From positions 1 to 64,000 of the forward strand of contig DAIDHB010000112.1 of the NCBI GenBank assembly GCA_027452145.1: a stretch of 64,000 bases of DNA, read 5' to 3'. The notes beneath the pieces are model-generated. The model worked only from the letters and a program-made list of their open reading frames with translations, was not told where the DNA came from and did not search any database. The stretch comes from Planctomycetales bacterium. Lineage in GTDB: Bacteria; Planctomycetota; Planctomycetia; Isosphaerales; Isosphaeraceae. The translations under genes and the position numbers were made by a program. Of the stretch, positions 1 to 64,000 are shown piece by piece (position 1 is the first letter of the stretch; each line of letters starts with the position of its first letter).

Positions 1-181
1 ACATTCGCTCGCTCCTGGAGGTCAGTCATCGCCTGGTCGCGCGGCTCACCGGGACGTCGGCGGCGAACGCGACCAGCCCGGGTGCCGCAGGCCACAGCGC
101 CCGGTGACCGGACCGGCGCAGCGGGCTTGCGACGGCCGATCGCCAAGCGTGGCGGGAAGGACGATGAGCTTCCTCGGCCTC

Positions 182-1699
182 CTACGGATTCGCCGTCGTG
201 GTCTTTGGCCCCTTGATGTAACGGCTGGCGAACTCGAGGAACGTCGGCCAGTTCGGCCAGGTCGTGTGCCCCCCCTTGTGCTGGCGGAATGCCAGCTCGC
301 CGTCGACCAGGGCCTTTTCCAGCTCGGGGAATTCGGTGGTCCCCAGGTCCTTTTTGCCGAGCAGCCGGTACACCGGGCCCGCGGCGACCTCGGCCATGAA
401 GCTGCCCCGCTGGTCGACCCAGTTCCCCTCCGCCGGCATGCCGTAGCCGCCGGGGCCGTCGGATGCCCCGTAGCTGACGAAGACCGGACGGGGCGCGCAC
501 AGCGCGATCAGCTCGTGCGCGTCGACCGGCAGGTCGGCCCAGGTGAGCGGCCCGGCATACCTGAGGAAGTTCCCGGCCATCCAGTGATATTCGCCCGAGC
601 CCGCGACGTTCTCGACCAGCTCGCCGAAGTTCCGGCGGTGGAGCTTGGCGCCCCCCTCGCCGGACGAGCCGATGAACCCGATCGCGAACCGCGGGTCGTA
701 GGCCATGGCCACGAGCGCCGCCTTGCCGTAGCGCGAGAGCCCCTCGATCCCGACGTGCTTCGCGTCGACCGTGGGATCGGTCTCGAGGTAGTCGAGTGCC
801 CGGCTGGCGCCCCAGGCCCAGGCGCGTAGCGCGCCCCAGTCATCGGGCCTGCGCGGCTGCCCCTTGTTGCACAGCCCGATGATTCCGGAGGTCAGCCCCG
901 CGCCGTTATCGGCCTGGATGCTGTTGGGGATGATTATGGCATAGCCCCAACCCTTCGCGACGACCTGCTCCTGCCACGACGGACCGGGCGGCGGGCCGAA
1001 CCCGCCGAAGCCTCGCCGGGGCGCCGCCTTCTTCGCCGGCTCGCCCTTCGTCGCGGCGCCCTTCGTGTCCGCCCCCGGCCGAGGCGCGCCGGGCCGCGGT
1101 CCGAACATGAAGCCGAACTCCATCATCACCGGCACCGGCCCGGGGGCATCAGCCGGGGTGGCCAGCGTCATCTGGATGTCCACCGTGATCGCCGGATACG
1201 ACGAGTTGTCGACGTGCCCCACCAGCCGGCGCGCCACGACCGGGTACTTGCCGACCTTCTCGTGCTTCGTCTCGACGACCTCCCAGTTGACCTTCGGGGT
1301 CTCCTTCGGCACGCGGCCGTAGATCTCGCGGTCGAAGTCCTCGACGATCTCGGGCCGGCGGCGGTTCCACCACATCTCCGGCGTGGTGACCTTTTCGCCG
1401 TTCTTCAGCACCAGGGGATCGGGCAGGTTGGGATAGGGATTGGCCTTCGATTCATCGATGTTGGCGGCGTTGGCCGCGCGCGGGTTGCCGCTCGGCCCGG
1501 GGCGCAGCGCCTTGATCCCGAGCAGGTCCATCATCCGCCTGTGGTCCTGCTGCGCGGTCATCTTCACCGGCGGCGGCAGGCTGGAACTGGCGGCCGAGCC
1601 GGGGTCGCCCGGCTTCGCCGCGGACTCCTGGGCGCGGGCGGGAGCCGTGTGAATGAGGAAGAGCAGCGCAAGCGCGATGGCGAGACTCGGCCGACACAT
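182..1699 (-). CDS. CE15-like glucuronoyl esterase, secreted
   Basis: A 505-residue protein with an N-terminal signal peptide (about residues 1-23, ending in APARA) followed by a low-complexity linker and an alpha/beta hydrolase fold. The nucleophile motif GLSRYGK resembles the G-x-S-R-x-G-K motif of carbohydrate esterase family 15. It is followed by an acidic motif (GSSGEGGAK) and a C-terminal HKGGHTTWPNW that supplies the likely catalytic histidine, so a Ser-Glu-His triad is visible. CE15 enzymes split ester links between lignin alcohols and glucuronic acid of xylan; the exact substrate here is an inference. An Ala/Lys/Gly-rich insert lies around residues 205-230. It is monocistronic and faces away from the start of the window. 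Confidence 0.82.
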   Translation of the reverse strand: MCRPSLAIALALLFLIHTAPARAQESAAKPGDPGSAASSSLPPPVKMTAQQDHRRMMDLLGIKALRPGPSGNPRAANAANIDESKANPYPNLPDPLVLKNGEKVTTPEMWWNRRRPEIVEDFDREIYGRVPKETPKVNWEVVETKHEKVGKYPVVARRLVGHVDNSSYPAITVDIQMTLATPADAPGPVPVMMEFGFMFGPRPGAPRPGADTKGAATKGEPAKKAAPRRGFGGFGPPPGPSWQEQVVAKGWGYAIIIPNSIQADNGAGLTSGIIGLCNKGQPRRPDDWGALRAWAWGASRALDYLETDPTVDAKHVGIEGLSRYGKAALVAMAYDPRFAIGFIGSSGEGGAKLHRRNFGELVENVAGSGEYHWMAGNFLRYAGPLTWADLPVDAHELIALCAPRPVFVSYGASDGPGGYGMPAEGNWVDQRGSFMAEVAAGPVYRLLGKKDLGTTEFPELEKALVDGELAFRQHKGGHTTWPNWPTFLEFASRYIKGPKTTTANP

Positions 1700-1895
1700 G
1701 GGAGAGGTCCTCGGGGCCGTCGGGATGCGTCATCGGGAAGAGCACGGCGCGGCGCGGAATCGCCGACCCCGGGCGCAATGCCGGCGTCGTGGCCGTCGAT
1801 TCGCCGTCCAGTGTATAGGAGCGTCACCCCGAGGGAAGCCGGCCCCTGGGGCCCCCGTATCCTGTAACAACGGACCACGGACCAGGGACGTCCGA

Positions 1896-2717
1896 TCACA
1901 CCAGCCGGATCAGCACGACCTCGGGCCGGCAGAGGAACCGGACGGGCGGGCTGACGGTGCCGACGCCCCGGGTGACGAACACCCGGGCGCACGGGCCCTG
2001 GATCAGGCCATGCAGGTATTTCTGTCCAAAGGCCGACGGCACCCGCGGGGCGCCATAGCCCGGCACGACGACCTGGCCGCCGTGCGTGTGCCCGCTCACC
2101 ACCAGGCCGACCCGCGGATCCCGGATCGTCTCGACGAAATCCGGGTTGTGCGAGAGCAAGATCACGGCGTCGTCGACCGTCGCGTCCCCGAGCGCGGCAA
2201 AAAGGTCCTGGTCGTCAGTCCACAGGTCGCCCACGCCGGCGATCCGCAGCCGGGCGCCCTTGCGCTCGAGCCAGACGCCCGTGTTGTTCAGATCGGGCAG
2301 GTTGGCGTCCGCCAGCGCGGCCCGGCTGATCTCGGTGAACTCGCGGTTGTCGTGATTGCCCCGCACCGCGAACCGGCCCATCGGCGCCTCGAGCCGCCCG
2401 AGCGCGTCGATCCCGGGCTCGATGTACTCGGCCGAGCGGTGCATGTAGTCGCCGGCCAGCAGCACCAGGTCGGGTTCCATCGCGTTGGTCATCCGCACCA
2501 CGTGGCGGATGTATCCGAGCGGCACGTACGGCCCGTGGTGCACGTCGGACAGAACCGCCACGGTCATGCCGCGGAACGGAGGCGCCAGGTTCGGCAATGC
2601 GATCGTCCGCCGGACCACGCGGCACCACTTCGCCTCCAAAAACGGGTAGACTGCGCCGGCGGTCCCCGCGCCCAGGGTCGTCAAGGCCGCCCGCTTCAGG
2701 AACTTGCGTCGATCCAT
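1896..2717 (-). CDS. Tat-exported calcineurin-like metallophosphoesterase
   Basis: A 273-residue protein. I chose the start at 2717 because it is preceded by GGAGAAAGG and gives a twin-arginine signal (MDRRKFLKRAALTTLGAG). All metal-binding motifs of the metallophosphoesterase fold are present in order: LSDVHHG (D-x-H), GDYMH (GD), GNHDN (GNHD), LSHNPD, and GHTHGGQV (GHTH). The arrangement matches the YaeI/YkuE group of periplasmic phosphodiesterases, usually 270-300 residues. The natural substrate cannot be read from sequence. An in-frame upstream extension exists but has no signal peptide logic and is probably untranslated. Confidence 0.88.
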   Translation of the reverse strand: MDRRKFLKRAALTTLGAGTAGAVYPFLEAKWCRVVRRTIALPNLAPPFRGMTVAVLSDVHHGPYVPLGYIRHVVRMTNAMEPDLVLLAGDYMHRSAEYIEPGIDALGRLEAPMGRFAVRGNHDNREFTEISRAALADANLPDLNNTGVWLERKGARLRIAGVGDLWTDDQDLFAALGDATVDDAVILLSHNPDFVETIRDPRVGLVVSGHTHGGQVVVPGYGAPRVPSAFGQKYLHGLIQGPCARVFVTRGVGTVSPPVRFLCRPEVVLIRLV

Positions 2718-3138
2718 CGGACCTTTCTCCTGGGACCGGGACCGCGGGCCGGAGCCTCCTGCTCGTCCCGCGCCTCCTCGACACGACTCGACATGCCGGG
2801 ATTCATCGTAAATGCCGGTAAACCGGCGACAGATGCGCCCCGGCCGCCCATCTTGCCCGGTCCGATTCGTGACGGCGGACCATGCCCGCCGTTCATCGAC
2901 GGATTGACCGTGTTGATACTCCATTCTAGGATACGGTCGCCCTTTCGGAGAATGGAGGCGGGCCCGGCCATTTGCGGAAAGCGCAATCCAGGCGCCCGCC
3001 TGGCACGCGCCGGCCGGTTTCGAGCATATCCATCCGGGGACCGCAGGACGATGGCCGGTCCCGCCGCATCGAACACGAGTCCGATCCTGAGCCCGACCCC
3101 GTCGACGTAGACAGCGACCGCATCCGGGAGCTTCCCCG

Positions 3139-4575
3139 ATGGCCGACCGCCCGTACATCTTCTTCGAGCTGACGAACAGCCTCTGCTCGAAATGCCTGCG
3201 CAAGGTCGAGGCCAAGGTGATCATCCAGGACGGGCGGGTCTACCTGCTCAAGCATTGCCCCGAGCATCGCCACGAGAAGGTGCTGATCGCGACGGACGCC
3301 GACTATTACATGTTCTCGCGCCGGGCGCTGAAGCCGGGGACGATGCCGCGTCATTTCAACACGAGGATCGAGCGCGGCTGCCCGTATGACTGCGGCCTCT
3401 GCCCGGACCACGAGCAGCACAGTTGCCTGGTCCTGGTCGAGATCACCGACTGCTGCAACCTGACGTGTCCGGTCTGCTACGCCGAGAGCTCGCCGCGGCG
3501 GGTGTCGCATCGGTCGCTCGATCAGGTGGCGTTTTTGCTCGACCGCGTCGTCGCCAACGAGGGCCGGCCGGACGTCGTGCAGATCTCCGGCGGCGAGCCG
3601 ACGATCCACCCCGAGTTCTTCGAGGTCCTCGACCTGGCGAAGGCCCGGCCGATCAGGCACCTGATGGTCAACACCAACGGCCTGCGGATCGCCCGGGACG
3701 CCGAATTCACGCGACGGCTCGCGGGCTACATGCCGGGCTTCGAGGTGTACCTTCAGTTCGACTCGCTCGACGCCGCGCCCCAGAAGGCCCTGCGGGGCGC
3801 CGACCTCGTCGACGTGCATAAAAGGGCCCTCGATCGCCTCAACGAGCACAATGTCTCGACCACGCTAGTCGTCACGCTGCGTAAGGGGCTGAATGACGAC
3901 CAGGTCGGCGCGATCGTCGATTTCGCGCTGGGGCAGCCGTGCGTGCGCGGGGTGACATTCCAGCCGGTGCAGGCCGCGGGTCGGGTCGAGGGCTTCGACC
4001 CGGCGCGCGACCGGCTGACGCTCTCGGAGGTGCGCTCGCTGCTGCTGGAGCAATCGCCGCATTTCCGCCCCGAGGACGTCGTTCCGGTGCCGTGCCACCC
4101 GGATTGCCTGGCGATGGCGTACGCGCTCAAGCTGGGCGGCCGCGTGATCCCGCTGACGCAGTTCCTCGAGCCCTCGCGATTACTGGAGGTGCAGAGCAAC
4201 ACGATCCTCCTCGAGCAGGACCCCGAGCTGCGCCGGCTGGTCGTCGAGCTGTTCTCGACGTCGCACTCGCCCGACTCGGCGGCCGGGACATTGCGGCAGC
4301 TCCTCTGCTGCCTGCCCGAGCTGTCGGTGCCGCCGCAATTGACCTATGACAAGGTGTTCCGGGTGCTGATCGTCCAGTTTCTCGACGCGTACAACTTCGA
4401 CGTGCGCAGTGTGAAGAAGTCGTGCATCCACATCGTGCACCCGGACGGGCGGATCATCCCGTTCGATACGTATAATCTGTTCTACCGCGACACGGCGAGC
4501 GGTCGGTGGCCGCTGCCGCTGTCGGCGTCGGCCGGGCTGCCGGCGCTGCCGGTCGTGGAGGGGGCCGGCGCATGA
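3139..4575 (+). CDS. Radical SAM enzyme of the tetraether-synthase (MJ0619/COG1964) type
   Basis: A 478-residue protein. Cysteine clusters appear in order: C16-x2-C19, C40 (CPEH), C81-x3-C85-x2-C88, C96, then the radical SAM signature C106-x3-C110-x2-C113 (CNLTCPVC). The SAM-binding GGEPT motif follows near residue 155. Several auxiliary cysteine clusters ahead of the core CX3CX2C motif are typical of the MJ0619/Tes family, whose archaeal members join lipid chains tail to tail. Bacterial homologues are suspected of making membrane-spanning lipids, but the product here is an inference. Its stop codon overlaps the ATG of the next small membrane protein (ATGA), so the two are probably translationally coupled. 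Confidence 0.8.
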   Translation: MADRPYIFFELTNSLCSKCLRKVEAKVIIQDGRVYLLKHCPEHRHEKVLIATDADYYMFSRRALKPGTMPRHFNTRIERGCPYDCGLCPDHEQHSCLVLVEITDCCNLTCPVCYAESSPRRVSHRSLDQVAFLLDRVVANEGRPDVVQISGGEPTIHPEFFEVLDLAKARPIRHLMVNTNGLRIARDAEFTRRLAGYMPGFEVYLQFDSLDAAPQKALRGADLVDVHKRALDRLNEHNVSTTLVVTLRKGLNDDQVGAIVDFALGQPCVRGVTFQPVQAAGRVEGFDPARDRLTLSEVRSLLLEQSPHFRPEDVVPVPCHPDCLAMAYALKLGGRVIPLTQFLEPSRLLEVQSNTILLEQDPELRRLVVELFSTSHSPDSAAGTLRQLLCCLPELSVPPQLTYDKVFRVLIVQFLDAYNFDVRSVKKSCIHIVHPDGRIIPFDTYNLFYRDTASGRWPLPLSASAGLPALPVVEGAGA

Positions 4576-4826
4576 GTCGCCGTGGGCGTCGCCGGAAGAA
4601 GAAGCTGCGGGACCGGCCGGCGAGTGTCCAGGGCCTGCGCGGCGCTTCGCTCGATTCGGGTAACCCCGAGATCACGAGAGACGTCCTGGGTATGTTCGGC
4701 ATCATGCTCCTGTTCCTGGTCGGCGTGGTCGGCCGCTGGCTGGGGATGGCGCTCTTGCCGCTGGCCGGGCTGATTGTCGCCCTCGCGATCGCCCTGTTCA
4801 CCGTCTGCACGCTTGCCATACGCTGA
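4572..4826 (+). CDS. Small basic membrane protein coupled to the radical SAM gene
   Basis: An 84-residue protein starting at the ATG that overlaps the stop of the radical SAM gene. The N-terminus is very basic (MSRRGRRRKKKL), followed by a linker and two closely spaced hydrophobic segments (about residues 38-55 and 57-80). The positive N-terminus predicts a cytoplasmic start. No family is recognised. The 4-bp overlap suggests it acts with the radical SAM enzyme, perhaps as a membrane tether. A longer reading with an upstream GTG at 4506 would lie inside the upstream gene and is less likely. Confidence 0.6.
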   Translation: MSRRGRRRKKKLRDRPASVQGLRGASLDSGNPEITRDVLGMFGIMLLFLVGVVGRWLGMALLPLAGLIVALAIALFTVCTLAIR

Positions 4827-4900
4827 AATCGAGTCGCCCCGTTCCACCGGTGCGCGGTGGCGGTGGGAATTGATGCGGGAGTCATCGCCGAGACGGATTC

Positions 4901-5344
4901 ATGAGCCAGCCCAGGCCGGAACGCGAGATCCCCTGCCGCTATTGCCACGCGCCCAACGACCCGGGGTCGTCGGAGTGCTGGCTCTGCCAGCGCCGGGGGT
5001 GGCGGCCGGCGCCGGGGGCGGCGCCGGCGTACGAGTCGCCGATCCGGGTGGGGCCGCGCCCGACCGCGACCATCGGCGGCCTGATGATCGTGATCGCCAT
5101 GATCGCCGTGTTCCTGGCGGTGGCGGCGGTCCTGGCCCCGGCGGTCGCCATCGCCCTGCTCGTGTCCGCGGTGCCGGCCTTCATCGTGACCGAGTTCAAG
5201 GACTCCCTCCGCCGTCGCCGGGGCGAGGAGGGCTATTCCCTGGGGCAGAAGGTTGCCTGGTTCATCGGGCTCACGATCCTGATCCCCGTGACCTGCGGCG
5301 CGGTTTTGATCGGGGTCGTCGTCCTGTGCATCGCCCTGAGCTGA
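4901..5344 (+). CDS. Zinc-ribbon membrane protein, tandem paralogue 1
   Basis: A 147-residue protein. A compact zinc ribbon near the N-terminus (CRYCHAPNDPG..SECWLC) is followed by a proline-rich linker, two or three membrane segments (about 62-100 and 120-145) and a basic cytoplasmic loop (RRRRGEEG). It is a clear paralogue of the next gene: the ribbon, the SAVPAFIVTE(F/C)K motif and the GEE(G/V)YS motif are shared. Function unknown. Confidence 0.65.
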   Translation: MSQPRPEREIPCRYCHAPNDPGSSECWLCQRRGWRPAPGAAPAYESPIRVGPRPTATIGGLMIVIAMIAVFLAVAAVLAPAVAIALLVSAVPAFIVTEFKDSLRRRRGEEGYSLGQKVAWFIGLTILIPVTCGAVLIGVVVLCIALS

Positions 5345-5442
5345 TGAATCGGAACGGAGCATCAAAGGAGGGCCATCCTTGTCCTGTGCCGTCCCTCCGC
5401 GTGCGCCCGGCGGAGAAGAAAGCCGATCGACGAGAAGGATGC

Positions 5443-5844
5443 ATGAGCCAGTCCCAGCCCAGTACGGAAGGCAAGATCTGCTGCTGGTATTGCAACGCGC
5501 CCAACGACCCGGGGGCGTCGGAGTGCTGGCTGTGCCGGCGCCGGGGCTGGCGGCACCTGGCCGGCCTGTCGCCGCCCTGCGAGTCGCCGACCCGGAAGCG
5601 GGCTCGCCTGGTCAGGACCATCGCCAGGCGAATGATCGTGATCGCCGTGATCGCCGTGCTCCTGGGGCCGGCGGCCCTGGTCCCGGCGGTCTGGGTCCCG
5701 ATGGTCCTCTTCTTCCTGGTGATCTCCGCAGTGCCGGCCTGGATCGTGACCGAGTGCAAGAACTCTCGCCGCCATGAGCGGGGCGAGGAGGTGTATTCCC
5801 CCGGGCGGCAGCTTGCCGTGTTCATCGTATTCCTGTTTGTATAA
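5443..5844 (+). CDS. Zinc-ribbon membrane protein, tandem paralogue 2
   Basis: A 133-residue protein starting at the ATG at 5443 (MSQSQPSTEGK), closely parallel to the start of the upstream paralogue (MSQPRPERE). The zinc ribbon (CWYCNAPNDPG..SECWLC), the membrane segments and the SAVPAWIVTECK motif are conserved. The second copy is shorter at the C-terminus and ends in a hydrophobic tail. An AT-rich stretch of about 70 bp follows (5842-5910), unusual for this GC-rich region and a candidate terminator or promoter for lgt. Confidence 0.62.
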   Translation: MSQSQPSTEGKICCWYCNAPNDPGASECWLCRRRGWRHLAGLSPPCESPTRKRARLVRTIARRMIVIAVIAVLLGPAALVPAVWVPMVLFFLVISAVPAWIVTECKNSRRHERGEEVYSPGRQLAVFIVFLFV

Positions 5845-5932
5845 TGTATATTATATGTTAGTCTAATTATTATGACAATGATGATCGCTTTTTACTTTTA
5901 TTCGTGAGCCTGGGTGGTTCGGAAGCGGAGGC

Positions 5933-6664
5933 TTGCCCTTGCCCCTGATCGACCGAACAACCCCAACGGCCGGCCCGGCGTATGCGGCGATGATGTTGCT
6001 GGCGATCGCGACGGCGGCGATCCTCAAGCGCCGGGGCGATCGGGGCCTGCCGCTGTCGCCTTCGGAGCGCCTGGGGATCGCGCTGGGGGCGTTCTGCGGG
6101 GCGATGATCGCGGCCAAGTTGCCGTATGTGCTGCTCGACCGCGAGGGGCTCTTGAGCGGCCGTGCCTGGCTGGACAACGGCAAGACGATCCTGTTCGGCC
6201 TGGCGGGGGGCTATCTGGGCGTCGAGCTGGCCAAGGCGATTCTGGGTGTGCGGGTCAAGACGGGCGACAGCTTCGCGGTCCCGGTGGCGGCGGCGGTGGC
6301 CGTCGGCCGGCTGGCGTGCTTCGTGGGCGGGTGCTGCTACGGCAAGCCGACGGGGCTTCCCTGGGGCGTCGTCTTTCACGATGGCATCCGCCGCCATCCG
6401 ACGCAGCTCTACGAGGCGGCGTTCCACGCCTCGGCCGCGGTCTTCCTCGTCTGGTGCGAGCGCCGGGGGCTGTTCCGGCTCCAGCGGATCAAGCTTTATT
6501 TCCTGGCCTATCTGGTCTATCGGTTCTTCACCGAGTTCCTCCGCCCCGAGCCGATCGTGGCCCTCGGGCTGACGGCCTACCAGTGGGGCGCGCTCTTGCT
6601 CTTGCCCGTGTTTGCCTGGCTCTGGTACCGCGATGCCGTGGCGGAAGCGCGAGCGTCGGCCTGA
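5933..6664 (+). CDS. lgt: Prolipoprotein diacylglyceryl transferase-like protein
   Basis: A 243-residue polytopic membrane protein. The Lgt signatures are present: a GLAGGYLG segment, the core GRLACFVGGCCYGKPTGLPW and HPTQLYE, followed by a C-terminal YRFFTEFLRPEP segment. Lgt moves diacylglycerol from phosphatidylglycerol to the lipobox cysteine of prolipoproteins. The protein is shorter than the E. coli enzyme (291 aa), and a glycine occupies the place where E. coli has the essential His of its HGG loop. It is therefore a divergent or lineage-specific Lgt. Start codons are TTG at 5933 or, with better spacing from the GGAG at 5927-5930, TTG at 5939. A lipoprotein gene lies 1.1 kb downstream. 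Confidence 0.8.
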   Translation: MPLPLIDRTTPTAGPAYAAMMLLAIATAAILKRRGDRGLPLSPSERLGIALGAFCGAMIAAKLPYVLLDREGLLSGRAWLDNGKTILFGLAGGYLGVELAKAILGVRVKTGDSFAVPVAAAVAVGRLACFVGGCCYGKPTGLPWGVVFHDGIRRHPTQLYEAAFHASAAVFLVWCERRGLFRLQRIKLYFLAYLVYRFFTEFLRPEPIVALGLTAYQWGALLLLPVFAWLWYRDAVAEARASA

Positions 6665-6797
6665 TCGCGTCGCCAGCGGTTTGCGACTCCTCGCCCGAAG
6701 GCCGGATCTCGCATCCGGATCCGGACAACGGCCGGGCGCCCGGCCGGTTGACCCGTCCGGCCGGCGCCGTTACGATCGGCTGGAGGACCGGACGGCG

Positions 6798-6853
6798 GAA
6801 AGCAGAGAACAGAGAACCGAGCACGGACGACGCACAACGGACAACGGACAAAA
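6798..6853 (+). repeat. 7-bp periodic array (eight degenerate heptamers)
   Basis: Eight consecutive heptamers of the pattern GAnAACG (for example GAGAACC, GACGACG, GACAACG) end 8 bp before the surE start codon. The same periodicity occurs at 27020-27124 and, in the opposite orientation, at 40333-40367. No ribosome-binding site is visible between the array and the ATG. Confidence 0.7.
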
Positions 6854-6861
6854 AACCAACG

Positions 6862-7623
6862 ATGCAGATCCTTTTGACCAACGATGACGGCGTCTTCGCC
6901 CCCGGGCTGCGGGCCCTGCGCAAGGAGCTCTTGCGGCTGGGGGACGTGACCGTGGTGGCCCCGGCGATGGAGCAATCCGGCGTGGGGCACTCGATCACGC
7001 TGCTCGAACCCCTGGTGGTCAAGCAGGTCGAGGACGTCGACGGCACGATGCTGGGCTGGAAGGTCGAGGGGAGCCCGGCGGACAGCGTCAAGCTGGGGAT
7101 CTGCGAGCTGATGCCGCGCCCGCCGGACCTGATCGTCTCGGGGATCAACTCGGGCTCGAATGCCGGGATCAACGTGCTGTACTCGGGCACGGTCGCCGCG
7201 GCGATCGAGGGGGCGTTCTTCAAGATCACGAGTATCGCGGTGTCGCTGGAGCTCTCCGAGCACTTCGACTTTCCCCACGCGGCCCGTCATGCGGTGCGCG
7301 TCATCGAGAAGATCCTGGCCAACAAGCCGGCGAATGGGTCGCTGTTCAACGTGAACCTGCCGTCGCACTCGCGGGGCGAGCCGCGCGGGATCCGCGTGGT
7401 TCCGATGGGCCTGGGCCGCTACGGCGAGGGCTTCGAGCGCCGGCAGGACCCGCGCGGGCGGACCTATTACTGGATGACCTACAACCCGCCCTTCAACCTC
7501 GAGGGGCCCGAGACGGACGTCACCAGCCTGGGCGAGGGGTATATCACCGTCACCCCGCTGCATTTTGATTTGACTCGTTACGACATCATCCCCGAGGTCG
7601 CGAAGTGGAAGTGGGATGGTTGA
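6862..7623 (+). CDS. surE: 5'/3'-nucleotidase SurE
   Basis: A 253-residue protein matching SurE in length and motifs. The N-terminal TNDDGVFAPGL carries the two metal-binding aspartates, APAMEQSGVGHSIT the third region, and SGINSGSNAG the active-site Asn loop. SurE dephosphorylates nucleoside monophosphates and is linked to stationary-phase and stress survival. I chose the ATG at 6862, the canonical start (MQILLTNDDG). There is no Shine-Dalgarno sequence; a heptamer repeat array sits directly upstream. Confidence 0.95.
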   Translation: MQILLTNDDGVFAPGLRALRKELLRLGDVTVVAPAMEQSGVGHSITLLEPLVVKQVEDVDGTMLGWKVEGSPADSVKLGICELMPRPPDLIVSGINSGSNAGINVLYSGTVAAAIEGAFFKITSIAVSLELSEHFDFPHAARHAVRVIEKILANKPANGSLFNVNLPSHSRGEPRGIRVVPMGLGRYGEGFERRQDPRGRTYYWMTYNPPFNLEGPETDVTSLGEGYITVTPLHFDLTRYDIIPEVAKWKWDG

Positions 7624-7742
7624 AGGTGAGGTGAATCGGTGAAGGCCTCCGCGCCCGTGATTGCGATTGGACCCAAACTCACCTGACGCCAGCAACCCGG
7701 CCTGGTCTGGCGCGGCCTCATCCGACGACGGGGGACCCTCTC

Positions 7743-8309
7743 ATGAGCCGGCACGTGTCATCGTCTCGTCCGAAACCGCGGCCGGTCGTCCCGGCCCGGC
7801 CGGTCCTGGCCCTCGGCGCCGCGGCCCTGCTGGTCCTGGCCGTCGGCTGCGAGGAGGAGCGGTATCCCGGTCCCGGCCAGGCGCGTCCGAAGCAGGGCAC
7901 CGCCGCCGCCGCCGCGCCGGCCCGGCCGAAGAAGCCCACCGACTCGGGCCCGATCATCGGCCAGCGCACCAGCGACATCAAGGACGCCCAGGCCGAGCTG
8001 AAGACCGGCCAGGCCCGAGTCGTCTCGAACAAGGTCATCTCCAGGGATCCGTTCCGGGTCCCGTCGAGTGCCTATACCTCGGCCATCACCCAGCTCTCCG
8101 AGGGGCAGATCAAGCACGCCATCGACCTGTATCACGCCACCAACGACCGCTATCCCAAGGATTACGCCGAGTTCGTCAGCGAGATCCTCAAGCCCAACAA
8201 CATCGCCCTGCCGAGGCTGCCGGTCTACCAGGAATATGGCTACGATGCCGAGGAGCACAAGCTCATCATCCTGGAATACCCCGACCGCCGGAACCCGCCG
8301 CCGCAGTAG
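7743..8309 (+). CDS. Lipoprotein with pseudopilin-like C-terminal region
   Basis: A 188-residue protein. A basic N-terminus and a hydrophobic stretch lead to the lipobox LAVGC with the lipidated Cys at residue 36. A charged Lys/Pro/Ala-rich linker follows. The C-terminal 80 residues (ITQLSEGQIKHAIDLY ... RYPKDYAEF) resemble the globular part of type II pseudopilins, in which a helix precedes a YPxxxxEF motif; this is only an inference. GGGGGA upstream is the likely ribosome-binding site. Confidence 0.65.
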   Translation: MSRHVSSSRPKPRPVVPARPVLALGAAALLVLAVGCEEERYPGPGQARPKQGTAAAAAPARPKKPTDSGPIIGQRTSDIKDAQAELKTGQARVVSNKVISRDPFRVPSSAYTSAITQLSEGQIKHAIDLYHATNDRYPKDYAEFVSEILKPNNIALPRLPVYQEYGYDAEEHKLIILEYPDRRNPPPQ

Positions 8310-8353
8310 CCACCCGGCGAACCGGCGGCCGACGCCGACGGTTCTCGGACCAA

Positions 8354-9091
8354 TCAATCCCGGCCTCCGGGGGGCTGGGGGAATCTCGGGGCGTCGTTGC
8401 TGAAGGAGCGGGGGTCGGCCTGGAGGCCGCCGCCGCGGCCGATCCTGCGGCGGGACCGGATCTCGCCATCGTCGGCCGCGGCCGGCGATGGCAGCGCGCC
8501 GCGCATCCCGTTGGGCGGCGTCAATGCCTCGTTGGGGACCGCCACCGGGGCGATCCGGTAGACCTTCCACACGCTCGGCTCGGCCTCGCGCAGGCCCAGC
8601 GACCAGGCCGTTAGCACCGGGCGGCCGCCGATCGTCCCGACCGAGCTGTCCAGCGACCCGGTGACCAGCACGCGGAAGTTCGCCGTCCCGCGCCGCGCCT
8701 GCTCGGCGACCTTGATCTCCAGGCCCGTGACCTGCACCATGTCAAAGTGCGCCCGGCCCAGGGTCTCGCGGATATAGGCGCGCGTCTCCTCGGGCCTCAG
8801 CGACAGCTCGCCGCGGGTGTACAGGACATCCCGGTCCAGGTAGCCCAGCACGCCGTTGACGTCCGATTTCGCCACGGCGTCGCGCAGGCCGTATACCACC
8901 TGCTCGATCCGCTCGCCGTCGGTCACCCACACCCACTCGACGACGAACACCCCCATCGCCAGCACCGTTGCGATCGCCGCATAGACCAGGTACTTGCCTT
9001 CCTGCGTGAACCGCAGAGCCGCCGCGAAGCCCCCGGCCGCCAGCAGCAGGCCCCCGATCAGGTATGTCGGATCCTCCGAGAGATACGTCAT
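8354..9091 (-). CDS. Membrane protein with NTF2/SnoaL-like domain
   Basis: A 245-residue protein with two N-terminal membrane segments (about residues 10-28 and 35-53), then a domain at about 60-180 (IEQVVYGLRDAVAKSDVNGVLGYLDRDVLY ...) with the helix-then-sheet layout of NTF2/SnoaL-like folds. The final 50 residues are low-complexity and basic. A GAGAGAGG sequence precedes the ATG. Function unknown. Confidence 0.6.
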   Translation of the reverse strand: MTYLSEDPTYLIGGLLLAAGGFAAALRFTQEGKYLVYAAIATVLAMGVFVVEWVWVTDGERIEQVVYGLRDAVAKSDVNGVLGYLDRDVLYTRGELSLRPEETRAYIRETLGRAHFDMVQVTGLEIKVAEQARRGTANFRVLVTGSLDSSVGTIGGRPVLTAWSLGLREAEPSVWKVYRIAPVAVPNEALTPPNGMRGALPSPAAADDGEIRSRRRIGRGGGLQADPRSFSNDAPRFPQPPGGRD

Positions 9092-9232
9092 GACGATCCT
9101 CTCTCATTCCGTCTCGCCCCGCTCCCGCGAGGCCGTCTCGCCGGTCCAACGACACTTGTCGCAGGCTCCGGAGGCATTATAAGGGGATCTTCACCGAAGG
9201 GAAGGGCCGAATTGCGACAGAGAGGTCCTCAC

Positions 9233-9331
9233 GTAGGTCGGGCATTCTTGCCCGACTCCGAACCTGTCGGGCTGGAAAGCCCGACCTGCTTGAGACGCTC
9301 AGGTTCCGTCGGGCGGGAACGCCCGCTTGCC
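9233..9331. repeat. GTAGGTCGGGCATTC-type palindromic repeat cluster
   Basis: Three adjacent hairpins lie between convergent-side ends: GTCGGGCATTCTTGCCCGAC, GTCGGGCTGGAAAGCCCGAC and GTCGGGCGGGAACGCCCGC. Related copies occur near 17706, 28523 and 59420. The location 3' of the alpha/beta hydrolase gene is compatible with transcription termination. Confidence 0.65.
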
Positions 9332-9378
9332 TTTCGAACGGGCGTCTTGCACGGCGGTCGTCGCCGCGTGGGCCGGGC

Positions 9379-10572
9379 TCATTCGTCCTGGGCAGGGCGC
9401 CGGGCCGGCTTCGGCGCGGGCCTGGGTTCCTCGGCGGCCGGGGCGCCGGCTCCGGCCTTCTTGCGCTCGGCCTCGCCGGCCTTCTTGAACGGATCGTGCT
9501 TCACATGCCGGACGGTCTGGATCTCGGAGAACGTCACGGGCAGGAGGTTGTACTGGGGCTCCCAGGCGACGGCGCGGTTCTTCAGCGTGTTGTCCAGAAA
9601 GCGGAACATCGTCGAGGTGACCTTGGGCTCGAGGCGCAGCAGCTTGTAGCCGTGCAAGGGCGAGGGGTAGAGCTCGACCCGGTTGAGCCGGCCGCGCTCG
9701 ACCTGGGCCCGGACGGCGTCGATCGCGTCCTTCGACGGGTTGTCGCGCTCGCCGGCCATGAGGAGCAGCGGGATCCTCGTTGCCAGCCTCGGCACCAGGT
9801 GGCGGAGCTGATATCCCATCCCATCGGGCATCGGCGAGATCAGCACCAGGGCGCTGAGGTCGCTCGGGCGCCCCTCGATGGTGACCGCCGCGCCCTCCTG
9901 AAAGGCCCACGCGGCGGCGACGTTCGCCCCGTCGCCCAGGGCGATCACGCCCAGCTTGGAGAGGTTCAGCTCGCCGCGGTTGTGTCGGTCGACCAGGAAG
10001 AAGTACGCGGCCTGGAGGTCCTCGACGATCCGCGGCCGCTCGGCGCGGGTCAACGCGTGGCGGGGGTTCTGCCCCTGGCCGCGGAGGTCCAGGGTGAGCA
10101 CGGCGTAATCCAACCCCTGGAGATGCTCGGCCAGCCCCTGGTTTTTCAGCTCGAGCACGCCTTCCTCGAAATCCTTGCGCGACCGGCCGGACTCGTGGAT
10201 CAGCATGACCACCGGCGCCCCCGAGCCGAGCCGCGAGCGATAATACGAGGCCGCCAGCGGCGCGCCGTCGAACGAGTGCAACCGGAAGTTGAAGTGATAC
10301 GTGCCCGGGACCAGCGGGCCGGCGGGCGCGACCCTGGCCAGCGGGTCGGCGGCGTTCGGCTTGGCCCGCTCCTTGGGCAGCGGCTGGCCGCCCTGGTCGC
10401 GGATCTGGCCCCGGTTCTTCCGCACGCTCGGCCCTCGCTGCATTCGCCCCGGCGGATCCTGGGGCGCCTGCGCCAGGACCAGCCCGACGAGGGCCAGCGA
10501 CAGCCCCAGCGCCCCGAGCCACTTCCCCCTCAACATGGCCATCGCCCCGGCCGCCCCGCGTCGGTCTCGCAT
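9379..10572 (-). CDS. Exported alpha/beta-hydrolase-fold protein
   Basis: A 397-residue protein. The start at 10572 is preceded by a strong GGAGGGC; the N-terminus (MRDRRGAAGAMAMLRGKW) leads into a signal peptide ending near AQAP. The body has an alpha/beta hydrolase layout: VVMLIHE after strand 3, TLDLRGQGQ, IALGDGANVA at the nucleophile elbow, PLLLMAGERD for the acid residue and LHGYKLL for the histidine. The usual GxSxG serine is replaced (GDGAN), so classical esterase activity is doubtful. The C-terminus is Lys/Ala/Pro-rich. Substrate unknown. Confidence 0.65.
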   Translation of the reverse strand: MRDRRGAAGAMAMLRGKWLGALGLSLALVGLVLAQAPQDPPGRMQRGPSVRKNRGQIRDQGGQPLPKERAKPNAADPLARVAPAGPLVPGTYHFNFRLHSFDGAPLAASYYRSRLGSGAPVVMLIHESGRSRKDFEEGVLELKNQGLAEHLQGLDYAVLTLDLRGQGQNPRHALTRAERPRIVEDLQAAYFFLVDRHNRGELNLSKLGVIALGDGANVAAAWAFQEGAAVTIEGRPSDLSALVLISPMPDGMGYQLRHLVPRLATRIPLLLMAGERDNPSKDAIDAVRAQVERGRLNRVELYPSPLHGYKLLRLEPKVTSTMFRFLDNTLKNRAVAWEPQYNLLPVTFSEIQTVRHVKHDPFKKAGEAERKKAGAGAPAAEEPRPAPKPARRPAQDE

Positions 10573-10759
10573 CGCGATTCGCCCTCCACCGCGCCTCGGA
10601 CCCAAGCCGGTGTCTCTTTCGCCGCGCCCCCGGATGAGGATGTCCGCCCCATCCCCTTCATCGTAAATTCAAACCGGGTAACGGACAAGCACAGAGCGAT
10701 CGGGATGTTTCCCGCCAGGCGGGAACAGCGGGAGGGGCCTGTGGCCACTAGATGTATGG

Positions 10760-10925
10760 GCGAACCGGCGACGTGAGTCGCCGGGTCCATTCCAGGCGAA
10801 CCGGCGACGTCAGTCGCCGGGTGAATGGCGAACCGGCGCCGTGAGTCGCCGGGTGAATGGCGAACCGGAGCCGTGAGTCGCCGGGTGCTTTCTTGCGGAA
10901 TGACCCGGCGACTCACGTCGCCGGT
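10760..10925. repeat. Palindromic repeat array (four direct units plus one inverted)
   Basis: Four units of CGAACCGGCGACGTGAGTCG plus CCGGGT start at 10760, 10797, 10829 and 10861. A fifth copy in inverted orientation occupies about 10901-10925, 7 bp before the ribosome-binding site of the sigma fusion gene. Each unit is itself a palindrome (ACCGGCGAC ... GTCGCCGGGT). The intergenic region 10573-10944 holds nothing else I can recognise. Confidence 0.8.
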
Positions 10926-10944
10926 TTGCCCGAGGAGATTGTGC

Positions 10945-13900
10945 ATGAGAACAGCGCCGGCGGCACAACACGGCGGGGACGCGGGCGGCCTGCCGGGCTC
11001 GCTGCGGCGGCTGTTTGCCGCCGGCGCGCTCGGCGGCCTGACCGACGGCCAGCTTCTCGATCGCTTCCTCCGCGGCGGACGAGAGGCGGACGCCGACGCC
11101 GGCGCCGACGCCGAGGCCGCGTTCGCCGCGCTCGTCGAGCGTCATGGGGCGATGGTGTGGCAGGTGTGCCGCTCGGTGCTGGGCGACCGGCATGATGCCG
11201 AGGACGCCTGCCAGGCGGCCTTCCTGGTCCTGGCGCGTCGGGCCGGTTCGATCCGGCGGGGGGAATCCGTGGCGAGCTGGCTGTACGGGGTGGCCCGCCG
11301 CGTGGCGCTGCGGGCCCGTCGCGACGCGTCCCGCCGCCGCGAACTGGAACGGCGACGGCTCGAGCGAACCGCGGCCGAGGAACCAATATCCCCGCCACCC
11401 GCCGATCCCTGGCCCGAGCTGTACGAGGAACTCGACCGTCTTCCCGAGCCGTTCCGCGCGGCTGTTGTCTCCTGCGACCTCGAGGGACTGACCTACGAGC
11501 AGGCCGCCGTCCTGCTGGGCTGCCCAGTGGGGACGGTTCAGAGCCGCCTGGCGCGCGGCCGGTCGCGGCTGCGAAATCGGCTCGAACGGCGAGGGATCGC
11601 ACCGGCCGTCGTCGGGGTTGTCATCGGCGCCACAGGTCCCGCCGTCCGAGCCGCGTCGTCCTTGCCGTCGGCTCTCTCGGAGTCGATCACCCGCGCGGCC
11701 TGCGGGGTCGGAGCGGGCCGGACGATCGCCGCCGCGGTCCCGGCGGCGGCCGCCAGCCTGGCCGGGGCCGAGGTCCGGAGGCAGCTCATGCGCCGCGTTG
11801 TGACCCTCGCGATGACGTTCCTGGTGACCGGCGTCACGGCGGCGACCGCGCTCGTGCTGGCGTCCGCCGGGCGCGACGGTGGTCCTCGTCCGCGACAACA
11901 GCAACAGCCTATCGCCGTCGCGAAGGCGGCTCCGGCGACGTTCCACATTCGCGTCGTCGAGGTCGACGGCAAGCCAGCGCCGGGGGTCGCGATCGAGACC
12001 CGGACTCTCGATCGTCCCGTGCGGACGTTCATGTCCGGCCCCGACGGCCGCGCCACGATACCCAGCGGCGCGATCGGCGAGTACGGCTCGCTGATCGCCC
12101 GGCGTGGTCGCGACGTCCTGGCCTGGGCGGCTTACGTCGGTCTCCAGCCCGATCGGCCCGCAGGCACCGAGGACGCCCCGATCGTGATGCGGCTTCTGCC
12201 CGTGGACCACCGCGTCGAGGGCTCGGTCGTCGACCGCCAGGGCCGTCCGGTCGAGGGGGTCGAGATGACCGCCGAACTTCTCAGTCATGAGACTACCAAC
12301 GGCGTGTTCATGAGCGTGAACACCCGCGAGCCGCTGGTCGACACTGTGCTCACCGACCGCCAGGGCCGATTCGCGATGCGACTGCCGCGTGATACGAATG
12401 TGTCCCTGCACGCGGTGCACCCCCGGCTCATCGGCGATCGCCTGCACGTCAAGCCGGACCAGGACCGGCTCGCGCCTCTGGCCCTCCGTCCGGCCGGGAG
12501 CATCGCCGGCCGGGTGGTCGAGGCCGGAACCGGCCGGCCCGTGCCCGGCGCGATCGTCGGGGCCCAGTACATCGAGCGCATCGAGCGGATCATCGCCGCC
12601 TGGGGCGACGCCCGCGCCGACGCCCAGGGCCGGTTCCTGATCGGCGGGCTCGAGCCGGGGGTCTACAACCTGGTGCTCGTCGCCGTACCCGGCCGACCCG
12701 AGCTCACCGCCCGCGCGATTGAGGGAATCCGGGTGCGCCTGGATGAGTCGACCTCGGCCGAGCTGTCCGTGATGACCGGTCGGCCGCTCCGCGTCGACGT
12801 GGTCGACCGTGACACCGGCCAGCTCCAGCCTGGGATGGAGGTCGGCTGCTATGGCCCCGCGCATCCCCGCTCGGGCGCGGCCGTCGACATGCGCAAGACC
12901 GACGACCAGGGCCGCGTCACGTTCCGCGTCCCGCCCGGCGAGCAAAGGCTCTACGTGGCGGCCGGCGACAACTTCAACAACCGGCTGGCCAGCCGGACCG
13001 TGGTCGTCCCCGAGCAGGGCGAGCTCGAGCCCGTCCGGCTGTTCTCGCAACGCGCCAACACCACCGGGATGATGATGGGCATGATGAAGGCTGCCGGCCC
13101 GCCGCCCGAGAAGGCCGCGAACCTGCCGCCGGTCGCGAAGGCCGATGTCCAGGCGGCGAACCCCGGCCGGCCGCCCGCTCCAGCCGAAGCGCCCGAGGGC
13201 GACGGCCAGCCCGCGCCGAAGGCCGCCGATCCGAACGCCCGCATCCTGACCGGCCTGGTCCGCGATCCGACGGGCCGGCCGCTGCCGGGCGTCGAGGTCC
13301 GCATCAGCGGGACCGAGAACGTCGTGGCCACCGATCGCGACGGCGTCTTCGAGCTGACCGAGGTGCCGGCCGGAGTCGTGCGGATCGACCTTCAGCGCTA
13401 CGGGGGAGCGTTCCAGAATGAGACCGTTCCCGCCGGCCGCGATCGCGCGGAGTTCAAGCTGGCTCCCGACACGTACGCCTCGCCCGACGAAAATGTGCCG
13501 GCCGTCGACGAGCCGATCCCGGCCGATCTCCGCGACCGCCTGACGTTCGTGGACCTCCAGCGCGACGGCAACGACTCTCTCGCCGACGGACCGGCCGGGG
13601 GCGGAAACGACCTCAACCGTGTCCCGCGCGGGACGCACAGACTGGGCACAACGTATTTCCGCATCGGCGAGAAGATGGTCCACGTCGAGGGCCGCCTGCG
13701 CCCCGACCTGCCGCGCGCCGTCAAGGGAATCCCGGTCCACGCCCGGGCGGATCTCCTGCACTTCCTCCACGGCGCCCAGTACGGTGGAAATTCGGATGTT
13801 CTCATTGGCGCCTATGTCGTGCATTACACGGATGGCACCACCGCGCAGGCCTCGATGGTCCTTGGCAAGAACCTTGCCAACTGGTGGCAGTTCCCCCGCC

Positions 13901-14106
13901 GCATCGACCAGCCGAGCGCGGCCACGGTCGCCTGGAGCGGGATCAACCAGGCCGTCGAGCCGAGCCCGGGCCTCAAGATCCGTCTGTTCGACTTCCCCTG
14001 GACGAACCCCCACCCCGAGAAGGAGATCGCCACGCTGGACGTCCTCTCCGCCGGCAAGGACTGCGACCCGTTCCTCGTCGCGCTAACGCTCGAGCGCAAC
14101 CGGTAA
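10945..14106 (+). CDS. ECF sigma factor fused to membrane anchor and carboxypeptidase-regulatory-like domains
   Basis: A 1053-residue protein. Residues about 45-115 form sigma region 2 (ALVERHGAMVWQVCRSVLGD, DAEDACQAAFLVLARR) and about 145-215 sigma region 4 (LPEPFRAAVVSCDLEGLTYE, then a helix-turn-helix ending GTVQSRLARGRSRLR). A membrane segment follows (about 283-305, VVTLAMTFLVTGVTAATALV). The outer part holds several carboxypeptidase-regulatory-like/CnaB-type beta domains (GSVVDRQGRPVEGVEM, GRVVEAGTGRPVPGAIV, GLVRDPTGRPLPGVEV) and a C-terminal beta domain (YVVHYTDGTTAQ ... WTNPHPEKE). This suggests a transcription factor held at the membrane, released or gated by an outside signal. The start has GAGGAG seven bases upstream. 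No separate anti-sigma gene is adjacent. Confidence 0.85.
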   Translation: MRTAPAAQHGGDAGGLPGSLRRLFAAGALGGLTDGQLLDRFLRGGREADADAGADAEAAFAALVERHGAMVWQVCRSVLGDRHDAEDACQAAFLVLARRAGSIRRGESVASWLYGVARRVALRARRDASRRRELERRRLERTAAEEPISPPPADPWPELYEELDRLPEPFRAAVVSCDLEGLTYEQAAVLLGCPVGTVQSRLARGRSRLRNRLERRGIAPAVVGVVIGATGPAVRAASSLPSALSESITRAACGVGAGRTIAAAVPAAAASLAGAEVRRQLMRRVVTLAMTFLVTGVTAATALVLASAGRDGGPRPRQQQQPIAVAKAAPATFHIRVVEVDGKPAPGVAIETRTLDRPVRTFMSGPDGRATIPSGAIGEYGSLIARRGRDVLAWAAYVGLQPDRPAGTEDAPIVMRLLPVDHRVEGSVVDRQGRPVEGVEMTAELLSHETTNGVFMSVNTREPLVDTVLTDRQGRFAMRLPRDTNVSLHAVHPRLIGDRLHVKPDQDRLAPLALRPAGSIAGRVVEAGTGRPVPGAIVGAQYIERIERIIAAWGDARADAQGRFLIGGLEPGVYNLVLVAVPGRPELTARAIEGIRVRLDESTSAELSVMTGRPLRVDVVDRDTGQLQPGMEVGCYGPAHPRSGAAVDMRKTDDQGRVTFRVPPGEQRLYVAAGDNFNNRLASRTVVVPEQGELEPVRLFSQRANTTGMMMGMMKAAGPPPEKAANLPPVAKADVQAANPGRPPAPAEAPEGDGQPAPKAADPNARILTGLVRDPTGRPLPGVEVRISGTENVVATDRDGVFELTEVPAGVVRIDLQRYGGAFQNETVPAGRDRAEFKLAPDTYASPDENVPAVDEPIPADLRDRLTFVDLQRDGNDSLADGPAGGGNDLNRVPRGTHRLGTTYFRIGEKMVHVEGRLRPDLPRAVKGIPVHARADLLHFLHGAQYGGNSDVLIGAYVVHYTDGTTAQASMVLGKNLANWWQFPRRIDQPSAATVAWSGINQAVEPSPGLKIRLFDFPWTNPHPEKEIATLDVLSAGKDCDPFLVALTLERNR

Positions 14107-14448
14107 GAGTCTGTCTCGACAGCCCACGAAGTGGGCGTCAGGACGTAGCCGGGGGGCGTCAGCCCCCCGGAACGCCTCCTCGCCATTATTTCACCCTCCC
14201 GGCCGCGACCCCGCCGCGCGGGGTTGCGGCCGGGAGGGTCCGTCGCGAGGATTTGGCTTTGTGGCGCGGCGGTCCGAGTCCGGTCCGGGGGGCTGACGCC
14301 CCCCGGCTACGTCCGATCGCCCCCTGACGGGGGCTGGGAACCTCGATGTGTGGCGCGGCGGCGCGAGCCCGACCCGGGGGGCTGACGCCCCCCGGCTACG
14401 TCCGATCGCCACCTGACGGGGGCTGGGAGTCCATCCAGGAGAGACTCT
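14106..14448. mobile_element. Palindromic MITE-like element, copy 1
   Basis: A 343-bp element. Left end AGAGTCTGTCTCGACAG; right end, read inward, AGAGTCTCTCCTGGATG. Internal modules are a hairpin around CGGGGGGCGTCAGCCCCCCG, a long stem around CCTCCCGGCCGCGACCCCG, and two tandem copies of a unit containing GGGGGGCTGACGCCCCCC and CCCCCTGACGGGGG. It begins on the last base of the sigma fusion's stop codon. No coding capacity. Confidence 0.8.
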
Positions 14449-14602
14449 CAGACCCGGCACTGCCCGCTTGCAACGCCCCGCCGGCTGGTCCATCCTGGGG
14501 CAAGACAGGACGACACCCCGCGAGGGCCGGTGATACGCCCGGCTTGGCCGCCTCGCCCTCGATCCGCAGCCAACCCAGCCAACCGGGAGGGACGACACGA
14601 TC

Positions 14603-15967
14603 ATGAGCGACACGGCGTTCCCATCGTCGGATCGAGTCGCCTCGCGCCGGCAGTTCGGCCGCGCGATCGTCGGCGCGGTGGCCGGAGCCTTCGCGGCGCC
14701 GGCGTTCGTCCGCGGCCGGAATCTCAACGAGAAGCTGAACATCGCCATGATCGGCGTCGCCCGCCGCGGCGCGTTCAACATGAAGCAGCTCGCCGGCGAG
14801 AACATCGTGGCGCTCTGCGATGTCCTCGAGCCGGCGATCGATAAGGCCGCGGTGACGTACCCAAAGGCCCGCCGTTGCCGCGATTTCCGTCGGCTCTATG
14901 ACCACGCCGGCGAGTTCGACGCGGTCGTCGTCAGCACCACCGAGCACACCCACGCCTTTGCCACGATGCCGGCGCTTCAGCTCGGCAAGCACGTGTACTG
15001 CGAGAAGCCCCTCACCTACAACATCGCCGAGGCCCGGATCATCCGCGAGGCCGCCGCGAGGGCCCGCGGCATCGCCACCCAGATGGGCACCCAGGTCCAC
15101 GCCGGCGAGAACTACCGCCGCGTCGTCGAGCTGATCCAGGCGGGCGCGATCGGTCCGGTGCGCGAGGCCCATGTCTGGGTCGGCCGCGCCTGGGGCAGGC
15201 AGCCCGAGGCCGCCGCGAAGAAGTCCAAGGACCCGCTGTTCGCCCTCGAGCGGCCCGCCCAATCGATGCCAACGCCCGCCGGGCTCGACTGGGACCTCTG
15301 GCTCGGCCCCGCGCCGGCGCGGCCGTTCCATACGGTGTACTACCCGGGACCCAAATGGTACCGCTGGTGGGATTTCGGCAACGGCACCATGAGCGACCTC
15401 GGCAGCCACTGGAATGACCTGCCGTTCTGGGCGCTCAGGCTCGACGCGCCCTGCACGGTCGAATCCTTCGGCCCGCCGCCGCACCCCGAGATCGCCCCGG
15501 CCTCGATGCATACCGTCTACGAGTACGGACCCCGCGGCGACATGCCGCCCGTCGTCCTCAACTGGTACCAGGGCGAGGAGAAGCCCCGGCACTGGAAGGA
15601 AAACACCATCCCCCGCTGGGACTCCGGCGTCCTGTTCATCGGGGATAAGGGGATGCTGCTGTCCGACTACGGCAAGCACCTCCTTTTGCCCCAGGAGGAC
15701 TTCCGCGACTTCGTCCCGCCGCCGCGGTCGATCCCGAAATCCCTGGGCCACTGGGCCGAGTGGGTCCACGCCTGCAAGACCGGGGCGCCGACCACCTGCA
15801 ACTTCGACTACGCCGGCCGGCTCACCGAGGCCAACCACCTGGGGAACGTCGCCTATCGCACCGGCAAGAAGATCGAGTGGGACCCGGCGAAGCTGTACGT
15901 CCCCAATGCCCCCGAGGCCCAGCGCTTCATCCACCGCGACTACCGCAAGGGCTGGTCGCTGGTCTGA
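14603..15967 (+). CDS. Tat-exported Gfo/Idh/MocA-family oxidoreductase
   Basis: A 454-residue protein. The N-terminus has a twin-arginine signal ([20 protein letters not shown]). A Rossmann fold follows ([18 protein letters not shown]), then the family motif [12 protein letters not shown] with the conserved Glu-Lys-Pro, and the C-terminal beta-sheet domain with a [19 protein letters not shown] segment. Such planctomycete enzymes are predicted to use NAD(P) in sugar or inositol-like substrate oxidation or glycoside cleavage in the periplasm; the substrate is unknown. GGGAGG lies 13 bases before the ATG. It sits next to a DUF1080 gene, a frequent partner in polysaccharide use. Confidence 0.9.
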
Positions 15968-15985
15968 GCATGGCGTAGTTGATTC

Positions 15986-16290
15986 GATCGGGAAAAGTCA
16001 CCGCGAATCTCGATTGATGGAACTGGGAAAAGCCACCGCGAACTTTACCGATGGGATCAAGAAGAGTAACCGCGAAAAACGCGAAAAAAACGCGAAAAGG
16101 AACGGGCCGCCCGAATTCCGGAGTGCCGTACCTCGATCGCGGAGTCGCGGAGAGGACTGTCAGAATTCTTTCGCGTTTTTCGCGTTTTTCGCGGTTAATC
16201 TTCTCTTCTTCCGTGATTCGCTTACTCTCTGCTTCCGCAGTTCGCTCTGCCTGCTTCCGCGGTTCGCTCGCTCTCTCCTTCCGTTAACAG
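15986..16290. repeat. CGCGAAAAA inverted-arm element, copy 1, with flanking direct repeats
   Basis: The gap 15968-16303 holds inverted arms at 16066-16100 (TAACCGCGAAAAACGCGAAA) and 16168-16212 (its reverse complement). They surround about 65 bp that starts and ends with GAATTC. Upstream are two direct repeats of about 33 bp around ACCGCGAA (15990 and 16024). Downstream are three degenerate repeats around CTTCCGCGGTTCGCT (16208-16285). Confidence 0.75.
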
Positions 16291-16303
16291 TGGATGCCGA
16301 TCG

Positions 16304-17626
16304 ATGAAACCTCTCCTGCTCGCCTCGCTCGGGTTCCTGTTCGTGGTCGCTCGGCCGGTTTGTGGCGATGAGGACGGGTTCCGCCCGCTGTTCAACGGTC
16401 GTGACCTGGCCGGGTGGGTGCCGGTGAACGTCGCGCCCGAGACATTCTCCGCGCGGGACGGGATGATCGTGTCGACCGGCCGCCCCACCGGGGTGATCCG
16501 GACCGATCGTCAGTACGAGAACTTCGTCCTGGAGCTGGAATGGCGGCACATGCAGCCGGGCGGGAATGCCGGGTTATTCGTCTGGAGCGACGGCCTGCCG
16601 GATGTGGGCGTGCCTTTTACCCGGTCGTTCGAGGTCCAGATCCTCGACGGCCAGAACACCCCCGATTACACCAGCCACGGCGATATCTTCGGCATCTGGG
16701 GCGCCACGATGACCCCCGATCGCCCGCATCCCTCGGGCTGGATGCGCTGCCTGCCCAGCGAGAACCGGGCGAAGCCCTCGCCCGGGTGGAATCATTACCG
16801 CGTCACGTGTAACGACGGCACGATCAAGCTCGCCGTCAACGGCAAGGAGGTCTCGGGCGCGAGTCGCTGCGTCCCGCGGAAGGGCTATCTCTGCCTCGAG
16901 GCCGAGGGCTCCGAATGCCACTTCCGCAACCTCAGGATCAAGGAATTGCCATCCACCGGCGCGACCGAGGCAAACACCGCCAGTCGCGACGAGGGATTCG
17001 TCTCGCTCTACTCGGGCCTGGACCTCCGCGGCTGGAACACCGCCGACCCCGGCCACGCGGGGCACTGGAAGGCCGCCGACTCGATTCTCTCGTACGATGG
17101 CAAGAGCACCGCGAAGGATAAGGACCTCTGGACCGAAAAGACCTACGGCGACTTCATCCTGGTCGCCGACTGGCGGCTGCCCGGCAAGCCCTCCCCGCGC
17201 CGGCGGCCGGTCGTCCTGCCGAATGGAGACGACGCCCGCAACCCGGATGGCTCGCCAAAAACCCTGGAGATCCCCTATGCCGGCGACAGCGGCATCTTGC
17301 TCCGGGGCCAGGAGAAGGCCCAGGTGAACATCACCTGCAACACGATCGGCTCGGGCGAGCTCTACGGCTATCGCACCGACAAGTCCCTGCCCGCCGAGGT
17401 CCGCACCGGGGCGATCCCGAAGGTCAAGGCGGATGCCCCGCTCGGCAAGTGGAATCGGTTCGTCATCACGATGAGGAAGGACCGCCTCACGGTGGTCCTC
17501 AACGGCAAGACCGTGATCGACGACACCCAGATGCCCGGCCTCCCGGCCCGCGGCCCGATCGGCCTCCAGCACCACGGCGACCCCGTGCAGTTCACGAACC
17601 TGTTCATCAAGGAGCTCGATCGCTGA
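16304..17626 (+). CDS. Secreted protein with two DUF1080 (3-keto-disaccharide hydrolase-like) domains
   Basis: A 440-residue protein with a signal peptide (MKPLLLASLGFLFVVARPVCG). Two DUF1080/concanavalin-like jelly-roll domains follow in tandem: residues about 25-215 (FRPLFNGRDLAGWVPVN ... FRNLRIKELP) and about 228-438 (FVSLYSGLDLRGWNTADPGH ... FTNLFIKELDR). Each begins with the L-(F/Y)-(N/S)-G-x-D-L-x-G-W motif and ends with FxNLxIKEL. DUF1080 proteins bind or hydrolyse modified sugars and are highly expanded in planctomycetes. The tandem arrangement suggests bivalent binding or a catalytic plus a binding domain (inference). Confidence 0.88.
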   Translation: MKPLLLASLGFLFVVARPVCGDEDGFRPLFNGRDLAGWVPVNVAPETFSARDGMIVSTGRPTGVIRTDRQYENFVLELEWRHMQPGGNAGLFVWSDGLPDVGVPFTRSFEVQILDGQNTPDYTSHGDIFGIWGATMTPDRPHPSGWMRCLPSENRAKPSPGWNHYRVTCNDGTIKLAVNGKEVSGASRCVPRKGYLCLEAEGSECHFRNLRIKELPSTGATEANTASRDEGFVSLYSGLDLRGWNTADPGHAGHWKAADSILSYDGKSTAKDKDLWTEKTYGDFILVADWRLPGKPSPRRRPVVLPNGDDARNPDGSPKTLEIPYAGDSGILLRGQEKAQVNITCNTIGSGELYGYRTDKSLPAEVRTGAIPKVKADAPLGKWNRFVITMRKDRLTVVLNGKTVIDDTQMPGLPARGPIGLQHHGDPVQFTNLFIKELDR

Positions 17627-17705
17627 CAGGGCCGGGCTCGTAGGCGCATGTGGCACGTGGCGCGAAACGATGTGCGGCCGACAGTGGACGACGCGGGCGG
17701 TCCGA

Positions 17706-17803
17706 AGTAGGTCGGGCATTCCTGCCCGACGCGGGTCCGTATCCGCCCGGTCCGCGGGTCAGCATCCGCCCGGTCCGCGGGTCCCTATCCGCCCAGTCCG
17801 CCG
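17706..17803. repeat. Partial GTCGGGCATTC hairpin and 23-bp tandem repeats
   Basis: A single GTCGGGCATTCCTGCCCGAC hairpin is followed by two and a half direct repeats of ATCCGCCCGGTCCGCGGGTC at a 23-bp period (17741, 17764, 17788). The rest of the gap 17627-18043 shows no gene. Confidence 0.6.
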
Positions 17804-18043
17804 ATTCGATCCGCACCGATCCGGCCAGCCCGGTCGCCGGACGGAGCCGGTTCCTGGATCAGACCGGTCCGGGCCGCGCCGGGCCCCTCCGTCGCCGACA
17901 GGCGTCCCGCAGGCCATTCCCTTCAGGCCGCGCTCAGATTTTCGGAATCTTCTTGCACGACACAAAGAACTTTGTATCGTAAAGTTCCTGGCGGGGGCGA
18001 TGGTCGCCTTCGGGGGCCTGGTCTTCAGGCGAGGTGCGATCCG

Positions 18044-18802
18044 ATGCGTCGCGGTGCTTCCTTCGCTACGGTTGTCCTGGTGCTCCTGTTCCTGGGTGTC
18101 TCCGACGTCGCGCGGGGAGACGACGGGGCCGCGACGAAGGTCCTCCGCGACATCCGGCCGCCGGGTGGGGCGCCGTTGCGTATCGAGAAGCCGGGGAAGC
18201 GTGGAATCGACACGGCATTAATGGACAGGGTGCGAACGCGACTGGCGGCCGCGCCCGAGGAATCCCTCGACCGCTGGATCGTCGAGCTCGAGCGAATCAT
18301 GGACGCGAAGCTCGAGGGGGACCTGGCGAGGCAGGCGTGCCGCACGTATTTCGTGATGCGGATGAGCGTGGCCTTCGACGATTTGAAGTGGAACGCCGAG
18401 GCTTCGGACCGTCTCCTGAAGCGTGCCCACACGATGCCGGCGTTCGAGGCCAGGGCCTGGAAAACGGCGTTCGAATCGGTGCTGAAGAAGGAGATCGGCC
18501 AGACGGCGACTGAGTTCGCCGACGGCGGCCCGGCGTATGCGGTCCCGCTCGTCCTGGTCCCGGTGGATGCGCTTCACGACGGGCCGAGGTACAGCATTCC
18601 GCGAGGCAAGAAGTACCGGGCCCGCCTGGAGCAACTGACCGCGGAGGACGTCGCCCTGTGGAAGGACCGGGTCGACAAGTTCGGGGGCACGGCGCTGGAT
18701 GCGGCGGTGAACATCATCCTCCTGGATGGCTTCTTCGAGAGTGAGAAGTTCCAGCGGCCGAAGTTCCGGGCCGCAATTGCGGCGGGCAAGTTGGATCGTT
18801 GA
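18044..18802 (+). CDS. Exported protein of unknown function
   Basis: A 252-residue protein. I prefer the ATG at 18044 because it gives a clean signal peptide (MRRGASFATVVLVLLFLGVS, cleavage near ARG). The mature part is mostly alpha-helical (SLDRWIVELERIMDAKL, LKWNAEASDRLLKRAHTMPA) with a C-terminal segment rich in Lys and Arg. No family is recognised. It ends 148 bp before the ATPase of the downstream pair. Confidence 0.55.
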   Translation: MRRGASFATVVLVLLFLGVSDVARGDDGAATKVLRDIRPPGGAPLRIEKPGKRGIDTALMDRVRTRLAAAPEESLDRWIVELERIMDAKLEGDLARQACRTYFVMRMSVAFDDLKWNAEASDRLLKRAHTMPAFEARAWKTAFESVLKKEIGQTATEFADGGPAYAVPLVLVPVDALHDGPRYSIPRGKKYRARLEQLTAEDVALWKDRVDKFGGTALDAAVNIILLDGFFESEKFQRPKFRAAIAAGKLDR

Positions 18803-18950
18803 GCAGTGGTGTGGCTTGTTTGCTGGGCCAGGTATGCGGTTCGGAGCCCGGACGGACCGGCCCTCGGCGCTGACGATCGCCCCCGGCTCTGCGATAATGC
18901 GTGATGGGCGATCGGCCCTTTCGATCGGATGCTCCTGGCTCGAGGCCACC

Positions 18951-20087
18951 ATGATCCACCGTCTTCGCATCCAGCACTTCAAGAGCATCGTGGACGTGGA
19001 CATGGATCTCTCGGCGGTCACCGTGCTCGTCGGCAAGAGCGGAACCGGCAAGTCGAGCTTTGTGCAGGCGCTGCGGTTTCTGCGGGACGTGCTGGCCCCC
19101 AAGCCGGGTGTGGAGCATTCGTGGCCCTACTTGCGGCCGATCGTGGCTCCGGATGCGCCAACGTCCTTTGATGTCGAATTCTCCGTGGCCGGCATCGACG
19201 AGAGGTTCCGCTACGAATTGTCGATGCATCCGGACGGTCCGGGAAGACCTCCGGAAAACGAGCGCCTGACTCTCGGTGAGAAATGCCTGTTCCACCAGGG
19301 CAAGGCCGCCGGACAACGTGTTTCGAGCTGGCTGGTCGAGCCCGACCTGATCCAGGTTCCGCCGGCCGGTCCGATTGCCCTGAGGGGGATTCCTTCGGTC
19401 TCCGAGATCGTGATCGCGTACACGGCCCTGACCGCGGGAATCGGCTGCTACATCTTCTCGGACGACGTGCTCAGTCAGGCGACCAGGAAGGATCAACCAA
19501 CGGACGGTCTCGCCGATGACGCAGGGAACTTCCTTCGCGTCGTCAAGGACATCGTCAGCAACCTGCAAGATCTCGGCGTCCGCAAGAGCATCGTCTCGGC
19601 GCTCCAGCGACTGAACCCCTCGATCGCGTCCGTCGAACTGGACAACATCCAGCAGCCGACGAGGGTGGTGGTCGGCCACCGGTTCGGCGGCAAGGTCGTG
19701 GCCCTGGACCTGTCCCAGGAATCCGACGGCTTCCGGCGCTTCTATGCCCACCTGCTCGCCATTTATCAGCGCCCGCCGAAGCAGACGCTGATCTTCGAGC
19801 ACCCCGAGGACGGGATCCACCCGGGCGCGCTGGCGCTTCTGGCCGAGGAGTTCCAGGCGGCGTCCGAAACGGGCCGCGGGCAGGTCATCCTGACGACCCA
19901 TAGTCCCAGACTTCTTGATCAGTTCAAGGTGGATCAGATCCGCGTGGTCGAGCTCGATGGCCCGGCAACCCGGATCGGCAAGGTCTCGGCCGAGCAGGTC
20001 GAGGCCATCCGCGAGGGACTACTCGAGCCCGGCGAGTTGCTCACCGTCGACCCGGCCCGGCTACAAATGGAGGCCGCCGGGGCATGA
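18951..20087 (+). CDS. AAA ATPase (OLD/ABC-like), partner of the TOPRIM protein
   Basis: A 378-residue P-loop ATPase. Walker A is GKSGTGKS at residues 28-35, right after the typical opening MIHRLRIQHFKSIVDVDMDL. The Walker B region is TLIFEHPEDGIHPGAL with the PE-x-x-hHP signature, and the H-loop is ILTTHSPRLLDQF. This layout matches AAA_15/AAA_21 ATPases of the OLD, PARIS (AriA) and related defence systems. The last 4 bases overlap the next gene (ATGA), so both are co-translated. It probably works as a sensor or clamp that controls the TOPRIM partner; the role in phage defence is an inference. Confidence 0.85.
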   Translation: MIHRLRIQHFKSIVDVDMDLSAVTVLVGKSGTGKSSFVQALRFLRDVLAPKPGVEHSWPYLRPIVAPDAPTSFDVEFSVAGIDERFRYELSMHPDGPGRPPENERLTLGEKCLFHQGKAAGQRVSSWLVEPDLIQVPPAGPIALRGIPSVSEIVIAYTALTAGIGCYIFSDDVLSQATRKDQPTDGLADDAGNFLRVVKDIVSNLQDLGVRKSIVSALQRLNPSIASVELDNIQQPTRVVVGHRFGGKVVALDLSQESDGFRRFYAHLLAIYQRPPKQTLIFEHPEDGIHPGALALLAEEFQAASETGRGQVILTTHSPRLLDQFKVDQIRVVELDGPATRIGKVSAEQVEAIREGLLEPGELLTVDPARLQMEAAGA

Positions 20088-20758
20088 GGCGGCTGATCCT
20101 GTTCGTCGAGGGAGACGGCGAGACCGACGCGATGCCCGTGCTCGTGAGGAGAATCCTGACAGAGCACGGGCTGTGGGGCGGCATCACGCTCGACGAAGAC
20201 ACGTTCCGGGTGGGCTCGGTCGAAAAGCTGGTGAAGGCGGACTACAAGGACTGGAAGCGCTTCCTGGGAGCCAGTCTCAAGCGGCGCGATGTCGGCGGAG
20301 TCCTGCTGATCCTCGATGGCGACGCCGACAGGGTCGCAGGGAAGCCCTTCTGCGCGGCCGAGGTGGCCCGGTCGCTGGCCGTCGCCGCGAGACAGGTCGG
20401 GGCGGGCCGGACGTTCTCGGTCGCGGTCGTTTTTGCCCGGCAGGAATACGAGACCTGGCTGATCGCGGGAGTAGCCTCACTGGCGGGCCAGCGATTGCCG
20501 GACGGACGCCTCGTCGCCGCGAATACCGAGGCCCCGGAGGGCGACCTGGAGGTCGCGCCCCGGGACGCCAAGGGCTGGCTCCAGGGCGCCGTCGAGGGAG
20601 GCTACAAGGAGACCCGGGACCAGGCCGCGTTGACCCGACTGGTCGACCTCCCGACCATTCGCGCCCGCAACCTCCGATCCTTCCGACGGCTCGAGTCGGC
20701 CCTGTCAAGCCTGACCGAGGCGATCCGATCGGAGGCCCACATCGCCTCGCCCGCCTGA
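20084..20758 (+). CDS. DUF4276 TOPRIM-like protein, nuclease candidate
   Basis: A 224-residue protein coupled by a 4-bp overlap to the ATPase. The N-terminal FVEGDGETDAMPVLVRRIL carries the first acidic motif of TOPRIM-like folds, and LLILDGDADR the D-x-D motif. FARQEYETWLIAG is the conserved core of DUF4276. OLD proteins combine ATPase and TOPRIM nuclease in one chain; here they are split, as in PARIS (AriA/AriB, the latter with a different TOPRIM family). The predicted activity is nucleic-acid cleavage controlled by the ATPase. The target is unknown. Confidence 0.78.
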   Translation: MRRLILFVEGDGETDAMPVLVRRILTEHGLWGGITLDEDTFRVGSVEKLVKADYKDWKRFLGASLKRRDVGGVLLILDGDADRVAGKPFCAAEVARSLAVAARQVGAGRTFSVAVVFARQEYETWLIAGVASLAGQRLPDGRLVAANTEAPEGDLEVAPRDAKGWLQGAVEGGYKETRDQAALTRLVDLPTIRARNLRSFRRLESALSSLTEAIRSEAHIASPA

Positions 20759-21073
20759 CCTGACCTGACGTGACCGACCCGCGTGGGCCCCGGACTATTC
20801 CCCGGGGCCCCGCGCCCTCCGGCGGGACCCGAAACCGTCCCGTCCCGACCGTCGCCCCGGGCCGGTCCGGAATCCCGGCCGGGCGAGACGAGCTGGGGCC
20901 GGTCGGGCCGAGTCGGTCGGCTCGTGGCCCGGCAGGTGCCGGCAGCCGGAGAACGAACGGGATGGCGGGGTTCATCGATGAACCGCTCGGTGTGGAGTCA
21001 CGTTCCGCGGCGATTCGACCGATGAAACCACCGGGACGTTCACACATCCAGGCCCCGGATACCTCCGAGTGCG
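20759..21073. other. Intergenic, no feature recognised
   Basis: 315 bp of very GC-rich sequence with many CCGG and GGCC runs. I see no gene, no clear repeat shared with the rest of the window and no strong hairpin. It may hold the promoter of the downstream ADP-ribosyltransferase-like gene. Confidence 0.4.
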
Positions 21074-21805
21074 ATGCCGCGCTTCGACGACGATCACCGG
21101 ACGATTGTGGGTTACCACGGCACTGGGCTCGCCGCTGCCTTGAGGCTGATCAATCGGATCGATCGGTTCCGCCCGAGCGAGAAGGACTACGACTGGCTGG
21201 GCAGGGGCATCTACTTCTGGGAATACGCGCCCAGGCAGGCGCTGGCATTCGCGGCGACTCGCCAGCGCCAGTACCAGAAGAAGAGGAACAAGACCGCCTA
21301 CGACCATCGCCGGGCGACCGAGCCCCTTGCGGTGGTCGCATGCATGGTCCGCCTTGGCTTCTGCCTGGACCTGACGGAGCCCGAAAACCTAGAATATGTT
21401 GGGGATGCGCTTGCCTGGTACAAGGAGGCGATGGAGAGGGCGAATGTCCCTCTGCCCCGGAATACTCGTAAGTACCGGAAGCTGGACTGTGCGGTCTTCG
21501 AATACGCCTACAAGTTGATTGAGGACTCGGAGCCAGGCGCAAAGGTGGACACGGCGCGGGGTATCGACGTGCCGACCGATCGCGCCGGGCGGATCTGGCA
21601 GGGGAGCTGGCTCTCCGGCGACACGCACGTGCAAATCTGCGTGCGGAATCCCGCGAGCATCCTGGGGACCTGGCTGCATTCTCCGACCGAGCTCGAGGTG
21701 GCCGATGTCTGCGAAGCGTTACAAGTTGCCCGAATCGGAGTCGGTCGCGATCATCCGCAGGGCGAGGGCCTGGCTGAATCGGATGCCGTGGGGCCGGCGG
21801 ATTGA
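21074..21805 (+). CDS. ADP-ribosyltransferase-like toxin candidate (DUF3990-like)
   Basis: A 243-residue protein. The opening YHGT (His15) and the motif DYDWLGRGIYFWE (Tyr47, Glu50) correspond to the first two elements of the H-Y-E class of ADP-ribosyltransferase folds; the third catalytic residue is not certain. DUF3990-like proteins with the phrase DWLGxGxYFW usually occur beside small antitoxin-like proteins. Here the last 101 bases overlap a 61-residue ORF in another frame. NAD-dependent modification of a host or phage target is inferred. The C-terminal 25 residues may be poorly conserved because they share DNA with that ORF. Confidence 0.6.
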   Translation: MPRFDDDHRTIVGYHGTGLAAALRLINRIDRFRPSEKDYDWLGRGIYFWEYAPRQALAFAATRQRQYQKKRNKTAYDHRRATEPLAVVACMVRLGFCLDLTEPENLEYVGDALAWYKEAMERANVPLPRNTRKYRKLDCAVFEYAYKLIEDSEPGAKVDTARGIDVPTDRAGRIWQGSWLSGDTHVQICVRNPASILGTWLHSPTELEVADVCEALQVARIGVGRDHPQGEGLAESDAVGPAD

Positions 21806-21890
21806 CCTCATGGTCGAGGCGGGCGTCATGACCGAGAAGCAGGCCGCGCGGGCGAAGAAGGTGATCGCCGAGCGCGAGGCAGCCAGGTAG
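21705..21890 (+). CDS. Small basic protein overlapping the ART-like gene, antitoxin candidate
   Basis: A 61-residue protein (MSAKRYKLPESESVAIIRRA ...) rich in Lys and Arg, mostly helical, starting inside the upstream gene in a different frame. The composition (charged, helical, no hydrophobic segment) is that of a small DNA- or protein-binding partner. The overlap of 101 bases with the toxin-like gene suggests translational coupling. Function inferred only from position. Confidence 0.5.
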   Translation: MSAKRYKLPESESVAIIRRARAWLNRMPWGRRIDLMVEAGVMTEKQAARAKKVIAEREAAR

Positions 21891-22078
21891 CGCGGCGCGG
21901 CGCGGCCCCTCAGCCGACGACCCATCTGCCGCCGTTTGACCGCGCCCGATATTCCTGCGGGCGACCGATCCGACGTCGATCGGCATCCCTCGGCGTCATC
22001 TGCGGACAATCCGTACCCGTCGCTTCCGGTGCTCCAGGCACCAGAACCAGAACCAGACCGGCGATCAGCCCATCACCG

Positions 22079-22292
22079 CCCCGTTTCGCGTCCTTCGCGT
22101 CTTTCGCGGTTCCCATCCGTCCCGTCCTCCGACCGATGCCGATTTCGCGGTCCCCATCCGTACCGTCGTCCGGTCCCCGATCCCCGCCCGGCGGACGATG
22201 ACCACGAACACCGGCCCGCCCGCCAGCCGAACCGCCCGACCCGTCACCGCCCCGTTTCGCGTCTTTCGCGTTTTTCGCAGTTCCCATCCGGT
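22079..22292. repeat. Degenerate CGCGTCTTTCGCGGTT repeats
   Basis: Two segments, 22079-22110 (GTTTCGCGTCCTTCGCGTCT...) and 22254-22290 (GTTTCGCGTCTTTCGCGTTT...), match the arms of the CGCGAAAAA inverted element, but here they are in the same orientation. A partial copy lies at 22142-22160. The remainder of 21891-22376 holds no recognisable gene. Confidence 0.6.
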
Positions 22293-22376
22293 CCGTCCGG
22301 CCCGCGTCTGATGCGGATCCCCTGCGGACCGGCCGGAGAGCCGATCACCGACCGGCGTCGCCGCGTTCCGGGCCCG

Positions 22377-22535
22377 CCGGCCCCGGCGGCCGGGGTCGCC
22401 CGGCCCGCGGGCTTCGCGAGGGGTTAGAGGTTAGGAGTCAGGGCCGAGGAGAACCCGGCCGTTGCCGACGGTCGCGGTTCGGGCGGTCCGGCCCGGGGCA
22501 CCAGTCGCCACTGGCCACTCCGTCCGACCGCCGTC
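22377..22535 (+). repeat. Cassette-boundary repeat, copy A
   Basis: About 150 bp. The segment 22381-22423 is identical to 25401-25443 in copy D. The shared core is GAGGAGAACCCGGCC followed by GCCGACGGTCGCGGT. It lies between the ART-like module and the Phd/RelE pair and reads in the + direction like the other copies. Confidence 0.75.
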
Positions 22536-22660
22536 CGGCGCGGGTCGAGCGGTTTGCCTCGGGGCATTCGCCGGGGCGAGGTGCCGGCTTCGCCTTGGCA
22601 GAGTTCCCCGACCGTGATAGCATCAAATCCGATGCAAATCTCGTGCAGGGGGCCCGGGCC

Positions 22661-22957
22661 ATGCTGGATCTCAGCCGCGACATTCAGTCGCTGTCGAACT
22701 TCAAGCGCAACACGCCGGAGTTCCTCCGCCAGTTGAAGCAGACCGGCCAGCCCGTTGTGCTGACGGTCAACGGCAAGGCTGAGCTGGTGGTGCAGGACGC
22801 CGCATCGTTCCAGAAGCTGGTCGAGCGGGCTGAGCGGGCCGAGCGGCTGGAGGCCCTGCGGGAATCGGTCGAGGACATGAGGGCCGGTCGCGTCTCGCCG
22901 ATCGAGGATATGCTCGACGAGATGCGGCAGATCCTCGCGGAAAAGTCGGGCCGATGA
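22661..22957 (+). CDS. Phd/YefM-type antitoxin
   Basis: A 98-residue protein starting at the ATG at 22661 (MLDLSRDIQSLSNFKRNTPE), preceded by a GGGGG run. The N-terminal half is the Phd/YefM DNA-binding and dimerisation domain, with the pattern LKQTGQPVVLTVNGKAELVVQDA. The C-terminal half is helical and acidic, as expected for the toxin-wrapping segment. It probably represses its own promoter. The toxin gene starts one base after its stop. Confidence 0.9.
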   Translation: MLDLSRDIQSLSNFKRNTPEFLRQLKQTGQPVVLTVNGKAELVVQDAASFQKLVERAERAERLEALRESVEDMRAGRVSPIEDMLDEMRQILAEKSGR

Positions 22958-22958
22958 C

Positions 22959-23267
22959 GTGACCTATCGGATCGTGATCACGGCGCGGGCGAGGGCCGAT
23001 GTCCTCGAGTCCTTCCGGTGGCTGGTGGAGCGCTCGCCGGACGCCGCGACTCGCTGGTATGCGGGGCTTCAAAAGGCCATCGCCGGACTCCGCAAGCTCC
23101 CCGGCCGGCACCCGATCGCCGAGGCTGAATCGGAGCTGCTGGGCATCACGATGCGCCAGGCACTCCACGGCCTCCCGAACATTTACCGCATCCTGTATTC
23201 GGTCGAGGGAGACACCATCGTGGTGCATCTTGTGCGCCACAGCGCCCGAGGGCCGATCGAGCCGTGA
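22959..23267 (+). CDS. RelE/ParE-family toxin
   Basis: A 102-residue protein with a GTG start one base after the antitoxin stop codon. The sequence opens with the strand and helices typical of the ParE group (YRIVITARARADVLESFRWL ... AATRWYAGLQKAIAGL) and ends with the core strands YRILYSVEGDTIVVHLVRHSARGP. RelE toxins cut mRNA on the ribosome, ParE toxins block gyrase; the C-terminal VVHLVRHSAR favours the ParE side, but this is not decisive. Confidence 0.88.
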   Translation: MTYRIVITARARADVLESFRWLVERSPDAATRWYAGLQKAIAGLRKLPGRHPIAEAESELLGITMRQALHGLPNIYRILYSVEGDTIVVHLVRHSARGPIEP

Positions 23268-23274
23268 GCCTGGC

Positions 23275-23445
23275 GGGGGCCGGCGCCGGTCTCCGAGAGG
23301 GTCGTGGTGGGCTCGCCACTCGCCGAAAGGTGCACGGGGCGAGGAGGACCCGGCCGGTGCCAGCGGTCGTGGTGCGGGCGTCGGGCCACCGGGGCCGATT
23401 GGGGCGGTGCGGTGCGGTGCTTGCCACTCGCCAGTTGTCAGTCTG
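23275..23445 (+). repeat. Cassette-boundary repeat, copy B
   Basis: The core GGGGCGAGGAGGACCCGGCC at about 23335 is followed by GCGGTCGTGGTGCGGGCG and a CTTGCCACTCGCC end. It lies between the Phd/RelE pair and the PIN/DUF433 pair, in the + orientation. Confidence 0.7.
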
Positions 23446-23530
23446 GTTGATCGATCGCCAGCCGGTTGGGGAAAGCCTGGCCTTCGCCCGATGGGACGTC
23501 GAAAGAACGGCGCCGGAGGGAGCCGGGCTT

Positions 23531-23866
23531 CTACAGGAACTCGACTCGGTTCTCCATCTCGTCCGGGTCGTAGATCTCCCAGATCAGGACGAGCATTGCG
23601 ATGACCTCGCCCAGGCTCTTCGTGTCCTTGTCGCAATACGCGATGCCGGGATGCGGCACGCCGGCCGCGTGGAGGCGCAGGAAGTCCCGGTCCTGGGTGA
23701 AGATCACCCGTCCTTGCGGCCTGGCGTACGCGAGTTGCTCCTCGTCGCTCGCGTTCAGCAGGCCGGCCTCGGGCGTGGTGGTGACGTCGACGCCGCGTCG
23801 GCGCAGGCCATCGGCGATCGCCCGATGGGCGTTCTCATCGAGGTGAAAGCGGATTGTCCGGGCCAT
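23531..23866 (-). CDS. DUF5615 PIN-like toxin
   Basis: A 111-residue protein (MARTIRFHLDENAHRAIADG). The N-terminal FHLDEN provides the first acidic residue of the PIN-like fold, and VIFTQDRDFLRL supplies the central D-x-D. These motifs define the DUF5615 / Mut7-C-like PIN family, predicted ribonucleases in VapC-type modules. The gene overlaps the upstream DUF433 gene by 32 bp, so the two form an operon with the antitoxin first. Confidence 0.85.
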   Translation of the reverse strand: MARTIRFHLDENAHRAIADGLRRRGVDVTTTPEAGLLNASDEEQLAYARPQGRVIFTQDRDFLRLHAAGVPHPGIAYCDKDTKSLGEVIAMLVLIWEIYDPDEMENRVEFL

Positions 23867-24242
23867 GGGCCTCCCGTGCCTGGGCCTGGGCCTTGAGCCG
23901 CTCCTGCAATCGCGAGGGGCCAGCCTTTGCCTTCAGCTCCTCGGCGAATTTCTTCCCGGCCTCGATGTCGGCGTCGATGCGCTCGCGGTTCTCGAAGTAA
24001 TAGGCGAGGGCGCCATGGACGTCGGCGAGCGTGAGGCTCGGGTAGGCCGATACGATCTCGTCGGGGCTCATGCCCATCCGTTCGTGCCAGACGGCCACGT
24101 CCTCGACGGTGATCCGGTGGCCGTCGATGCGCGGCCGGCCGCCGCACGTACCGGGGGTGCTGACGATCCGCACGCGGTCGAGCGGCGGGTCAGTCCACGG
24201 TTCATTGACGCCAGGGGGATTCGAAACGGTCGTGGATTCCAT
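23835..24242 (-). CDS. DUF433 antitoxin (VapB-like)
   Basis: A 135-residue protein. The core IVSTPGTCGGRPRIDGHRIT followed by VEDVAVWHERMGMSPDEIVSAYPSLTLADV (quoted here as a region, residues about 26-75) is the DUF433 winged-helix signature, with the conserved G-x-P-x-I-x-G-T/H-R-I pattern. DUF433 proteins are antitoxins that bind DNA and neutralise PIN-like partners. The C-terminal 50 residues are helical and charged and probably hold the toxin. Confidence 0.87.
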   Translation of the reverse strand: MESTTVSNPPGVNEPWTDPPLDRVRIVSTPGTCGGRPRIDGHRITVEDVAVWHERMGMSPDEIVSAYPSLTLADVHGALAYYFENRERIDADIEAGKKFAEELKAKAGPSRLQERLKAQAQAREAHGPDNPLSPR

Positions 24243-24293
24243 GGCTTTTATCCTACCCCGAACGCACCTTGGCCGGCCAGCCGGACTCGCACG

Positions 24294-24420
24294 ATGGAAG
24301 GGATCAGGGCCGAGGAGAACCCGGCCGGGGCCGACGGTCGCGGTGCGGGCGGCGGGCGGCCGGCGCGGATCGGGTCGGGCCGGTCCATGCCGCTTGCCCC
24401 TCCGACCGGACGGACGGCCG
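24294..24420 (+). repeat. Cassette-boundary repeat, copy C
   Basis: The core GAGGAGAACCCGGCCGGGGC and CGACGGTCGCGGTGCGGGCG are nearly identical to copies A and D. It lies between the DUF433 gene and the DUF4058 gene, in the + orientation although both neighbours are on the minus strand. Confidence 0.72.
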
Positions 24421-24453
24421 ATCGGCCGATCGACCGGATCGGGTCGCCTCGGC

Positions 24454-25230
24454 TCAGCGTGCCGAAGCGGGTACGAATTGCCGCGCCCACGCCGCGTCGG
24501 CGGCCGGGAGGGCGGGTTCGGGGCTGCCCTCGTAGATGAAGCGCTCGTAGCCGGCGCCGTCGTAGGCGAGGTTCAGGGCTTCCTGGAGGTCCAGCGGCAC
24601 GGCCTCGTCGGGTGATCGCAGCGGGATCGGAATGACCGGCAGGCGGTCCCTCAGCCGGATCGGCCAGAAGGCGGCGTCCCGGCCGGTGCCGGCACGGTGG
24701 ACCGTGACCGAGTAGTCGCACTCGGGCCGGTCCGCCGAGGGCATCGGCGCCCAGCCGCGCAGGAGGTCGAGCTCCACCAGGTGGGCCGGGCTTCGCAGCA
24801 ATTCGCGGCGCTTCGCGAGATAGGCCTCGCGGTCGCCCCCGGCGCGCTTGTTCGATGGGCTCAGGAGCTCGATCACCGTCACCAGCTCCCGGCCGCGTCG
24901 GTCGCGGATCTCCAGGTACGGGACCTCCTCGACGTCCTCCTCCGGCAGCCGGATGATCGCCGGAGCTTCCAGAAGGCCGACGCCCCGCGCGGCCGGCCCG
25001 GCCGTGCTCGAACGCGCCAGCGAGAGGTCCGCATCCCCCACGCGATGCCGTGACCCGGACTCAGATAGCACGTCGTGGATGTAGATATGCTCGTCGAGCT
25101 GGACGAAATACTCGGGCCCGATCCGCGGGATGAGGAGCCGGCGGGAGACTGTGAGAAGCTCGGTCTGAAAGTCGAGCCAGTGGGCCGACTGCTCGAGATA
25201 CGGATTCATGCCCGGAAACGGTGACGGCAT
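24454..25230 (-). CDS. DUF4058 family protein
   Basis: A 258-residue protein that begins with the diagnostic MPSPFPGMNPYLE. The conserved middle (VTVIELLSPSNKRAGGDREA) and the YLAKRRELL helix match DUF4058, a family common in planctomycetes and cyanobacteria. The VIELLSPSNK segment has the E-x-K-like spacing seen in PD-(D/E)XK nucleases, so a nuclease fold is possible but not shown. Its position in a row of toxin-antitoxin modules suggests an accessory role. Confidence 0.82.
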   Translation of the reverse strand: MPSPFPGMNPYLEQSAHWLDFQTELLTVSRRLLIPRIGPEYFVQLDEHIYIHDVLSESGSRHRVGDADLSLARSSTAGPAARGVGLLEAPAIIRLPEEDVEEVPYLEIRDRRGRELVTVIELLSPSNKRAGGDREAYLAKRRELLRSPAHLVELDLLRGWAPMPSADRPECDYSVTVHRAGTGRDAAFWPIRLRDRLPVIPIPLRSPDEAVPLDLQEALNLAYDGAGYERFIYEGSPEPALPAADAAWARQFVPASAR

Positions 25231-25399
25231 CGGACCACCTCATCGCCCTGCCCGGGGCCTGGAGCCGGCCCGCGCCTCGCCTCCGCGCCGCAGTCCGGGT
25301 CCAGGATTCGTGACGGATTCGATTGTCGCACGAACCGGTCCGAACAGCCAGCCGGCCCGGCGCAACCGGCCGCGGAGCGGCCCCGGTCCAGGCCTACCT

Positions 25400-25560
25400 G
25401 CCCCGGCGGCCGGGGTCGCCCGGCCCGCGGGCTTCGCGAGGGGTCAGGGGTCAGGGAGCAGGGGCGAGGAGAACCCGGCCGGGGCCGTCGGGCTGGCACT
25501 GGTCTTCGATCGGGCCGGGCCATACTTGCCACCGGTCGCTCGCCACCGCCGTCGGTCGTC
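25400..25560 (+). repeat. Cassette-boundary repeat, copy D
   Basis: The segment 25401-25443 is identical to 22381-22423 in copy A, followed by GGGGCGAGGAGAACCCGGCC and an end CTTGCCACCGGTCGCTCGCC. It lies between DUF4058 and the antitoxin gene, in the + orientation. The rest of 25231-25671 is GC-rich without a gene. Confidence 0.78.
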
Positions 25561-25671
25561 CGCCGGCCGGCCCGGCGGGGCGGGGGGCATGTCGTTCCTG
25601 ACCGTGACGGAGCCGCGAGACCCGATCCGAACGGGGCGGGGATGGTGCGGCGTGCAGGCTTTCAGAGACTT

Positions 25672-25917
25672 TCAGAGCCCCAGATCCTTCCGCAGGTCGG
25701 CCATCGGGATCGACGCCTCCTCGGCCGAGAGATCTCTGAGAAACCCGAGGAAATCCGGCTGGTTCCGGAGGATTTCCACCTCGACCTCGAAGTCCTCCAG
25801 GGGCGCCACGGCGAACGCCGAGCCGTCGGGCCGGCGCAGGACGACGACGCCGTCCCTCGCCAGGCCCATGACCTCCTCGAGCGTCGGATGCTTCTCGGCA
25901 AGCTCGATCACCGTCAT
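25672..25917 (-). CDS. Antitoxin of a RelE-type module, partner of a broken toxin
   Basis: An 81-residue protein (MTVIELAEKHPTLEEVMGLA ...). The pattern VVVLRRPDGSAFAVAPLEDFE resembles the short Phd-like antitoxins that follow RelE toxins in toxin-first operons. The start codon overlaps the stop of the toxin reading frame (ATGA). The toxin is interrupted by a mobile element, so this antitoxin is now an orphan unless another promoter drives it. Confidence 0.72.
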   Translation of the reverse strand: MTVIELAEKHPTLEEVMGLARDGVVVLRRPDGSAFAVAPLEDFEVEVEILRNQPDFLGFLRDLSAEEASIPMADLRKDLGL

Positions 25918-26124
25918 AGCGGAACCTCCCTGTCGCCGATGCGCAGGATGTTGTGGACCTTGTGCCCCACGGCCTTGATCTTCACGACCCCTCGTTCGTC
26001 GTCGTCCTCGCTATCGATCTCGACGTCGTAGAACACGCGGAAATCCTGGATGCGTCGCTCCCAGTCGGAGAGTTCGTTATCGCCCAGGCGCTTGCGGTTG
26101 CGGGTCTCGGTGGTCGGCTCGTGG

Positions 26125-26129
26125 CTGAG
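26125..26129. repeat. Target-site duplication, left copy (CTGAG)
   Basis: The bases CTGAG flank the MITE on the left; the same five bases are at 26557-26561. One copy is needed to restore the toxin reading frame. Confidence 0.8.
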
Positions 26130-26556
26130 AGGCTGTCCCGGAAGGGTTCCCAGCCCCCGTCAGGGGGCGATCGGACGTAGCCGGGGGGCGTCAGCCCCCC
26201 GGACTCGGACCGCGGCGCCACTCACCGAGGTTCCCAGCCCCCGTCAGGGGGCGATCGGACGTAGCCGGGGGGCGTCAGCCCCCGGGCTCGGACCGACGCG
26301 CCACTCACCGAAGTTGCGAGCCTCCGTCAGGGGGCGATCGGACGTAGCCGGGGGGCGTCAGCCCCCCGGACTCGGACCGCGGCGCCACTCACCGAATCCT
26401 CGCGACCGACCCTCCCGGCCGTGACCCCGCCACGCGGGGGCACGGCCGGGAGGGTGACACAGATGTCGGGGAGATGAGGGTTCGCCTGGCGTCCCGGGGG
26501 GCTGACGCCCCCCGGCTACGTCCTGTCGCCCACGTCGTGGGCTTCCGAGACAGACT
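26130..26556. mobile_element. Palindromic MITE-like element, copy 2, inserted in the toxin gene
   Basis: A 427-bp element, in the opposite orientation to copies 1, 3 and 4. Terminal inverted repeats read inward as AGGCTGTCCCGGAAG (left) and AGTCTGTCTCGGAAG (right). It carries three tandem copies of the 80-bp unit with CCCCCGTCAGGGGG and GGGGGGCGTCAGCCCCCC, one CCCTCCCGGCCGTGACCCCG long stem and one terminal hairpin. There is no coding capacity, so transposition must depend on a transposase elsewhere. Confidence 0.88.
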
Positions 26557-26561
26557 CTGAG
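26557..26561. repeat. Target-site duplication, right copy (CTGAG)
   Basis: Identical to 26125-26129 and directly next to the right terminal inverted repeat of the element. Confidence 0.8.
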
Positions 26562-26799
26562 TTGCTCGTCGATCGCGTCGAGGATGATCTTCTGCTCGAA
26601 CTTGCGATAGGCCCGCACGTGCCCGGCGGCGGTCGGTGTGAATGCGATCTCAAAGCTCATCGTGATTCGACTCGCCGGGCCGCACGGTCCCACAAGCTGA
26701 TTCTACGGCAACGCCGTGGCGAGCGGCAACGGCCGGCGGCCGGGCGGATTGGCCGGCAGTCCGACGGCCCCACCGCCGGTCCCGGCCCACCGGCCCTAC

Positions 26800-26960
26800 C
26801 GGTCCAGGTCGCCCGACCCGCGGGCGGGCGGGGGCCGTCGCTTCGCGAGGGGCGAGGGGGCAGGGGCGAGGAGGATCCGGCCGGGGTCGGCGGCGGTGCG
26901 GGCGGTCCGGGGACCGGGGCCGACCGGGCCGGGCCAGGGCGAGGCTGTACTTGCCGCCGG
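26800..26960 (+). repeat. Cassette-boundary repeat, copy E
   Basis: The core GGGGCGAGGAGGATCCGGCC is followed by GGCGGTGCGGGCGGTCCGG and a TACTTGCCGCCGGCC end. It lies upstream of the broken RelE gene and before the VWA cluster, in the + orientation. Confidence 0.7.
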
Positions 26961-27019
26961 CCGCCCGGGGATCGATTGGCCTCCGTGCGGGGAACGTTCG
27001 GTCCGGGTTGCGGGGGACC

Positions 27020-27124
27020 GAGAATCGAAGACCGACGACCAAAGACCAAAGACCGAAGACCGAAGAACGAAGAACAAAGATTGAAGACCGAAGGCCAGAG
27101 AACGAAGACGGAAAGCTGAAGACC
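27020..27124 (+). repeat. 7-bp periodic array (15 heptamers)
   Basis: Fifteen consecutive heptamers based on GAAGACC (variants GACGACC, AAAGACC, GAAGAAC, AAAGATT, GAAGGCC) run without a phase break. The array ends 23 bp before the stop codon of the VWA gene, which lies on the other strand. Confidence 0.85.
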
Positions 27125-27147
27125 CGCGGCCGGCGGGCTGCGCGCGA

Positions 27148-28392
27148 TCACTCGGGCCGGACGCCGCAGCGCTGGGCAAGCGCGGTGAGGTCCTGGCCCT
27201 TCAGGGCGCCTTCGAGCAGCGGGGGCAGCATCGTCGGCGTGCAGCCGAAGCAGGGGACGCCGGCCTCGGCGAAGCGGCGGGCCATCGACTCATCATGGCT
27301 GGGGACGCCCGAATCGGAGAGCGCCAGCAGGCAGATGACGCGCACCCCCGAGGCCACCAGGTCCTCGACCTGCCGGACCAGCTCGCGGGCGTTGCCCCCC
27401 TCGAACAGGTCGGTAATAATGATGAACAGACTTTTGCGCGGGTCGTGGATGAGGCCCCGGCAATAGGTGACGGCGCGGTTGATATCCGTGCCGCCGCCGA
27501 GCTGGACGCCGAAGAGGATGTCCACCGGGTCGTGGCATTTTTCGGTCAGGTCGACGACCTCGGTGTCAAAAGCGACGACGTGGGTCTCGAGCGCCGGCAA
27601 GGTGGCGAGGATCGCGCCCATCACGCCGCCGTAGACGACCGAGTCGGCCATCGAGCCGGACTGGTCCATGGCGACGATGACGTTCCACTCGCGGCGACGG
27701 TGCTGGCGGGCGAAGAAGTGGAACGAGTCGGGGATCACGATGCGTCGGGTGGCATCGTAGTTCTTGAGGTTGCGGCGGATGGTGCGGGCCCAGTCGAGGT
27801 TGGACAGGCTGCGGATCGGGCTGTGCCGCGAGCGGTCGAGCGCGCCGCGCACCGCCTGCTCGAGCCCGCCGCGGAGCCTCTTGACGATCTCGTCGACGAC
27901 CGCGCGCACGACCTCGCGCGCGGTCTCCTTGGTGCGCTCGGGAATCATGCCCTTGAGCGACATCAACGTGCCGACCAGCTCGACGTTCGGCGTGACCTGG
28001 CCGAGGGTCTCGGGCTCGAACAAAAGCTGCCTGAGCCCCTTGCGCTCGATCGCGTCGCGCTGGATGACGGCGACGACGTCCTTGCTGAAGTAGCCGCGGA
28101 TGTCGCCCAGCCATCTGGCCAGCCGCGGGGCCGACGCGCCCAGGCCGGCGCCGCGTTTGGCGGAGCGGGACTGCCCGCCGGCCCGTCCCGCACCCGTTGC
28201 GCCGGCTGCCGCGGCCCCGGCCGCGCCGGTTGACTCGCCTTCGGCGCCGTAGATCTCGCCCAGGGCCTCGTCGAGCGCGCGCTGATCGTCGTCGAGCAAC
28301 TCACCGACCGGACAGCCGGTGAGGGCGCACAGGCCCTCCTCGGCCTGGCGGCCGAGGATCAGGCGCCAGCGGGTATAGCGGTTCGTCGTCAT
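27148..28392 (-). CDS. VWA-domain protein (CoxE/YehP-like) of the MoxR conflict cluster
   Basis: A 414-residue protein starting at 28392 (MTTNRYTRWRLILGRQAEEG). An Ala/Gly-rich linker follows the first 50 residues. The C-terminal von Willebrand A domain has the MIDAS motif D-x-S-x-S in AMDQSGSM, the GGGTDI loop and IITDLFEGG. VWA proteins of this type act with MoxR ATPases as substrate adaptors. It is the last gene of the cluster read from 36365 to 27148; the combination resembles E. coli yehLMPQ. Confidence 0.88.
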   Translation of the reverse strand: MTTNRYTRWRLILGRQAEEGLCALTGCPVGELLDDDQRALDEALGEIYGAEGESTGAAGAAAAGATGAGRAGGQSRSAKRGAGLGASAPRLARWLGDIRGYFSKDVVAVIQRDAIERKGLRQLLFEPETLGQVTPNVELVGTLMSLKGMIPERTKETAREVVRAVVDEIVKRLRGGLEQAVRGALDRSRHSPIRSLSNLDWARTIRRNLKNYDATRRIVIPDSFHFFARQHRRREWNVIVAMDQSGSMADSVVYGGVMGAILATLPALETHVVAFDTEVVDLTEKCHDPVDILFGVQLGGGTDINRAVTYCRGLIHDPRKSLFIIITDLFEGGNARELVRQVEDLVASGVRVICLLALSDSGVPSHDESMARRFAEAGVPCFGCTPTMLPPLLEGALKGQDLTALAQRCGVRPE

Positions 28393-28450
28393 GGGCGGGG
28401 GTCTCCGGGTCGGCTCGGGGGATCTCGCCGCAGGCTCGGGGAAGCGTCGT

Positions 28451-28580
28451 GTAGGGTGGGCATCGCCCACCGACTGAGGGCCTCGACCGGTGGGCGATGC
28501 CCACCCTACGCCATCAAATACCGTCAGGCTGGAAAGCCTGACCTACGTGGCCTCGACCGGTAGGCGATGCCCACCCTATC
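28451..28580. repeat. GTAGGGTGGGCATCG palindrome cluster
   Basis: A perfect 22-bp inverted repeat (28451-28472 and 28488-28509; starts GTAGGGTGGGCATCGCCCAC) is separated by 15 bp. The smaller hairpin GTCAGGCTGGAAAGCCTGAC (28523-28542) and a third half-copy (28552-28580) follow. It fills most of the gap between the VWA and DUF5682 genes. Confidence 0.8.
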
Positions 28581-28599
28581 ACCGTTCCGAAACCGACAT

Positions 28600-31014
28600 T
28601 CAAAAGTCCAGATCCAGATCGCCGAGCTGTTCCTGGAGCAAGCGGGCTTCCTCGTCGTCGAGCTTCGCGTCGACGGCGGCCGCGAGCTGGTCGGCGCCGT
28701 CGCGGGAGATCTCGGCGAGGTTGGAGACGACGCGGCGCGTCTCGCCCGGTTCGAAGGCGCCGAAGGCGCGGCGGAGGAACACCAGCGCGTGGCGGAAGGC
28801 GTCCTCGTCGAGCGAGACGATATAGGCGTCGAGCTGCCTCCAGAGCGATAGCCGCGAGAACAGGGCCATCCGGTTGTGCGCGACCAGTCCCTCGAACCAG
28901 CCGGCGCCGAGCTCGGCGTCGACGCCCGGCGATAGCCGGCGGGCGACCTCGCGCGCCAGCTCGTCCTCGCCGATGCGCCCGCGCTCGAGAGCCATCGAGC
29001 AGCACAGGCCCGACAGAAAAGGGTTGAGCGCGTCCGACGCGGCAATCGCGTCGAGCTCGGCGTCCCAGCGATCGGCGTCGACCAGCTCGGCGTGCTCGGC
29101 GGCGACGTCGCGGAGGATCAGGATGCCGCTCCGGACCTCGTTCGCCGCATCGCGATCGCAGATGCACGCCGAGCGCACCACCAGCGTCGCGCGGAGGAAG
29201 AGCTGGGCCAGCAGCGGCTTCAAGGGCTCGGGGTCGATGCGGCGGACCGAGCCGTACCGGATCGTCTCGGCGAGGCTGGCGGCGGCTCGCGCGGGCGGCA
29301 GGAACCCGGCGGCATCCACGGCCATCGCCTGGAGGCGGGCGCGGGCGTCCTCGAGCGCGTCGGCCAGGCGGCAGCGGGCGGCCTCCTGCACGATCGCGGC
29401 GGCCTCATCCACGCGGTCGCAGGCGGCCAGGCGTTCGGACAGCCGCATCGCGGCGGCCAGCTCGATCGTGTCGCCCTTCAGCGCCGACTCGACAAGCTGG
29501 ATCTCGCACTCGGGCGTCCATCGCAGCCGCCAGCGTTCCTTCCAGGTCGCACCTTCCTGCCCCACGTCGACGGGCGCGGCAAAGGGGACTTCCAGCAGCC
29601 GGATCCGATGCAGGAAGATACTCCGCTCGCGGTCGAGGAACGCGGTCGCCTCGGTCTTGGCGAACCGGTCCTCGCGCAGGTCGAGGTCCAGCTCCTGGAC
29701 GGTGTCGACCTGGAATTTCACCAGCCGAAGGCGCTCGAGGAGCAGGTAGAAATCCTCCTGGATCGAGGTTCTGCTGATCCCGGCGGGCAGGGTTCCGACG
29801 GCGTGGCCGACCTCGACATCGGTCAGGAACGGTCGGATCGAGGCCGGCTCGCCGCGGCCCAGGCAGGTGACGGCGGCGTCGCGCAGGTCGCGCAAGGTCG
29901 GCGCCGGCGAGCCGGCCAGCGCGGCGAGTCCCCGCGCCAGGCGGACGGCCTCGATCGCCTCGGCCGCCGAGGGGACCTGTCCGCCATCGCGCATCCGCCG
30001 GCAGAGCTGAGCGATGAACCGAGCCGGCAGGTCGGCGGCCTGGCTGTCGAGCCGCGCGCGGTACATCGCCTGAAAGTAGGCCGGCGCGTGGTTGCCCGCG
30101 CCGTAGCCCGACTGCGAGCTCAGCCGGTAGTAGCTGTACGGCATCAGCGTGAGGCTCGTTGGCGTGGTCGGCAGCGCGGCGAGCTCGGCGTCGGTCATCG
30201 GCTTCGCCTCGACCGACAGCGCCGGCGCATGGAATGCGCCGCAGACGACGAGGACGCGCGCCGGGTCGTGCCCGTCGTCGAGCACCGCGCGGATCTGCCG
30301 GCGCATGAAGGCCTCGCGGACGAGGTTCTCGTCCTCGGGCGGTAAATCCCGATACTCGCGCAGGCCGCGGCCGAACTCGTGGATGGCGCGCACGTAAGCC
30401 GACGGGTCGTCGGTCTGCTCGAAGTGCCGCTCCCACCAGGTCTCGTGGTCGACCTCGCCGGCCAGCCGGGCGATCTCCTCATAGGGGTCGTCCAGGTAGG
30501 CGCGCGTGTGCTCGCTGGCGGCGCGGGGACGGGGGCGGCCGGGAGTGGTCTCGGGCTCGGGCTCGGACTTCGGCTCGGTCGGTGGTTCCGGGGCTTCCGA
30601 TTTCGGCGTCTCATCGGGCTCTGGCCGGTCGTGCGTGTGGTGCAGCTCGAGGAACACTGCGGCGGGCAGGTCGATGAAGCGGGTCTCGGCGCTGTGGCGG
30701 ATGCCCCAGGTCAGGGCGACCCACTCGGGCGAGTATTCGGCCAGGGGATAGAGGATCGAACGCACCGGGCGGGTCTGGGTGTAGGCTAAAAGCGCGACGG
30801 GCGGACGGGTGTCCTTGTGGACGAGGTGGCGGACCTGCTCGGTGGCGTCGGAGGGTCCCTCGACCAGGACGGCGGTGGGCTTCATCGCGTCGAGCACGGC
30901 CGCCAGGTGCGCGCCGGCCGACGGCGAGAGATGCCGCACGCCGAACACGCGCGCCAGCGGCCGGGCACCGTCGCCCGCCTCGGGGAAGATCCGGTCGAGA
31001 TCGAGATTCGGCAT
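28600..31014 (-). CDS. DUF5682 family protein (YehM-like)
   Basis: An 804-residue protein starting at 31014 (MPNLDLDRIFPEAGDGARPL). The N-terminal region has the motif VFGVRHLSPSAGAHL and AVLVEGPSDA, and the middle VLVVCGAFHAPAL. These are the conserved blocks of DUF5682; the EGP and H residues are reminiscent of erythromycin-esterase/TIKI-like folds with a putative metal site, which is an inference. A proline/glutamate-rich linker lies near residues 150-195. The C-terminal 450 residues are helical. An upstream in-frame extension is translated repeat DNA and I excluded it. Confidence 0.85.
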   Translation of the reverse strand: MPNLDLDRIFPEAGDGARPLARVFGVRHLSPSAGAHLAAVLDAMKPTAVLVEGPSDATEQVRHLVHKDTRPPVALLAYTQTRPVRSILYPLAEYSPEWVALTWGIRHSAETRFIDLPAAVFLELHHTHDRPEPDETPKSEAPEPPTEPKSEPEPETTPGRPRPRAASEHTRAYLDDPYEEIARLAGEVDHETWWERHFEQTDDPSAYVRAIHEFGRGLREYRDLPPEDENLVREAFMRRQIRAVLDDGHDPARVLVVCGAFHAPALSVEAKPMTDAELAALPTTPTSLTLMPYSYYRLSSQSGYGAGNHAPAYFQAMYRARLDSQAADLPARFIAQLCRRMRDGGQVPSAAEAIEAVRLARGLAALAGSPAPTLRDLRDAAVTCLGRGEPASIRPFLTDVEVGHAVGTLPAGISRTSIQEDFYLLLERLRLVKFQVDTVQELDLDLREDRFAKTEATAFLDRERSIFLHRIRLLEVPFAAPVDVGQEGATWKERWRLRWTPECEIQLVESALKGDTIELAAAMRLSERLAACDRVDEAAAIVQEAARCRLADALEDARARLQAMAVDAAGFLPPARAAASLAETIRYGSVRRIDPEPLKPLLAQLFLRATLVVRSACICDRDAANEVRSGILILRDVAAEHAELVDADRWDAELDAIAASDALNPFLSGLCCSMALERGRIGEDELAREVARRLSPGVDAELGAGWFEGLVAHNRMALFSRLSLWRQLDAYIVSLDEDAFRHALVFLRRAFGAFEPGETRRVVSNLAEISRDGADQLAAAVDAKLDDEEARLLQEQLGDLDLDF

Positions 31015-31049
31015 CGCGTTGGCCCGGATCGTTAGGGTCCCGGAATAAA

Positions 31050-31290
31050 AATTCGGATTTAACCGCGAAAAACGCGAAAAACGCGAAAGAAGAATGGGAT
31101 GAGAATCCCGGCACTTCTCGCCGAAAACCACTGGCTTGAGCTCAGCCTGCCCGAGTGGATCAATCGCGCCGTGGGGCAATTCATCGAGTTCCACCGAGTG
31201 TTTTTCATTTCCTTTTCGCGTTTTTCGCGTTTTTCGCGGTTAAATCCGAATTCCCTTTCCTGTTGTCTGGCGGTTAAATCCGAATTCGCT
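31050..31290. repeat. CGCGAAAAA inverted-arm element, copy 2
   Basis: Two perfect 38-bp arms, left 31050-31087 (starts ATTCGGATTTAACCGCGAAA) and the reverse complement at 31214-31252, surround about 125 bp of unique sequence. A third partial arm (GCGGTTAAATCCGAATTCGC) is at 31270. The element occupies the gap between the MoxR and DUF5682 genes. Confidence 0.85.
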
Positions 31291-31348
31291 ATTCCCGTAC
31301 TCTGCGGTTGAAGTCGATTTGCGGCGGGGACCGGATCTCTGCCGCGGA

Positions 31349-32527
31349 TCACGCGAGTTCCTTGCAGGCCAGGTAGAGCTCGCGCCAGTCGGCGCCTCGT
31401 TTTTTCATGATGTTTTCGAGGTACTCGACCCAGATCGGGCCGTCGCGGGCGTCTTCCTTGATGATGACGCCGTGCAATCCGGCGGCGAGGTCGCGGTCGG
31501 TGACGACGCCCTCGCCGAAGTGGCCGGCCAGGGCCATGCTGTTGCCCAGCAGGCTGATCGCCTCGGCGGCGGAGAGCACGCCGGAGGGAGGCTTGACCTT
31601 CTGCTTGCCGTCGAGCGTCTGGCCGCGGCGCAGCTCCTGGAAGATCTGGACGACCTTGCGCACGGCCTCCTCGGCCGGCGGGGGCGCGGGCAGTCGGAGG
31701 CTCGAGCCGATCTCGGCCACGCGCCTCGAGACGATGCGAACCTCGGTCTCGACATCGGCCGGCACGGGCAGCACGACCAGGTTGAACCGCCGCTTGAGCG
31801 CCGCCGACATGTCGTTGACGCCGCGATCCCGGGTATTCGCGGTGCCGATCAGGTTGAACCCGCGCCGGGCGGCCAGGTGGAAGCCCAGCTCGGGGACGGC
31901 CATGACCTTTTCCGAGAGCAAGGTGATCAGGCCGTCCTGGACCTCGGAGGGGCAGCGGGTGATCTCCTCGAACCGGACGAGCTTGCCCCGCTCCATGGCG
32001 CGGTAGACCGGGCTGGCGACGAGGGCGCGGGGGCTTGGTCCCTCGGCCAGCAGCAGGGCGTAGTTCCAGCTATAGCGGATCTGTTCCTCGGTGGTGCCGG
32101 CCGTGCCCTGGACGAGCAGCAGGCTGTCCCCCGAGATGGCGGCGGCGAGGTGCTCGGAGAGCCAGCTCTTGGCCGTGCCGGGCTCGCCAATCAGCAGCAG
32201 GCCGCGGTCGGTGGCCAGGGTTGCGATGGCGATCTCGACGACCCGTTCGTTGCCCAGGTACTTGGGCCGGATCTCGACCCCGCCGGCCTTGCCGCCGAGG
32301 ATGTAGGTGCGCACGGCGCGCGGCGAGAGGTTCCAGCCCTCGGGGCGCTCGTTCCGGTCCTCGGCCGCCAGCGCGGCGAGCTCATCGGCGTACTCGACCT
32401 CGGCCGGCCGGCGGAGGATGTCGACGGCGGCGCCGTTGGCGGGGGTCGCGGTCGCGGCGGAGCCGTTGTCCGTGGCGTCGGGGGGCGTGTCGGTCGTTTT
32501 CGACTTGCTCGCGGCGGTCCTGGCCAT
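31349..32527 (-). CDS. MoxR-type AAA+ ATPase (YehL-like)
   Basis: A 392-residue protein. The start at 32527 has GGAG six bases upstream. An Ala/Thr-rich N-terminal tail precedes the ATPase core: Walker A GEPGTAKS, Walker B LVRFEEI, sensor 1 IGTANTRDRG and the arginine-finger region KRRFN. MoxR ATPases act as chaperone-like remodellers with VWA partners. The gene lies in the cluster order SWIM, HEAT, MoxR, DUF5682, VWA, all on the minus strand. Confidence 0.92.
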   Translation of the reverse strand: MARTAASKSKTTDTPPDATDNGSAATATPANGAAVDILRRPAEVEYADELAALAAEDRNERPEGWNLSPRAVRTYILGGKAGGVEIRPKYLGNERVVEIAIATLATDRGLLLIGEPGTAKSWLSEHLAAAISGDSLLLVQGTAGTTEEQIRYSWNYALLLAEGPSPRALVASPVYRAMERGKLVRFEEITRCPSEVQDGLITLLSEKVMAVPELGFHLAARRGFNLIGTANTRDRGVNDMSAALKRRFNLVVLPVPADVETEVRIVSRRVAEIGSSLRLPAPPPAEEAVRKVVQIFQELRRGQTLDGKQKVKPPSGVLSAAEAISLLGNSMALAGHFGEGVVTDRDLAAGLHGVIIKEDARDGPIWVEYLENIMKKRGADWRELYLACKELA

Positions 32528-32615
32528 CGGGGGCTCCATCGGATGTTGGGATAAGACCGTCTCGGTCGAGGTCGGAGGTTCTAGCAAAGTGAGGGCAGGT
32601 ACCTCAAAGATTCAG

Positions 32616-32875
32616 AGTCTGTCTCGGAAGCCCACGAAGTGGGCGTCAGGACGTAGCCGGGGGGCGTCAGCCCCCCGGACCGCCAGGCGAACCCCCATCT
32701 CCCCGACTTCCGTGTCACCCTCCCGGCCGCGACCCCGCCCCGCGGGGTCGCGGCCGGGAGGGTCGGTCGAGAGGATTGCGTGTGTGGCGCTGCCGTCTGC
32801 CCCCGGGGGGCTGACGCCCCCCGGCTACGTCCGATCGCCCCCTGACGGGGGCTCAGAACCCTTCCGGGATAAACT
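32616..32875. mobile_element. Palindromic MITE-like element, copy 3
   Basis: A 260-bp element with ends AGTCTGTCTCGGAAG and, read inward from the right, AGTTTATCCCGGAAG. It is flanked by TTCAG (32611-32615) and CTCAG (32876-32880), a 4-of-5 match to a target duplication. It has one copy of the 80-bp unit. It lies between the HEAT and MoxR genes of the conflict cluster. Confidence 0.85.
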
Positions 32876-32907
32876 CTCAGTGCCAGGCCTCATTTTGGTA
32901 TTGGCTG

Positions 32908-34761
32908 TCAGAAAGCGCCGGCCTTCGCCCGCAGCTCGTTGATCAGTGACTGGGTTGCTGAACGTTCTGAGGGATGGGTCATCTTCGCCAGCTCCTGCTC
33001 CAGCAGAGGTATCGCGGCGGGGTCGCCCATTTCGCTGAGCGCGCGGCCGACGTAGTAGCGAAAGAAGCCCTCGTCATACATCGCCATCAGCGGGCCGATG
33101 GCCTCGCGGGCGCGCATGCGGCCGAGGGTCTCGATCAGCTCGCCGGTGCCGGAGGTATTGCGGGTCCTGGCGCGAGGGTCGGCCAGGACGCGGAGGACAT
33201 CGGGCACGGCGGCGGCGCCCAGGACCATTAGCAGCGCGCGGGCCGCCCTGGTCGGGTCGGCCCCGTCGAGGTGCGGGCGGAGTACGTCGGCCCAGCGCGG
33301 GTCCCAGTCGGTGCGGGGCCGGTCGGATTCGGCCTCGGTCTCGAAGTGGTCGAGGACCGCGTCCCGAAGCGCGCGGGCGGCCTTGTCGCGGGCCTGGACC
33401 GGCGAGCAGAGCGGGGCCAGGCGCTCGTATCTCGGTCCGGGCGGGAGCTGCCAGGCGGCCTCGAGACCGCCGGACCACGCATCGGGATCGCCCACCAGTG
33501 CCGACGCGGCCTCGAGGTCCGCCGGGTCGCCGAGCTTGGACAGCGCCTCGGCCGCGTCGTTCCTCAGCTTGCCCTCGGGATGGTCGAGCAGCCTCATCAA
33601 GGCCGGGACCGCCGCGCGGTCGCCCCGCTCGCCGAGGATGCTCAGCAGGCAGCCGGACGTGCCCAGGGCCTTGGTGACCGCCTTCTCGTGCTCCTCATCC
33701 TTCTTCGCCTTGCCCTTCTTTTTCTTCTCGGCGGGCCGCAGCGTCTCGGCCATCCGATCCAGCTCCTCGAGGAGGCGAGCGGTCGCCCGCGGGTGGGAGA
33801 GCCGGGGCAGCTCGGCGTGTGCGGCGCCGTGGCCATACAGGTCGTCCTCGTCGCCTTCCCAGAGCGCGGCGACGAGGATCTCGAGCGCCTCGTCGCGGGT
33901 CGACGCGCCCAGGCAGGCCATCGCGGCGTCGCGGACCTTCCGGTCGAGCCTGGGGCGGGCCGCGGCCTTCTTCTTTTTGCCCCTGGCGGACGGTTCCTCG
34001 GGCTCTTCGTTGGCCGACTGCCTGAGCCGCGAGAGGATCTCGAGCGCGACCGTGGCGGCCTCGTCGGGGGCGAGCCGGGCGAGCAGCTCGATCGCGCGCG
34101 CCTTGACGGCCGAGTTCCCGTCCTCGATGGCCCGGCGGCACAGGGCCAGCCCCTCGTCGCGGTCGATCGCGGCGATGGCGGCGAGCCGACGACCGTCGGC
34201 CGCCTTGCCCTGAAGATCCAGGCCGCGGCGGAGGTCCGGCAGGATCGCCGGGCCGAGCGCCGGCAAGACCTCGGCGGCGACGATGTCGGCGAGCTCGGTG
34301 TTCGTGTCGTCCAGCACGCCGAGAAACGCGTCGACGAGGCGCAGGTCGCCGGTCATGCCGCGCGCCACGGCGTCCTTCACCACCTCGATGCGCCCGGAGC
34401 CGGTTCGTCGCAGCACATCGGCGAGCGGATAGAGGTCGTGGGCCGAGGACGGCGACGCCCACGGGCCCGACGGCCCGGCCGGCTCGAACGGGCCGTCGAC
34501 GCCCGCCGTGGAGAGGCCGGCCCGCGCCTGGTTGACGACCAGGAGCAGGTCGAGCAGGGCACGCGGGGCCTTCTTCGCATCAGCGGCGAGGGTCTGACCG
34601 ACGAGTTCGGCGAGCCGCCCCAGCGCGGGCACCTTCTTGCCCAGGTCGCGGAGCGCCGCCTCGCGGCGGCGGAGGCCCTCATCACCCGCGACAGAGCCGG
34701 CACCAGCGGCGATCAGGCGTTCGACGTCGGCGGCCAGGGCGCGGAGCTGTTCTCTCGGCAT
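32908..34761 (-). CDS. HEAT-repeat protein of the MoxR conflict cluster
   Basis: A 617-residue, mostly helical protein with HEAT-like repeats (for example GDRAAVPALMRLLDHPEGKL, REAIGPLMAMYDEGFFRYY, DPAAIPLLEQELAKM). Two Lys-rich inserts (ARGKKKKAAARP and PAEKKKKGKAKK) interrupt the array. HEAT proteins bind protein partners; in this setting it is probably the scaffold or target-recognition part of the system (inference). The start is MPREQLRALAADVERL. Confidence 0.85.
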   Translation of the reverse strand: MPREQLRALAADVERLIAAGAGSVAGDEGLRRREAALRDLGKKVPALGRLAELVGQTLAADAKKAPRALLDLLLVVNQARAGLSTAGVDGPFEPAGPSGPWASPSSAHDLYPLADVLRRTGSGRIEVVKDAVARGMTGDLRLVDAFLGVLDDTNTELADIVAAEVLPALGPAILPDLRRGLDLQGKAADGRRLAAIAAIDRDEGLALCRRAIEDGNSAVKARAIELLARLAPDEAATVALEILSRLRQSANEEPEEPSARGKKKKAAARPRLDRKVRDAAMACLGASTRDEALEILVAALWEGDEDDLYGHGAAHAELPRLSHPRATARLLEELDRMAETLRPAEKKKKGKAKKDEEHEKAVTKALGTSGCLLSILGERGDRAAVPALMRLLDHPEGKLRNDAAEALSKLGDPADLEAASALVGDPDAWSGGLEAAWQLPPGPRYERLAPLCSPVQARDKAARALRDAVLDHFETEAESDRPRTDWDPRWADVLRPHLDGADPTRAARALLMVLGAAAVPDVLRVLADPRARTRNTSGTGELIETLGRMRAREAIGPLMAMYDEGFFRYYVGRALSEMGDPAAIPLLEQELAKMTHPSERSATQSLINELRAKAGAF

Positions 34762-34887
34762 GGGTCAGGTCTCCGGGTTGGGCGGGGCGACGATCCGGCG
34801 GTTTGCGACGCTCGGGATCTGTCCCGGAAGTGGCGATCTCGGTCGAGCAGGGTGGGCGAAAACCACCGATCGCCACGGCCTTTTCAT

Positions 34888-34904
34888 GGTGGGTTTTACC
34901 CACC
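34888..34904. repeat. Short palindrome in the HEAT-SWIM gap
   Basis: GGTGGGTTTTACCCACC is a 17-bp palindrome with a partial upstream copy (GTGGGCGAAAACCACC, about 34853-34868). It belongs to the GGGTGGGC repeat type seen at 28451. The gap 34762-34937 holds no gene. Confidence 0.6.
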
Positions 34905-34937
34905 CCACGATGACGAACCAGCCTTCGGCACCACCTC

Positions 34938-36365
34938 TCACAGCCCCAGCCTCAGGTGGACCTCGGGCGTCAGCGCGGCCAGGGGCTGCGCGACGATCGC
35001 GTTCTCGACGGGAACGACGTGCAGGCGGGCCAGCACCGCCGGGGCCGCGAGCATCCCGGCGGCGCGGAGCAGGTTCGCCACGTTGTGCTCGCCGGGGGCT
35101 CGGTCGCGGGCCTCGATCCGCGCGCCGGATCCATCCTCGATGGCCACGCGATCGCCGACACGCCCGATCGTCCGGCAACGCAGCAAAACGGTCGCCTCGC
35201 GCGGCGCGAGCGGGTTCCTGAGCTGCTGCCGAAACGCGGCGAGCGCGGTCTCGAAGCCGGGCGCGGCGCGCTCGAAGGCGGTTTTCAGGTGCTTCGGCGT
35301 GCGCTCGGCCACCTGCTCGGCCCCTTTCTCCCAGCGGATGCGACGATTCAGGAAGCCGGGATACACGGCGGCCTCGGCCACCGAGACGGGGCCGGAATAG
35401 CTCGGCTGCTCGGCGACCAGCGCGGCCTTGCGCGCGGGCTTGTAGGTGATCGCGCGGTACAGGGTTCCCTCGGCCAGGTCGAGCAGGTGGCTGGTCTGGA
35501 TCTGCTCCTGCCGGGCGTCGTCCTCGAGGCGCTCGTAGGCCAGCTCGAGCAGCTCGAGCCCCTGGCGCACGTACCCGCGCTCGCGGAGCTCGGCGAGCTG
35601 CCAGGCGCGGCCGAGGAGGTCCTCGAGCACGGCGTCGGCCTCGCCCTGCGACTCGTCGCCGGCGAGCTTGCCGTCGAGGTAATTCCGCCCCTTCTGCACG
35701 GCGGCCCAGATCGCGCCCATCAGGTCGGCGGCGAGTGCCGACCGAACCTCGTCGGACAGGTCCGGCCTGCGGCCGAGGAGGATCAGCCGCCGGACCAGGA
35801 TCGTCGCGCCAGGCAGATACGCGTCGCCGAGCTGCCTCGACTGCCGGTCCAGCCGGTCCAGTCGCGCCGGCTCGTGCCAGCCGCCGCCGGAGACCAGGTC
35901 GATCAGCAGGGTCTCGAGCAGGTCGAGCCCCTCGCGCTGGGTGGCGACCTTCTTGGCCGCCGCGGCGGCGTTGACCTTGCGAGGCGCCTTTTCCTCCTTC
36001 GCCTCGTCGGACTTCTGGGCGCGCTGGGTCTGTTTCTCGCGGCGGGCGAGCAGGTCGGCCGGCGGCTCGCGCTCGGCGAACGTCGAGGGATCGGCGACAT
36101 ACGCCAGCATCAGTCCCAGGGCGTGCTTGCAGGGCAGTTTCCGGCTCGCGCAGGTGCAGCGGGCCGTCGGGGCCGAGGCATTGGCGATGTCCACCGAGAC
36201 CTCGTAATCGGCGCTCCCCTGGCACCGGCCGAGCAGCCACGTCCCGTCGGCCGAGACTCCCAGCTCGCGCAGGCTGCGCTTGCGCACCAGGTCGCGCGCG
36301 GCGACCATCGCCTTGTCGTCGGGTGCCAGCCGCTGGACCGAGTCCTCCGTCAGCGTCGAGGCCAT
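34938..36365 (-). CDS. SWIM zinc-finger protein (YehQ-like)
   Basis: A 475-residue protein starting at 36365 (MASTLTEDSVQRLAPDDKAM). The SWIM motif C-x-C-x(n)-H-x-x... is seen as CTCASRKLPCKHALGLML near residue 70-90. A Lys/Arg-rich linker follows (QTQRAQKSDEAKEEKAPRKV), then a long helical region. SWIM domains bind nucleic acid or protein. It is the first gene of the cluster and faces the BlaI promoter region, so the cluster's promoter is probably at 36366-36700. Confidence 0.88.
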   Translation of the reverse strand: MASTLTEDSVQRLAPDDKAMVAARDLVRKRSLRELGVSADGTWLLGRCQGSADYEVSVDIANASAPTARCTCASRKLPCKHALGLMLAYVADPSTFAEREPPADLLARREKQTQRAQKSDEAKEEKAPRKVNAAAAAKKVATQREGLDLLETLLIDLVSGGGWHEPARLDRLDRQSRQLGDAYLPGATILVRRLILLGRRPDLSDEVRSALAADLMGAIWAAVQKGRNYLDGKLAGDESQGEADAVLEDLLGRAWQLAELRERGYVRQGLELLELAYERLEDDARQEQIQTSHLLDLAEGTLYRAITYKPARKAALVAEQPSYSGPVSVAEAAVYPGFLNRRIRWEKGAEQVAERTPKHLKTAFERAAPGFETALAAFRQQLRNPLAPREATVLLRCRTIGRVGDRVAIEDGSGARIEARDRAPGEHNVANLLRAAGMLAAPAVLARLHVVPVENAIVAQPLAALTPEVHLRLGL

Positions 36366-36700
36366 TGTCCTGGCTCCGTTATCGAACCTCTCGGCTCGCC
36401 CCGGGTCGGTTGTCCTGCCGCGTCGGATCCAATCAGCGGCGGAGCCGTGTCCCGCACCCGTAACTCCCACATGCCTTGCACGCTCGAACGACCCTTGCCG
36501 AACAGATGAGATTCCGATCGGCCGCCGGGATTCCACACAAATGCCGGCACTGATACTAAGGCAGGCTCTGACGTTCGTCCACACCCAGCCGGAAAGTGTT
36601 CGGATGTATCCTATCTGGCTGGCCCCCGCCTGTCCAGCGGCGGGCGGCCGCGTGCGGGAATTTTTCACCGCCCCCTTGACGCGACGACCCGGCCTGCTAA

Positions 36701-36729
36701 TTTTCTAGCATGGTGCTGGTTTTCTAGCA
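36701..36729. promoter_or_regulatory. Direct repeat TTTTCTAGCA, candidate BlaI operator
   Basis: Two copies of TTTTCTAGCA (36701-36710 and 36720-36729) lie 18-46 bp before the blaI-like start codon, next to an AAGGGGGGA ribosome-binding site. The spacing of 19 bp (about two helical turns) fits a dimeric repressor on one face of the DNA. The repressor itself is the closest candidate. The rest of 36366-36700 shows no gene. Confidence 0.5.
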
Positions 36730-36746
36730 GCAAGGGGGGACCGGGC

Positions 36747-37145
36747 ATGTCGGCGGCGAAGCGCGATGATAAGAAGGGGCTGAGCCGTCGCGAGCGGCAG
36801 ATCATGGACGTGGTCTACCGCCGCGGGCGGGCGACGGCGGCCGAGGTGCTCGAGGACCTGCCGGATCCGCCGAGTTACTCGGCCGTGCGGGCGATGCTGC
36901 GGGTGCTCGAGGAAAAAGGGGAGCTGCGGCACGAGCAGGACGGGCCGCGGTACGTGTTCCTGCCGACGGTGCCGCGCGAGCAGGCGCGGCGCTCGGCGCT
37001 GCGGAACCTGGTGCGGACGTTCTTCGACGGCTCGACCGAGCAGGCGGTCGCGGCGCTACTCGATCCGGCGGATGGGAAGCTCTCCGACGCGGAGCTCGCC
37101 CGGCTGGCGCGGCTGATCAACCGGGCGCGGAAGGAGGGGCGCTGA
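36747..37145 (+). CDS. BlaI/MecI/CopY-family transcriptional repressor
   Basis: A 132-residue protein. The winged helix (LSRRERQIMDVVYRRGRATA, VLEDLPDPPSYSAVRAMLRV) is typical of BlaI/MecI, followed by the wing (HEQDGPRYVFLP) and a C-terminal dimerisation helix. The next gene starts 3 bases after the stop and encodes the matching M56 protease. In the classical system the protease cuts the repressor when the sensor is activated. Confidence 0.92.
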   Translation: MSAAKRDDKKGLSRRERQIMDVVYRRGRATAAEVLEDLPDPPSYSAVRAMLRVLEEKGELRHEQDGPRYVFLPTVPREQARRSALRNLVRTFFDGSTEQAVAALLDPADGKLSDAELARLARLINRARKEGR

Positions 37146-37147
37146 CC

Positions 37148-40100
37148 ATGACCATGACCTCGACCTGGCTCGACATTCTGGCCCGATCGTCGCGGATGTC
37201 GCTGGCGATGGATTTGATACTTCGGGCGACGGTGGTTCTCATCGCGTCGGGCGCGATCGCGCTCCTGTTGCGACGGTCGTCGGCCGCGGCGCGGCACCTG
37301 GCGTGGTGCGTCGGGCTGGGCGGGGCGCTTCTCTTGCTGGGATTGTCCCTGGCACTGCCGGGCTGGTCCTGGCGGGTGCTGCCGGAGGCGGGCGAGCCCG
37401 GGCCGATCGGTGGGTCCCGGCCGATGGTCGGTGCGCCGGACGGTCGAAATGGCGGGTCGGGCTCACTCGATGAGATGGCGCCCGATAACCCGTTCCCCAC
37501 GATCGGACCGGCCGGGCCGTCGTCTCGCCCCGCGGCCGGCCCCGTTCCGGTGTCGTCGCCCGTGGCGGTGCGGGGCGTGTTCGTGCCGTCCTGGTCGTGG
37601 CTGTGGGTGTTGTGGGCGGGCGGCTGTGTTGCGGTGCTGGCCGGACCGATCGTCGGGCGGATCACGCTGCGGCGATGGGCACGCCGGGCCGAGCCGATCA
37701 CCGGCGGCGAATGGACCGCGCTGCGGGACGAGCTGTCGGCGCTGCTCGGGCTCAGGCGTCGCGTCGTCCTGCTCCGCGACCGTTTCGCCACGATGCCGAT
37801 GACCTGGGGCTGGCTGCGCCCGGTGGTCCTGCTGCCGACAGGGGCCGACGAGTGGTCGAGCGACCGCCGCCGCGACGTGCTCCTGCACGAGCTGGCGCAC
37901 GTGCGGCGGCTCGACGGATTGACGCAGGCGATGGCGACGATCGCGTGCGCCCTCTACTGGTTCCACCCGCTGGCGTGGCTGGCGTCGCGGCGGATGCGGG
38001 TGGAGCGCGAGCGGGCGTGCGACGACGTCGTGCTCCTGGCCGGCTCGCGGGCCAGTGACTACGCCGGGCATCTGCTGGAGATCGCGCGGGGATTGCGGGC
38101 TCCGGGAGCGTCGTCGATGGCCGCGCTGGCGATGGCGAGGGCGTCGCAGCTCGAGGGGCGGCTGCTGGCGATTCTGGATCCGGCGCGGCGTCGAGGAGGG
38201 CCGTCGCGCCGGGCGGTGATGGGGGAGCTGGTGGGGGCGGTGCTGGTGTTGCTTCCGCTTTCCGTCGTGCGCGTCGGGACGCGGGCGGGCGAGGCGGCGA
38301 AGCCGGTCGTGGCCCTCGATGAGCGTCTGTCCGGGGCGCGAATGACGGTCGTCGGCCGGGTGCTCGATCCGACCGGCCGGCCGGTGCCGGGGGCCAATGT
38401 GATGGTGCTCGTGTCGGAGAAATACCCTACGGATCTGGCGGCGCTCGGGCCCGGGAATCCGCGCTCGGCGGCGACCGCCTTCGACGGGCTGTGCGACGGC
38501 TCGGGGCTGTTTCGCGTCGAGGTGCCGCGGACCTCGTCGGCGAGGTATGACGAGCTGATGGTCACCGCGATGGCGCCGGGGTTCGGCCTCGGCTGGGCCT
38601 ATCTGGACGCCGACGCCAATCCTCCGGCCGTGGATGTCTCGCTTCCGCTCGAGCAGGTGGTGCGCGGGCGGCTGTTCGACACGAAGGGACTGCCGGCGCC
38701 GGGCGTCGCGGTGCGGATCCGGCTGGTGGGCCACCTTGGCCGCGGCGGAGTTTATGGGGATTCGTCGGTCACTCGCCCCGACGTCACCGAGTCCGTCGCA
38801 CGCGACCACGCCGCCTGGCCCGGGCCGGCGACGAGCGACGGTCAGGGGCATTTCCTCCTGCGCGGTCTGGGGCGTGGGGTCCTCGCCAGGCTACTGGTGG
38901 ATGACCCGCGGTTCTCGCTGCCGCTGACATTCATTCAGATGCCTGCGGTCGAGGGCGATGTGCGTGCGACCTTCCGGTCGGGGGCGATTCAGGTCGAGCC
39001 AGGCCCCGATGCGAAGCCGATCAGGATCGCGCTCCAGCCGCCGCGGAAGGTCCGCGGGCGCGTGACCTACGCCGACACGGGACAACCCGTCCCGCACGCG
39101 ATAATCGCCTGCCTGTGGCGGACCCCCCTTGCGGACGCCGACGGGCGGTTCCAGATCGACCAGGCCAGCGAGATTCCGAATCGTTACGCCTTGATGGTGC
39201 AGGCGCCCCAGGGTGCGGATTACCTGGTGGCACGCCGAGGCGGGGTGTGGCCGGCCGAGGCGGTCGAGCAATCGCTGGATATCAAGCTCAATCGTGGCGT
39301 CGTGGTCCACGGCAAGGTGACCGAGGAAGGCACCGGCCGGCCGGTGGCCGGCGCGGTCGTGCGACTGTCGCTGACTTGGGCGTCGCGGAACCTCACCGAC
39401 GACGGCACTGCCGTGGCAACCGGCACGGACGGCACGTACCGGATCGCCGGGCCGCCGGGCCCGGCGTTCGTGATCGTCCAGGGGCCGAGCGACGATTATG
39501 TGCTCCGCGTGTACGGCGGTGAGTACGGGCCCGTCCTGGCACAGCCTGGCGGCCGACGGAGGCTCTACGCGCACGCGTCTCGCACCCTCGAGCTGAAGGC
39601 CGGCGCCGATCAGGAGGTGAATCTGACCGTTCGCCGGGGCTCGTCGGTCGCCGTGCGTGTCGTCGACCCCGAGGGCAAGCCGGCCCGGGGCGCGATCGTC
39701 TTCAGCCGGCTGCTGGTCCGCGGCCTGCAAATCGGGGGCTGGAAGCAGTGGCTCTCGCCCGGTATCGGGGGTTGGGCGAGCGTCCGCGACGGCCGCATTG
39801 TGCTGCACGGCATCGATCCCAACCCCGCGCCCGGGCCCGACGCCGAGGTCTCGGCGTTCTTCCTCGACGCCGAGCGAGATCTCGGCGCCGAGGTGCGGCT
39901 ATCGGGTCGGCCGCCGAAGGGCGAAGTGGTGGTCTCGCTCCGGCCGTGCGGCACGGTGCAGGCGCGGCTGGTGGATGCCGGCGGCAAGCCGCTGGCGGGG
40001 TATCCCGGCTATTCCATCATCTCGCTGGTCATTACTCCCGGCCCGGTGGGCCCGGACCGGAACGCGAAGGAAGGCCCGCTCTTCGCGGACGAGTCCCCCA

Positions 40101-40330
40101 CGCAGATGCTCGACCTCCATCAGGTCCATCATGGCCCCGGGTTCCAGACTGACGGCCAGGGCCGGATCAAGTTCCCCGGGCTGATCCCGGGCGCCGTGTA
40201 TCGCGCGGTGGATCACTCCACGGTTCAGGTCGAGGGGAAGCCGGTGCTCCTGCGCGAGTTCACCGTCGGGTCCGGCGAGACGCTCGACCTGGGCGACCTG
40301 CGGGTCGCCAGGCCGCGGCCGGGGAATTGA
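37148..40330 (+). CDS. BlaR1-like M56 metallopeptidase with carboxypeptidase-regulatory sensor region
   Basis: A 1060-residue protein. The N-terminal 380 residues carry four membrane segments (about 17-38, 47-68, 140-160, 355-375) and the M56 motif HELAHVRR plus the downstream ERACDD glutamate, a zinc-protease signature. In place of the penicillin-binding sensor the outside part has about 660 residues of carboxypeptidase-regulatory-like beta domains (GRVLDPTGRPVPGANVMVLV, RGRLFDTKGLPAPGVAVRI, GKVTEEGTGRPVAGAVV). The signal is therefore not a beta-lactam. It probably cleaves the BlaI-like repressor encoded just upstream. Confidence 0.9.
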   Translation: MTMTSTWLDILARSSRMSLAMDLILRATVVLIASGAIALLLRRSSAAARHLAWCVGLGGALLLLGLSLALPGWSWRVLPEAGEPGPIGGSRPMVGAPDGRNGGSGSLDEMAPDNPFPTIGPAGPSSRPAAGPVPVSSPVAVRGVFVPSWSWLWVLWAGGCVAVLAGPIVGRITLRRWARRAEPITGGEWTALRDELSALLGLRRRVVLLRDRFATMPMTWGWLRPVVLLPTGADEWSSDRRRDVLLHELAHVRRLDGLTQAMATIACALYWFHPLAWLASRRMRVERERACDDVVLLAGSRASDYAGHLLEIARGLRAPGASSMAALAMARASQLEGRLLAILDPARRRGGPSRRAVMGELVGAVLVLLPLSVVRVGTRAGEAAKPVVALDERLSGARMTVVGRVLDPTGRPVPGANVMVLVSEKYPTDLAALGPGNPRSAATAFDGLCDGSGLFRVEVPRTSSARYDELMVTAMAPGFGLGWAYLDADANPPAVDVSLPLEQVVRGRLFDTKGLPAPGVAVRIRLVGHLGRGGVYGDSSVTRPDVTESVARDHAAWPGPATSDGQGHFLLRGLGRGVLARLLVDDPRFSLPLTFIQMPAVEGDVRATFRSGAIQVEPGPDAKPIRIALQPPRKVRGRVTYADTGQPVPHAIIACLWRTPLADADGRFQIDQASEIPNRYALMVQAPQGADYLVARRGGVWPAEAVEQSLDIKLNRGVVVHGKVTEEGTGRPVAGAVVRLSLTWASRNLTDDGTAVATGTDGTYRIAGPPGPAFVIVQGPSDDYVLRVYGGEYGPVLAQPGGRRRLYAHASRTLELKAGADQEVNLTVRRGSSVAVRVVDPEGKPARGAIVFSRLLVRGLQIGGWKQWLSPGIGGWASVRDGRIVLHGIDPNPAPGPDAEVSAFFLDAERDLGAEVRLSGRPPKGEVVVSLRPCGTVQARLVDAGGKPLAGYPGYSIISLVITPGPVGPDRNAKEGPLFADESPTQMLDLHQVHHGPGFQTDGQGRIKFPGLIPGAVYRAVDHSTVQVEGKPVLLREFTVGSGETLDLGDLRVARPRPGN

Positions 40331-40332
40331 CC

Positions 40333-40367
40333 TTCTTTGGTCCGTTGTCCGTTGTCCGTTGTTCGGG
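40333..40367 (-). repeat. 7-bp periodic array (five heptamers)
   Basis: The run TTCTTTG-GTCCGTT-GTCCGTT-GTCCGTT begins 2 bp after the blaR-like stop codon. On the minus strand it reads as the same GACAACG type as the array before surE. Confidence 0.65.
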
Positions 40368-40383
40368 CGAGAGATGGAGGTTC

Positions 40384-40643
40384 GAGTCGGTTCCAGAAGC
40401 CCACGGAGTGGGCGCCAGGACGTAGCCGGGGGGCGTCATCCCCCGGAACGCCGGACGAACACTTGCCTCCCCGCCATTGTGTCACCCACCCGGCCGCGAC
40501 CCCGCGTGGCGGGGTCGCGGCCGGGTGGGTCCGTCGAGAAGATTGGGTGTGTGGCGCGGCGGTCCGAGCCCGGGGGGCTGACGCCCCCCGGCTACGTCCG
40601 ATCGCCCCCTGGCGGGGGCTGGGAGCCCTGCCGGCACAAACTG
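40384..40643. mobile_element. Palindromic MITE-like element, copy 4 (degraded ends)
   Basis: About 260 bp with the same internal modules as copy 3: hairpin GGGGGGCGTCATCCCCCGG, long stem around CCGGCCGCGACCCCGCGTGG, and one unit with GGGGGGCTGACGCCCCCC. The ends (GAGTCGGTTCCAGAAG, CTGCCGGCACAAACTG) are mutated and no target duplication is visible. Confidence 0.78.
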
Positions 40644-40706
40644 CTGCCTGGCCCGGCCCCTCTGTAAGCCACCCATCTGCGATCCGCGCGAACCCCTAAC
40701 CCCTGC

Positions 40707-41450
40707 TCACACGGAGCTTGCCGGCGGGGCGGTGGCCGGAGCCGGCCGATGGCGGAGGATTTCGCCTTGCTTCAGATAGACGACCGCCTCGGCGATCTTG
40801 GAGGCGTGGTCGGCGATGCGCTCGAGGTTGCGCGCGGTGTTGACCAGACGCAACAGGTTCTTCACCCGCTCGGGGGACGTGGCGATCTCGCGCTTGAGCT
40901 GCTTTTGCACGGCCCTGTACTCGCGGTCGATCCGCTGATCGGCGGCGATCACCGATTGCGCCAGCGCCACGTCGCACCGGGCCAGGGCATCCAGGCTACA
41001 GTGCACCTGGTCGAGGGCACCGAGGCCCAGGTCCTCGAGCGTCTGGGGGATCGGGGTCGAGCGAGGATCGGCCGAGAGCTTCTTGACCCGCTTGGCGATG
41101 TGCCGGGCCAGGTCGCAGAGCCGGTGCAGGTCGCCGTTGATCTTCAGCACGGCGGCCACTCGCCGCAGGTCAGAGGCGACGGGCTGGTGCAGCGCCAGTA
41201 CCCGGACGCACTCGCGCTCGATCTGCACCTCCCAGCGGTCCACGATGCGCTTCTGCCGCTTGACCTCGTCGGCCTCCTCGATCCGGCCGTCGCACAGGGC
41301 GTGGACGCTCCGGTCGAGGGTGTCCTCGACGATCGCCGCGAACTTCAACACGTCCGCCCAGAGGCTCTCCAGGTCCCGGAGAAAGCTCCGACCTACCGAG
41401 ACCCGGCCGTCCTCCCAGTCGGAGTCACCGCCCTGCCGCTCCGGACCCAT
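40707..41450 (-). CDS. phoU: PhoU-like phosphate-signalling protein
   Basis: A 247-residue protein starting at 41450 (MGPERQGGDSDWEDGRVSVG). It has two PhoU domains of three helices each, with typical phrases such as VLALHQPVASDLRRVAAVLK, NGDLHRLCDLARHIA and TARNLERIADHASKIAE, which carry the E/D-x-x-x-D metal sites. PhoU links the Pst transporter to PhoR and represses the Pho response. No pst genes lie in the window. The C-terminus is Pro/Ala-rich. Confidence 0.88.
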   Translation of the reverse strand: MGPERQGGDSDWEDGRVSVGRSFLRDLESLWADVLKFAAIVEDTLDRSVHALCDGRIEEADEVKRQKRIVDRWEVQIERECVRVLALHQPVASDLRRVAAVLKINGDLHRLCDLARHIAKRVKKLSADPRSTPIPQTLEDLGLGALDQVHCSLDALARCDVALAQSVIAADQRIDREYRAVQKQLKREIATSPERVKNLLRLVNTARNLERIADHASKIAEAVVYLKQGEILRHRPAPATAPPASSV

Positions 41451-41701
41451 CGCGTCATCCCCATCCCGATGCCTCGGGAAGCCGCGCGGCCGGCACCGTC
41501 GCCCGGCCGCATCCCTGTCGTACCCCCTCCTCCTCCCTCCTCCGTACCTGCTCCTCCAATTTAGATTATGAAATCGGACCCCGCCGGAACAACGCCAAAC
41601 CCGCAAATACACGAGAATTTCACAATTCGTCGTGAGCAGACGTGGATGACCCGACCCGGCGGCAGCCTGTCGTCGCCCGGCGGAATCGTTGGGATCAAGG
41701 G

Positions 41702-41900
41702 TCTCGCGCAGAGACGCAGAGAAGACGAAGGTTTCACGCAGAGACGCAGAGAGCGCGGAGACGCAGAGAAAGCGGGCGAATTCCGGTCGCCTCGCCCGTC
41801 ATGTCAGAGCCGGCAGTGCGGCAGATTCTCCTGGAGCCGTCTTCGTTCTTCGTCTTGCGTACTTCTCTGCGTCTCTGCGTCTCTCTGCGTGAAACTCCGC
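41702..41900. repeat. ACGCAGAG inverted-arm element
   Basis: A left array (41702-41770, repeated ACGCAGAG units and GTTTCACGCAGAGACGCAGA) and a right array (41861-41900, the reverse complement CTCTGCGTCTCTGCGTCTCT) surround about 90 bp. The architecture is the same as in the CGCGAAAAA elements, with an 8-bp unit. The remainder of 41451-41939 shows no gene. Confidence 0.8.
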
Positions 41901-41939
41901 TCCGGCCCCCTCCGCGTGAAACCTCGCTCTGGTCGACTC

Positions 41940-43565
41940 TCATTGAGCCCGGCGGGGGCGCGGCCGGCCGGATGCCTCCTCGGGCGGATGCTCGGGGACG
42001 CCCAGCTCGGTCCGCAGCCGGGTCAGCTCGCGCTTCAATTCGGCCACCGTCCCGGCATGGGCCGGATCCTCGTGGACGTCCTTCAGCTCGTACGGGTCCT
42101 TCTCGCGGTCGAACAGCTCCCAGGCTTCCAGGTCGGGCCCGTCGAACCGGACGAGCTTGTACCGCGAGGTCACCACGCCGTGATGCGGCCGGACGTGATG
42201 CGGCTGGGGGTACTCGTAATACTCGTAATAGAACGACTTCCGCCAGTCGGCCGGCGTGCGGCCGGCCAGTACCGGGACCAGGCTGCGGCCCTGCATGTCC
42301 GCCGGCACCGGCAGGCCGGCCGCGTCGAGGAACGTCTCGGCGAAGTCGAGGTTCGACACCAGGTCGGCGTTTGCCGAGCCGGGCTTCGTGACGCCCGGCC
42401 AGCGCACCAGCAGCGGCGTCCGCAGCGATTCCTCGAAGATCCAGCGCTTGTCGAACCAGCCGTGCTCGCCCAGGTAGAACCCCTGGTCGGCGGTGTAGAC
42501 CACGATCGTGTTCTCGGCCAGCCCCTCGTCGTCGAGGAACTTCAGCAGCCGGCCGACGCTCTCATCGACCGCCTTGATGCAGCCCAGGTAGTCGTGCATG
42601 TAGCGGTTGTATTTCCACCGCACGAGGTCGGCGCCGTTGAGATTCGCCGCGCGGAAGGCGGTGTTGCGCGGCTCGTAATAGGCGTCCCACGCCGCCCGCT
42701 GCTCGGGCGTCAGGCCCTTCGGCGTGGTCAGCTTGAGGTCCTGCGGGGTCATCGTGCGGGCGATCGTCATGTCCTGGTCGTGCTCGGCGAGGCCGCGGCC
42801 CGAGTAGTCGTCGAACAGCGTGGGAGGCTCGGGATACTTGCGGTCGCCGTCGTGCCCCAGGTGCCGCGTGGCGGGGAGCCACTCGCGGTGGGGCGCCTTG
42901 TGCTGGCACATCAGGAGGAACGGCCGCGAGCGGTCGCGGCCGCGCAGCCAATCGAGGCTCAGGTCGGTGATGACGTCGGTGACATACCCGGGCTGCCGGG
43001 CGCGGGTCCCCTTGTGGATCATCATCGGGTTGTAGTACTCGCCCTGGCCGGGCAGGATGTGCCACTCGTCGAACCCGGTGGGATCGCTGACCAGGTGCCA
43101 CTTGCCGAAGATCGCCGTCTGGTAGCCGGCCGAGCGGAGCATCTTCGGGAACGTCGGCTGCGAGCCGTCGAAGCGGCTGTTACTGTTGTTGTAGAACCCG
43201 TTCCTGTGCGAGTACTTGCCCGTCAGCACGGTGGCGCGGCTGGGCCCGCAGATCGAGTTGGGCACGATGCAACGGTCGAACCGCACCCCCTCGCGGGCGA
43301 TCCGGTCGATGTTCGGCGTGGTGAGCAGCCGGCGAGGATCGTTGTAGGCGCTGATGGCCTGGTAGGCGTGGTCGTCGCTGAAGATAAAGACGATGTTGGG
43401 CGGCCGGCGCGCCGTGGTCGCTGTTGCCTGACCGTTGGCCGTCGCCGGGGCCTGGGCGGATGCGGCGGCCGGGATCAGCAGCAGGAGCAGGCCGAATGCC
43501 AGGGCCGCCGCCCGGCGAGTTGGGGCCGGGGTCGTCTTTCGTGTGGGGTTGGTCGTCGATCGCAC
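41940..43565 (-). CDS. Secreted sulfatase (type I, formylglycine-dependent)
   Basis: A 541-residue protein with a signal peptide (RRAAALAFGLLLLLIPAAAS). The metal-binding opening NIVFIFSDDHAYQA is followed by the signature SICGPSRATVLTGKYSHRNG, in which C-x-P-x-R holds the cysteine converted to formylglycine. Later motifs GKWHL and TADQGFYLGEHG confirm the alkaline-phosphatase-like fold. Typical of planctomycete enzymes that degrade sulfated polysaccharides; the substrate cannot be told. Confidence 0.95.
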   Translation of the reverse strand: MRSTTNPTRKTTPAPTRRAAALAFGLLLLLIPAAASAQAPATANGQATATTARRPPNIVFIFSDDHAYQAISAYNDPRRLLTTPNIDRIAREGVRFDRCIVPNSICGPSRATVLTGKYSHRNGFYNNSNSRFDGSQPTFPKMLRSAGYQTAIFGKWHLVSDPTGFDEWHILPGQGEYYNPMMIHKGTRARQPGYVTDVITDLSLDWLRGRDRSRPFLLMCQHKAPHREWLPATRHLGHDGDRKYPEPPTLFDDYSGRGLAEHDQDMTIARTMTPQDLKLTTPKGLTPEQRAAWDAYYEPRNTAFRAANLNGADLVRWKYNRYMHDYLGCIKAVDESVGRLLKFLDDEGLAENTIVVYTADQGFYLGEHGWFDKRWIFEESLRTPLLVRWPGVTKPGSANADLVSNLDFAETFLDAAGLPVPADMQGRSLVPVLAGRTPADWRKSFYYEYYEYPQPHHVRPHHGVVTSRYKLVRFDGPDLEAWELFDREKDPYELKDVHEDPAHAGTVAELKRELTRLRTELGVPEHPPEEASGRPRPRRAQ

Positions 43566-43690
43566 GATGCCGCTCTCCTCGGGTGGGATGAGTAGGGCAG
43601 GGCAGGGGGCCGGGCCGTCTTCGGTCGGCCCGGGCTTCCTACTCTACCGCGACGGCCGGGCCGTCGGGAGGGCGCGGCGGCCCGTAAAAG

Positions 43691-43752
43691 GCTCGAACAA
43701 GATGGGGACGGGCACCTCGAGGACTCGGAGGCAGTCCCCATCATGTTCGAGC
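43691..43752. terminator. Long hairpin between convergent-side ends
   Basis: GCTCGAACAAGATGGGGAC (43691-43709) pairs with GTCCCCATCATGTTCGAGC (43734-43752), 18 of 19 bases. A 24-base loop lies between. It is 68 bp beyond the stop codon of the kinase gene and upstream of the sulfatase start, so it could end kinase transcription. No T-run follows on either side. Confidence 0.5.
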
Positions 43753-43819
43753 GTGCAAGTCGGTTTTCCGTCGCGGCGCCAGCGCCGTTCGACGAGTCTC
43801 GCAGCCTGCCGTGTCGGGA

Positions 43820-46800
43820 TTATTTTGAGCGAGCGGCGGAGGGTCGGGCGGCCTCGGGGAGCTTCGGCGGCCGATGCGACTCGCGGAGGGCGTCGAGCTC
43901 GGCGCGGGCGGTGCGGAAGAGCGGCTGATCGGGGAACTGCGCGAGGGCGATGTCGAGCGCCCGCCGCCGCGCGGGGATGTCGTCGGCCCGCGGCGTGCCG
44001 TCATAGCAGGCGACGCGGAAGCCGAAGGTCGGAGCCTGGCCGCCGGTGCCGATACGGAAGCCCGAGACGGTGTCGTACGAGCCGGAGTCGAACGCGCCGC
44101 CGCGCTGGACCCAGTTCACTCCCTCGTGCGGCCCCATCGGGTCGATGAGCAGGCCGGACGGGAGCGGGCCGAAGTTATCCCAGCAGTGCTCCCAGACATT
44201 GCCCGACATGTCGAAGAGGCCCCAGCGGCTCGGCAGCTTGCTGCCGCCGGGCGAGGTGCGCAGCGACGAGACGTGCGAATAGGACGGGAGCCAGCGGGGA
44301 TCGTCGCCGAAGAAGAACGTGGCAGTCGAGCCGACCCGCTGGGCGTGGTCCCACTCGGCCTCGGTGGGGAGCCGGTAGCCGTCGGCGAGGGTGTCCCAGC
44401 TCCAGGCGTCGCTCTGGCCCTGGATGCGGGTGTAACAGGGCTGGCGTCCGTCGCGGCGGCTCAGCCAGTTGCAGAACAGCAGGATGTGCAGCCGGGTCAC
44501 GTTGTTGGCCGGGCAGTCGGCCTCGGGGATGCCGGTGCGCGCCGGTCCGCCCCAGTCCGGCGGCCGTTCCTCGCCCGGGGCCGGAGGTTCGGCGAGGAAG
44601 CGGCGGAAGGTGGCGATCGTCACCTCGCGGTCGCCGAGGAAGTAGCGGCGGGTGAGCAGGACGGCCGTCGACGGGCCGGGGACGAAGCCGCCGGGCTCAA
44701 CGGCGATCATCGTGAGGCCCGCGTCGTTCACGAACCAGCGCCGGGACGGCGAGGGTCGAGGCGTGGCGGGCAGCCCGGGGAGCGGGAGGCGCCATTGCCG
44801 CAGCGCCCAGCCGGCGGCGGCGTGGGCGCCGGGCGACGGCGAGTCGCGATGGATCGTCGCGAGGGCCTCGGCCATCCGTCGGCGAGTGGAGGGCGAGAGG
44901 GTCGTCGGGTCGAGCCGGCCCGCGGCCGCGCAGAGGCCGCTCTGGCAGTCCTCGTCGTCGCCCGCGAGGAGCAGGGCGGGCAATGCCGCGAGGTCGCCGT
45001 GCCAGGACCGGATCTGGTCGATCAGGGTGCTGCGCGGGTTCGGATCGGCCGAGGCCGCCAGCATCGGGCGCACGCCGCGCGGGTCGCCCAGTTCCAGGAG
45101 CAGGATGGCGTAGCGCGACCGGACGACCGGGTCGCCGGCCCGCCGGGAGCGATCGAGCAGCCGCCCGGCCAGTTCCGGACCGCCGCGGGCGCGGAAGGCC
45201 AGCGCCAGGTTGCCTCCCTCGGAATCGTCGGCGCGGGGTACGGCGTCGACGAGGAAGTCGATCCGCGGATCCCCCAGGACGGTCAGCGCGATCGCCGCGC
45301 GGATGCGCGATCCGGGCTCGACATCGGCGTCGGCGGAGCCGTCCTCGAGCCGCCGCCGGAGGATGGGCAGCGCCAGCGCGGCGGCGGGTCTCAGGGTTTC
45401 GAGGATGTAGGGCACGCTGTCCGGCGTGGCGGTCATGAGCGAGTCGACCAGCGCCAGCTTGTGCTCGCGGTCGATGCGGCCGGCGCGCTCGCGCTGGGCC
45501 AGGGCCTCGTTCCGCTCGTTCGCCAGGCGGAAGGCGGCGGCCGTGGCGAGCACCGCCAGCGCGGCGGCCAGCAGGATCACGGTGGCGATCAGGGCCGCCA
45601 GCATCGGCTGGCGGCGGCACCACTTGCCGGCGCGCTCGATCGGGCCGACCGGCCGGGCCAGGATCGGCTTGCCCTGGCGCCATCGGCGGAGGTCGTCGGC
45701 CAGGGCCTCGGCCGAGGCATAACGCCGGGCGGGGTCCTTCTCGAGGCATTTCAGGCAGATGGTCTCGAGGTCCTGCGGCAGGCCCGGCTGCCACTTCGAC
45801 GGCCGGGGCGGGTCGCGCTCCAGCACCAGGTTGACGGTCTCAAGCGGCGTCTCGGCGCGGAACGGCGGCCGGCCGACCAGGAGGTCGTAAAGGATCGCGC
45901 CCAGCGAGTACACATCGGTCGCCGGGCCGATCGACCGCTCGTTGAGCGCCTGCTCGGGCGACATGTAGCTGGGCGTGCCCACGACCAGGCCCGACTCGGT
46001 CAGGCTGCGGGTCCCGTCGTCGCAGCGCGCCAGGCCGAAGTCGGTAATCTTGGGGATCGGCGAGCGCGGGTCGACGGGGTCGCCGTCGGCGTCCGCGTCG
46101 GGATCGGCCTCGGCCTCGGCCTCGGTCCGGTCGTTGAGGGTATCGGCCGTGTCCGCGGCCGAGGGCCAGTGCAGCAGGATGTTGGCGGGCTTGAGGTCGC
46201 GGTGGACGATCCCCTTGCGGTGGGCGAGGTGGACGGCGCGGGCGAGGGTTTCGACGAGGCGGGCGCCTTCGCGCGAGCCGAGCGAGTGCCGGCCTGGCCA
46301 GGCCGACAGCGAGCCCCCTTCGACGTATTCGAGGGCCAGGAAGGGCCGGCCGTCCTGGTGGCCGAATTCGAAGACCTGGACGATGTGGGGATGCTGGAGC
46401 CGCGCGAGGATGGCGCCCTCGTCGAGGAAACGGGCGAGGTGGCGCTCATCGGCGAAGTCGCCGGCGAGGATCATCTTGAGTGCGACGAGCCGCCCCAGCG
46501 CGCGGTGGCGCGCCTTGTAGACGACGCCCATGCCGCCGCGGCCGATCTCGGCGATCAGGTCGTAGCCCTCGACCCGGGGCAGGTCGGCGGGATCGACATC
46601 GAACGGGGTCTCGCGTCCTGCGCCGTCGTCGTCGCGGCGTGGGGGCTCGCCGAGTAGCTCGTCGATCACGGCGGCCAGGTCAGGGAACCGCGCGACGAAG
46701 GTGCGCGGGTCAAAGGATTGACCCTCGCGGCGGCGGGAGTCCATCTCGAGGGCGACCAGCTCGCCGAGCAGCGCGGGGCGGCAGGCGGCCGGGGCCGATT

Positions 46801-46930
46801 CGAGGTAATCCTCGGGCGACGGGGACTCGCCGGCGCGGAGGGACGCCTCGAAGCGGGTGCAGAGCTGGTCGACGGCGTATTGCTCGTCCAGGCTAAGCCG
46901 GCCGAGCCGATCGAAGGCGTGGCGGGGCAT
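43820..46930 (-). CDS. Membrane Ser/Thr protein kinase fused to a formylglycine-enzyme-like domain
   Basis: A 1036-residue protein. The kinase domain (about 125-415) has the glycine loop IGRGGMGVVYKA, VALKM, the catalytic HRDLKPAN and DFG (KITDFGLA), and the SPEQA activation-loop end. An Asp/Ala-rich insert sits between HRD and DFG. A membrane segment (about 453-475) is followed by a HEAT-like helical region and, at about 735-980, a formylglycine-generating-enzyme/sulfatase-modifying-factor domain (EVTIATFRRFLAE, YRLPTEAEWDHAQ, GNVWEHCWD, GFRVACY). The last domain probably binds a ligand. It is downstream of an ECF sigma gene, a common planctomycete pairing. Confidence 0.93.
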   Translation of the reverse strand: MPRHAFDRLGRLSLDEQYAVDQLCTRFEASLRAGESPSPEDYLESAPAACRPALLGELVALEMDSRRREGQSFDPRTFVARFPDLAAVIDELLGEPPRRDDDGAGRETPFDVDPADLPRVEGYDLIAEIGRGGMGVVYKARHRALGRLVALKMILAGDFADERHLARFLDEGAILARLQHPHIVQVFEFGHQDGRPFLALEYVEGGSLSAWPGRHSLGSREGARLVETLARAVHLAHRKGIVHRDLKPANILLHWPSAADTADTLNDRTEAEAEADPDADADGDPVDPRSPIPKITDFGLARCDDGTRSLTESGLVVGTPSYMSPEQALNERSIGPATDVYSLGAILYDLLVGRPPFRAETPLETVNLVLERDPPRPSKWQPGLPQDLETICLKCLEKDPARRYASAEALADDLRRWRQGKPILARPVGPIERAGKWCRRQPMLAALIATVILLAAALAVLATAAAFRLANERNEALAQRERAGRIDREHKLALVDSLMTATPDSVPYILETLRPAAALALPILRRRLEDGSADADVEPGSRIRAAIALTVLGDPRIDFLVDAVPRADDSEGGNLALAFRARGGPELAGRLLDRSRRAGDPVVRSRYAILLLELGDPRGVRPMLAASADPNPRSTLIDQIRSWHGDLAALPALLLAGDDEDCQSGLCAAAGRLDPTTLSPSTRRRMAEALATIHRDSPSPGAHAAAGWALRQWRLPLPGLPATPRPSPSRRWFVNDAGLTMIAVEPGGFVPGPSTAVLLTRRYFLGDREVTIATFRRFLAEPPAPGEERPPDWGGPARTGIPEADCPANNVTRLHILLFCNWLSRRDGRQPCYTRIQGQSDAWSWDTLADGYRLPTEAEWDHAQRVGSTATFFFGDDPRWLPSYSHVSSLRTSPGGSKLPSRWGLFDMSGNVWEHCWDNFGPLPSGLLIDPMGPHEGVNWVQRGGAFDSGSYDTVSGFRIGTGGQAPTFGFRVACYDGTPRADDIPARRRALDIALAQFPDQPLFRTARAELDALRESHRPPKLPEAARPSAARSK

Positions 46931-47057
46931 GGTGGCCGACCCCCCTGGGCTGTCTCGTCTCGCGCGGGGCTCCGTCGAGTCACTGGCCGAAACCGCGCGC
47001 GGCCCGCCAGGATGTCGACCCTTGCGGCCGAAATTCGCGGCGATCGCGGCGGGCGGT

Positions 47058-47663
47058 TCAGGTCGAGGCGACGTCCTTCTCCCAGAAGCCGCGGATGAGC
47101 ATGAGCTTGCGTTCGACGGTCCGGGTGCTGCACTCGAGCTCGGCGGCGACCTCGTCGTTGGTGTGCCCCTCCAGGCGCAGGCGCGCGATCCGGCGGAGGG
47201 TGTCGTCGGGCAGCGCGGCCATCAGCCGGTCGAAGTTCTCGGCGATCATGGCGCCGAACTCGGGCGTGGGCTCGGTGCCGACGATCTCGTCGAGCCGGCG
47301 GCCATCGTCGTCGTCGGCGCACCGGCGGTCCTCGCCATCGCGGCGGCCGCCGCGGCGGGCGGTCTGCTGGCGGCGGCGCTCCTGGAACGCCTTGCGCGCG
47401 GTCAGCATGATCAGCACCTGCCAGAGGTCATTCCGATCGTTGAGCCGGGGGAAGCGGTGCGCCCCGCGGCAGAAGCTGTGGAAGGCCGACAGCGCCACGT
47501 CCTCTTCATCGCGAGCGCGGCGAGAAGCGCCGCGGAGCTTCCCCTGCGCGATCTTCGTCAGCGCCACGAAATACCGCTCCCAGAGCGGCTGCGCCGCTTC
47601 GCGGTTGCCGCCGCGCAGCAGGCCGATCCAGGTCGTGACGGATGCGTCCGACGACACCGGCAT
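47058..47663 (-). CDS. ECF-type RNA polymerase sigma factor paired with the kinase
   Basis: A 201-residue protein. I prefer the start at 47663 (MPVSSDASVTTWIGLLRGGN), the usual opening of this group; 47705 is possible. Region 2 contains LWERYFVALTKIAQGKL and EDVALSAFHSF; region 4 ends with LEGHTNDEVAAELECSTRTV and ERKL. It lacks an adjacent anti-sigma gene; the kinase 127 bp downstream is the expected regulator, as in planctomycete ECF groups linked with Ser/Thr kinases. Confidence 0.87.
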   Translation of the reverse strand: MPVSSDASVTTWIGLLRGGNREAAQPLWERYFVALTKIAQGKLRGASRRARDEEDVALSAFHSFCRGAHRFPRLNDRNDLWQVLIMLTARKAFQERRRQQTARRGGRRDGEDRRCADDDDGRRLDEIVGTEPTPEFGAMIAENFDRLMAALPDDTLRRIARLRLEGHTNDEVAAELECSTRTVERKLMLIRGFWEKDVAST

Positions 47664-47857
47664 GACAGAGGTTCCATGGACATTGAGGACTGCCTGATCG
47701 TCCATCCCAGTACGGCCGTGGCGATTCGGTGTCACGGCCGATCGTCCTTTTGCTCCTGCACGTTCTATTATTCCGTCTTCGGGTGTCGGGCCGCCAGGCT
47801 ATCCGGACAGTGTTGTTATAGAACATCCTCCGCAGAGCGCCCGGACGCATCCGGCGA

Positions 47858-47883
47858 GTCGAGTCGAGTCGAGTCGAGTCGAT
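47858..47883. repeat. GAGTC pentamer repeat
   Basis: Five tandem copies of GAGTC (CGAGTCGAGTCGAGTCGAGT...) lie in the divergent gap between the ECF gene and the beta-helix gene (47664-47997). A promoter is expected here for both directions, but I cannot place the -35 and -10 elements. Confidence 0.6.
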
Positions 47884-47997
47884 GCGATGCACGGCGGCCG
47901 TCGATAGAGGCGGCCGCCTCGGCGGGGATCCTGCGCGCCGCGACGGCGCGCGGCGGCGGAGTGAGCCGGCTCGAGACAGCTTACGGGAGACGCCCCC

Positions 47998-50900
47998 ATG
48001 ATCCCCAGACGCGAATCGGCATTGCGGAAGCTCGGCACGTCGTCGTTCGTCCGGGCCAGGGCACGGGCCAGGCGGCGCCCGGGCTTCGACCGGCTCGAGA
48101 CCCGCGAGCTGCTCTCGACCTTCACGGTGACCAACACCAACAACGCTGGCGATCATTCGCTCCGCTGGGCGATCGAGCAGGCCAACGCCAGGCCGGGCGG
48201 CGACCTCATCAAGTTCGACATCCCGTCCCGTCCGCCGTACTCGGGCGTGCACACGATCGAGCTGAAATCGGCGCTCCCCGCGATCACGGGCCACGTGACC
48301 ATCGACGGATACACCCAGACCGGCGCGAAGGCCAACACGCTGGGCGCGGGCCAGGGGGACAACGCGATCATCCTGGTCGAGATCAAGGCGGTCGCCGGGG
48401 CGGGGTTCTCGGGGCTGGTCGTGACCAGGGGCGACGGCACCGTGATCGAGGGGCTCTCACTCGTTGGGTTCTCGAAGGAGGCGGGCGTCGCGCTGAAGGG
48501 CGGGCGCAACACCCGGGTCGTCGGCGACTTCCTCGGGCTCCAGCCCAATGGCGACATCCCGTCGGCGCGGAACGGCATCGGCGTGGCGATCGAGGGAGCC
48601 CAGGGCAACGTGATCGGCGGGCTGGCCAACGCCGACCGCAACCTGATCTCGGGCAACCTGAACCAGGGGATCAAGATCACCGGCAACCATAACATGGTGA
48701 TCAACGACCTGGTCGGCACCGACAACAGCGGCACCGGCGCCAGGCCCAACGGCGGCCAGGGGATCGTCCTGGCGAACGCCAGCAACAACACGATCGGCGG
48801 CCCCACGGTGGCCTCGCGCAACCTGGTCTCGGGGAACGCGACGAACGGAATCGAGGTCTCGGCCGGCGGCCCGAACCAGATCGTCGGCAACTGGATCGGT
48901 ACCAACTTCGCTGGCACGAGCATCGACCCGAACGCGCAGGACGGCATTTTGCTCAATGCCGCGAACGGGACGATCGTCAGCGGGAACCTCATCAGCGGCA
49001 ACGCGACATCGTCGGCCTACGGCGGCATTGCCCTCGGCGCCGGCCCGGGCCTGGTCGCGCAGAACAACGTCGTGACGGGCAACACGATCGGGCTGACGGC
49101 CACGCAGTCGGGCCCGCTGGCCAATGGCGGCTTCGGCATCCAGATCCAGAACAACGCCAACAAGAACACGATCGGCGGCTCGACAGCCGACGCCAGGAAC
49201 GTGGTCTCCGGCAACCTGGGCGACGGCATCAACCAGACCACCACCTCCGGCGGCTTCAGCCAGAATTACGTCTACGGCAATGACATCGGGACGGATAGTA
49301 CGGGAACCCGGGCGCTGGGCAACGGCGGCAACGGGATCTCGGTCTCGGGCGCCGGCGCGATCCTGTATGTCAGCAGCCTGAACCGGGGGCAGGGGAACGT
49401 GATCGACGCCAACAAGGGCTCGGGCGTGTTCGTCGGGTCGGGCGGCGACGCGGTGGTCGTGGGCAACCTGATCGGAGTGGCATCCGACGGATCGACTCCG
49501 CTGGGGAACGCGGGGCGGGGCGTGTTCCTGAACGCCGCGACATCGGCGGTGATCGGGGTGAATGTGATCTCGGGCAATACCCTGCACGGCGTGGACGTGA
49601 ACAATACCAGGGGCTATGTCGAGATCAGCGCCAACACGATCGGACTGAACCAGCAGGGTACAGCGGCGGTGCCCAACGGCCAGGACGGCGTGATCGTCAA
49701 TGGCTCGAACGCGGTGAAGATCAACGGGAACATCATCTCCGGCAACGGCTCGCAGGGGGGCTGGGGCGGCGTGGACATCGGCGCGGGCGCGGCGAGCACG
49801 AACACGACGATCATCGGGAACTCGATCGGGGTCGACGAGAACGGGTCCACGGCCTTCGGCAACCAGGGATTCGGCATCCGGGTAAGCAACGCCTCGACGG
49901 GCACGACGATCGGCGGCACGCGATCGTCGCTGCAATTCAACGTCATCTCGGGCAACCAGGGGGACGGCATCCTGCTGCTCGGCGGGTCGACCGTCGTCCT
50001 GGGCAACGTGATCGGGATCAACCGGCAACTGGAGGCCGCGCTGCCGAACGGGCAAAACGGAGTCGAGATCCGCACGCCGAACGCCACGATCGGAGGTACG
50101 GCCGCGGGCGTGGGGAACATCATCGCGGGCAACCAGAAAGACGGTGTGCTGGCGACGAACTTCTCCGGGTCGGGTGTCGTGATCCTGGGCAACACGGTTG
50201 GCACGACCCCGTCCGGGGCGTCCGGCCTGGGCAACGGGGCCGTAGGCGTCGCGGACATCAGCGCGAGCGGCGTGACCATCGGTGGGGCGGCCACCGGCGC
50301 AGGCAACACGATCTCGGGCAACCAGGGGGACGGCATCTTCATTGGCCAGTCCAGCAACACGGCGATCCAGGGGAACGACATCGGCACCAACCCGGCGGGT
50401 ACGTCCGCCCTGCCCAATGCCGGCCACGGCATCGAAGCCAACTCGAATCGAACGCCGCCCGACATCCTGAACCTGACGATCGGAGGGACGGCCGCGGGCG
50501 CCGGCAATGTCATCTCGGGCAACCAGGGCGAGGGGATCGCGCTGCGCGGGGTGAGCCAGTCGGTCATCCAGGGGAACCTGATCGGCACGTCGGCCAGCGG
50601 CCAGTCGGCGATCGGCAACCAGGGCGACGGCGTCGGGGCGATCGGGTTGATCGGGAGCGTCACCATCGGCGGGACGATCGCCGGCGCGGGCAACACCATC
50701 AGCGGCAACCAGGCCAACGGCATCGTCGCCGCGACTGGCATGCTGATCCAGGGGAACTCGATCGGGACGACCCAGGACGGGATGAATGCGCTGGGCAACC
50801 GCGCCGACGGCGTGTACGTCAGCGGCGCCTCGCCGACGATCGGCGGCACAACCGCCGCGGCCGGCAACGTGATCTCGGGCAATATCGAGAACGGCGTCGA

Positions 50901-53900
50901 GGTCGTCGATTCGCTGGGCCCGGCGGCGGCCACCACGATCGGGAACAACCTGATCGGCACCAGCGCGGGCGGCAAGTCGGCCGTGCCCAACGCCGTCGGC
51001 ATCTACGACTCCGGCAAGTCCGACCAGATCACTTACAACCTCATCAGCGGCAACACCGGCGCGGGGCTGATCCTTTACAACGCCTCGGGCACGAACGTCT
51101 CGGGCAACTTCATCGGGCTCGACGTTAATGGCGAGGCCGCCGTGGCCAACGCGGTGGGCGTCTCGATCGGCGGGACGATCCAGGCGACGAATACCCTCCA
51201 GGGGAATTACATCTCGGGGAACACCGGGGATGGCGTGCTGATCCAGACCGGACTCCAGAAGCTCGTGCAGAACACGATCGGCCCAGCCGTGACCGGGTCG
51301 AGCGGCGTCGTCAACGGTGGCAACGGCGTCGAGATCAATGGCGCCGCCGCCACGGGCAACATCATCGGCGCGCCCGGCCAGGGCAACGTCATCTCGTTCA
51401 ACGCTGGCGCCGGCGTGCTGCTGAGCGGCGACTCGGGGACCCTGATCCAGGGCAACATGATCGGGATGGACTCGAGCGGTGCGAACCAGATGTCGAACCG
51501 CCTCCAGGGCGTCTCGCTCACGTCGGGCTCGTCGAACGACACGATCGGCGGGACGACCCAGGGCGCGGGGAACGTGATCTCGGGGAACGGGGCTCGTTCG
51601 GGCAATGCCGGCATCCTCGTCGGCGGGACGTCCTCGGCGACCCTGATCCAGGGAAACGTCGTGGGGCTCAATGCCACCGGGACGGCGGCCGCCGCCAACG
51701 GCGCGGGGGTGTACGTGCAGGACTCGGCGGCGGGCACGACGATCGGCGGCACGACCGCGGGGGCCGGCAATACGATCGGCGGCAACGGCACGACCGGCAT
51801 CGAGGTGATCGGCTCGGCGACCGGAACGCTGATCCAGGGGGACACGATCGGCCTGGGCAGCACCGGCGGGGCGATCGGCAACTACTACGACGGCATTGAC
51901 CTGATCGGCGGAAGCGGCACCACGATCGGCGGGACCGCGGCCGCCGCCAGGAACGTGATCTCCGGGAACGGCCGGAGCAGCGTGGGCGGCTCGGGGATCA
52001 ACGTCAACGGGTCGTCCGTGACCGGGACCTTGATCGTCGGCAACTTCATCGGCACCGATCTCACCGGGACCAGGGCGGTCGGCAACTCCGACGCCGGGGT
52101 CACCGTCGCGTACGCCACGGTCACGATCGGCGGCACCGGCGGCGGCCGCAACATCATCAGCGGCAACGCCGGCGACGGCATCTATCTCAAGTCGACGGAT
52201 AACGTGGCGATCGTCAACGATTTGATTGGGCTCAACGCCGCCGGAAACGCCGCGCTGGCCAACGGCAGCGCGGGCATCGAGGCGTACAACGCGGAGGGGA
52301 CCACCATCGGCGGGCTGACCGGGCTGAGCGACTTCATCTCGGGCAACACGGCCGACGGCGTCCTGCTCGACGGCGGGACGACCGCCACGACCATCCAGGG
52401 CAACACGATCGGGCTCGCGGGCGGAGCCACGCAAAAGGTCGCCAATGGCGGCGCCGGCATCAACGTGACCGACACCGCCTCGAGTACAACGATCGGCGGC
52501 ACGGTGCTGGGGATGGGCAACATCATCTCGGGCAACACCGGCTCGGGCATCAACCTGGGCGCAGGGACGAATAGCACGCTGGTCCAGGGCAACACCCTCG
52601 GCATGGACGTCTCGACAAACAACGTTCTGGGCAACGGCGGCGATGGGATCACGGATGCCGGCCGCGGGGTCACGATCGGCGGCAACGCCGCCGGCGCGAC
52701 CAATGTCATCAGCGGCAACGCCGGCAATGGCATCGCAGTGAGCGGCGCGTCCGCGGCGAACGCCCTGATCCAGGGCAACACCATCGGCACCGACGGCACC
52801 GGCACGCTCGACCGCGGCAACACGCTCAACGGCATCCTCGTCAACCAGGCCGCCGGCGTGACGGTCGGCGGCACGTCGACGGGGGCCGACAACCTGATCT
52901 CAGGCAACGATCAGAACGGCATCCAGGTCGTGAACGCCACGGGCACCCTGATCCAGGCCAACACGATCGGCACGGATGTCACCGGCACGCTCTCGCTGGC
53001 CAACGGCAAGAGCGGCGTACAGCTCACGGGGTCGATGCAGGTCACCATCGGCGGCGCGGTTGCCGGCGGCGGCAACGTGATCTCGGGCAACACGCTCGAC
53101 GGCGTCCAGCTCTCGAGCGCCCAGTCCACCCTGATCGCCGGCAACCTGATCGGCACGAACCTGTCCGGCACGGCCGCCGTGGCCAACGGCGGTCAGGGCG
53201 TCGACCTGATCGGTGCCACCAGCCAGACCACCATCGGCCAGGCCGGCTTCGGCAACGTCATCAGCGGCAACACCGGCGCCGGCGTGCTGTTCACCAACCA
53301 GGCGCAGTCGCTGACGATGCTGGCCAACAACATCGGCGTGAACCGCACCGGCACCGGCCCGGTGGCCAACGCGATCGGTGTCGAGCTGGCCGGCAAGACG
53401 GCCGTCCTCGGCACCGGCACGACTGGCCAGGGCAACCTCATCTCGAGCAACCTGGGCAACGGCGTGCAGGTCGACGGCACCGGGACCGCGATCACGATCC
53501 AGGGCGATCAGGTCGTCTCCAACGGCGCCGACGGGATCGCCGTCAACGGGGCCTCGGGCGTCTCGATCGGCGGGACCGGCGCGGGGCAGGGGAACGTCGT
53601 CAGCAAGAACGCCGGCAACGGTATCAACCTGGCGTCGGCCACCGGCGCGAGCCTTGTGAACAACCTGATCGGCACCAACGCGGCGGGGATCTCCGACCAG
53701 GGGAACGGGCTCAACGGAATCCTCCTGGGAACCTCGCTGAACAGCACGATCAGCGGCAACGTGATCTCGGGCAACACCCAGAACGGCATCGAGCTGAACA
53801 CGGCCTCGGGCGGCAATGCGATCACCTCGAACAGGATCGGTGTCGGAGTGGACGGCACCACGCTGCTGGGCAACGGCGGCTACGGCGTCTTCGTGCAGAA

Positions 53901-54459
53901 CGACTCGAGCAACAACACGATCGGCGGGACCTCGCCGGGCGCGGGGAACACGATCGCCGGCAACAACACGGGCGTCGACGTGGGCAACAATCCGACGACG
54001 GACAACAGCCAGGGAGACAGCATCCTGGGCAATGCGATCTACGCCAACACCGGCCTGGGCATCGACCTGGGCGCCGACGGCGTGACCCCGAACCACAACC
54101 CCGAGCCAACGGTGGGCCCGAACCTGCTCCAGAACTATCCCGTGCTCGCCACGGCAATGAATAGCAGTGGCGGCGGCTTGACGATTACAGGGACGCTGAC
54201 CAGCGTCGCCAATCGGACGTATCGCGTCGAGTTCTTCTCGCAGCCGACCGGCGACCCGTCGGCCTACGGACAGGGTCACACGTACCTGGGCTATGCCACC
54301 GTGACAACCAACGGCAGCGGCGTCGCGACGATCAACGTGAACCTCACCGGGGTGAACATCCCCGTGGGCCAGGCGATCACGGCGACGGCCACCGACTCGA
54401 GTGGCAATACGTCGGAGTTCTCGGCGTGGATCACGATCTCGCCAGGACCGAGCATCTAG
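47998..54459 (+). CDS. Giant right-handed parallel beta-helix surface protein
   Basis: A 2153-residue protein. The N-terminus has the planctomycete export/anchor motif FDRLETRELLST (residues about 30-42) preceded by an Arg-rich stretch. The body is a long series of repeats of about 65 residues, each containing T-I-G-G-T, G-x-G-N-x-I-S-G-N, I-Q-G-N-x-I-G-T and A-x-x-N-G; I estimate 25-30 copies. This pattern forms NosD/pectate-lyase-like parallel beta-helices. The last 120 residues (GGGLTITGTLTSVANRTYRV ... TATDSSGNTSEFS) form a separate beta domain. It has no cell-wall anchor and is probably an adhesin or a polysaccharide-binding protein. GGGAG lies eight bases before the ATG. Confidence 0.9.
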   Translation: MIPRRESALRKLGTSSFVRARARARRRPGFDRLETRELLSTFTVTNTNNAGDHSLRWAIEQANARPGGDLIKFDIPSRPPYSGVHTIELKSALPAITGHVTIDGYTQTGAKANTLGAGQGDNAIILVEIKAVAGAGFSGLVVTRGDGTVIEGLSLVGFSKEAGVALKGGRNTRVVGDFLGLQPNGDIPSARNGIGVAIEGAQGNVIGGLANADRNLISGNLNQGIKITGNHNMVINDLVGTDNSGTGARPNGGQGIVLANASNNTIGGPTVASRNLVSGNATNGIEVSAGGPNQIVGNWIGTNFAGTSIDPNAQDGILLNAANGTIVSGNLISGNATSSAYGGIALGAGPGLVAQNNVVTGNTIGLTATQSGPLANGGFGIQIQNNANKNTIGGSTADARNVVSGNLGDGINQTTTSGGFSQNYVYGNDIGTDSTGTRALGNGGNGISVSGAGAILYVSSLNRGQGNVIDANKGSGVFVGSGGDAVVVGNLIGVASDGSTPLGNAGRGVFLNAATSAVIGVNVISGNTLHGVDVNNTRGYVEISANTIGLNQQGTAAVPNGQDGVIVNGSNAVKINGNIISGNGSQGGWGGVDIGAGAASTNTTIIGNSIGVDENGSTAFGNQGFGIRVSNASTGTTIGGTRSSLQFNVISGNQGDGILLLGGSTVVLGNVIGINRQLEAALPNGQNGVEIRTPNATIGGTAAGVGNIIAGNQKDGVLATNFSGSGVVILGNTVGTTPSGASGLGNGAVGVADISASGVTIGGAATGAGNTISGNQGDGIFIGQSSNTAIQGNDIGTNPAGTSALPNAGHGIEANSNRTPPDILNLTIGGTAAGAGNVISGNQGEGIALRGVSQSVIQGNLIGTSASGQSAIGNQGDGVGAIGLIGSVTIGGTIAGAGNTISGNQANGIVAATGMLIQGNSIGTTQDGMNALGNRADGVYVSGASPTIGGTTAAAGNVISGNIENGVEVVDSLGPAAATTIGNNLIGTSAGGKSAVPNAVGIYDSGKSDQITYNLISGNTGAGLILYNASGTNVSGNFIGLDVNGEAAVANAVGVSIGGTIQATNTLQGNYISGNTGDGVLIQTGLQKLVQNTIGPAVTGSSGVVNGGNGVEINGAAATGNIIGAPGQGNVISFNAGAGVLLSGDSGTLIQGNMIGMDSSGANQMSNRLQGVSLTSGSSNDTIGGTTQGAGNVISGNGARSGNAGILVGGTSSATLIQGNVVGLNATGTAAAANGAGVYVQDSAAGTTIGGTTAGAGNTIGGNGTTGIEVIGSATGTLIQGDTIGLGSTGGAIGNYYDGIDLIGGSGTTIGGTAAAARNVISGNGRSSVGGSGINVNGSSVTGTLIVGNFIGTDLTGTRAVGNSDAGVTVAYATVTIGGTGGGRNIISGNAGDGIYLKSTDNVAIVNDLIGLNAAGNAALANGSAGIEAYNAEGTTIGGLTGLSDFISGNTADGVLLDGGTTATTIQGNTIGLAGGATQKVANGGAGINVTDTASSTTIGGTVLGMGNIISGNTGSGINLGAGTNSTLVQGNTLGMDVSTNNVLGNGGDGITDAGRGVTIGGNAAGATNVISGNAGNGIAVSGASAANALIQGNTIGTDGTGTLDRGNTLNGILVNQAAGVTVGGTSTGADNLISGNDQNGIQVVNATGTLIQANTIGTDVTGTLSLANGKSGVQLTGSMQVTIGGAVAGGGNVISGNTLDGVQLSSAQSTLIAGNLIGTNLSGTAAVANGGQGVDLIGATSQTTIGQAGFGNVISGNTGAGVLFTNQAQSLTMLANNIGVNRTGTGPVANAIGVELAGKTAVLGTGTTGQGNLISSNLGNGVQVDGTGTAITIQGDQVVSNGADGIAVNGASGVSIGGTGAGQGNVVSKNAGNGINLASATGASLVNNLIGTNAAGISDQGNGLNGILLGTSLNSTISGNVISGNTQNGIELNTASGGNAITSNRIGVGVDGTTLLGNGGYGVFVQNDSSNNTIGGTSPGAGNTIAGNNTGVDVGNNPTTDNSQGDSILGNAIYANTGLGIDLGADGVTPNHNPEPTVGPNLLQNYPVLATAMNSSGGGLTITGTLTSVANRTYRVEFFSQPTGDPSAYGQGHTYLGYATVTTNGSGVATINVNLTGVNIPVGQAITATATDSSGNTSEFSAWITISPGPSI

Positions 54460-54507
54460 ACGGGACGGACGCCCAGGGATGACACGGGCGGGTCGTCGGG
54501 ATTTGGT

Positions 54508-54759
54508 TCAATCGAGCCCCGCGCAGACGCCTCCGCCGCACTGGGGCCGGCCGCAGCCGAAGGACGGGGCGGCCGGGGCCCCGCAGACCGGCAGGTCGGC
54601 CGCGCGGCCGCGGCCGGTCTGGGCGGCCGCCGGGACGCTGAGCTGCCGGGCCACGTCATGACTGCCGCAGTGGGGGCAGCGCGGGGCGTCGGAGGACGAT
54701 CGGACCAGGGTCTCGAAGGTCTGGTCGCAGGGCTCGCAGTGATACTCGTAGATCGGCAT
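54508..54759 (-). CDS. FmdB-type zinc-ribbon protein
   Basis: An 83-residue protein that starts MPIYEYHCEPCDQTFE, the classic FmdB opening. Two CxxC pairs (CEPC, CPHC) bind zinc. The C-terminus contains additional Cys and Gly residues (CGAPAAPSFGCGRPQCGGG), common in planctomycete members. Often described as a putative regulator; no function is shown. Confidence 0.88.
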   Translation of the reverse strand: MPIYEYHCEPCDQTFETLVRSSSDAPRCPHCGSHDVARQLSVPAAAQTGRGRAADLPVCGAPAAPSFGCGRPQCGGGVCAGLD

Positions 54760-54961
54760 CTCGGGACCGCTCCTCACCCGTCGGGATCATTGGCGCCCGC
54801 GGGGATCGCGGGCGGTGCCCCGGGAGGCCGGGCGGCCGGGGCACCCACGAGGGTATTCTGGAAGTCCCCCCGGGGATTGTCAATGCCGCCCGGATCGGGT
54901 TAACTCCGAGGAAGGCGGGCACGACCGGGTGGACTCGAACGTTTCGCGGGGGGCCGGGGTG

Positions 54962-55744
54962 ATGATGGTCCGGATTCGGCCGATGTCGCGCCAGGAGGTC
55001 CGTGCGCTGGACGAGCGTGCCGCCACCGAGCTGGCGCTGCCGACCTTGCTGCTGATGGAGAACGCCGGCCGGGGCGCGGCCTCGTGGCTGGCGGAGCTGG
55101 CCGGGGCGATCCCGCCCGACGCCGGCGGCCGTCCGTTCACGCCGCCGGAGACCATGACCGAGCCCCAGGTCCCGCACGGGCCGAAGCCGCCGCGGATGCT
55201 GATCCTCTGCGGCCCGGGAAACAACGGCGGCGACGGCGGGGTCGTCGCCCGGCACCTGGACGCCTGGGGATTCCCGGTCCGTGTCGCCTGGTTCGCCCAC
55301 GCCGACGCGCTGCGAGGCGACGCCGCCGTGCAGCACGCGATCCTGGCCCGATCGGGCATCGCGCAGTCCACCTGGTTCGACGAGCATCCCGGCGACGAGG
55401 TCGACCCCGGGGCGCTCCACGCCCTTCTGGCCGGCGCCGACTGGCTGGTCGACGCCCTCCTCGGCACCGGCCTGTCGCGGCCGGTGGAGGGCCCGCTCCG
55501 CACCGTGATCGAGGCGATCAACGACTCGGGCCGGCCCGCTTTCGCGCTCGACTTACCCTCTGGCCTCGACGCCGACACCGGCAGGCCCCTCGGCGTGGCC
55601 GTGCACGCGCAGGCCACGGCGACGTTCGTCGCCCCCAAGCAGGGCTTCTCCGAGCCCGGCGCCGTCGATTACACCGGCGACGTCGCCGTCATCGACATCG
55701 GCCTGCCCCGCAGCCTCATCGCGCCCTACCTGATGGGCGGGTGA
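54962..55744 (+). CDS. nnrE: NAD(P)H-hydrate epimerase
   Basis: A 260-residue protein matching the YjeF N-terminal domain. Motifs: LMENAGRGAA (substrate region), GPGNNGGDGGVVARHL (GxGNNGGDG), DALLGTGLSRPVEGP and LPSGLDADTG. It interconverts the R and S forms of hydrated NAD(P)H during repair. The dehydratase (NnrD) is not fused and is not in the window. A Pro-rich insert (about residues 50-70) is unusual for the family. Confidence 0.95.
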   Translation: MMVRIRPMSRQEVRALDERAATELALPTLLLMENAGRGAASWLAELAGAIPPDAGGRPFTPPETMTEPQVPHGPKPPRMLILCGPGNNGGDGGVVARHLDAWGFPVRVAWFAHADALRGDAAVQHAILARSGIAQSTWFDEHPGDEVDPGALHALLAGADWLVDALLGTGLSRPVEGPLRTVIEAINDSGRPAFALDLPSGLDADTGRPLGVAVHAQATATFVAPKQGFSEPGAVDYTGDVAVIDIGLPRSLIAPYLMGG

Positions 55745-55814
55745 CGCGAGATCGACAGCGCCCCCCGGTCCTTGATTGACGCATCTCGACGCCGATTCCT
55801 GCCGATGATTGTCG

Positions 55815-55839
55815 GGATGGGACGGGACGGGACGGGACG
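55815..55839. repeat. GGGAC pentamer repeat
   Basis: GGATGGGACGGGACGGGACG (four near-perfect pentamers) lies upstream of the Rpn-like gene. It could be a slippage site; no function is evident. Confidence 0.55.
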
Positions 55840-55908
55840 GCTCCTCGCGCGTTGCGTTCGCGTCGAGCCGGCCAGCCGCCTTCTCCCTCCACCTCGGGGC
55901 TCTTCGCG

Positions 55909-56844
55909 ATGCACGATCGGGACAAGGGCGGAAAGTGGCTGATCCGCCACTACGGCGGGACCATCCTCCGTCTGGCCGGCACCCCCGGGCTGATCTCCTG
56001 GAAGGCGGTCCAGGCCGAACCCGTCCAGCCTCGGCGGTTGCCCGATGGATTGATCGAGGCCCGCCTCCGCGGGCGATCCGATCCAAGCCTCTTCGCCCTG
56101 GAGATTTCCACCTATCCCTACCCGCGGCTGGTCAGGCAGGCCGCCGACGACGCCCTGCTGATCTACCTCGAGCGCGGCCTCGTACCGGAGGTCATCGTCC
56201 TGGTCCTCCGCCCCCGCGGCAAGCGGCCGGTCCCGCGCGAGCTGGACCTGCCGAGCGATTCGGGGATCACGCGGATCCACGTCCAGTGGAAGGTAATCGA
56301 GCTGTGGAATCTCCCGGCCGATGAGTTACTGGCCTCCGGCGACGTCGGGCTGATCCCGCTGGTGCCCCTGTCGCGGTTCGACGGCCCGGTCGAGCCGATC
56401 CTGGACGAATGCCGCAAACGGATCGAGCGGGACGTGCCCGAGGGACTGCGCGAGAACATGCGAGTGGTGACCCACTTCATGGCCGGCCTGAAGTATAATG
56501 ACCCGAGACTCTTCCTGAAGCTGGGAGGAAAGAAGGCCATGATCAAGACGGGATCACCGCTGCTCCGGGAACTCTTCGAGGAGATGGCGCGCGAGGCGCG
56601 CGAGAAGGACCGACAGGAGGGCCGACTCGAGGGCCGACAGGAGGGCCGACTCGAGGGCGAAAGAGACGCCGTCGTCACGGTGTTGACCTCGCGATTCGGC
56701 GACGACGCCGCCCGGTTGAGCGACCGCCTGAAATCGCTCGACGAGGCCCAGCTCAGGCGGCTCCTGGCCATGGCCGCGACCTGCCCGGACCTGGCGTCAT
56801 TCGGCGAGCATCTGCCGACCCGGCGGCGCAGGCGAAAGAGTTGA
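55909..56844 (+). CDS. Rpn/YhgA-like (PD-(D/E)XK) protein with DUF4351-type end
   Basis: A 311-residue protein starting MHDRDKGGKWLIRHYGGTIL. The core ARLRGRSDPSLFALEISTYP gives the D and E-x-S/K-type active-site arrangement of transposase-derived Rpn nucleases. The C-terminal region has the repeat RQEGRLEGRQEGRLEGE (coiled, charged) and a DUF4351-like helical end (FGDDAARLSDRLKSLDEAQL). Planctomycete genomes carry many such copies; the role, mobile or regulatory, is unclear. The repeats show likely slippage. Confidence 0.72.
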   Translation: MHDRDKGGKWLIRHYGGTILRLAGTPGLISWKAVQAEPVQPRRLPDGLIEARLRGRSDPSLFALEISTYPYPRLVRQAADDALLIYLERGLVPEVIVLVLRPRGKRPVPRELDLPSDSGITRIHVQWKVIELWNLPADELLASGDVGLIPLVPLSRFDGPVEPILDECRKRIERDVPEGLRENMRVVTHFMAGLKYNDPRLFLKLGGKKAMIKTGSPLLRELFEEMAREAREKDRQEGRLEGRQEGRLEGERDAVVTVLTSRFGDDAARLSDRLKSLDEAQLRRLLAMAATCPDLASFGEHLPTRRRRRKS

Positions 56845-57081
56845 CGCGGCCGCCCGATCGCCGTGAGATTGGGCGGGCCGTCGATCGGTTCGACCTCTTC
56901 GGCGCCCTGCCCGGGCCTCAGAGGAGGGGAAAGGACCGTGGGAATGGAGCGGGGAGCAGAGAGCGAAGCCGCGTGGGGCCATGCCGAGTCGCCGCCTGCG
57001 ACGACTTGCTCTCTTCCCTTCTGTCCTTTCTTTACTTGTTCTTTTCTATCTGTCCTTCGGAATCGATCTCTTCATAGGCTC

Positions 57082-59223
57082 TCAGGGCGATGAGGGCCCG
57101 GGCCGATCGGCCGGGGTTCGGGACCCGCCCGGACGGGCGGGGCCGCTCGCGGGATGGCCGGCGGCGGGCGGCTCGCGGAAGTGCTCCATCTGATCGAGCC
57201 GCCGCTCGATGTGCTCGAGCCGCTCGACGACGGCGCGGGGCAGGTTGAGCTTCAGCTCGTTGAGGGCCGGATGGCCCGGCGCGGCGTCGCCGCGGTCCGA
57301 CTTCGGCCGGGCCGCCGGGGCCCCGTCCGCGCGCCCGGCCGCGCCGGGCGAGTCGGCGGGTGCCGGCGGCGAGGGCGGCGAGGCAGGAGAGGCCGAATTG
57401 GAGCTCGAAGGCTCGGGATCCTTCGCGGGTGCCCCTGATCCCGGGGCGGGGGGGGCGATCCGCGAGGCCGTGGGAGTCACGTCGACGCTCGCCCGGCCCG
57501 GGCGGTGCCCGGCCGACGCCGCCCGTCCGTCCGACTGACGACCCGACGACGGCCGGCTGGCGGTCTGGACCGGCACGTCGAATCGCGGCCGATCGGCGTC
57601 GTCCTCGCGGACCACGCCCACCACGATCGTGGTCCGCGCCGGGATCCGATCGAGCCGGTCGATGAGGTCGTTGCGCGAGCGGATCGGCTGGCCGTTGACG
57701 CCGACGATGCGATCGCCCGGCTGGAGGCCCGCTCGCTCGGCCGGGGAATCGGGCAGGACATCCAGCAGCCGGGCACCCTCGCGGGGCAACGAGATCTCGC
57801 CGGCAGGCCCCGAATCCCGGTCGGGCGACGCCGATGCGACCGGGGTATCCGCCTGGCCTCTGCCCCCGGCGCCTCGCCATGCCCGCGCGCCGAGCGTTGC
57901 GGACGAACCGGCGGCCGCGCCCGGGTCGGTCGAGGGCTCGGTTCCGGGCTGGGCCTCGGTTGCGGCGACCGGCCGCTCGTGGACGAAGTGGACACCCAGG
58001 TAGGACCGATCGACCCGGCCATGCAGGCGGAGCTGGTCGGCGATCCAGAGCGCGTCGCGGCTGGGGATGCCGAAGCCGAAGTGGGTGTCCTGGTCGGCCG
58101 GCCGGGACAGCTCGTCGTCGACGGCCGGCTCGCGATCGGCCGGCGCGCCCGCCGCGCCGGCGCGCCCGCCGGCTGCCGCCGGGCCCTCCTCGGTGCCGGC
58201 ATCCAGCGGCGCCGCCGCGACGAGAGACCCGCCCCCGCCCGCCGCCGACCCCCGGTTCGCCAGGCCGCCGCGGATCAGCCCCAGCCAGTCGCCGCGGAGG
58301 TCGACCACCGCCGCCCCGCTGTCGCCCGGATACAGCGGGGCCTGGATCTGGATCAACCCGCCCAGCCGGCGCTCGCCCAGCTTCAGCGCCCGATCCAGCC
58401 CGGCGACATGCCCCCGGCTGGCCGAATGCCCCATGCCAAACGGGCTCCCCACGATGAACACCTGGCTGCCGAGCTTGGGCCGGTCGGCCGCGGCGTGGAT
58501 CGGCCGCACCGCGCGGGGCGAGATCCGCAGGAGCGTCAGCCCCGTGTACGGGTCGGCCGCCAGCCACTGCACCACGTGCGCCCGGCCCAGGTGGTCGCGG
58601 GCCACGATCGGCGCCGGGGCGACGCGACGATCCTCGGCCCCCGCCGGCTTCTTGCCGCCCCCGCCGCTCGGAGGGGGATCGATCCGCACCGCCAGCACCT
58701 CGCCGCGCGGGCTGATCACCACCCCCGAGGCGACCCGACGCTCGCCCAGGGGGGAATCGACCGGGGTGTACTCCAGTTCGACGACCGACTCGCGCGCCCG
58801 CTCGATCGCCGCGGCGATCTGCCGCTCGAGGTGATCCCAGGCCGCCAGCAGCTCCTCGGTCCCCACGCCGGGACCGATGGCCTCGCGGCCGCGGCCTCGG
58901 CCTCGGCCGCCTCCGTGCGGGCCGTCCCACGCGGCCGCCGCCTCGTCCGCCGCGTCGACGCCGTCGTCCTCGCCGGACTGGCCGGACGCCCCCGACTCCC
59001 GAGGATCGGCCGAGGCCACGCCATCCAACCCGCCCGGGGTTGGTCCGACACCGTGCCCATTCCCCGCGTCCGCCGCAAGGTTCTCCCCGCGCGGATCCGG
59101 CCGGGCCGCCGGCCAGACGGCCGCCGCGATGCCGATCGCCAGCATCAGCAAGAGCGCGCACCCGACCGCCAGGCGCGTCGCCCGAGCCCTGGCATTCCGG
59201 CGGTCATGGGGCAGCTTGGACAT
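57082..59223 (-). CDS. HtrA-like membrane pseudoprotease with PDZ domain
   Basis: A 713-residue protein (MSKLPHDRRNARARATRLAV). A membrane anchor (about residues 16-38) is followed by a disordered linker and a trypsin-like S1C domain. The GDSG motif (LYPGDSGAAVV) is intact, but the His position (VISPRGEVLAVRID, normally ...NAHVV) and the Asp position (YTGLTLLRI, normally D-L-A-L-L) are changed. The enzyme is probably inactive. A PDZ domain follows (LLDVLPDSPAERAGLQPGDR, GVNGQPIRSRNDLIDRL). A coiled-coil lies near the C-terminus (VVERLEHIERRLDQMEHF). It likely works as a binding or chaperone-like protein. Confidence 0.78.
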   Translation of the reverse strand: MSKLPHDRRNARARATRLAVGCALLLMLAIGIAAAVWPAARPDPRGENLAADAGNGHGVGPTPGGLDGVASADPRESGASGQSGEDDGVDAADEAAAAWDGPHGGGRGRGRGREAIGPGVGTEELLAAWDHLERQIAAAIERARESVVELEYTPVDSPLGERRVASGVVISPRGEVLAVRIDPPPSGGGGKKPAGAEDRRVAPAPIVARDHLGRAHVVQWLAADPYTGLTLLRISPRAVRPIHAAADRPKLGSQVFIVGSPFGMGHSASRGHVAGLDRALKLGERRLGGLIQIQAPLYPGDSGAAVVDLRGDWLGLIRGGLANRGSAAGGGGSLVAAAPLDAGTEEGPAAAGGRAGAAGAPADREPAVDDELSRPADQDTHFGFGIPSRDALWIADQLRLHGRVDRSYLGVHFVHERPVAATEAQPGTEPSTDPGAAAGSSATLGARAWRGAGGRGQADTPVASASPDRDSGPAGEISLPREGARLLDVLPDSPAERAGLQPGDRIVGVNGQPIRSRNDLIDRLDRIPARTTIVVGVVREDDADRPRFDVPVQTASRPSSGRQSDGRAASAGHRPGRASVDVTPTASRIAPPAPGSGAPAKDPEPSSSNSASPASPPSPPAPADSPGAAGRADGAPAARPKSDRGDAAPGHPALNELKLNLPRAVVERLEHIERRLDQMEHFREPPAAGHPASGPARPGGSRTPADRPGPSSP

Positions 59224-59299
59224 GGGTGGCTGTGACTCGCCTGCGGTCAGTGAGTGCCTCATTCACGTGCACGTGCCCGCTGGTGCCCCCCGATCCCGT

Positions 59300-59480
59300 C
59301 GGGAGGGCGAGGCCCCTGCGGACCCATTGAGGGGAGGCTCGGCAGGAGCCTAGCCCTCCCGGGAACCGGAACGCATCAGCGGACTTTTGTGTTACCTCGG
59401 CGGGAAGCATCCTCCAATGAGGTCGGGCATTCGTGCCCGGTGCCCAGGTCTCGTCGGGCTCGAAAGCCCGACCGCCTTTC
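59300..59480. repeat. GGCTCGGCAGGAGCC repeat (copy 1) and GTCGGGCATTC hairpins
   Basis: GGAGGGCGAGGC at 59301 pairs with AGCCTAGCCCTCCC at 59347-59360 around GGAGGCTCGGCAGGAGCC. A GTCGGGCATTCGTGCCCGG hairpin and GTCGGGCTCGAAAGCCCGAC follow at 59420-59477. The gap 59224-59610 holds nothing else. Confidence 0.65.
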
Positions 59481-59610
59481 GGACCCGCGTGATCGATCCT
59501 CCGTGAATTCCCCGGTGATTCTCGTGACTCCACCTCCTGGCCCGCGGCCGTCTCCGTCCCGCCGACGGCTCGCGCGGGTCGGTGAATGGCCGGCTCTCTT
59601 CGTCAGCCCC

Positions 59611-60489
59611 TCAATAGACAGCCTGCGAGTCGCGGCCGTCGGACGGCATGGGCGTGACGGGCTCGAGGTCGTAGCCGATCCGGGAGGCGGCCCCGGGCGC
59701 GGGCTCGGTCGCGGCCGTGGGGGCCGGGGTCGTGGCGGTGACCGGGACCGCCGGCGCACGGCTCAGATCCGCCTGGGCCAACTGCCCGGCGGGGAGGTCG
59801 CGGCGATGGCCGCGGCGTGGATTGCGGCGGGCCGTCGCGGCCAGGTGGGCCGGCGGTTCGGGAGCGGGGGCCGGCCGGGCCGACGGCAGCCGGAGCAGGC
59901 CCGCCACCGGGCGGGCGTTGGACCGGATGTCCGCCTCGGCGGCGGACTGCCGCCGCCACTGCGCCGGCACCACGACCGCCAGCAGCAGGATCGATGCCGC
60001 CAGGCTCGCGCCGAGGACCCGCGGCATCGAGACGGAAGGCCGCGAGCCGTCCAGGCCGCCCAGGATCGAGTCCGCGAACCCCTCTTTCAGGGTGTCCTGC
60101 ATCCAGGCGGTCCGCAGCGGACGCTCGGCGTCGAGGGCCGCGCAGGCCTCGAGCCGGTCGGCGACGTCCTCCTCCCGCGGCCGGGATGCTCCGGCCATCA
60201 CGTGGGCAGCGATCCGGCGCTCCAGCGACGGCCAGAGCGACGGCCCCTCCGGCGCGGCCGGCACCGCGGCGGCCGCCGCGCCCAGCGCCTCGAACGCCCG
60301 GCTCAGCCCCGATCGGTGCGCCCGGCACGCCGTGCAGGCCGCCAGGTGGCGCTCGATCGCCCGGTGCTCCGCCGCGTCGAGGTCGCCCCCGTCGCCGTCG
60401 GGATCGCCGGCCGATTCGAGGGGCCCCCTCCACAAGGGCAGGCGACCCCGGACCCATTCACATGCCGGATGATTCATCGTCGTGCCCAT
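59611..60489 (-). CDS. Membrane anti-sigma factor with zinc-finger (ZAS) motif
   Basis: A 292-residue protein. I chose the start at 60489 because GGAGG lies upstream; 60477 is an alternative. The N-terminal ZAS motif is H-x3-C-x2-C (RHLAACTACRAH). A membrane segment (about residues 170-190, LGASLAASILLLAVVVPAQW) separates it from a Pro/Ala-rich outside part. It overlaps the sigma gene by 32 bp, so it is very likely the partner that binds and inhibits that sigma factor. Confidence 0.87.
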   Translation of the reverse strand: MGTTMNHPACEWVRGRLPLWRGPLESAGDPDGDGGDLDAAEHRAIERHLAACTACRAHRSGLSRAFEALGAAAAAVPAAPEGPSLWPSLERRIAAHVMAGASRPREEDVADRLEACAALDAERPLRTAWMQDTLKEGFADSILGGLDGSRPSVSMPRVLGASLAASILLLAVVVPAQWRRQSAAEADIRSNARPVAGLLRLPSARPAPAPEPPAHLAATARRNPRRGHRRDLPAGQLAQADLSRAPAVPVTATTPAPTAATEPAPGAASRIGYDLEPVTPMPSDGRDSQAVY

Positions 60490-61237
60490 TGCTGGAATGG
60501 TCCTCCGTGGCCCCACCGGACGCCGCATCCTGGCGGCGTTCCCAGATCTCTCGGAACTTCTCGCGGGCCTTCGCCAGCCGCCACCGCACGGTCGCCTCGC
60601 GGCGCCCGACGATCGCCGCAACCTCCGACGAGGAAAAGCCCTCCAGGTCGCGAAGCACGAGGATCGTCCGGTAGCTGACGGGCATCATCTCCAGGACATA
60701 ATGAACTTCCTGTGCCAGATCGGCCCGTTCGCGGGGGTCGGGATCGGCCAGTTGGAAGACCGCCTGGCCGTCGGCATCCGTCCGGTCGATCGAGGCGGCC
60801 GGCGGCGGGGCGCTTTTGGTGCTCCGGAGCCAGTCCAGGGCCAGGTTGACCCCCACGCGGAACAGCCACGGGCCGAACCGCCGAGCCGTATCGAACCGAT
60901 CGAGCCGGGTGTACACCCGCCAGAACGTCTCCTGCGCCAGGTCGCGGGACTGTTCGGGGTCGTGGACCAGCCGGATGAGGACGCGGACAAGCTTTCGCTC
61001 GTAGCGCCGCACCAGCGCGGCGAACGCCTGATGATCGCCGCGGCGGGCATGCTCGACCAGCCAGGCGTCGTGGTGGTGCGAGTCATCCCCCGCACGGCCA
61101 CCGTCCGGCCCGCCGGTCCCGAGCCCCCGATTGGCGTCCGCGGGACGGACCGCGATCCGGGGCGCGGGTATGCACCCATCCGTCTGACCGATGCTCATGT
61201 CGTCCGGGCCCCCCTGGACCCTGGCCGGCTCCTGCAT
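60458..61237 (-). CDS. ECF-type RNA polymerase sigma factor (RpoE-like)
   Basis: A 259-residue protein. The start at 61237 is preceded by GGAGG at good spacing. An N-terminal 55-residue extension precedes region 2 (AFAALVRRYERKLVRVLIRL, DLAQETFWRVYTRLDRF, RRFGPWLFRVGVNLALDWLR). Region 4 is LEGFSSSEVAAIVGRREATV and the recognition helix RWRLAKAREKF. It forms an operon with the anti-sigma factor that overlaps its end. Confidence 0.93.
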   Translation of the reverse strand: MQEPARVQGGPDDMSIGQTDGCIPAPRIAVRPADANRGLGTGGPDGGRAGDDSHHHDAWLVEHARRGDHQAFAALVRRYERKLVRVLIRLVHDPEQSRDLAQETFWRVYTRLDRFDTARRFGPWLFRVGVNLALDWLRSTKSAPPPAASIDRTDADGQAVFQLADPDPRERADLAQEVHYVLEMMPVSYRTILVLRDLEGFSSSEVAAIVGRREATVRWRLAKAREKFREIWERRQDAASGGATEDHSSNGHDDESSGM

Positions 61238-61350
61238 CGCGCGACCTCCTCACGCTCTTTATGATACGACGAACCGGCCCCCGTGCGCTGGCTCTTTTTC
61301 CAGGTTGTTTCACACAATCAACTTAAAGTCTGCCCTGAAAGGCCCTGACC

Positions 61351-61446
61351 GTGAGGGCGAGCCACCCGGCGAGCCCGATTCGACCGGGACCCTGGGGAAG
61401 CCTCACCTCACCTCATCCCGGCTCGGCAGGAGCCTCGCCCTCCCGA
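61351..61446. repeat. GGCTCGGCAGGAGCC repeat (copy 2)
   Basis: GTGAGGGCGAGCCACCCGGC at 61350 and GGCTCGGCAGGAGCCTCGCC at about 61419-61438 match the copy at 59300-59360. The two copies lie on either side of the sigma/anti-sigma operon. Confidence 0.65.
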
Positions 61447-61697
61447 TCCTGGAGCGGACTTCGGAATGCAAGCCCCGGGCCGGCCGATTGTCGGGATAGC
61501 GACGGCCTGCCGTCGCCGCGGGCCGGCCGATTCCCCGCCGCGGCGACCCTCGGCCGATCCGTCGGTCCCCGCCCGATCGCCGACGGTCGGGCCGCCATCT
61601 TACCCTGCGAACCGGCCGGACGCCCCCCGGCGCGCAACACGGACGCCGACCGCCTGGTGTACAAACGAACGCAATCGCGGCTGCCCACCGGGCAGAA

Positions 61698-61920
61698 ATT
61701 GGGTTCGTTTTGCTCAAATCCACCCCTGCGGACGCCTCTCGGCGCCGAAATCCGGTCGAACGAGTATGAAGAATAGATGAAGATTGGGTTCGTTCGCGCG
61801 ATTTCGAGGGTGTCGAGCCCCTGGAAGCCCGCCCGGGGCCGATGTGCACTCATCGTGACCTCCTTGCTGGCAAGGAGGCGCTGATCCAGCAGGCAAGGGC
61901 CTGTGGCCTGCCCACGGCGC
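61698..61920. repeat. ATTGGGTTCGTT direct repeats and flanking sequence
   Basis: ATTGGGTTCGTT occurs at 61698 and 61783. Between them the DNA translates into phrases such as NEPNF and TNPI on the minus strand, which look like translated repeat rather than a gene. A perfect AAGGAGGTCACG before an ATG (61851-61853, minus strand) may be a relic start. The stretch 61238-62150 has no convincing gene. Confidence 0.5.
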
Positions 61921-62153
61921 ATGCCGCGAGGCCGGCGCCGCCCCGTTGAGGGCGGCCGGCCTGGCGTACCGTCGTGGATGCACGGGAATCCCGGGCGGGA
62001 TGATTCTCACCGACGACCGGATTGTCAAAGAGCGACCTGCACCTGACGGACCTTATTATAGACGCCGCCCGCGCCGATTTATTCGCAACTTTTTGGCATT
62101 CCGGATATTTTTCGCGGCCGGTTATGACGATTGGGAGGGCTTATGGCCACCGG

Positions 62154-62260
62154 GAACAGTATCAAGGGGCGAGGAGGAACCGGCCAGGGGAGGCGGCGGC
62201 CGGACGGACCGGACGGGATCGGATCGGGAGGCCGGCGGCGGGTCGGGTCGTGGCCCCGCA
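62154..62260 (+). repeat. Cassette-boundary repeat, copy F
   Basis: GGGGCGAGGAGGAACCGGCC at about 62167 matches the core of copies A-E, in the same + orientation, but the rest is more diverged. It lies next to a 5'-truncated gene, so it may mark another module boundary. Confidence 0.55.
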
Positions 62261-62365
62261 GGCGGCGGCCCCGCGGCCGGCCGGGACGGGTTCGGGCGGT
62301 CGTCGTCACCGGACGGACGGGGCGGGGCAGGCGGGTGTGTCGGTCGAACAGGAACTCCACGACCG

Positions 62366-63064
62366 TCATCCGTTGGACCGGTCGCGCACCAGCCGATGCC
62401 CGCGGAGGGCATACCCGCGCTCGCGCAGTCGCTCGTCCCAGCCGGCCCGGGTGCCGATCGTGGCGGTCTCGTCCAGCAGCCCGCCGCGCTCCTCCTGGGC
62501 GGTGAGCCGGGCGAACTTCGCCCGCCGCGGGTCGTCGGGCAACAGGAACGCCTCCTTGCGGTGCAGGACCGGCGGGTTCGCGCTCGCGGAGTAGTCGGTG
62601 CCGTCGATCGCGCGGGTGCGGAGGTCCAGCTTGATGCTGCGCAGCAGCGCCGGGTGCGGGTCGGCGTCGAAGTCGGGGTAAACCAGGTACGAGACCTTGC
62701 CCGAGTGGCGGTGGAGCTTGACGAGGTTGGCGCCCTCGACGTCGCCGAGATAGCTGCGGGCGCAACCCTCATACACGCGGAGCAGCGGGTCGAGCGCCTC
62801 GAGGGCCGAGCGGTGGATGTACAGGGCGTTCGGGAGGAGCTTGCCGACGGGGGACCGGCGGCAGGCGTCGTCGACGGCCGCGGCGTCGCCGGCCCGGAAC
62901 AGCAGCTCGTCGGCCCGTCGGCAGCCGGCGGCGTAGGTGCCGAAGAACGCCCGGATGTCCCGCCGGAGCCCGGCCGGCAGGGCCGAGACCGGCGGCCGGC
63001 GGCGGAAGCGGGCGAGGGCCAGGTAGACGAGAAGATCCTCGGTACTCCGGCGGGCGATCGCGTC
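62366..63064 (-). pseudogene. 5'-truncated DNA phosphorothioation-associated methyltransferase
   Basis: The reading frame from the in-frame stop at 63065-63067 to 62366 encodes about 232 residues. The phrases EDLLVYLALARFRRRPP, LRRDIRAFFGTYAAGC, SPVGKLLPNALYIHRSALEA, LLRVYEGCARSYLGDVEGAN and KVSYLVYPDFDADPHPALLR are those of the C-terminal half of the dnd-associated putative methyltransferase family (TIGR04096-type). The N-terminal Rossmann methylase part is missing, and there is no start codon before a GTG at 62776. The remainder of the dnd system is not in the window. The C-terminus (GHRLVRDRSNG) is intact. Confidence 0.75.
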
Positions 63065-63175
63065 TCATTCCCCCGTCCCGCTCAACTCTCCCCTACAATG
63101 AATCAATCTGGCAGGAACAGGGGGGAAGGCTTAGGATCGAGAGGCGGGCGTCGCCCCCGTCCGAGGAGATCGACC

Positions 63176-63418
63176 ATGATCGACGAGATGACCAAGGAAA
63201 GCCTGCGAGTCGAGAACGATGACATCGCAGGACCGTCTCTTATGGTGACCCTGACACAGCTCGATGCCGTTCGCCCCCTGCTCGACCGGCATGAGGTGTT
63301 TTACTGGGTTGACGCCGACGCGATCTCGCTGGACAACGGGCCGTATACGACCGTGATCAATTTCGGCAAGGGCGGCGACGCGGCCCGGATTCAGGCCATC
63401 CTGGACGAGGCCGGCTGA
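63176..63418 (+). CDS. Small protein upstream of a HEPN-like gene
   Basis: An 80-residue protein (MIDEMTKESLRVENDDIAGP ...) with GAGGAG eight bases upstream. It has an acidic composition and the core VFYWVDADAISLDNGPYTTV then INFGKGGDAARIQAILDEAG. No family is recognised. It is followed 17 bp later by the next gene on the same strand, so it may be the antitoxin-like partner. Confidence 0.6.
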   Translation: MIDEMTKESLRVENDDIAGPSLMVTLTQLDAVRPLLDRHEVFYWVDADAISLDNGPYTTVINFGKGGDAARIQAILDEAG

Positions 63419-63435
63419 CGGCCGGGTACCGAGCG

Positions 63436-64000
63436 ATGCCACTGGCGGACGAAATTCGTGGCCTGGCCGACCGGATCGTGGCTCGGCTGGACGACGCCCG
63501 CGAGTTTTACGTGCACACGCGGCAAGCCTGGCGGCTCGTGCAGCAGCTCGCGTACAAGGGCCGCCCAATCGGAATCATCGACCTGGCCACCAGGCGCCCA
63601 TTGCCCATCGGCGACCTGGATTCCCGGGTCGAGAGATACGTCACCGTCCGGCTCGCCGAGTCGACTTTCCGGGAGCTCTCGACACTCCTGGAGGACTGGA
63701 TCCTCGGGCTGATCCGGCTCTGGCTGACGGCGTATCCCGAGGACCTGGACCTGAACTTCGACCCCGCGACCGGCCAGCGCCGGGGCAGGAAACAGGAAGA
63801 AGTCCAGATCCCCCTTTCTCGTCTGCTCCACCTGCGCGACTGCGCCCCCATCCTCGATGGTTTGATCGAGCGGACCGTCCGGGACCTGAGCTATGAGCGG
63901 CCGGAAAAGTGGTTCCGATACATTGAGAACAGGGTCAGGCTGGGATGCCCGGACCGGTCCGAGGCTGCTCGATTGTACGAGATGAAGGCGGCCCGCGACT
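63436..64000 (+). CDS. HEPN-like protein, partial (runs off the window)
   Basis: At least 188 residues from the ATG at 63436 (MPLADEIRGLADRIVARLDD ...) to the end of the window, without a stop. It is helical with the segments LEDWILGLIRLWLTAYPEDL and RPEKWFRYIENRVRLGCPDR. The last visible residues (YEMKAARD) fit the position where HEPN-type proteins begin the R-x(4-6)-H ribonuclease motif, which would lie just outside. HEPN identity is an inference from this layout. Together with the 80-residue gene it could be a toxin-antitoxin or defence unit. Confidence 0.5.
   Translation, partial: MPLADEIRGLADRIVARLDDAREFYVHTRQAWRLVQQLAYKGRPIGIIDLATRRPLPIGDLDSRVERYVTVRLAESTFRELSTLLEDWILGLIRLWLTAYPEDLDLNFDPATGQRRGRKQEEVQIPLSRLLHLRDCAPILDGLIERTVRDLSYERPEKWFRYIENRVRLGCPDRSEAARLYEMKAARD

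What the first reader, a model, noticed from the sequence alone, without database searches (positions are those of the whole stretch)
22377..26960. Row of toxin-antitoxin-type modules separated by same-orientation repeats: a cassette-like array
Five copies (A-E) of an otherwise unexplained repeat of about 150 bp lie at 22.38, 23.28, 24.29, 25.40 and 26.80 kb. Each interval (0.9-1.4 kb) contains exactly one accessory module: Phd/RelE, DUF433/PIN, DUF4058, antitoxin/RelE. The genes lie on both strands, yet all repeats point the same way. 43 bp are identical between copies A and D. This layout resembles integron cassette arrays, but no integrase is in the window and no attC consensus was confirmed. 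A sixth, diverged copy is at 62.15 kb beside a truncated defence gene.
Basis: partly seen in the sequence, partly recalled or inferred. Interest (0 to 1): 0.82.

Follow-up and report, generated by a model that had tools for sequence, protein, structure and literature searches.

The report
Toxin-antitoxin cassette arrays between spacer repeats
A bacterium, probably a planctomycete, keeps some of its toxin-antitoxin and nuclease-like genes in rows separated by same-direction copies of a locus-specific spacer, and at one such row a related species holds different genes in a different order, so the rows behave like cassette arrays although no integron machinery was found.

Summary
Five direct spacer copies (22.35-26.94 kb) separate Phd/ParE, DUF433/PIN, DUF4058 and a ParE-like module split by a MITE-like insert; 10 of 10 copy pairs beat 200 shuffles each. 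The repeat occurs at this locus only: 8 single hits in 44 relatives all fall in predicted genes.

The main result lies outside the coordinates. In 1.71 Mb of this genome, locus-specific spacer repeats within 8 kb form 54 direct pairs and 1 inverted pair. They lie near 14 of 38 DUF4058/ParE loci but 4 of 136 background points. Array C494 is homologous to arrays in a congener: Uma2 and XRE/ImmA cassettes are shared at about 90%, but neighbours and order differ, with joints inside the repeats.

An integron is not supported: no integrase over cut-off, no attC-like pair (weak test), no unusual folding. Best explanation: modules insert with duplication of the target spacer, as inferred in print for restriction-modification genes, and homologous recombination between copies then adds, drops and reorders modules. 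Both steps are inferred. Against generality: 11 of 14 full-length DUF4058 loci lack such repeats.

The parts
22348..22499 (+). spacer repeat copy A
   Evidence: 86% over 112 bp to D, 94% over 49 bp to C, 70% over 165 bp to E; all pairs beat 200 shuffles
22661..22957 (+). Phd/YefM antitoxin gene
   Evidence: PF02604, 40.8 bits, cut-off 29.8
22959..23267 (+). ParE toxin gene
   Evidence: PF05016, 30.8 bits, cut-off 23
23336..23429 (+). spacer repeat copy B (left half of the unit missing)
   Evidence: 78% over 96 bp to C
23531..23866 (-). PIN-like toxin gene
   Evidence: PF18480 DUF5615, 65.4 bits; PF18478 PIN_10, 30.6 bits, cut-off 26.2
23835..24242 (-). DUF433 antitoxin gene
   Evidence: PF04255, 72.6 bits
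24299..24402 (+). spacer repeat copy C (left half of the unit missing)
24454..25230 (-). DUF4058 gene; predicted Uma2/PD-(D/E)XK-like fold
   Evidence: PF13267, 218 bits; model pLDDT 83.7, best aligned chain 1wdj, Z 8.9 over 117 residues
25373..25491 (+). spacer repeat copy D
   Evidence: 45 identical bases shared with A
25672..25917 (-). small ORF, presumed antitoxin partner
   Evidence: no Pfam or NCBIfam family; overlaps the toxin stop codon (read by eye)
25914..26126 (-). C-terminal part of a ParE-like gene
   Evidence: PF05016 positions 43-85 of 89, 18.4 bits, below cut-off 23
26127..26558 (.). MITE-like insert splitting the ParE-like gene; not part of the array's repeat
   Evidence: many copies elsewhere in the genome; terminal inverted repeats seen by eye
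26559..26660 (-). N-terminal part of the split ParE-like gene
   Evidence: start codon and frame read; no ParE match on its own
26761..26935 (+). spacer repeat copy E
62165..62213 (+). weak sixth copy, possibly only the genome-wide heptad motif
   Evidence: 84% over 49 bp to E; heptads at 36 places

Best explanation
The region is a recombinase-less cassette array. Small accessory modules (toxin-antitoxin pairs and Uma2/DUF4058 nuclease-like genes) enter a non-coding spacer, and the spacer is duplicated at each entry, so every module ends up between two copies pointing the same way whatever the module's own strand. Once there are several copies, homologous recombination between them can drop, add or reorder modules and can produce partial copies. 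Shown: locus-specific direct repeats, mixed gene strands, the same layout at several loci with different repeats, and different module content and order between two species with joints inside the repeats. Inferred: that entry itself duplicates the spacer, and that RecA-type homologous recombination does the shuffling.
For: 54 direct against 1 inverted locus-specific spacer pair; 20 direct clusters against 1 inverted pair; 3 shuffled sets gave 0 local pairs. 14 of 38 module loci against 4 of 136 background points have such repeats nearby, p = 1e-7; leaving out the three loci known before the test, 11 of 35, p = 5e-6. In 16 of the 20 clusters whose genes were compared, 11 had no paralogous pair inside. 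C494 against the congener G001: Uma2 unit 90% over 1174 bp with VapBC-like genes on its left in G000 and DUF4058 in contig C467; XRE/ImmA unit 90% over 2299 bp followed by Uma2 in contig C239 but by a repeat and contig end in G000; the C239 joint falls inside repeat sequence. Longest exact repeats inside these contigs are 32 bp or less, so chimeric assembly is unlikely. XRE/ImmA homologues in four other genomes match only over the genes, without repeats. Indels of 4, 7 and 1 bases between two C494 copies show the repeat is not coding. In print, restriction-modification genes are inferred to insert with long, variable target duplications (passages of PMC3031569; Discussion of PMC2869330).
Against: 11 of 14 full-length DUF4058 loci, and 24 of all 37 DUF4058 matches, have no such repeat within 2.5 kb. 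No empty site with a single spacer copy was found, so duplication on entry is not shown. In the A-E array the most alike copies, A and D, are not neighbours, which simple serial insertion does not predict. The A-E array has no orthologous array to compare. In C228 part of the spacer similarity comes with a recent DUF4058 gene copy, and the 62-67 kb array of C112 uses gene fragments as its repeat. Arrays have longer spacers (median 469 against 236.5 bp), which gives more room for matches.
Confidence: 0.55

Rival explanations
1. Passive scars: spacers were duplicated by ordinary tandem duplication and slippage, and selfish modules later fell between the copies because such places tolerate insertion. 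The repeats play no part in moving modules.
For: Tandem duplication also gives direct repeats only; the genome is rich in spacer repeats of other kinds; copies are diverged (70-94% in the A-E array) and partial.
Against: Module order and neighbours differ between G000 and G001 at homologous repeats, with a joint inside a repeat. Locus-specific repeats are rare away from module loci (4 of 136 points).
Confidence: 0.27
2. Tandem duplication of a spacer-plus-gene unit followed by replacement of the gene copies through recombination in the flanking spacers.
For: Some arrays do hold paralogous genes: two DUF4058 copies 96% alike in C228, three DUF4058 in C244, TPR genes in C28.
Against: In the C494, A-E, C452 and C30 arrays no two genes are paralogous at E 1e-3, and genes lie on both strands, which unit duplication does not give.
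Confidence: 0.1
3. A chromosomal integron or a cluster of attC sites without integrase.
For: The layout, the content in toxin-antitoxin pairs and the direct repeats resemble super-integrons (passage of PMC2654758).
Against: No integron integrase over cut-off in the whole genome (best 78 bits against 265); no attC-like core pair in 30 array spacers (about 0.6 expected, so weak); no unusual folding in six copies tested; a different repeat in each array.
Confidence: 0.02
4. Independent insertions of one mobile non-coding repeat (REP or MITE).
For: REP- and MITE-like elements are common here.
Against: The A-E unit is confined to this locus and all copies are direct.
Confidence: 0.03

Closest known systems
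Insertion with long target duplication (restriction-modification genes, Helicobacter pylori; Nobusato et al. 2000)
   Same: A selfish gene module lies between direct copies of host sequence, of variable length, without a transposase; described in passages of PMC3031569 and PMC2869330. The original paper was not read; its title was seen in reference lists.
   Different: Here toxin-antitoxin and Uma2/DUF4058 modules, several in a row at one spacer, with reordering between species; an empty site was not shown.
Transposed Arabidopsis genes with flanking repeats (Woodhouse et al. 2010)
   Same: Direct repeats of host sequence flank moved genes; the authors suggest recombination between tandem copies and reinsertion of the circle (abstract and Discussion read).
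   Different: A plant, single genes, mostly genic repeats; no arrays of defence-type modules.
Super-integrons and attC clusters lacking an integrase
   Same: Rows of toxin-antitoxin cassettes between direct repeats; content changes.
   Different: No integrase, no attC hallmark, and a different repeat at each locus.
Uma2 cassettes of cyanobacteria (COG4636)
   Same: Uma2, a predicted PD-(D/E)XK nuclease listed as a likely solo toxin, occurs in gene rows (passage of PMC2701414).
   Different: Those rows are of paralogous genes; here the genes between repeats are mostly unrelated.

Membership tests
Integron or attC cluster | integron integrase in the genome | tested here: not met
   TIGR02249: 13 partial matches, best 78.1 bits, none over the cut-off of 265; genome 99.91% complete in 556 contigs
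Integron or attC cluster | attC core pairs (RYYYAAC ... GTTRRRY; motif recalled) in the repeats | tested here: not met
   0 in 30 array spacers (15,357 bases) against 10 in 814 others (253,882 bases); only about 0.6 expected, so weak
Integron or attC cluster | repeat folds as a stable single-strand hairpin | tested here: not met
Insertion with long target duplication | module flanked by direct copies of locus sequence, no transposase | tested here: met
   no transposase among the array proteins scanned
Insertion with long target duplication | empty site with a single copy in a relative | tested here: inconclusive
   no relative with the empty A-E or C494 site was identified
Insertion with long target duplication | duplication length variable and locus-specific | tested here: met
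   each array has its own repeat, about 50-240 bp
Composite transposon or MITE | flanks are an IS or a genome-wide element | tested here: not met
   26-base core found only at this locus
PD-(D/E)XK nuclease, Uma2-like (DUF4058) | shared core fold | tested here: inconclusive
   1wdj Z 8.9, rmsd 2.7 over 117; 3ijm Z 8.5; Foldseek alone gave nothing at E 0.001 or better
PD-(D/E)XK nuclease, Uma2-like (DUF4058) | conserved acidic and lysine active-site residues | tested here: inconclusive
   19 sequences: D155 and E121 invariant, D68 and K128 at 90% or more; the spacing was not checked against a solved active site
Type II toxin-antitoxin modules | recognisable toxin and antitoxin families | tested here: met
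   Phd/YefM with ParE and DUF433 with PIN-like over cut-off; the fourth module is below cut-off and broken

The most novel reading that the evidence does not exclude
These arrays are an integron-like gene-capture system that needs no integrase: RecA-type recombination uses a locus-specific spacer as the attachment site, and the Uma2/DUF4058 nuclease-fold cassettes themselves make the nicks or cuts that open spacers and cause their long duplication, so that nuclease cassettes recruit toxin-antitoxin cassettes.
Probability: 0.12. Interest if true: 0.87.

Novelty: new variant of a known kind. Interest (0 to 1): 0.63.

Why it matters
How toxin-antitoxin and similar selfish modules move without transposases or integrases is an open question. 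Here the repeats mark the joints, the modules can be compared between species, and the same layout recurs at several loci of one genome, so insertion with target duplication and recombination between spacers become directly testable in strain collections. It would also explain how islands of small defence-type genes grow module by module.

Tried and rejected
Integron: no integrase over cut-off, no attC-like pair in array spacers, no unusual folding. A known RNA family: none at gathering score in 20-30 kb. A genome-wide element: only the heptad part is genome-wide. The repeat in other species: the 26-base core gave 1 Streptomyces contig in genome contigs, a 24-base form of it 2 in viral contigs, and one hit each in 8 of 44 family genomes at 2 mismatches (control 0); all 8 lie in predicted genes and their similarity does not run beyond about 36 bp; the Streptomyces and viral hits were not examined. 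Flanking VWA/DUF5682 locus in seven relatives: no A-E repeat and none of the array's modules in the stretches read. A census of 63 stretches of about 20 kb found 9 families of three or more dispersed direct copies; by eye only A-E and one REP cluster were spacer repeats, one was a repeated gene fragment and the rest looked coding. Literature: ten searches, listings only except the passages cited; none listed a description of such arrays, and DUF4058 is named in no held paper. Foldseek's own ranking of DUF4058 gave unrelated chains at the top.
Full report
Setting. That it is a planctomycete is my inference from gene content and recall; no call names it.

The observation. Spacers between 21.8 and 27.15 kb carry five copies of one unit, all on the + strand. 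In all 10 pairs the local alignment score exceeds that of 200 dinucleotide shuffles. A and D are closest: 86% over 112 bp with 45 identical bases. B and C lack the left half. Between the copies lie Phd/YefM-ParE (+), DUF433-PIN-like (-), DUF4058 (-) and a small ORF with a ParE-like gene (-). The ParE-like gene is split by a MITE-like element that has many copies in the genome.

Local or genome-wide. One ingredient, heptads of the form GGGGYYA ahead of GGGGCGAGGA, is found at 36 places on both strands (control 1), several of them as hairpins. The whole unit is not: the 26-base core with up to two mismatches occurs five times in G000, all in the array, and in 8 of 44 other family genomes once each. 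All 8 lie inside predicted genes, with similarity of about 36 bp at most, so they look like chance.

Census of spacers. I took 1.71 Mb of G000 (59 pieces) and predicted genes with a small hexamer model of my own, which recovered the array's intact genes. Among 844 spacers, similarities within 8 kb that are locus-specific (at most 2 distant spacers match) number 54 direct pairs and 1 inverted pair; without that filter the numbers are 81 and 14. Three shuffled sets gave none. The 54 pairs form 20 clusters, 8 of them with three or more spacers; 7 of those 8 hold DUF4058 or ParE genes and the eighth (C28) is a row of TPR paralogues. One of the 7 (C112, 61-67 kb) uses gene fragments, not a spacer, as its repeat, and in C228 part of the similarity comes with a recent DUF4058 copy.

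Association with modules. DUF4058 (37 matches) and ParE (8 matches) collapse to 38 loci; 14 have a locus-specific repeated spacer within 2.5 kb against 4 of 136 background points (p = 1e-7), or 11 of 35 when the three loci known beforehand are left out (p = 5e-6). Against this, only 13 of 37 DUF4058 matches have it, and 11 of the 14 full-length ones do not. The pieces were fetched partly because they hold these genes; the background comes from the same pieces, away from the genes.

Content of the arrays. In 16 of the 20 clusters I compared the genes inside. Five hold related sequences (C244, C228, C28, the second C112 cluster, C229); in the other 11 no two genes match at E 1e-3 (four clusters were not compared). 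Array C494 holds DUF4058, an RHH-like/PIN pair (the RHH below cut-off), Uma2, an unnamed gene pair and an XRE/ImmA gene between six repeat copies. Genes lie on both strands in C494, A-E, C244, C228, C452 and C30.

Shuffling between species. In congener G001, contig C467 reads PIN, DUF4058 (-), Uma2, with homologous repeats between them. Its Uma2 unit matches C494 at 90% over 1174 bp, but the left neighbour is DUF4058, not the RHH/PIN pair. Contig C239 reads a PIN pair (-), XRE/ImmA, then the start of Uma2; XRE/ImmA matches at 90% over 2299 bp up to C494 46031, and the next base but two matches C494 41196, so the joint falls within repeat sequence. Exact repeats inside C494, C467 and C239 are at most 32 bp, so mis-assembly is unlikely though not excluded. 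XRE/ImmA homologues in G003, G018, G006 and G021 match over the genes only. The DUF4058 of the A-E array is 77% identical in DNA to the one in C467, over the gene only, so one module sits in two arrays with different repeats.

Mechanism. Modules from outside carry no array repeat, yet inside an array every module lies between two copies. The simplest account is that entry duplicates the spacer. This is inferred in print for restriction-modification genes, which insert with long and variable target duplications (passages), and for Arabidopsis genes through circles made by recombination (abstract and Discussion). Later recombination between copies accounts for the reordering. I did not find an empty site, and A and D being closest although not adjacent is unexplained.

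DUF4058. Nineteen sequences share invariant E121, S124, D155 and L204 and nearly invariant D68 and K128. The model (pLDDT 83.7) aligns best to 1wdj (Z 8.9) and 3ijm (Z 8.5); 1wdj is named as the representative of DUF820/Uma2, a PD-(D/E)XK family (passage). Foldseek alone found nothing significant. A Uma2-like nuclease fold is likely, not proven.

Verdict. It works like a cassette array but, by the tests run, is not an integron. I file it as a new variant of insertion with long target duplication.

Noticed in passing
window 26127-26558; also 14106-14451, 32612-32880, 40384-40638: MITE-like element with inverted ends, many copies in the genome, here splitting a ParE-like gene.
   Followed up: partly
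G000 genome-wide, e.g. L043, L046, L047, L049, L050: Heptad repeats GGGGYYA ending in GGGGCGAGGA, several as long hairpins and some just after stop codons; 36 places with control 1.
   Followed up: partly
window 62372-63064 and contig C112 64337-64450, 65777-66404: Fragments of a DNA phosphorothioation-associated methyltransferase gene repeated in one direction, with a DUF4058 gene between two of them.
   Followed up: partly
window 18951-20755: AAA ATPase plus partner resembling the candidate defence pair HEC-01A/B, just upstream of the array.
   Followed up: no
window 27151-32539: VWA_CoxE, DUF5682 and AAA_5 (MoxR-like) genes; the VWA gene is closer to copies in other genera than to that of a congener.
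   Followed up: no
L143 (G000:C556:60001-80000): Cluster of GGGAGGGCGAG-type REP elements, some read through in frame inside long ORFs, beside an ORF that looks by eye like a REP-associated transposase.
   Followed up: no
G000:C228 10048-11285: A recent DUF4058 copy (93% to 6533-7423) lies directly between two copies of a 170-base sequence (85% alike), as a target duplication would give.
   Followed up: partly
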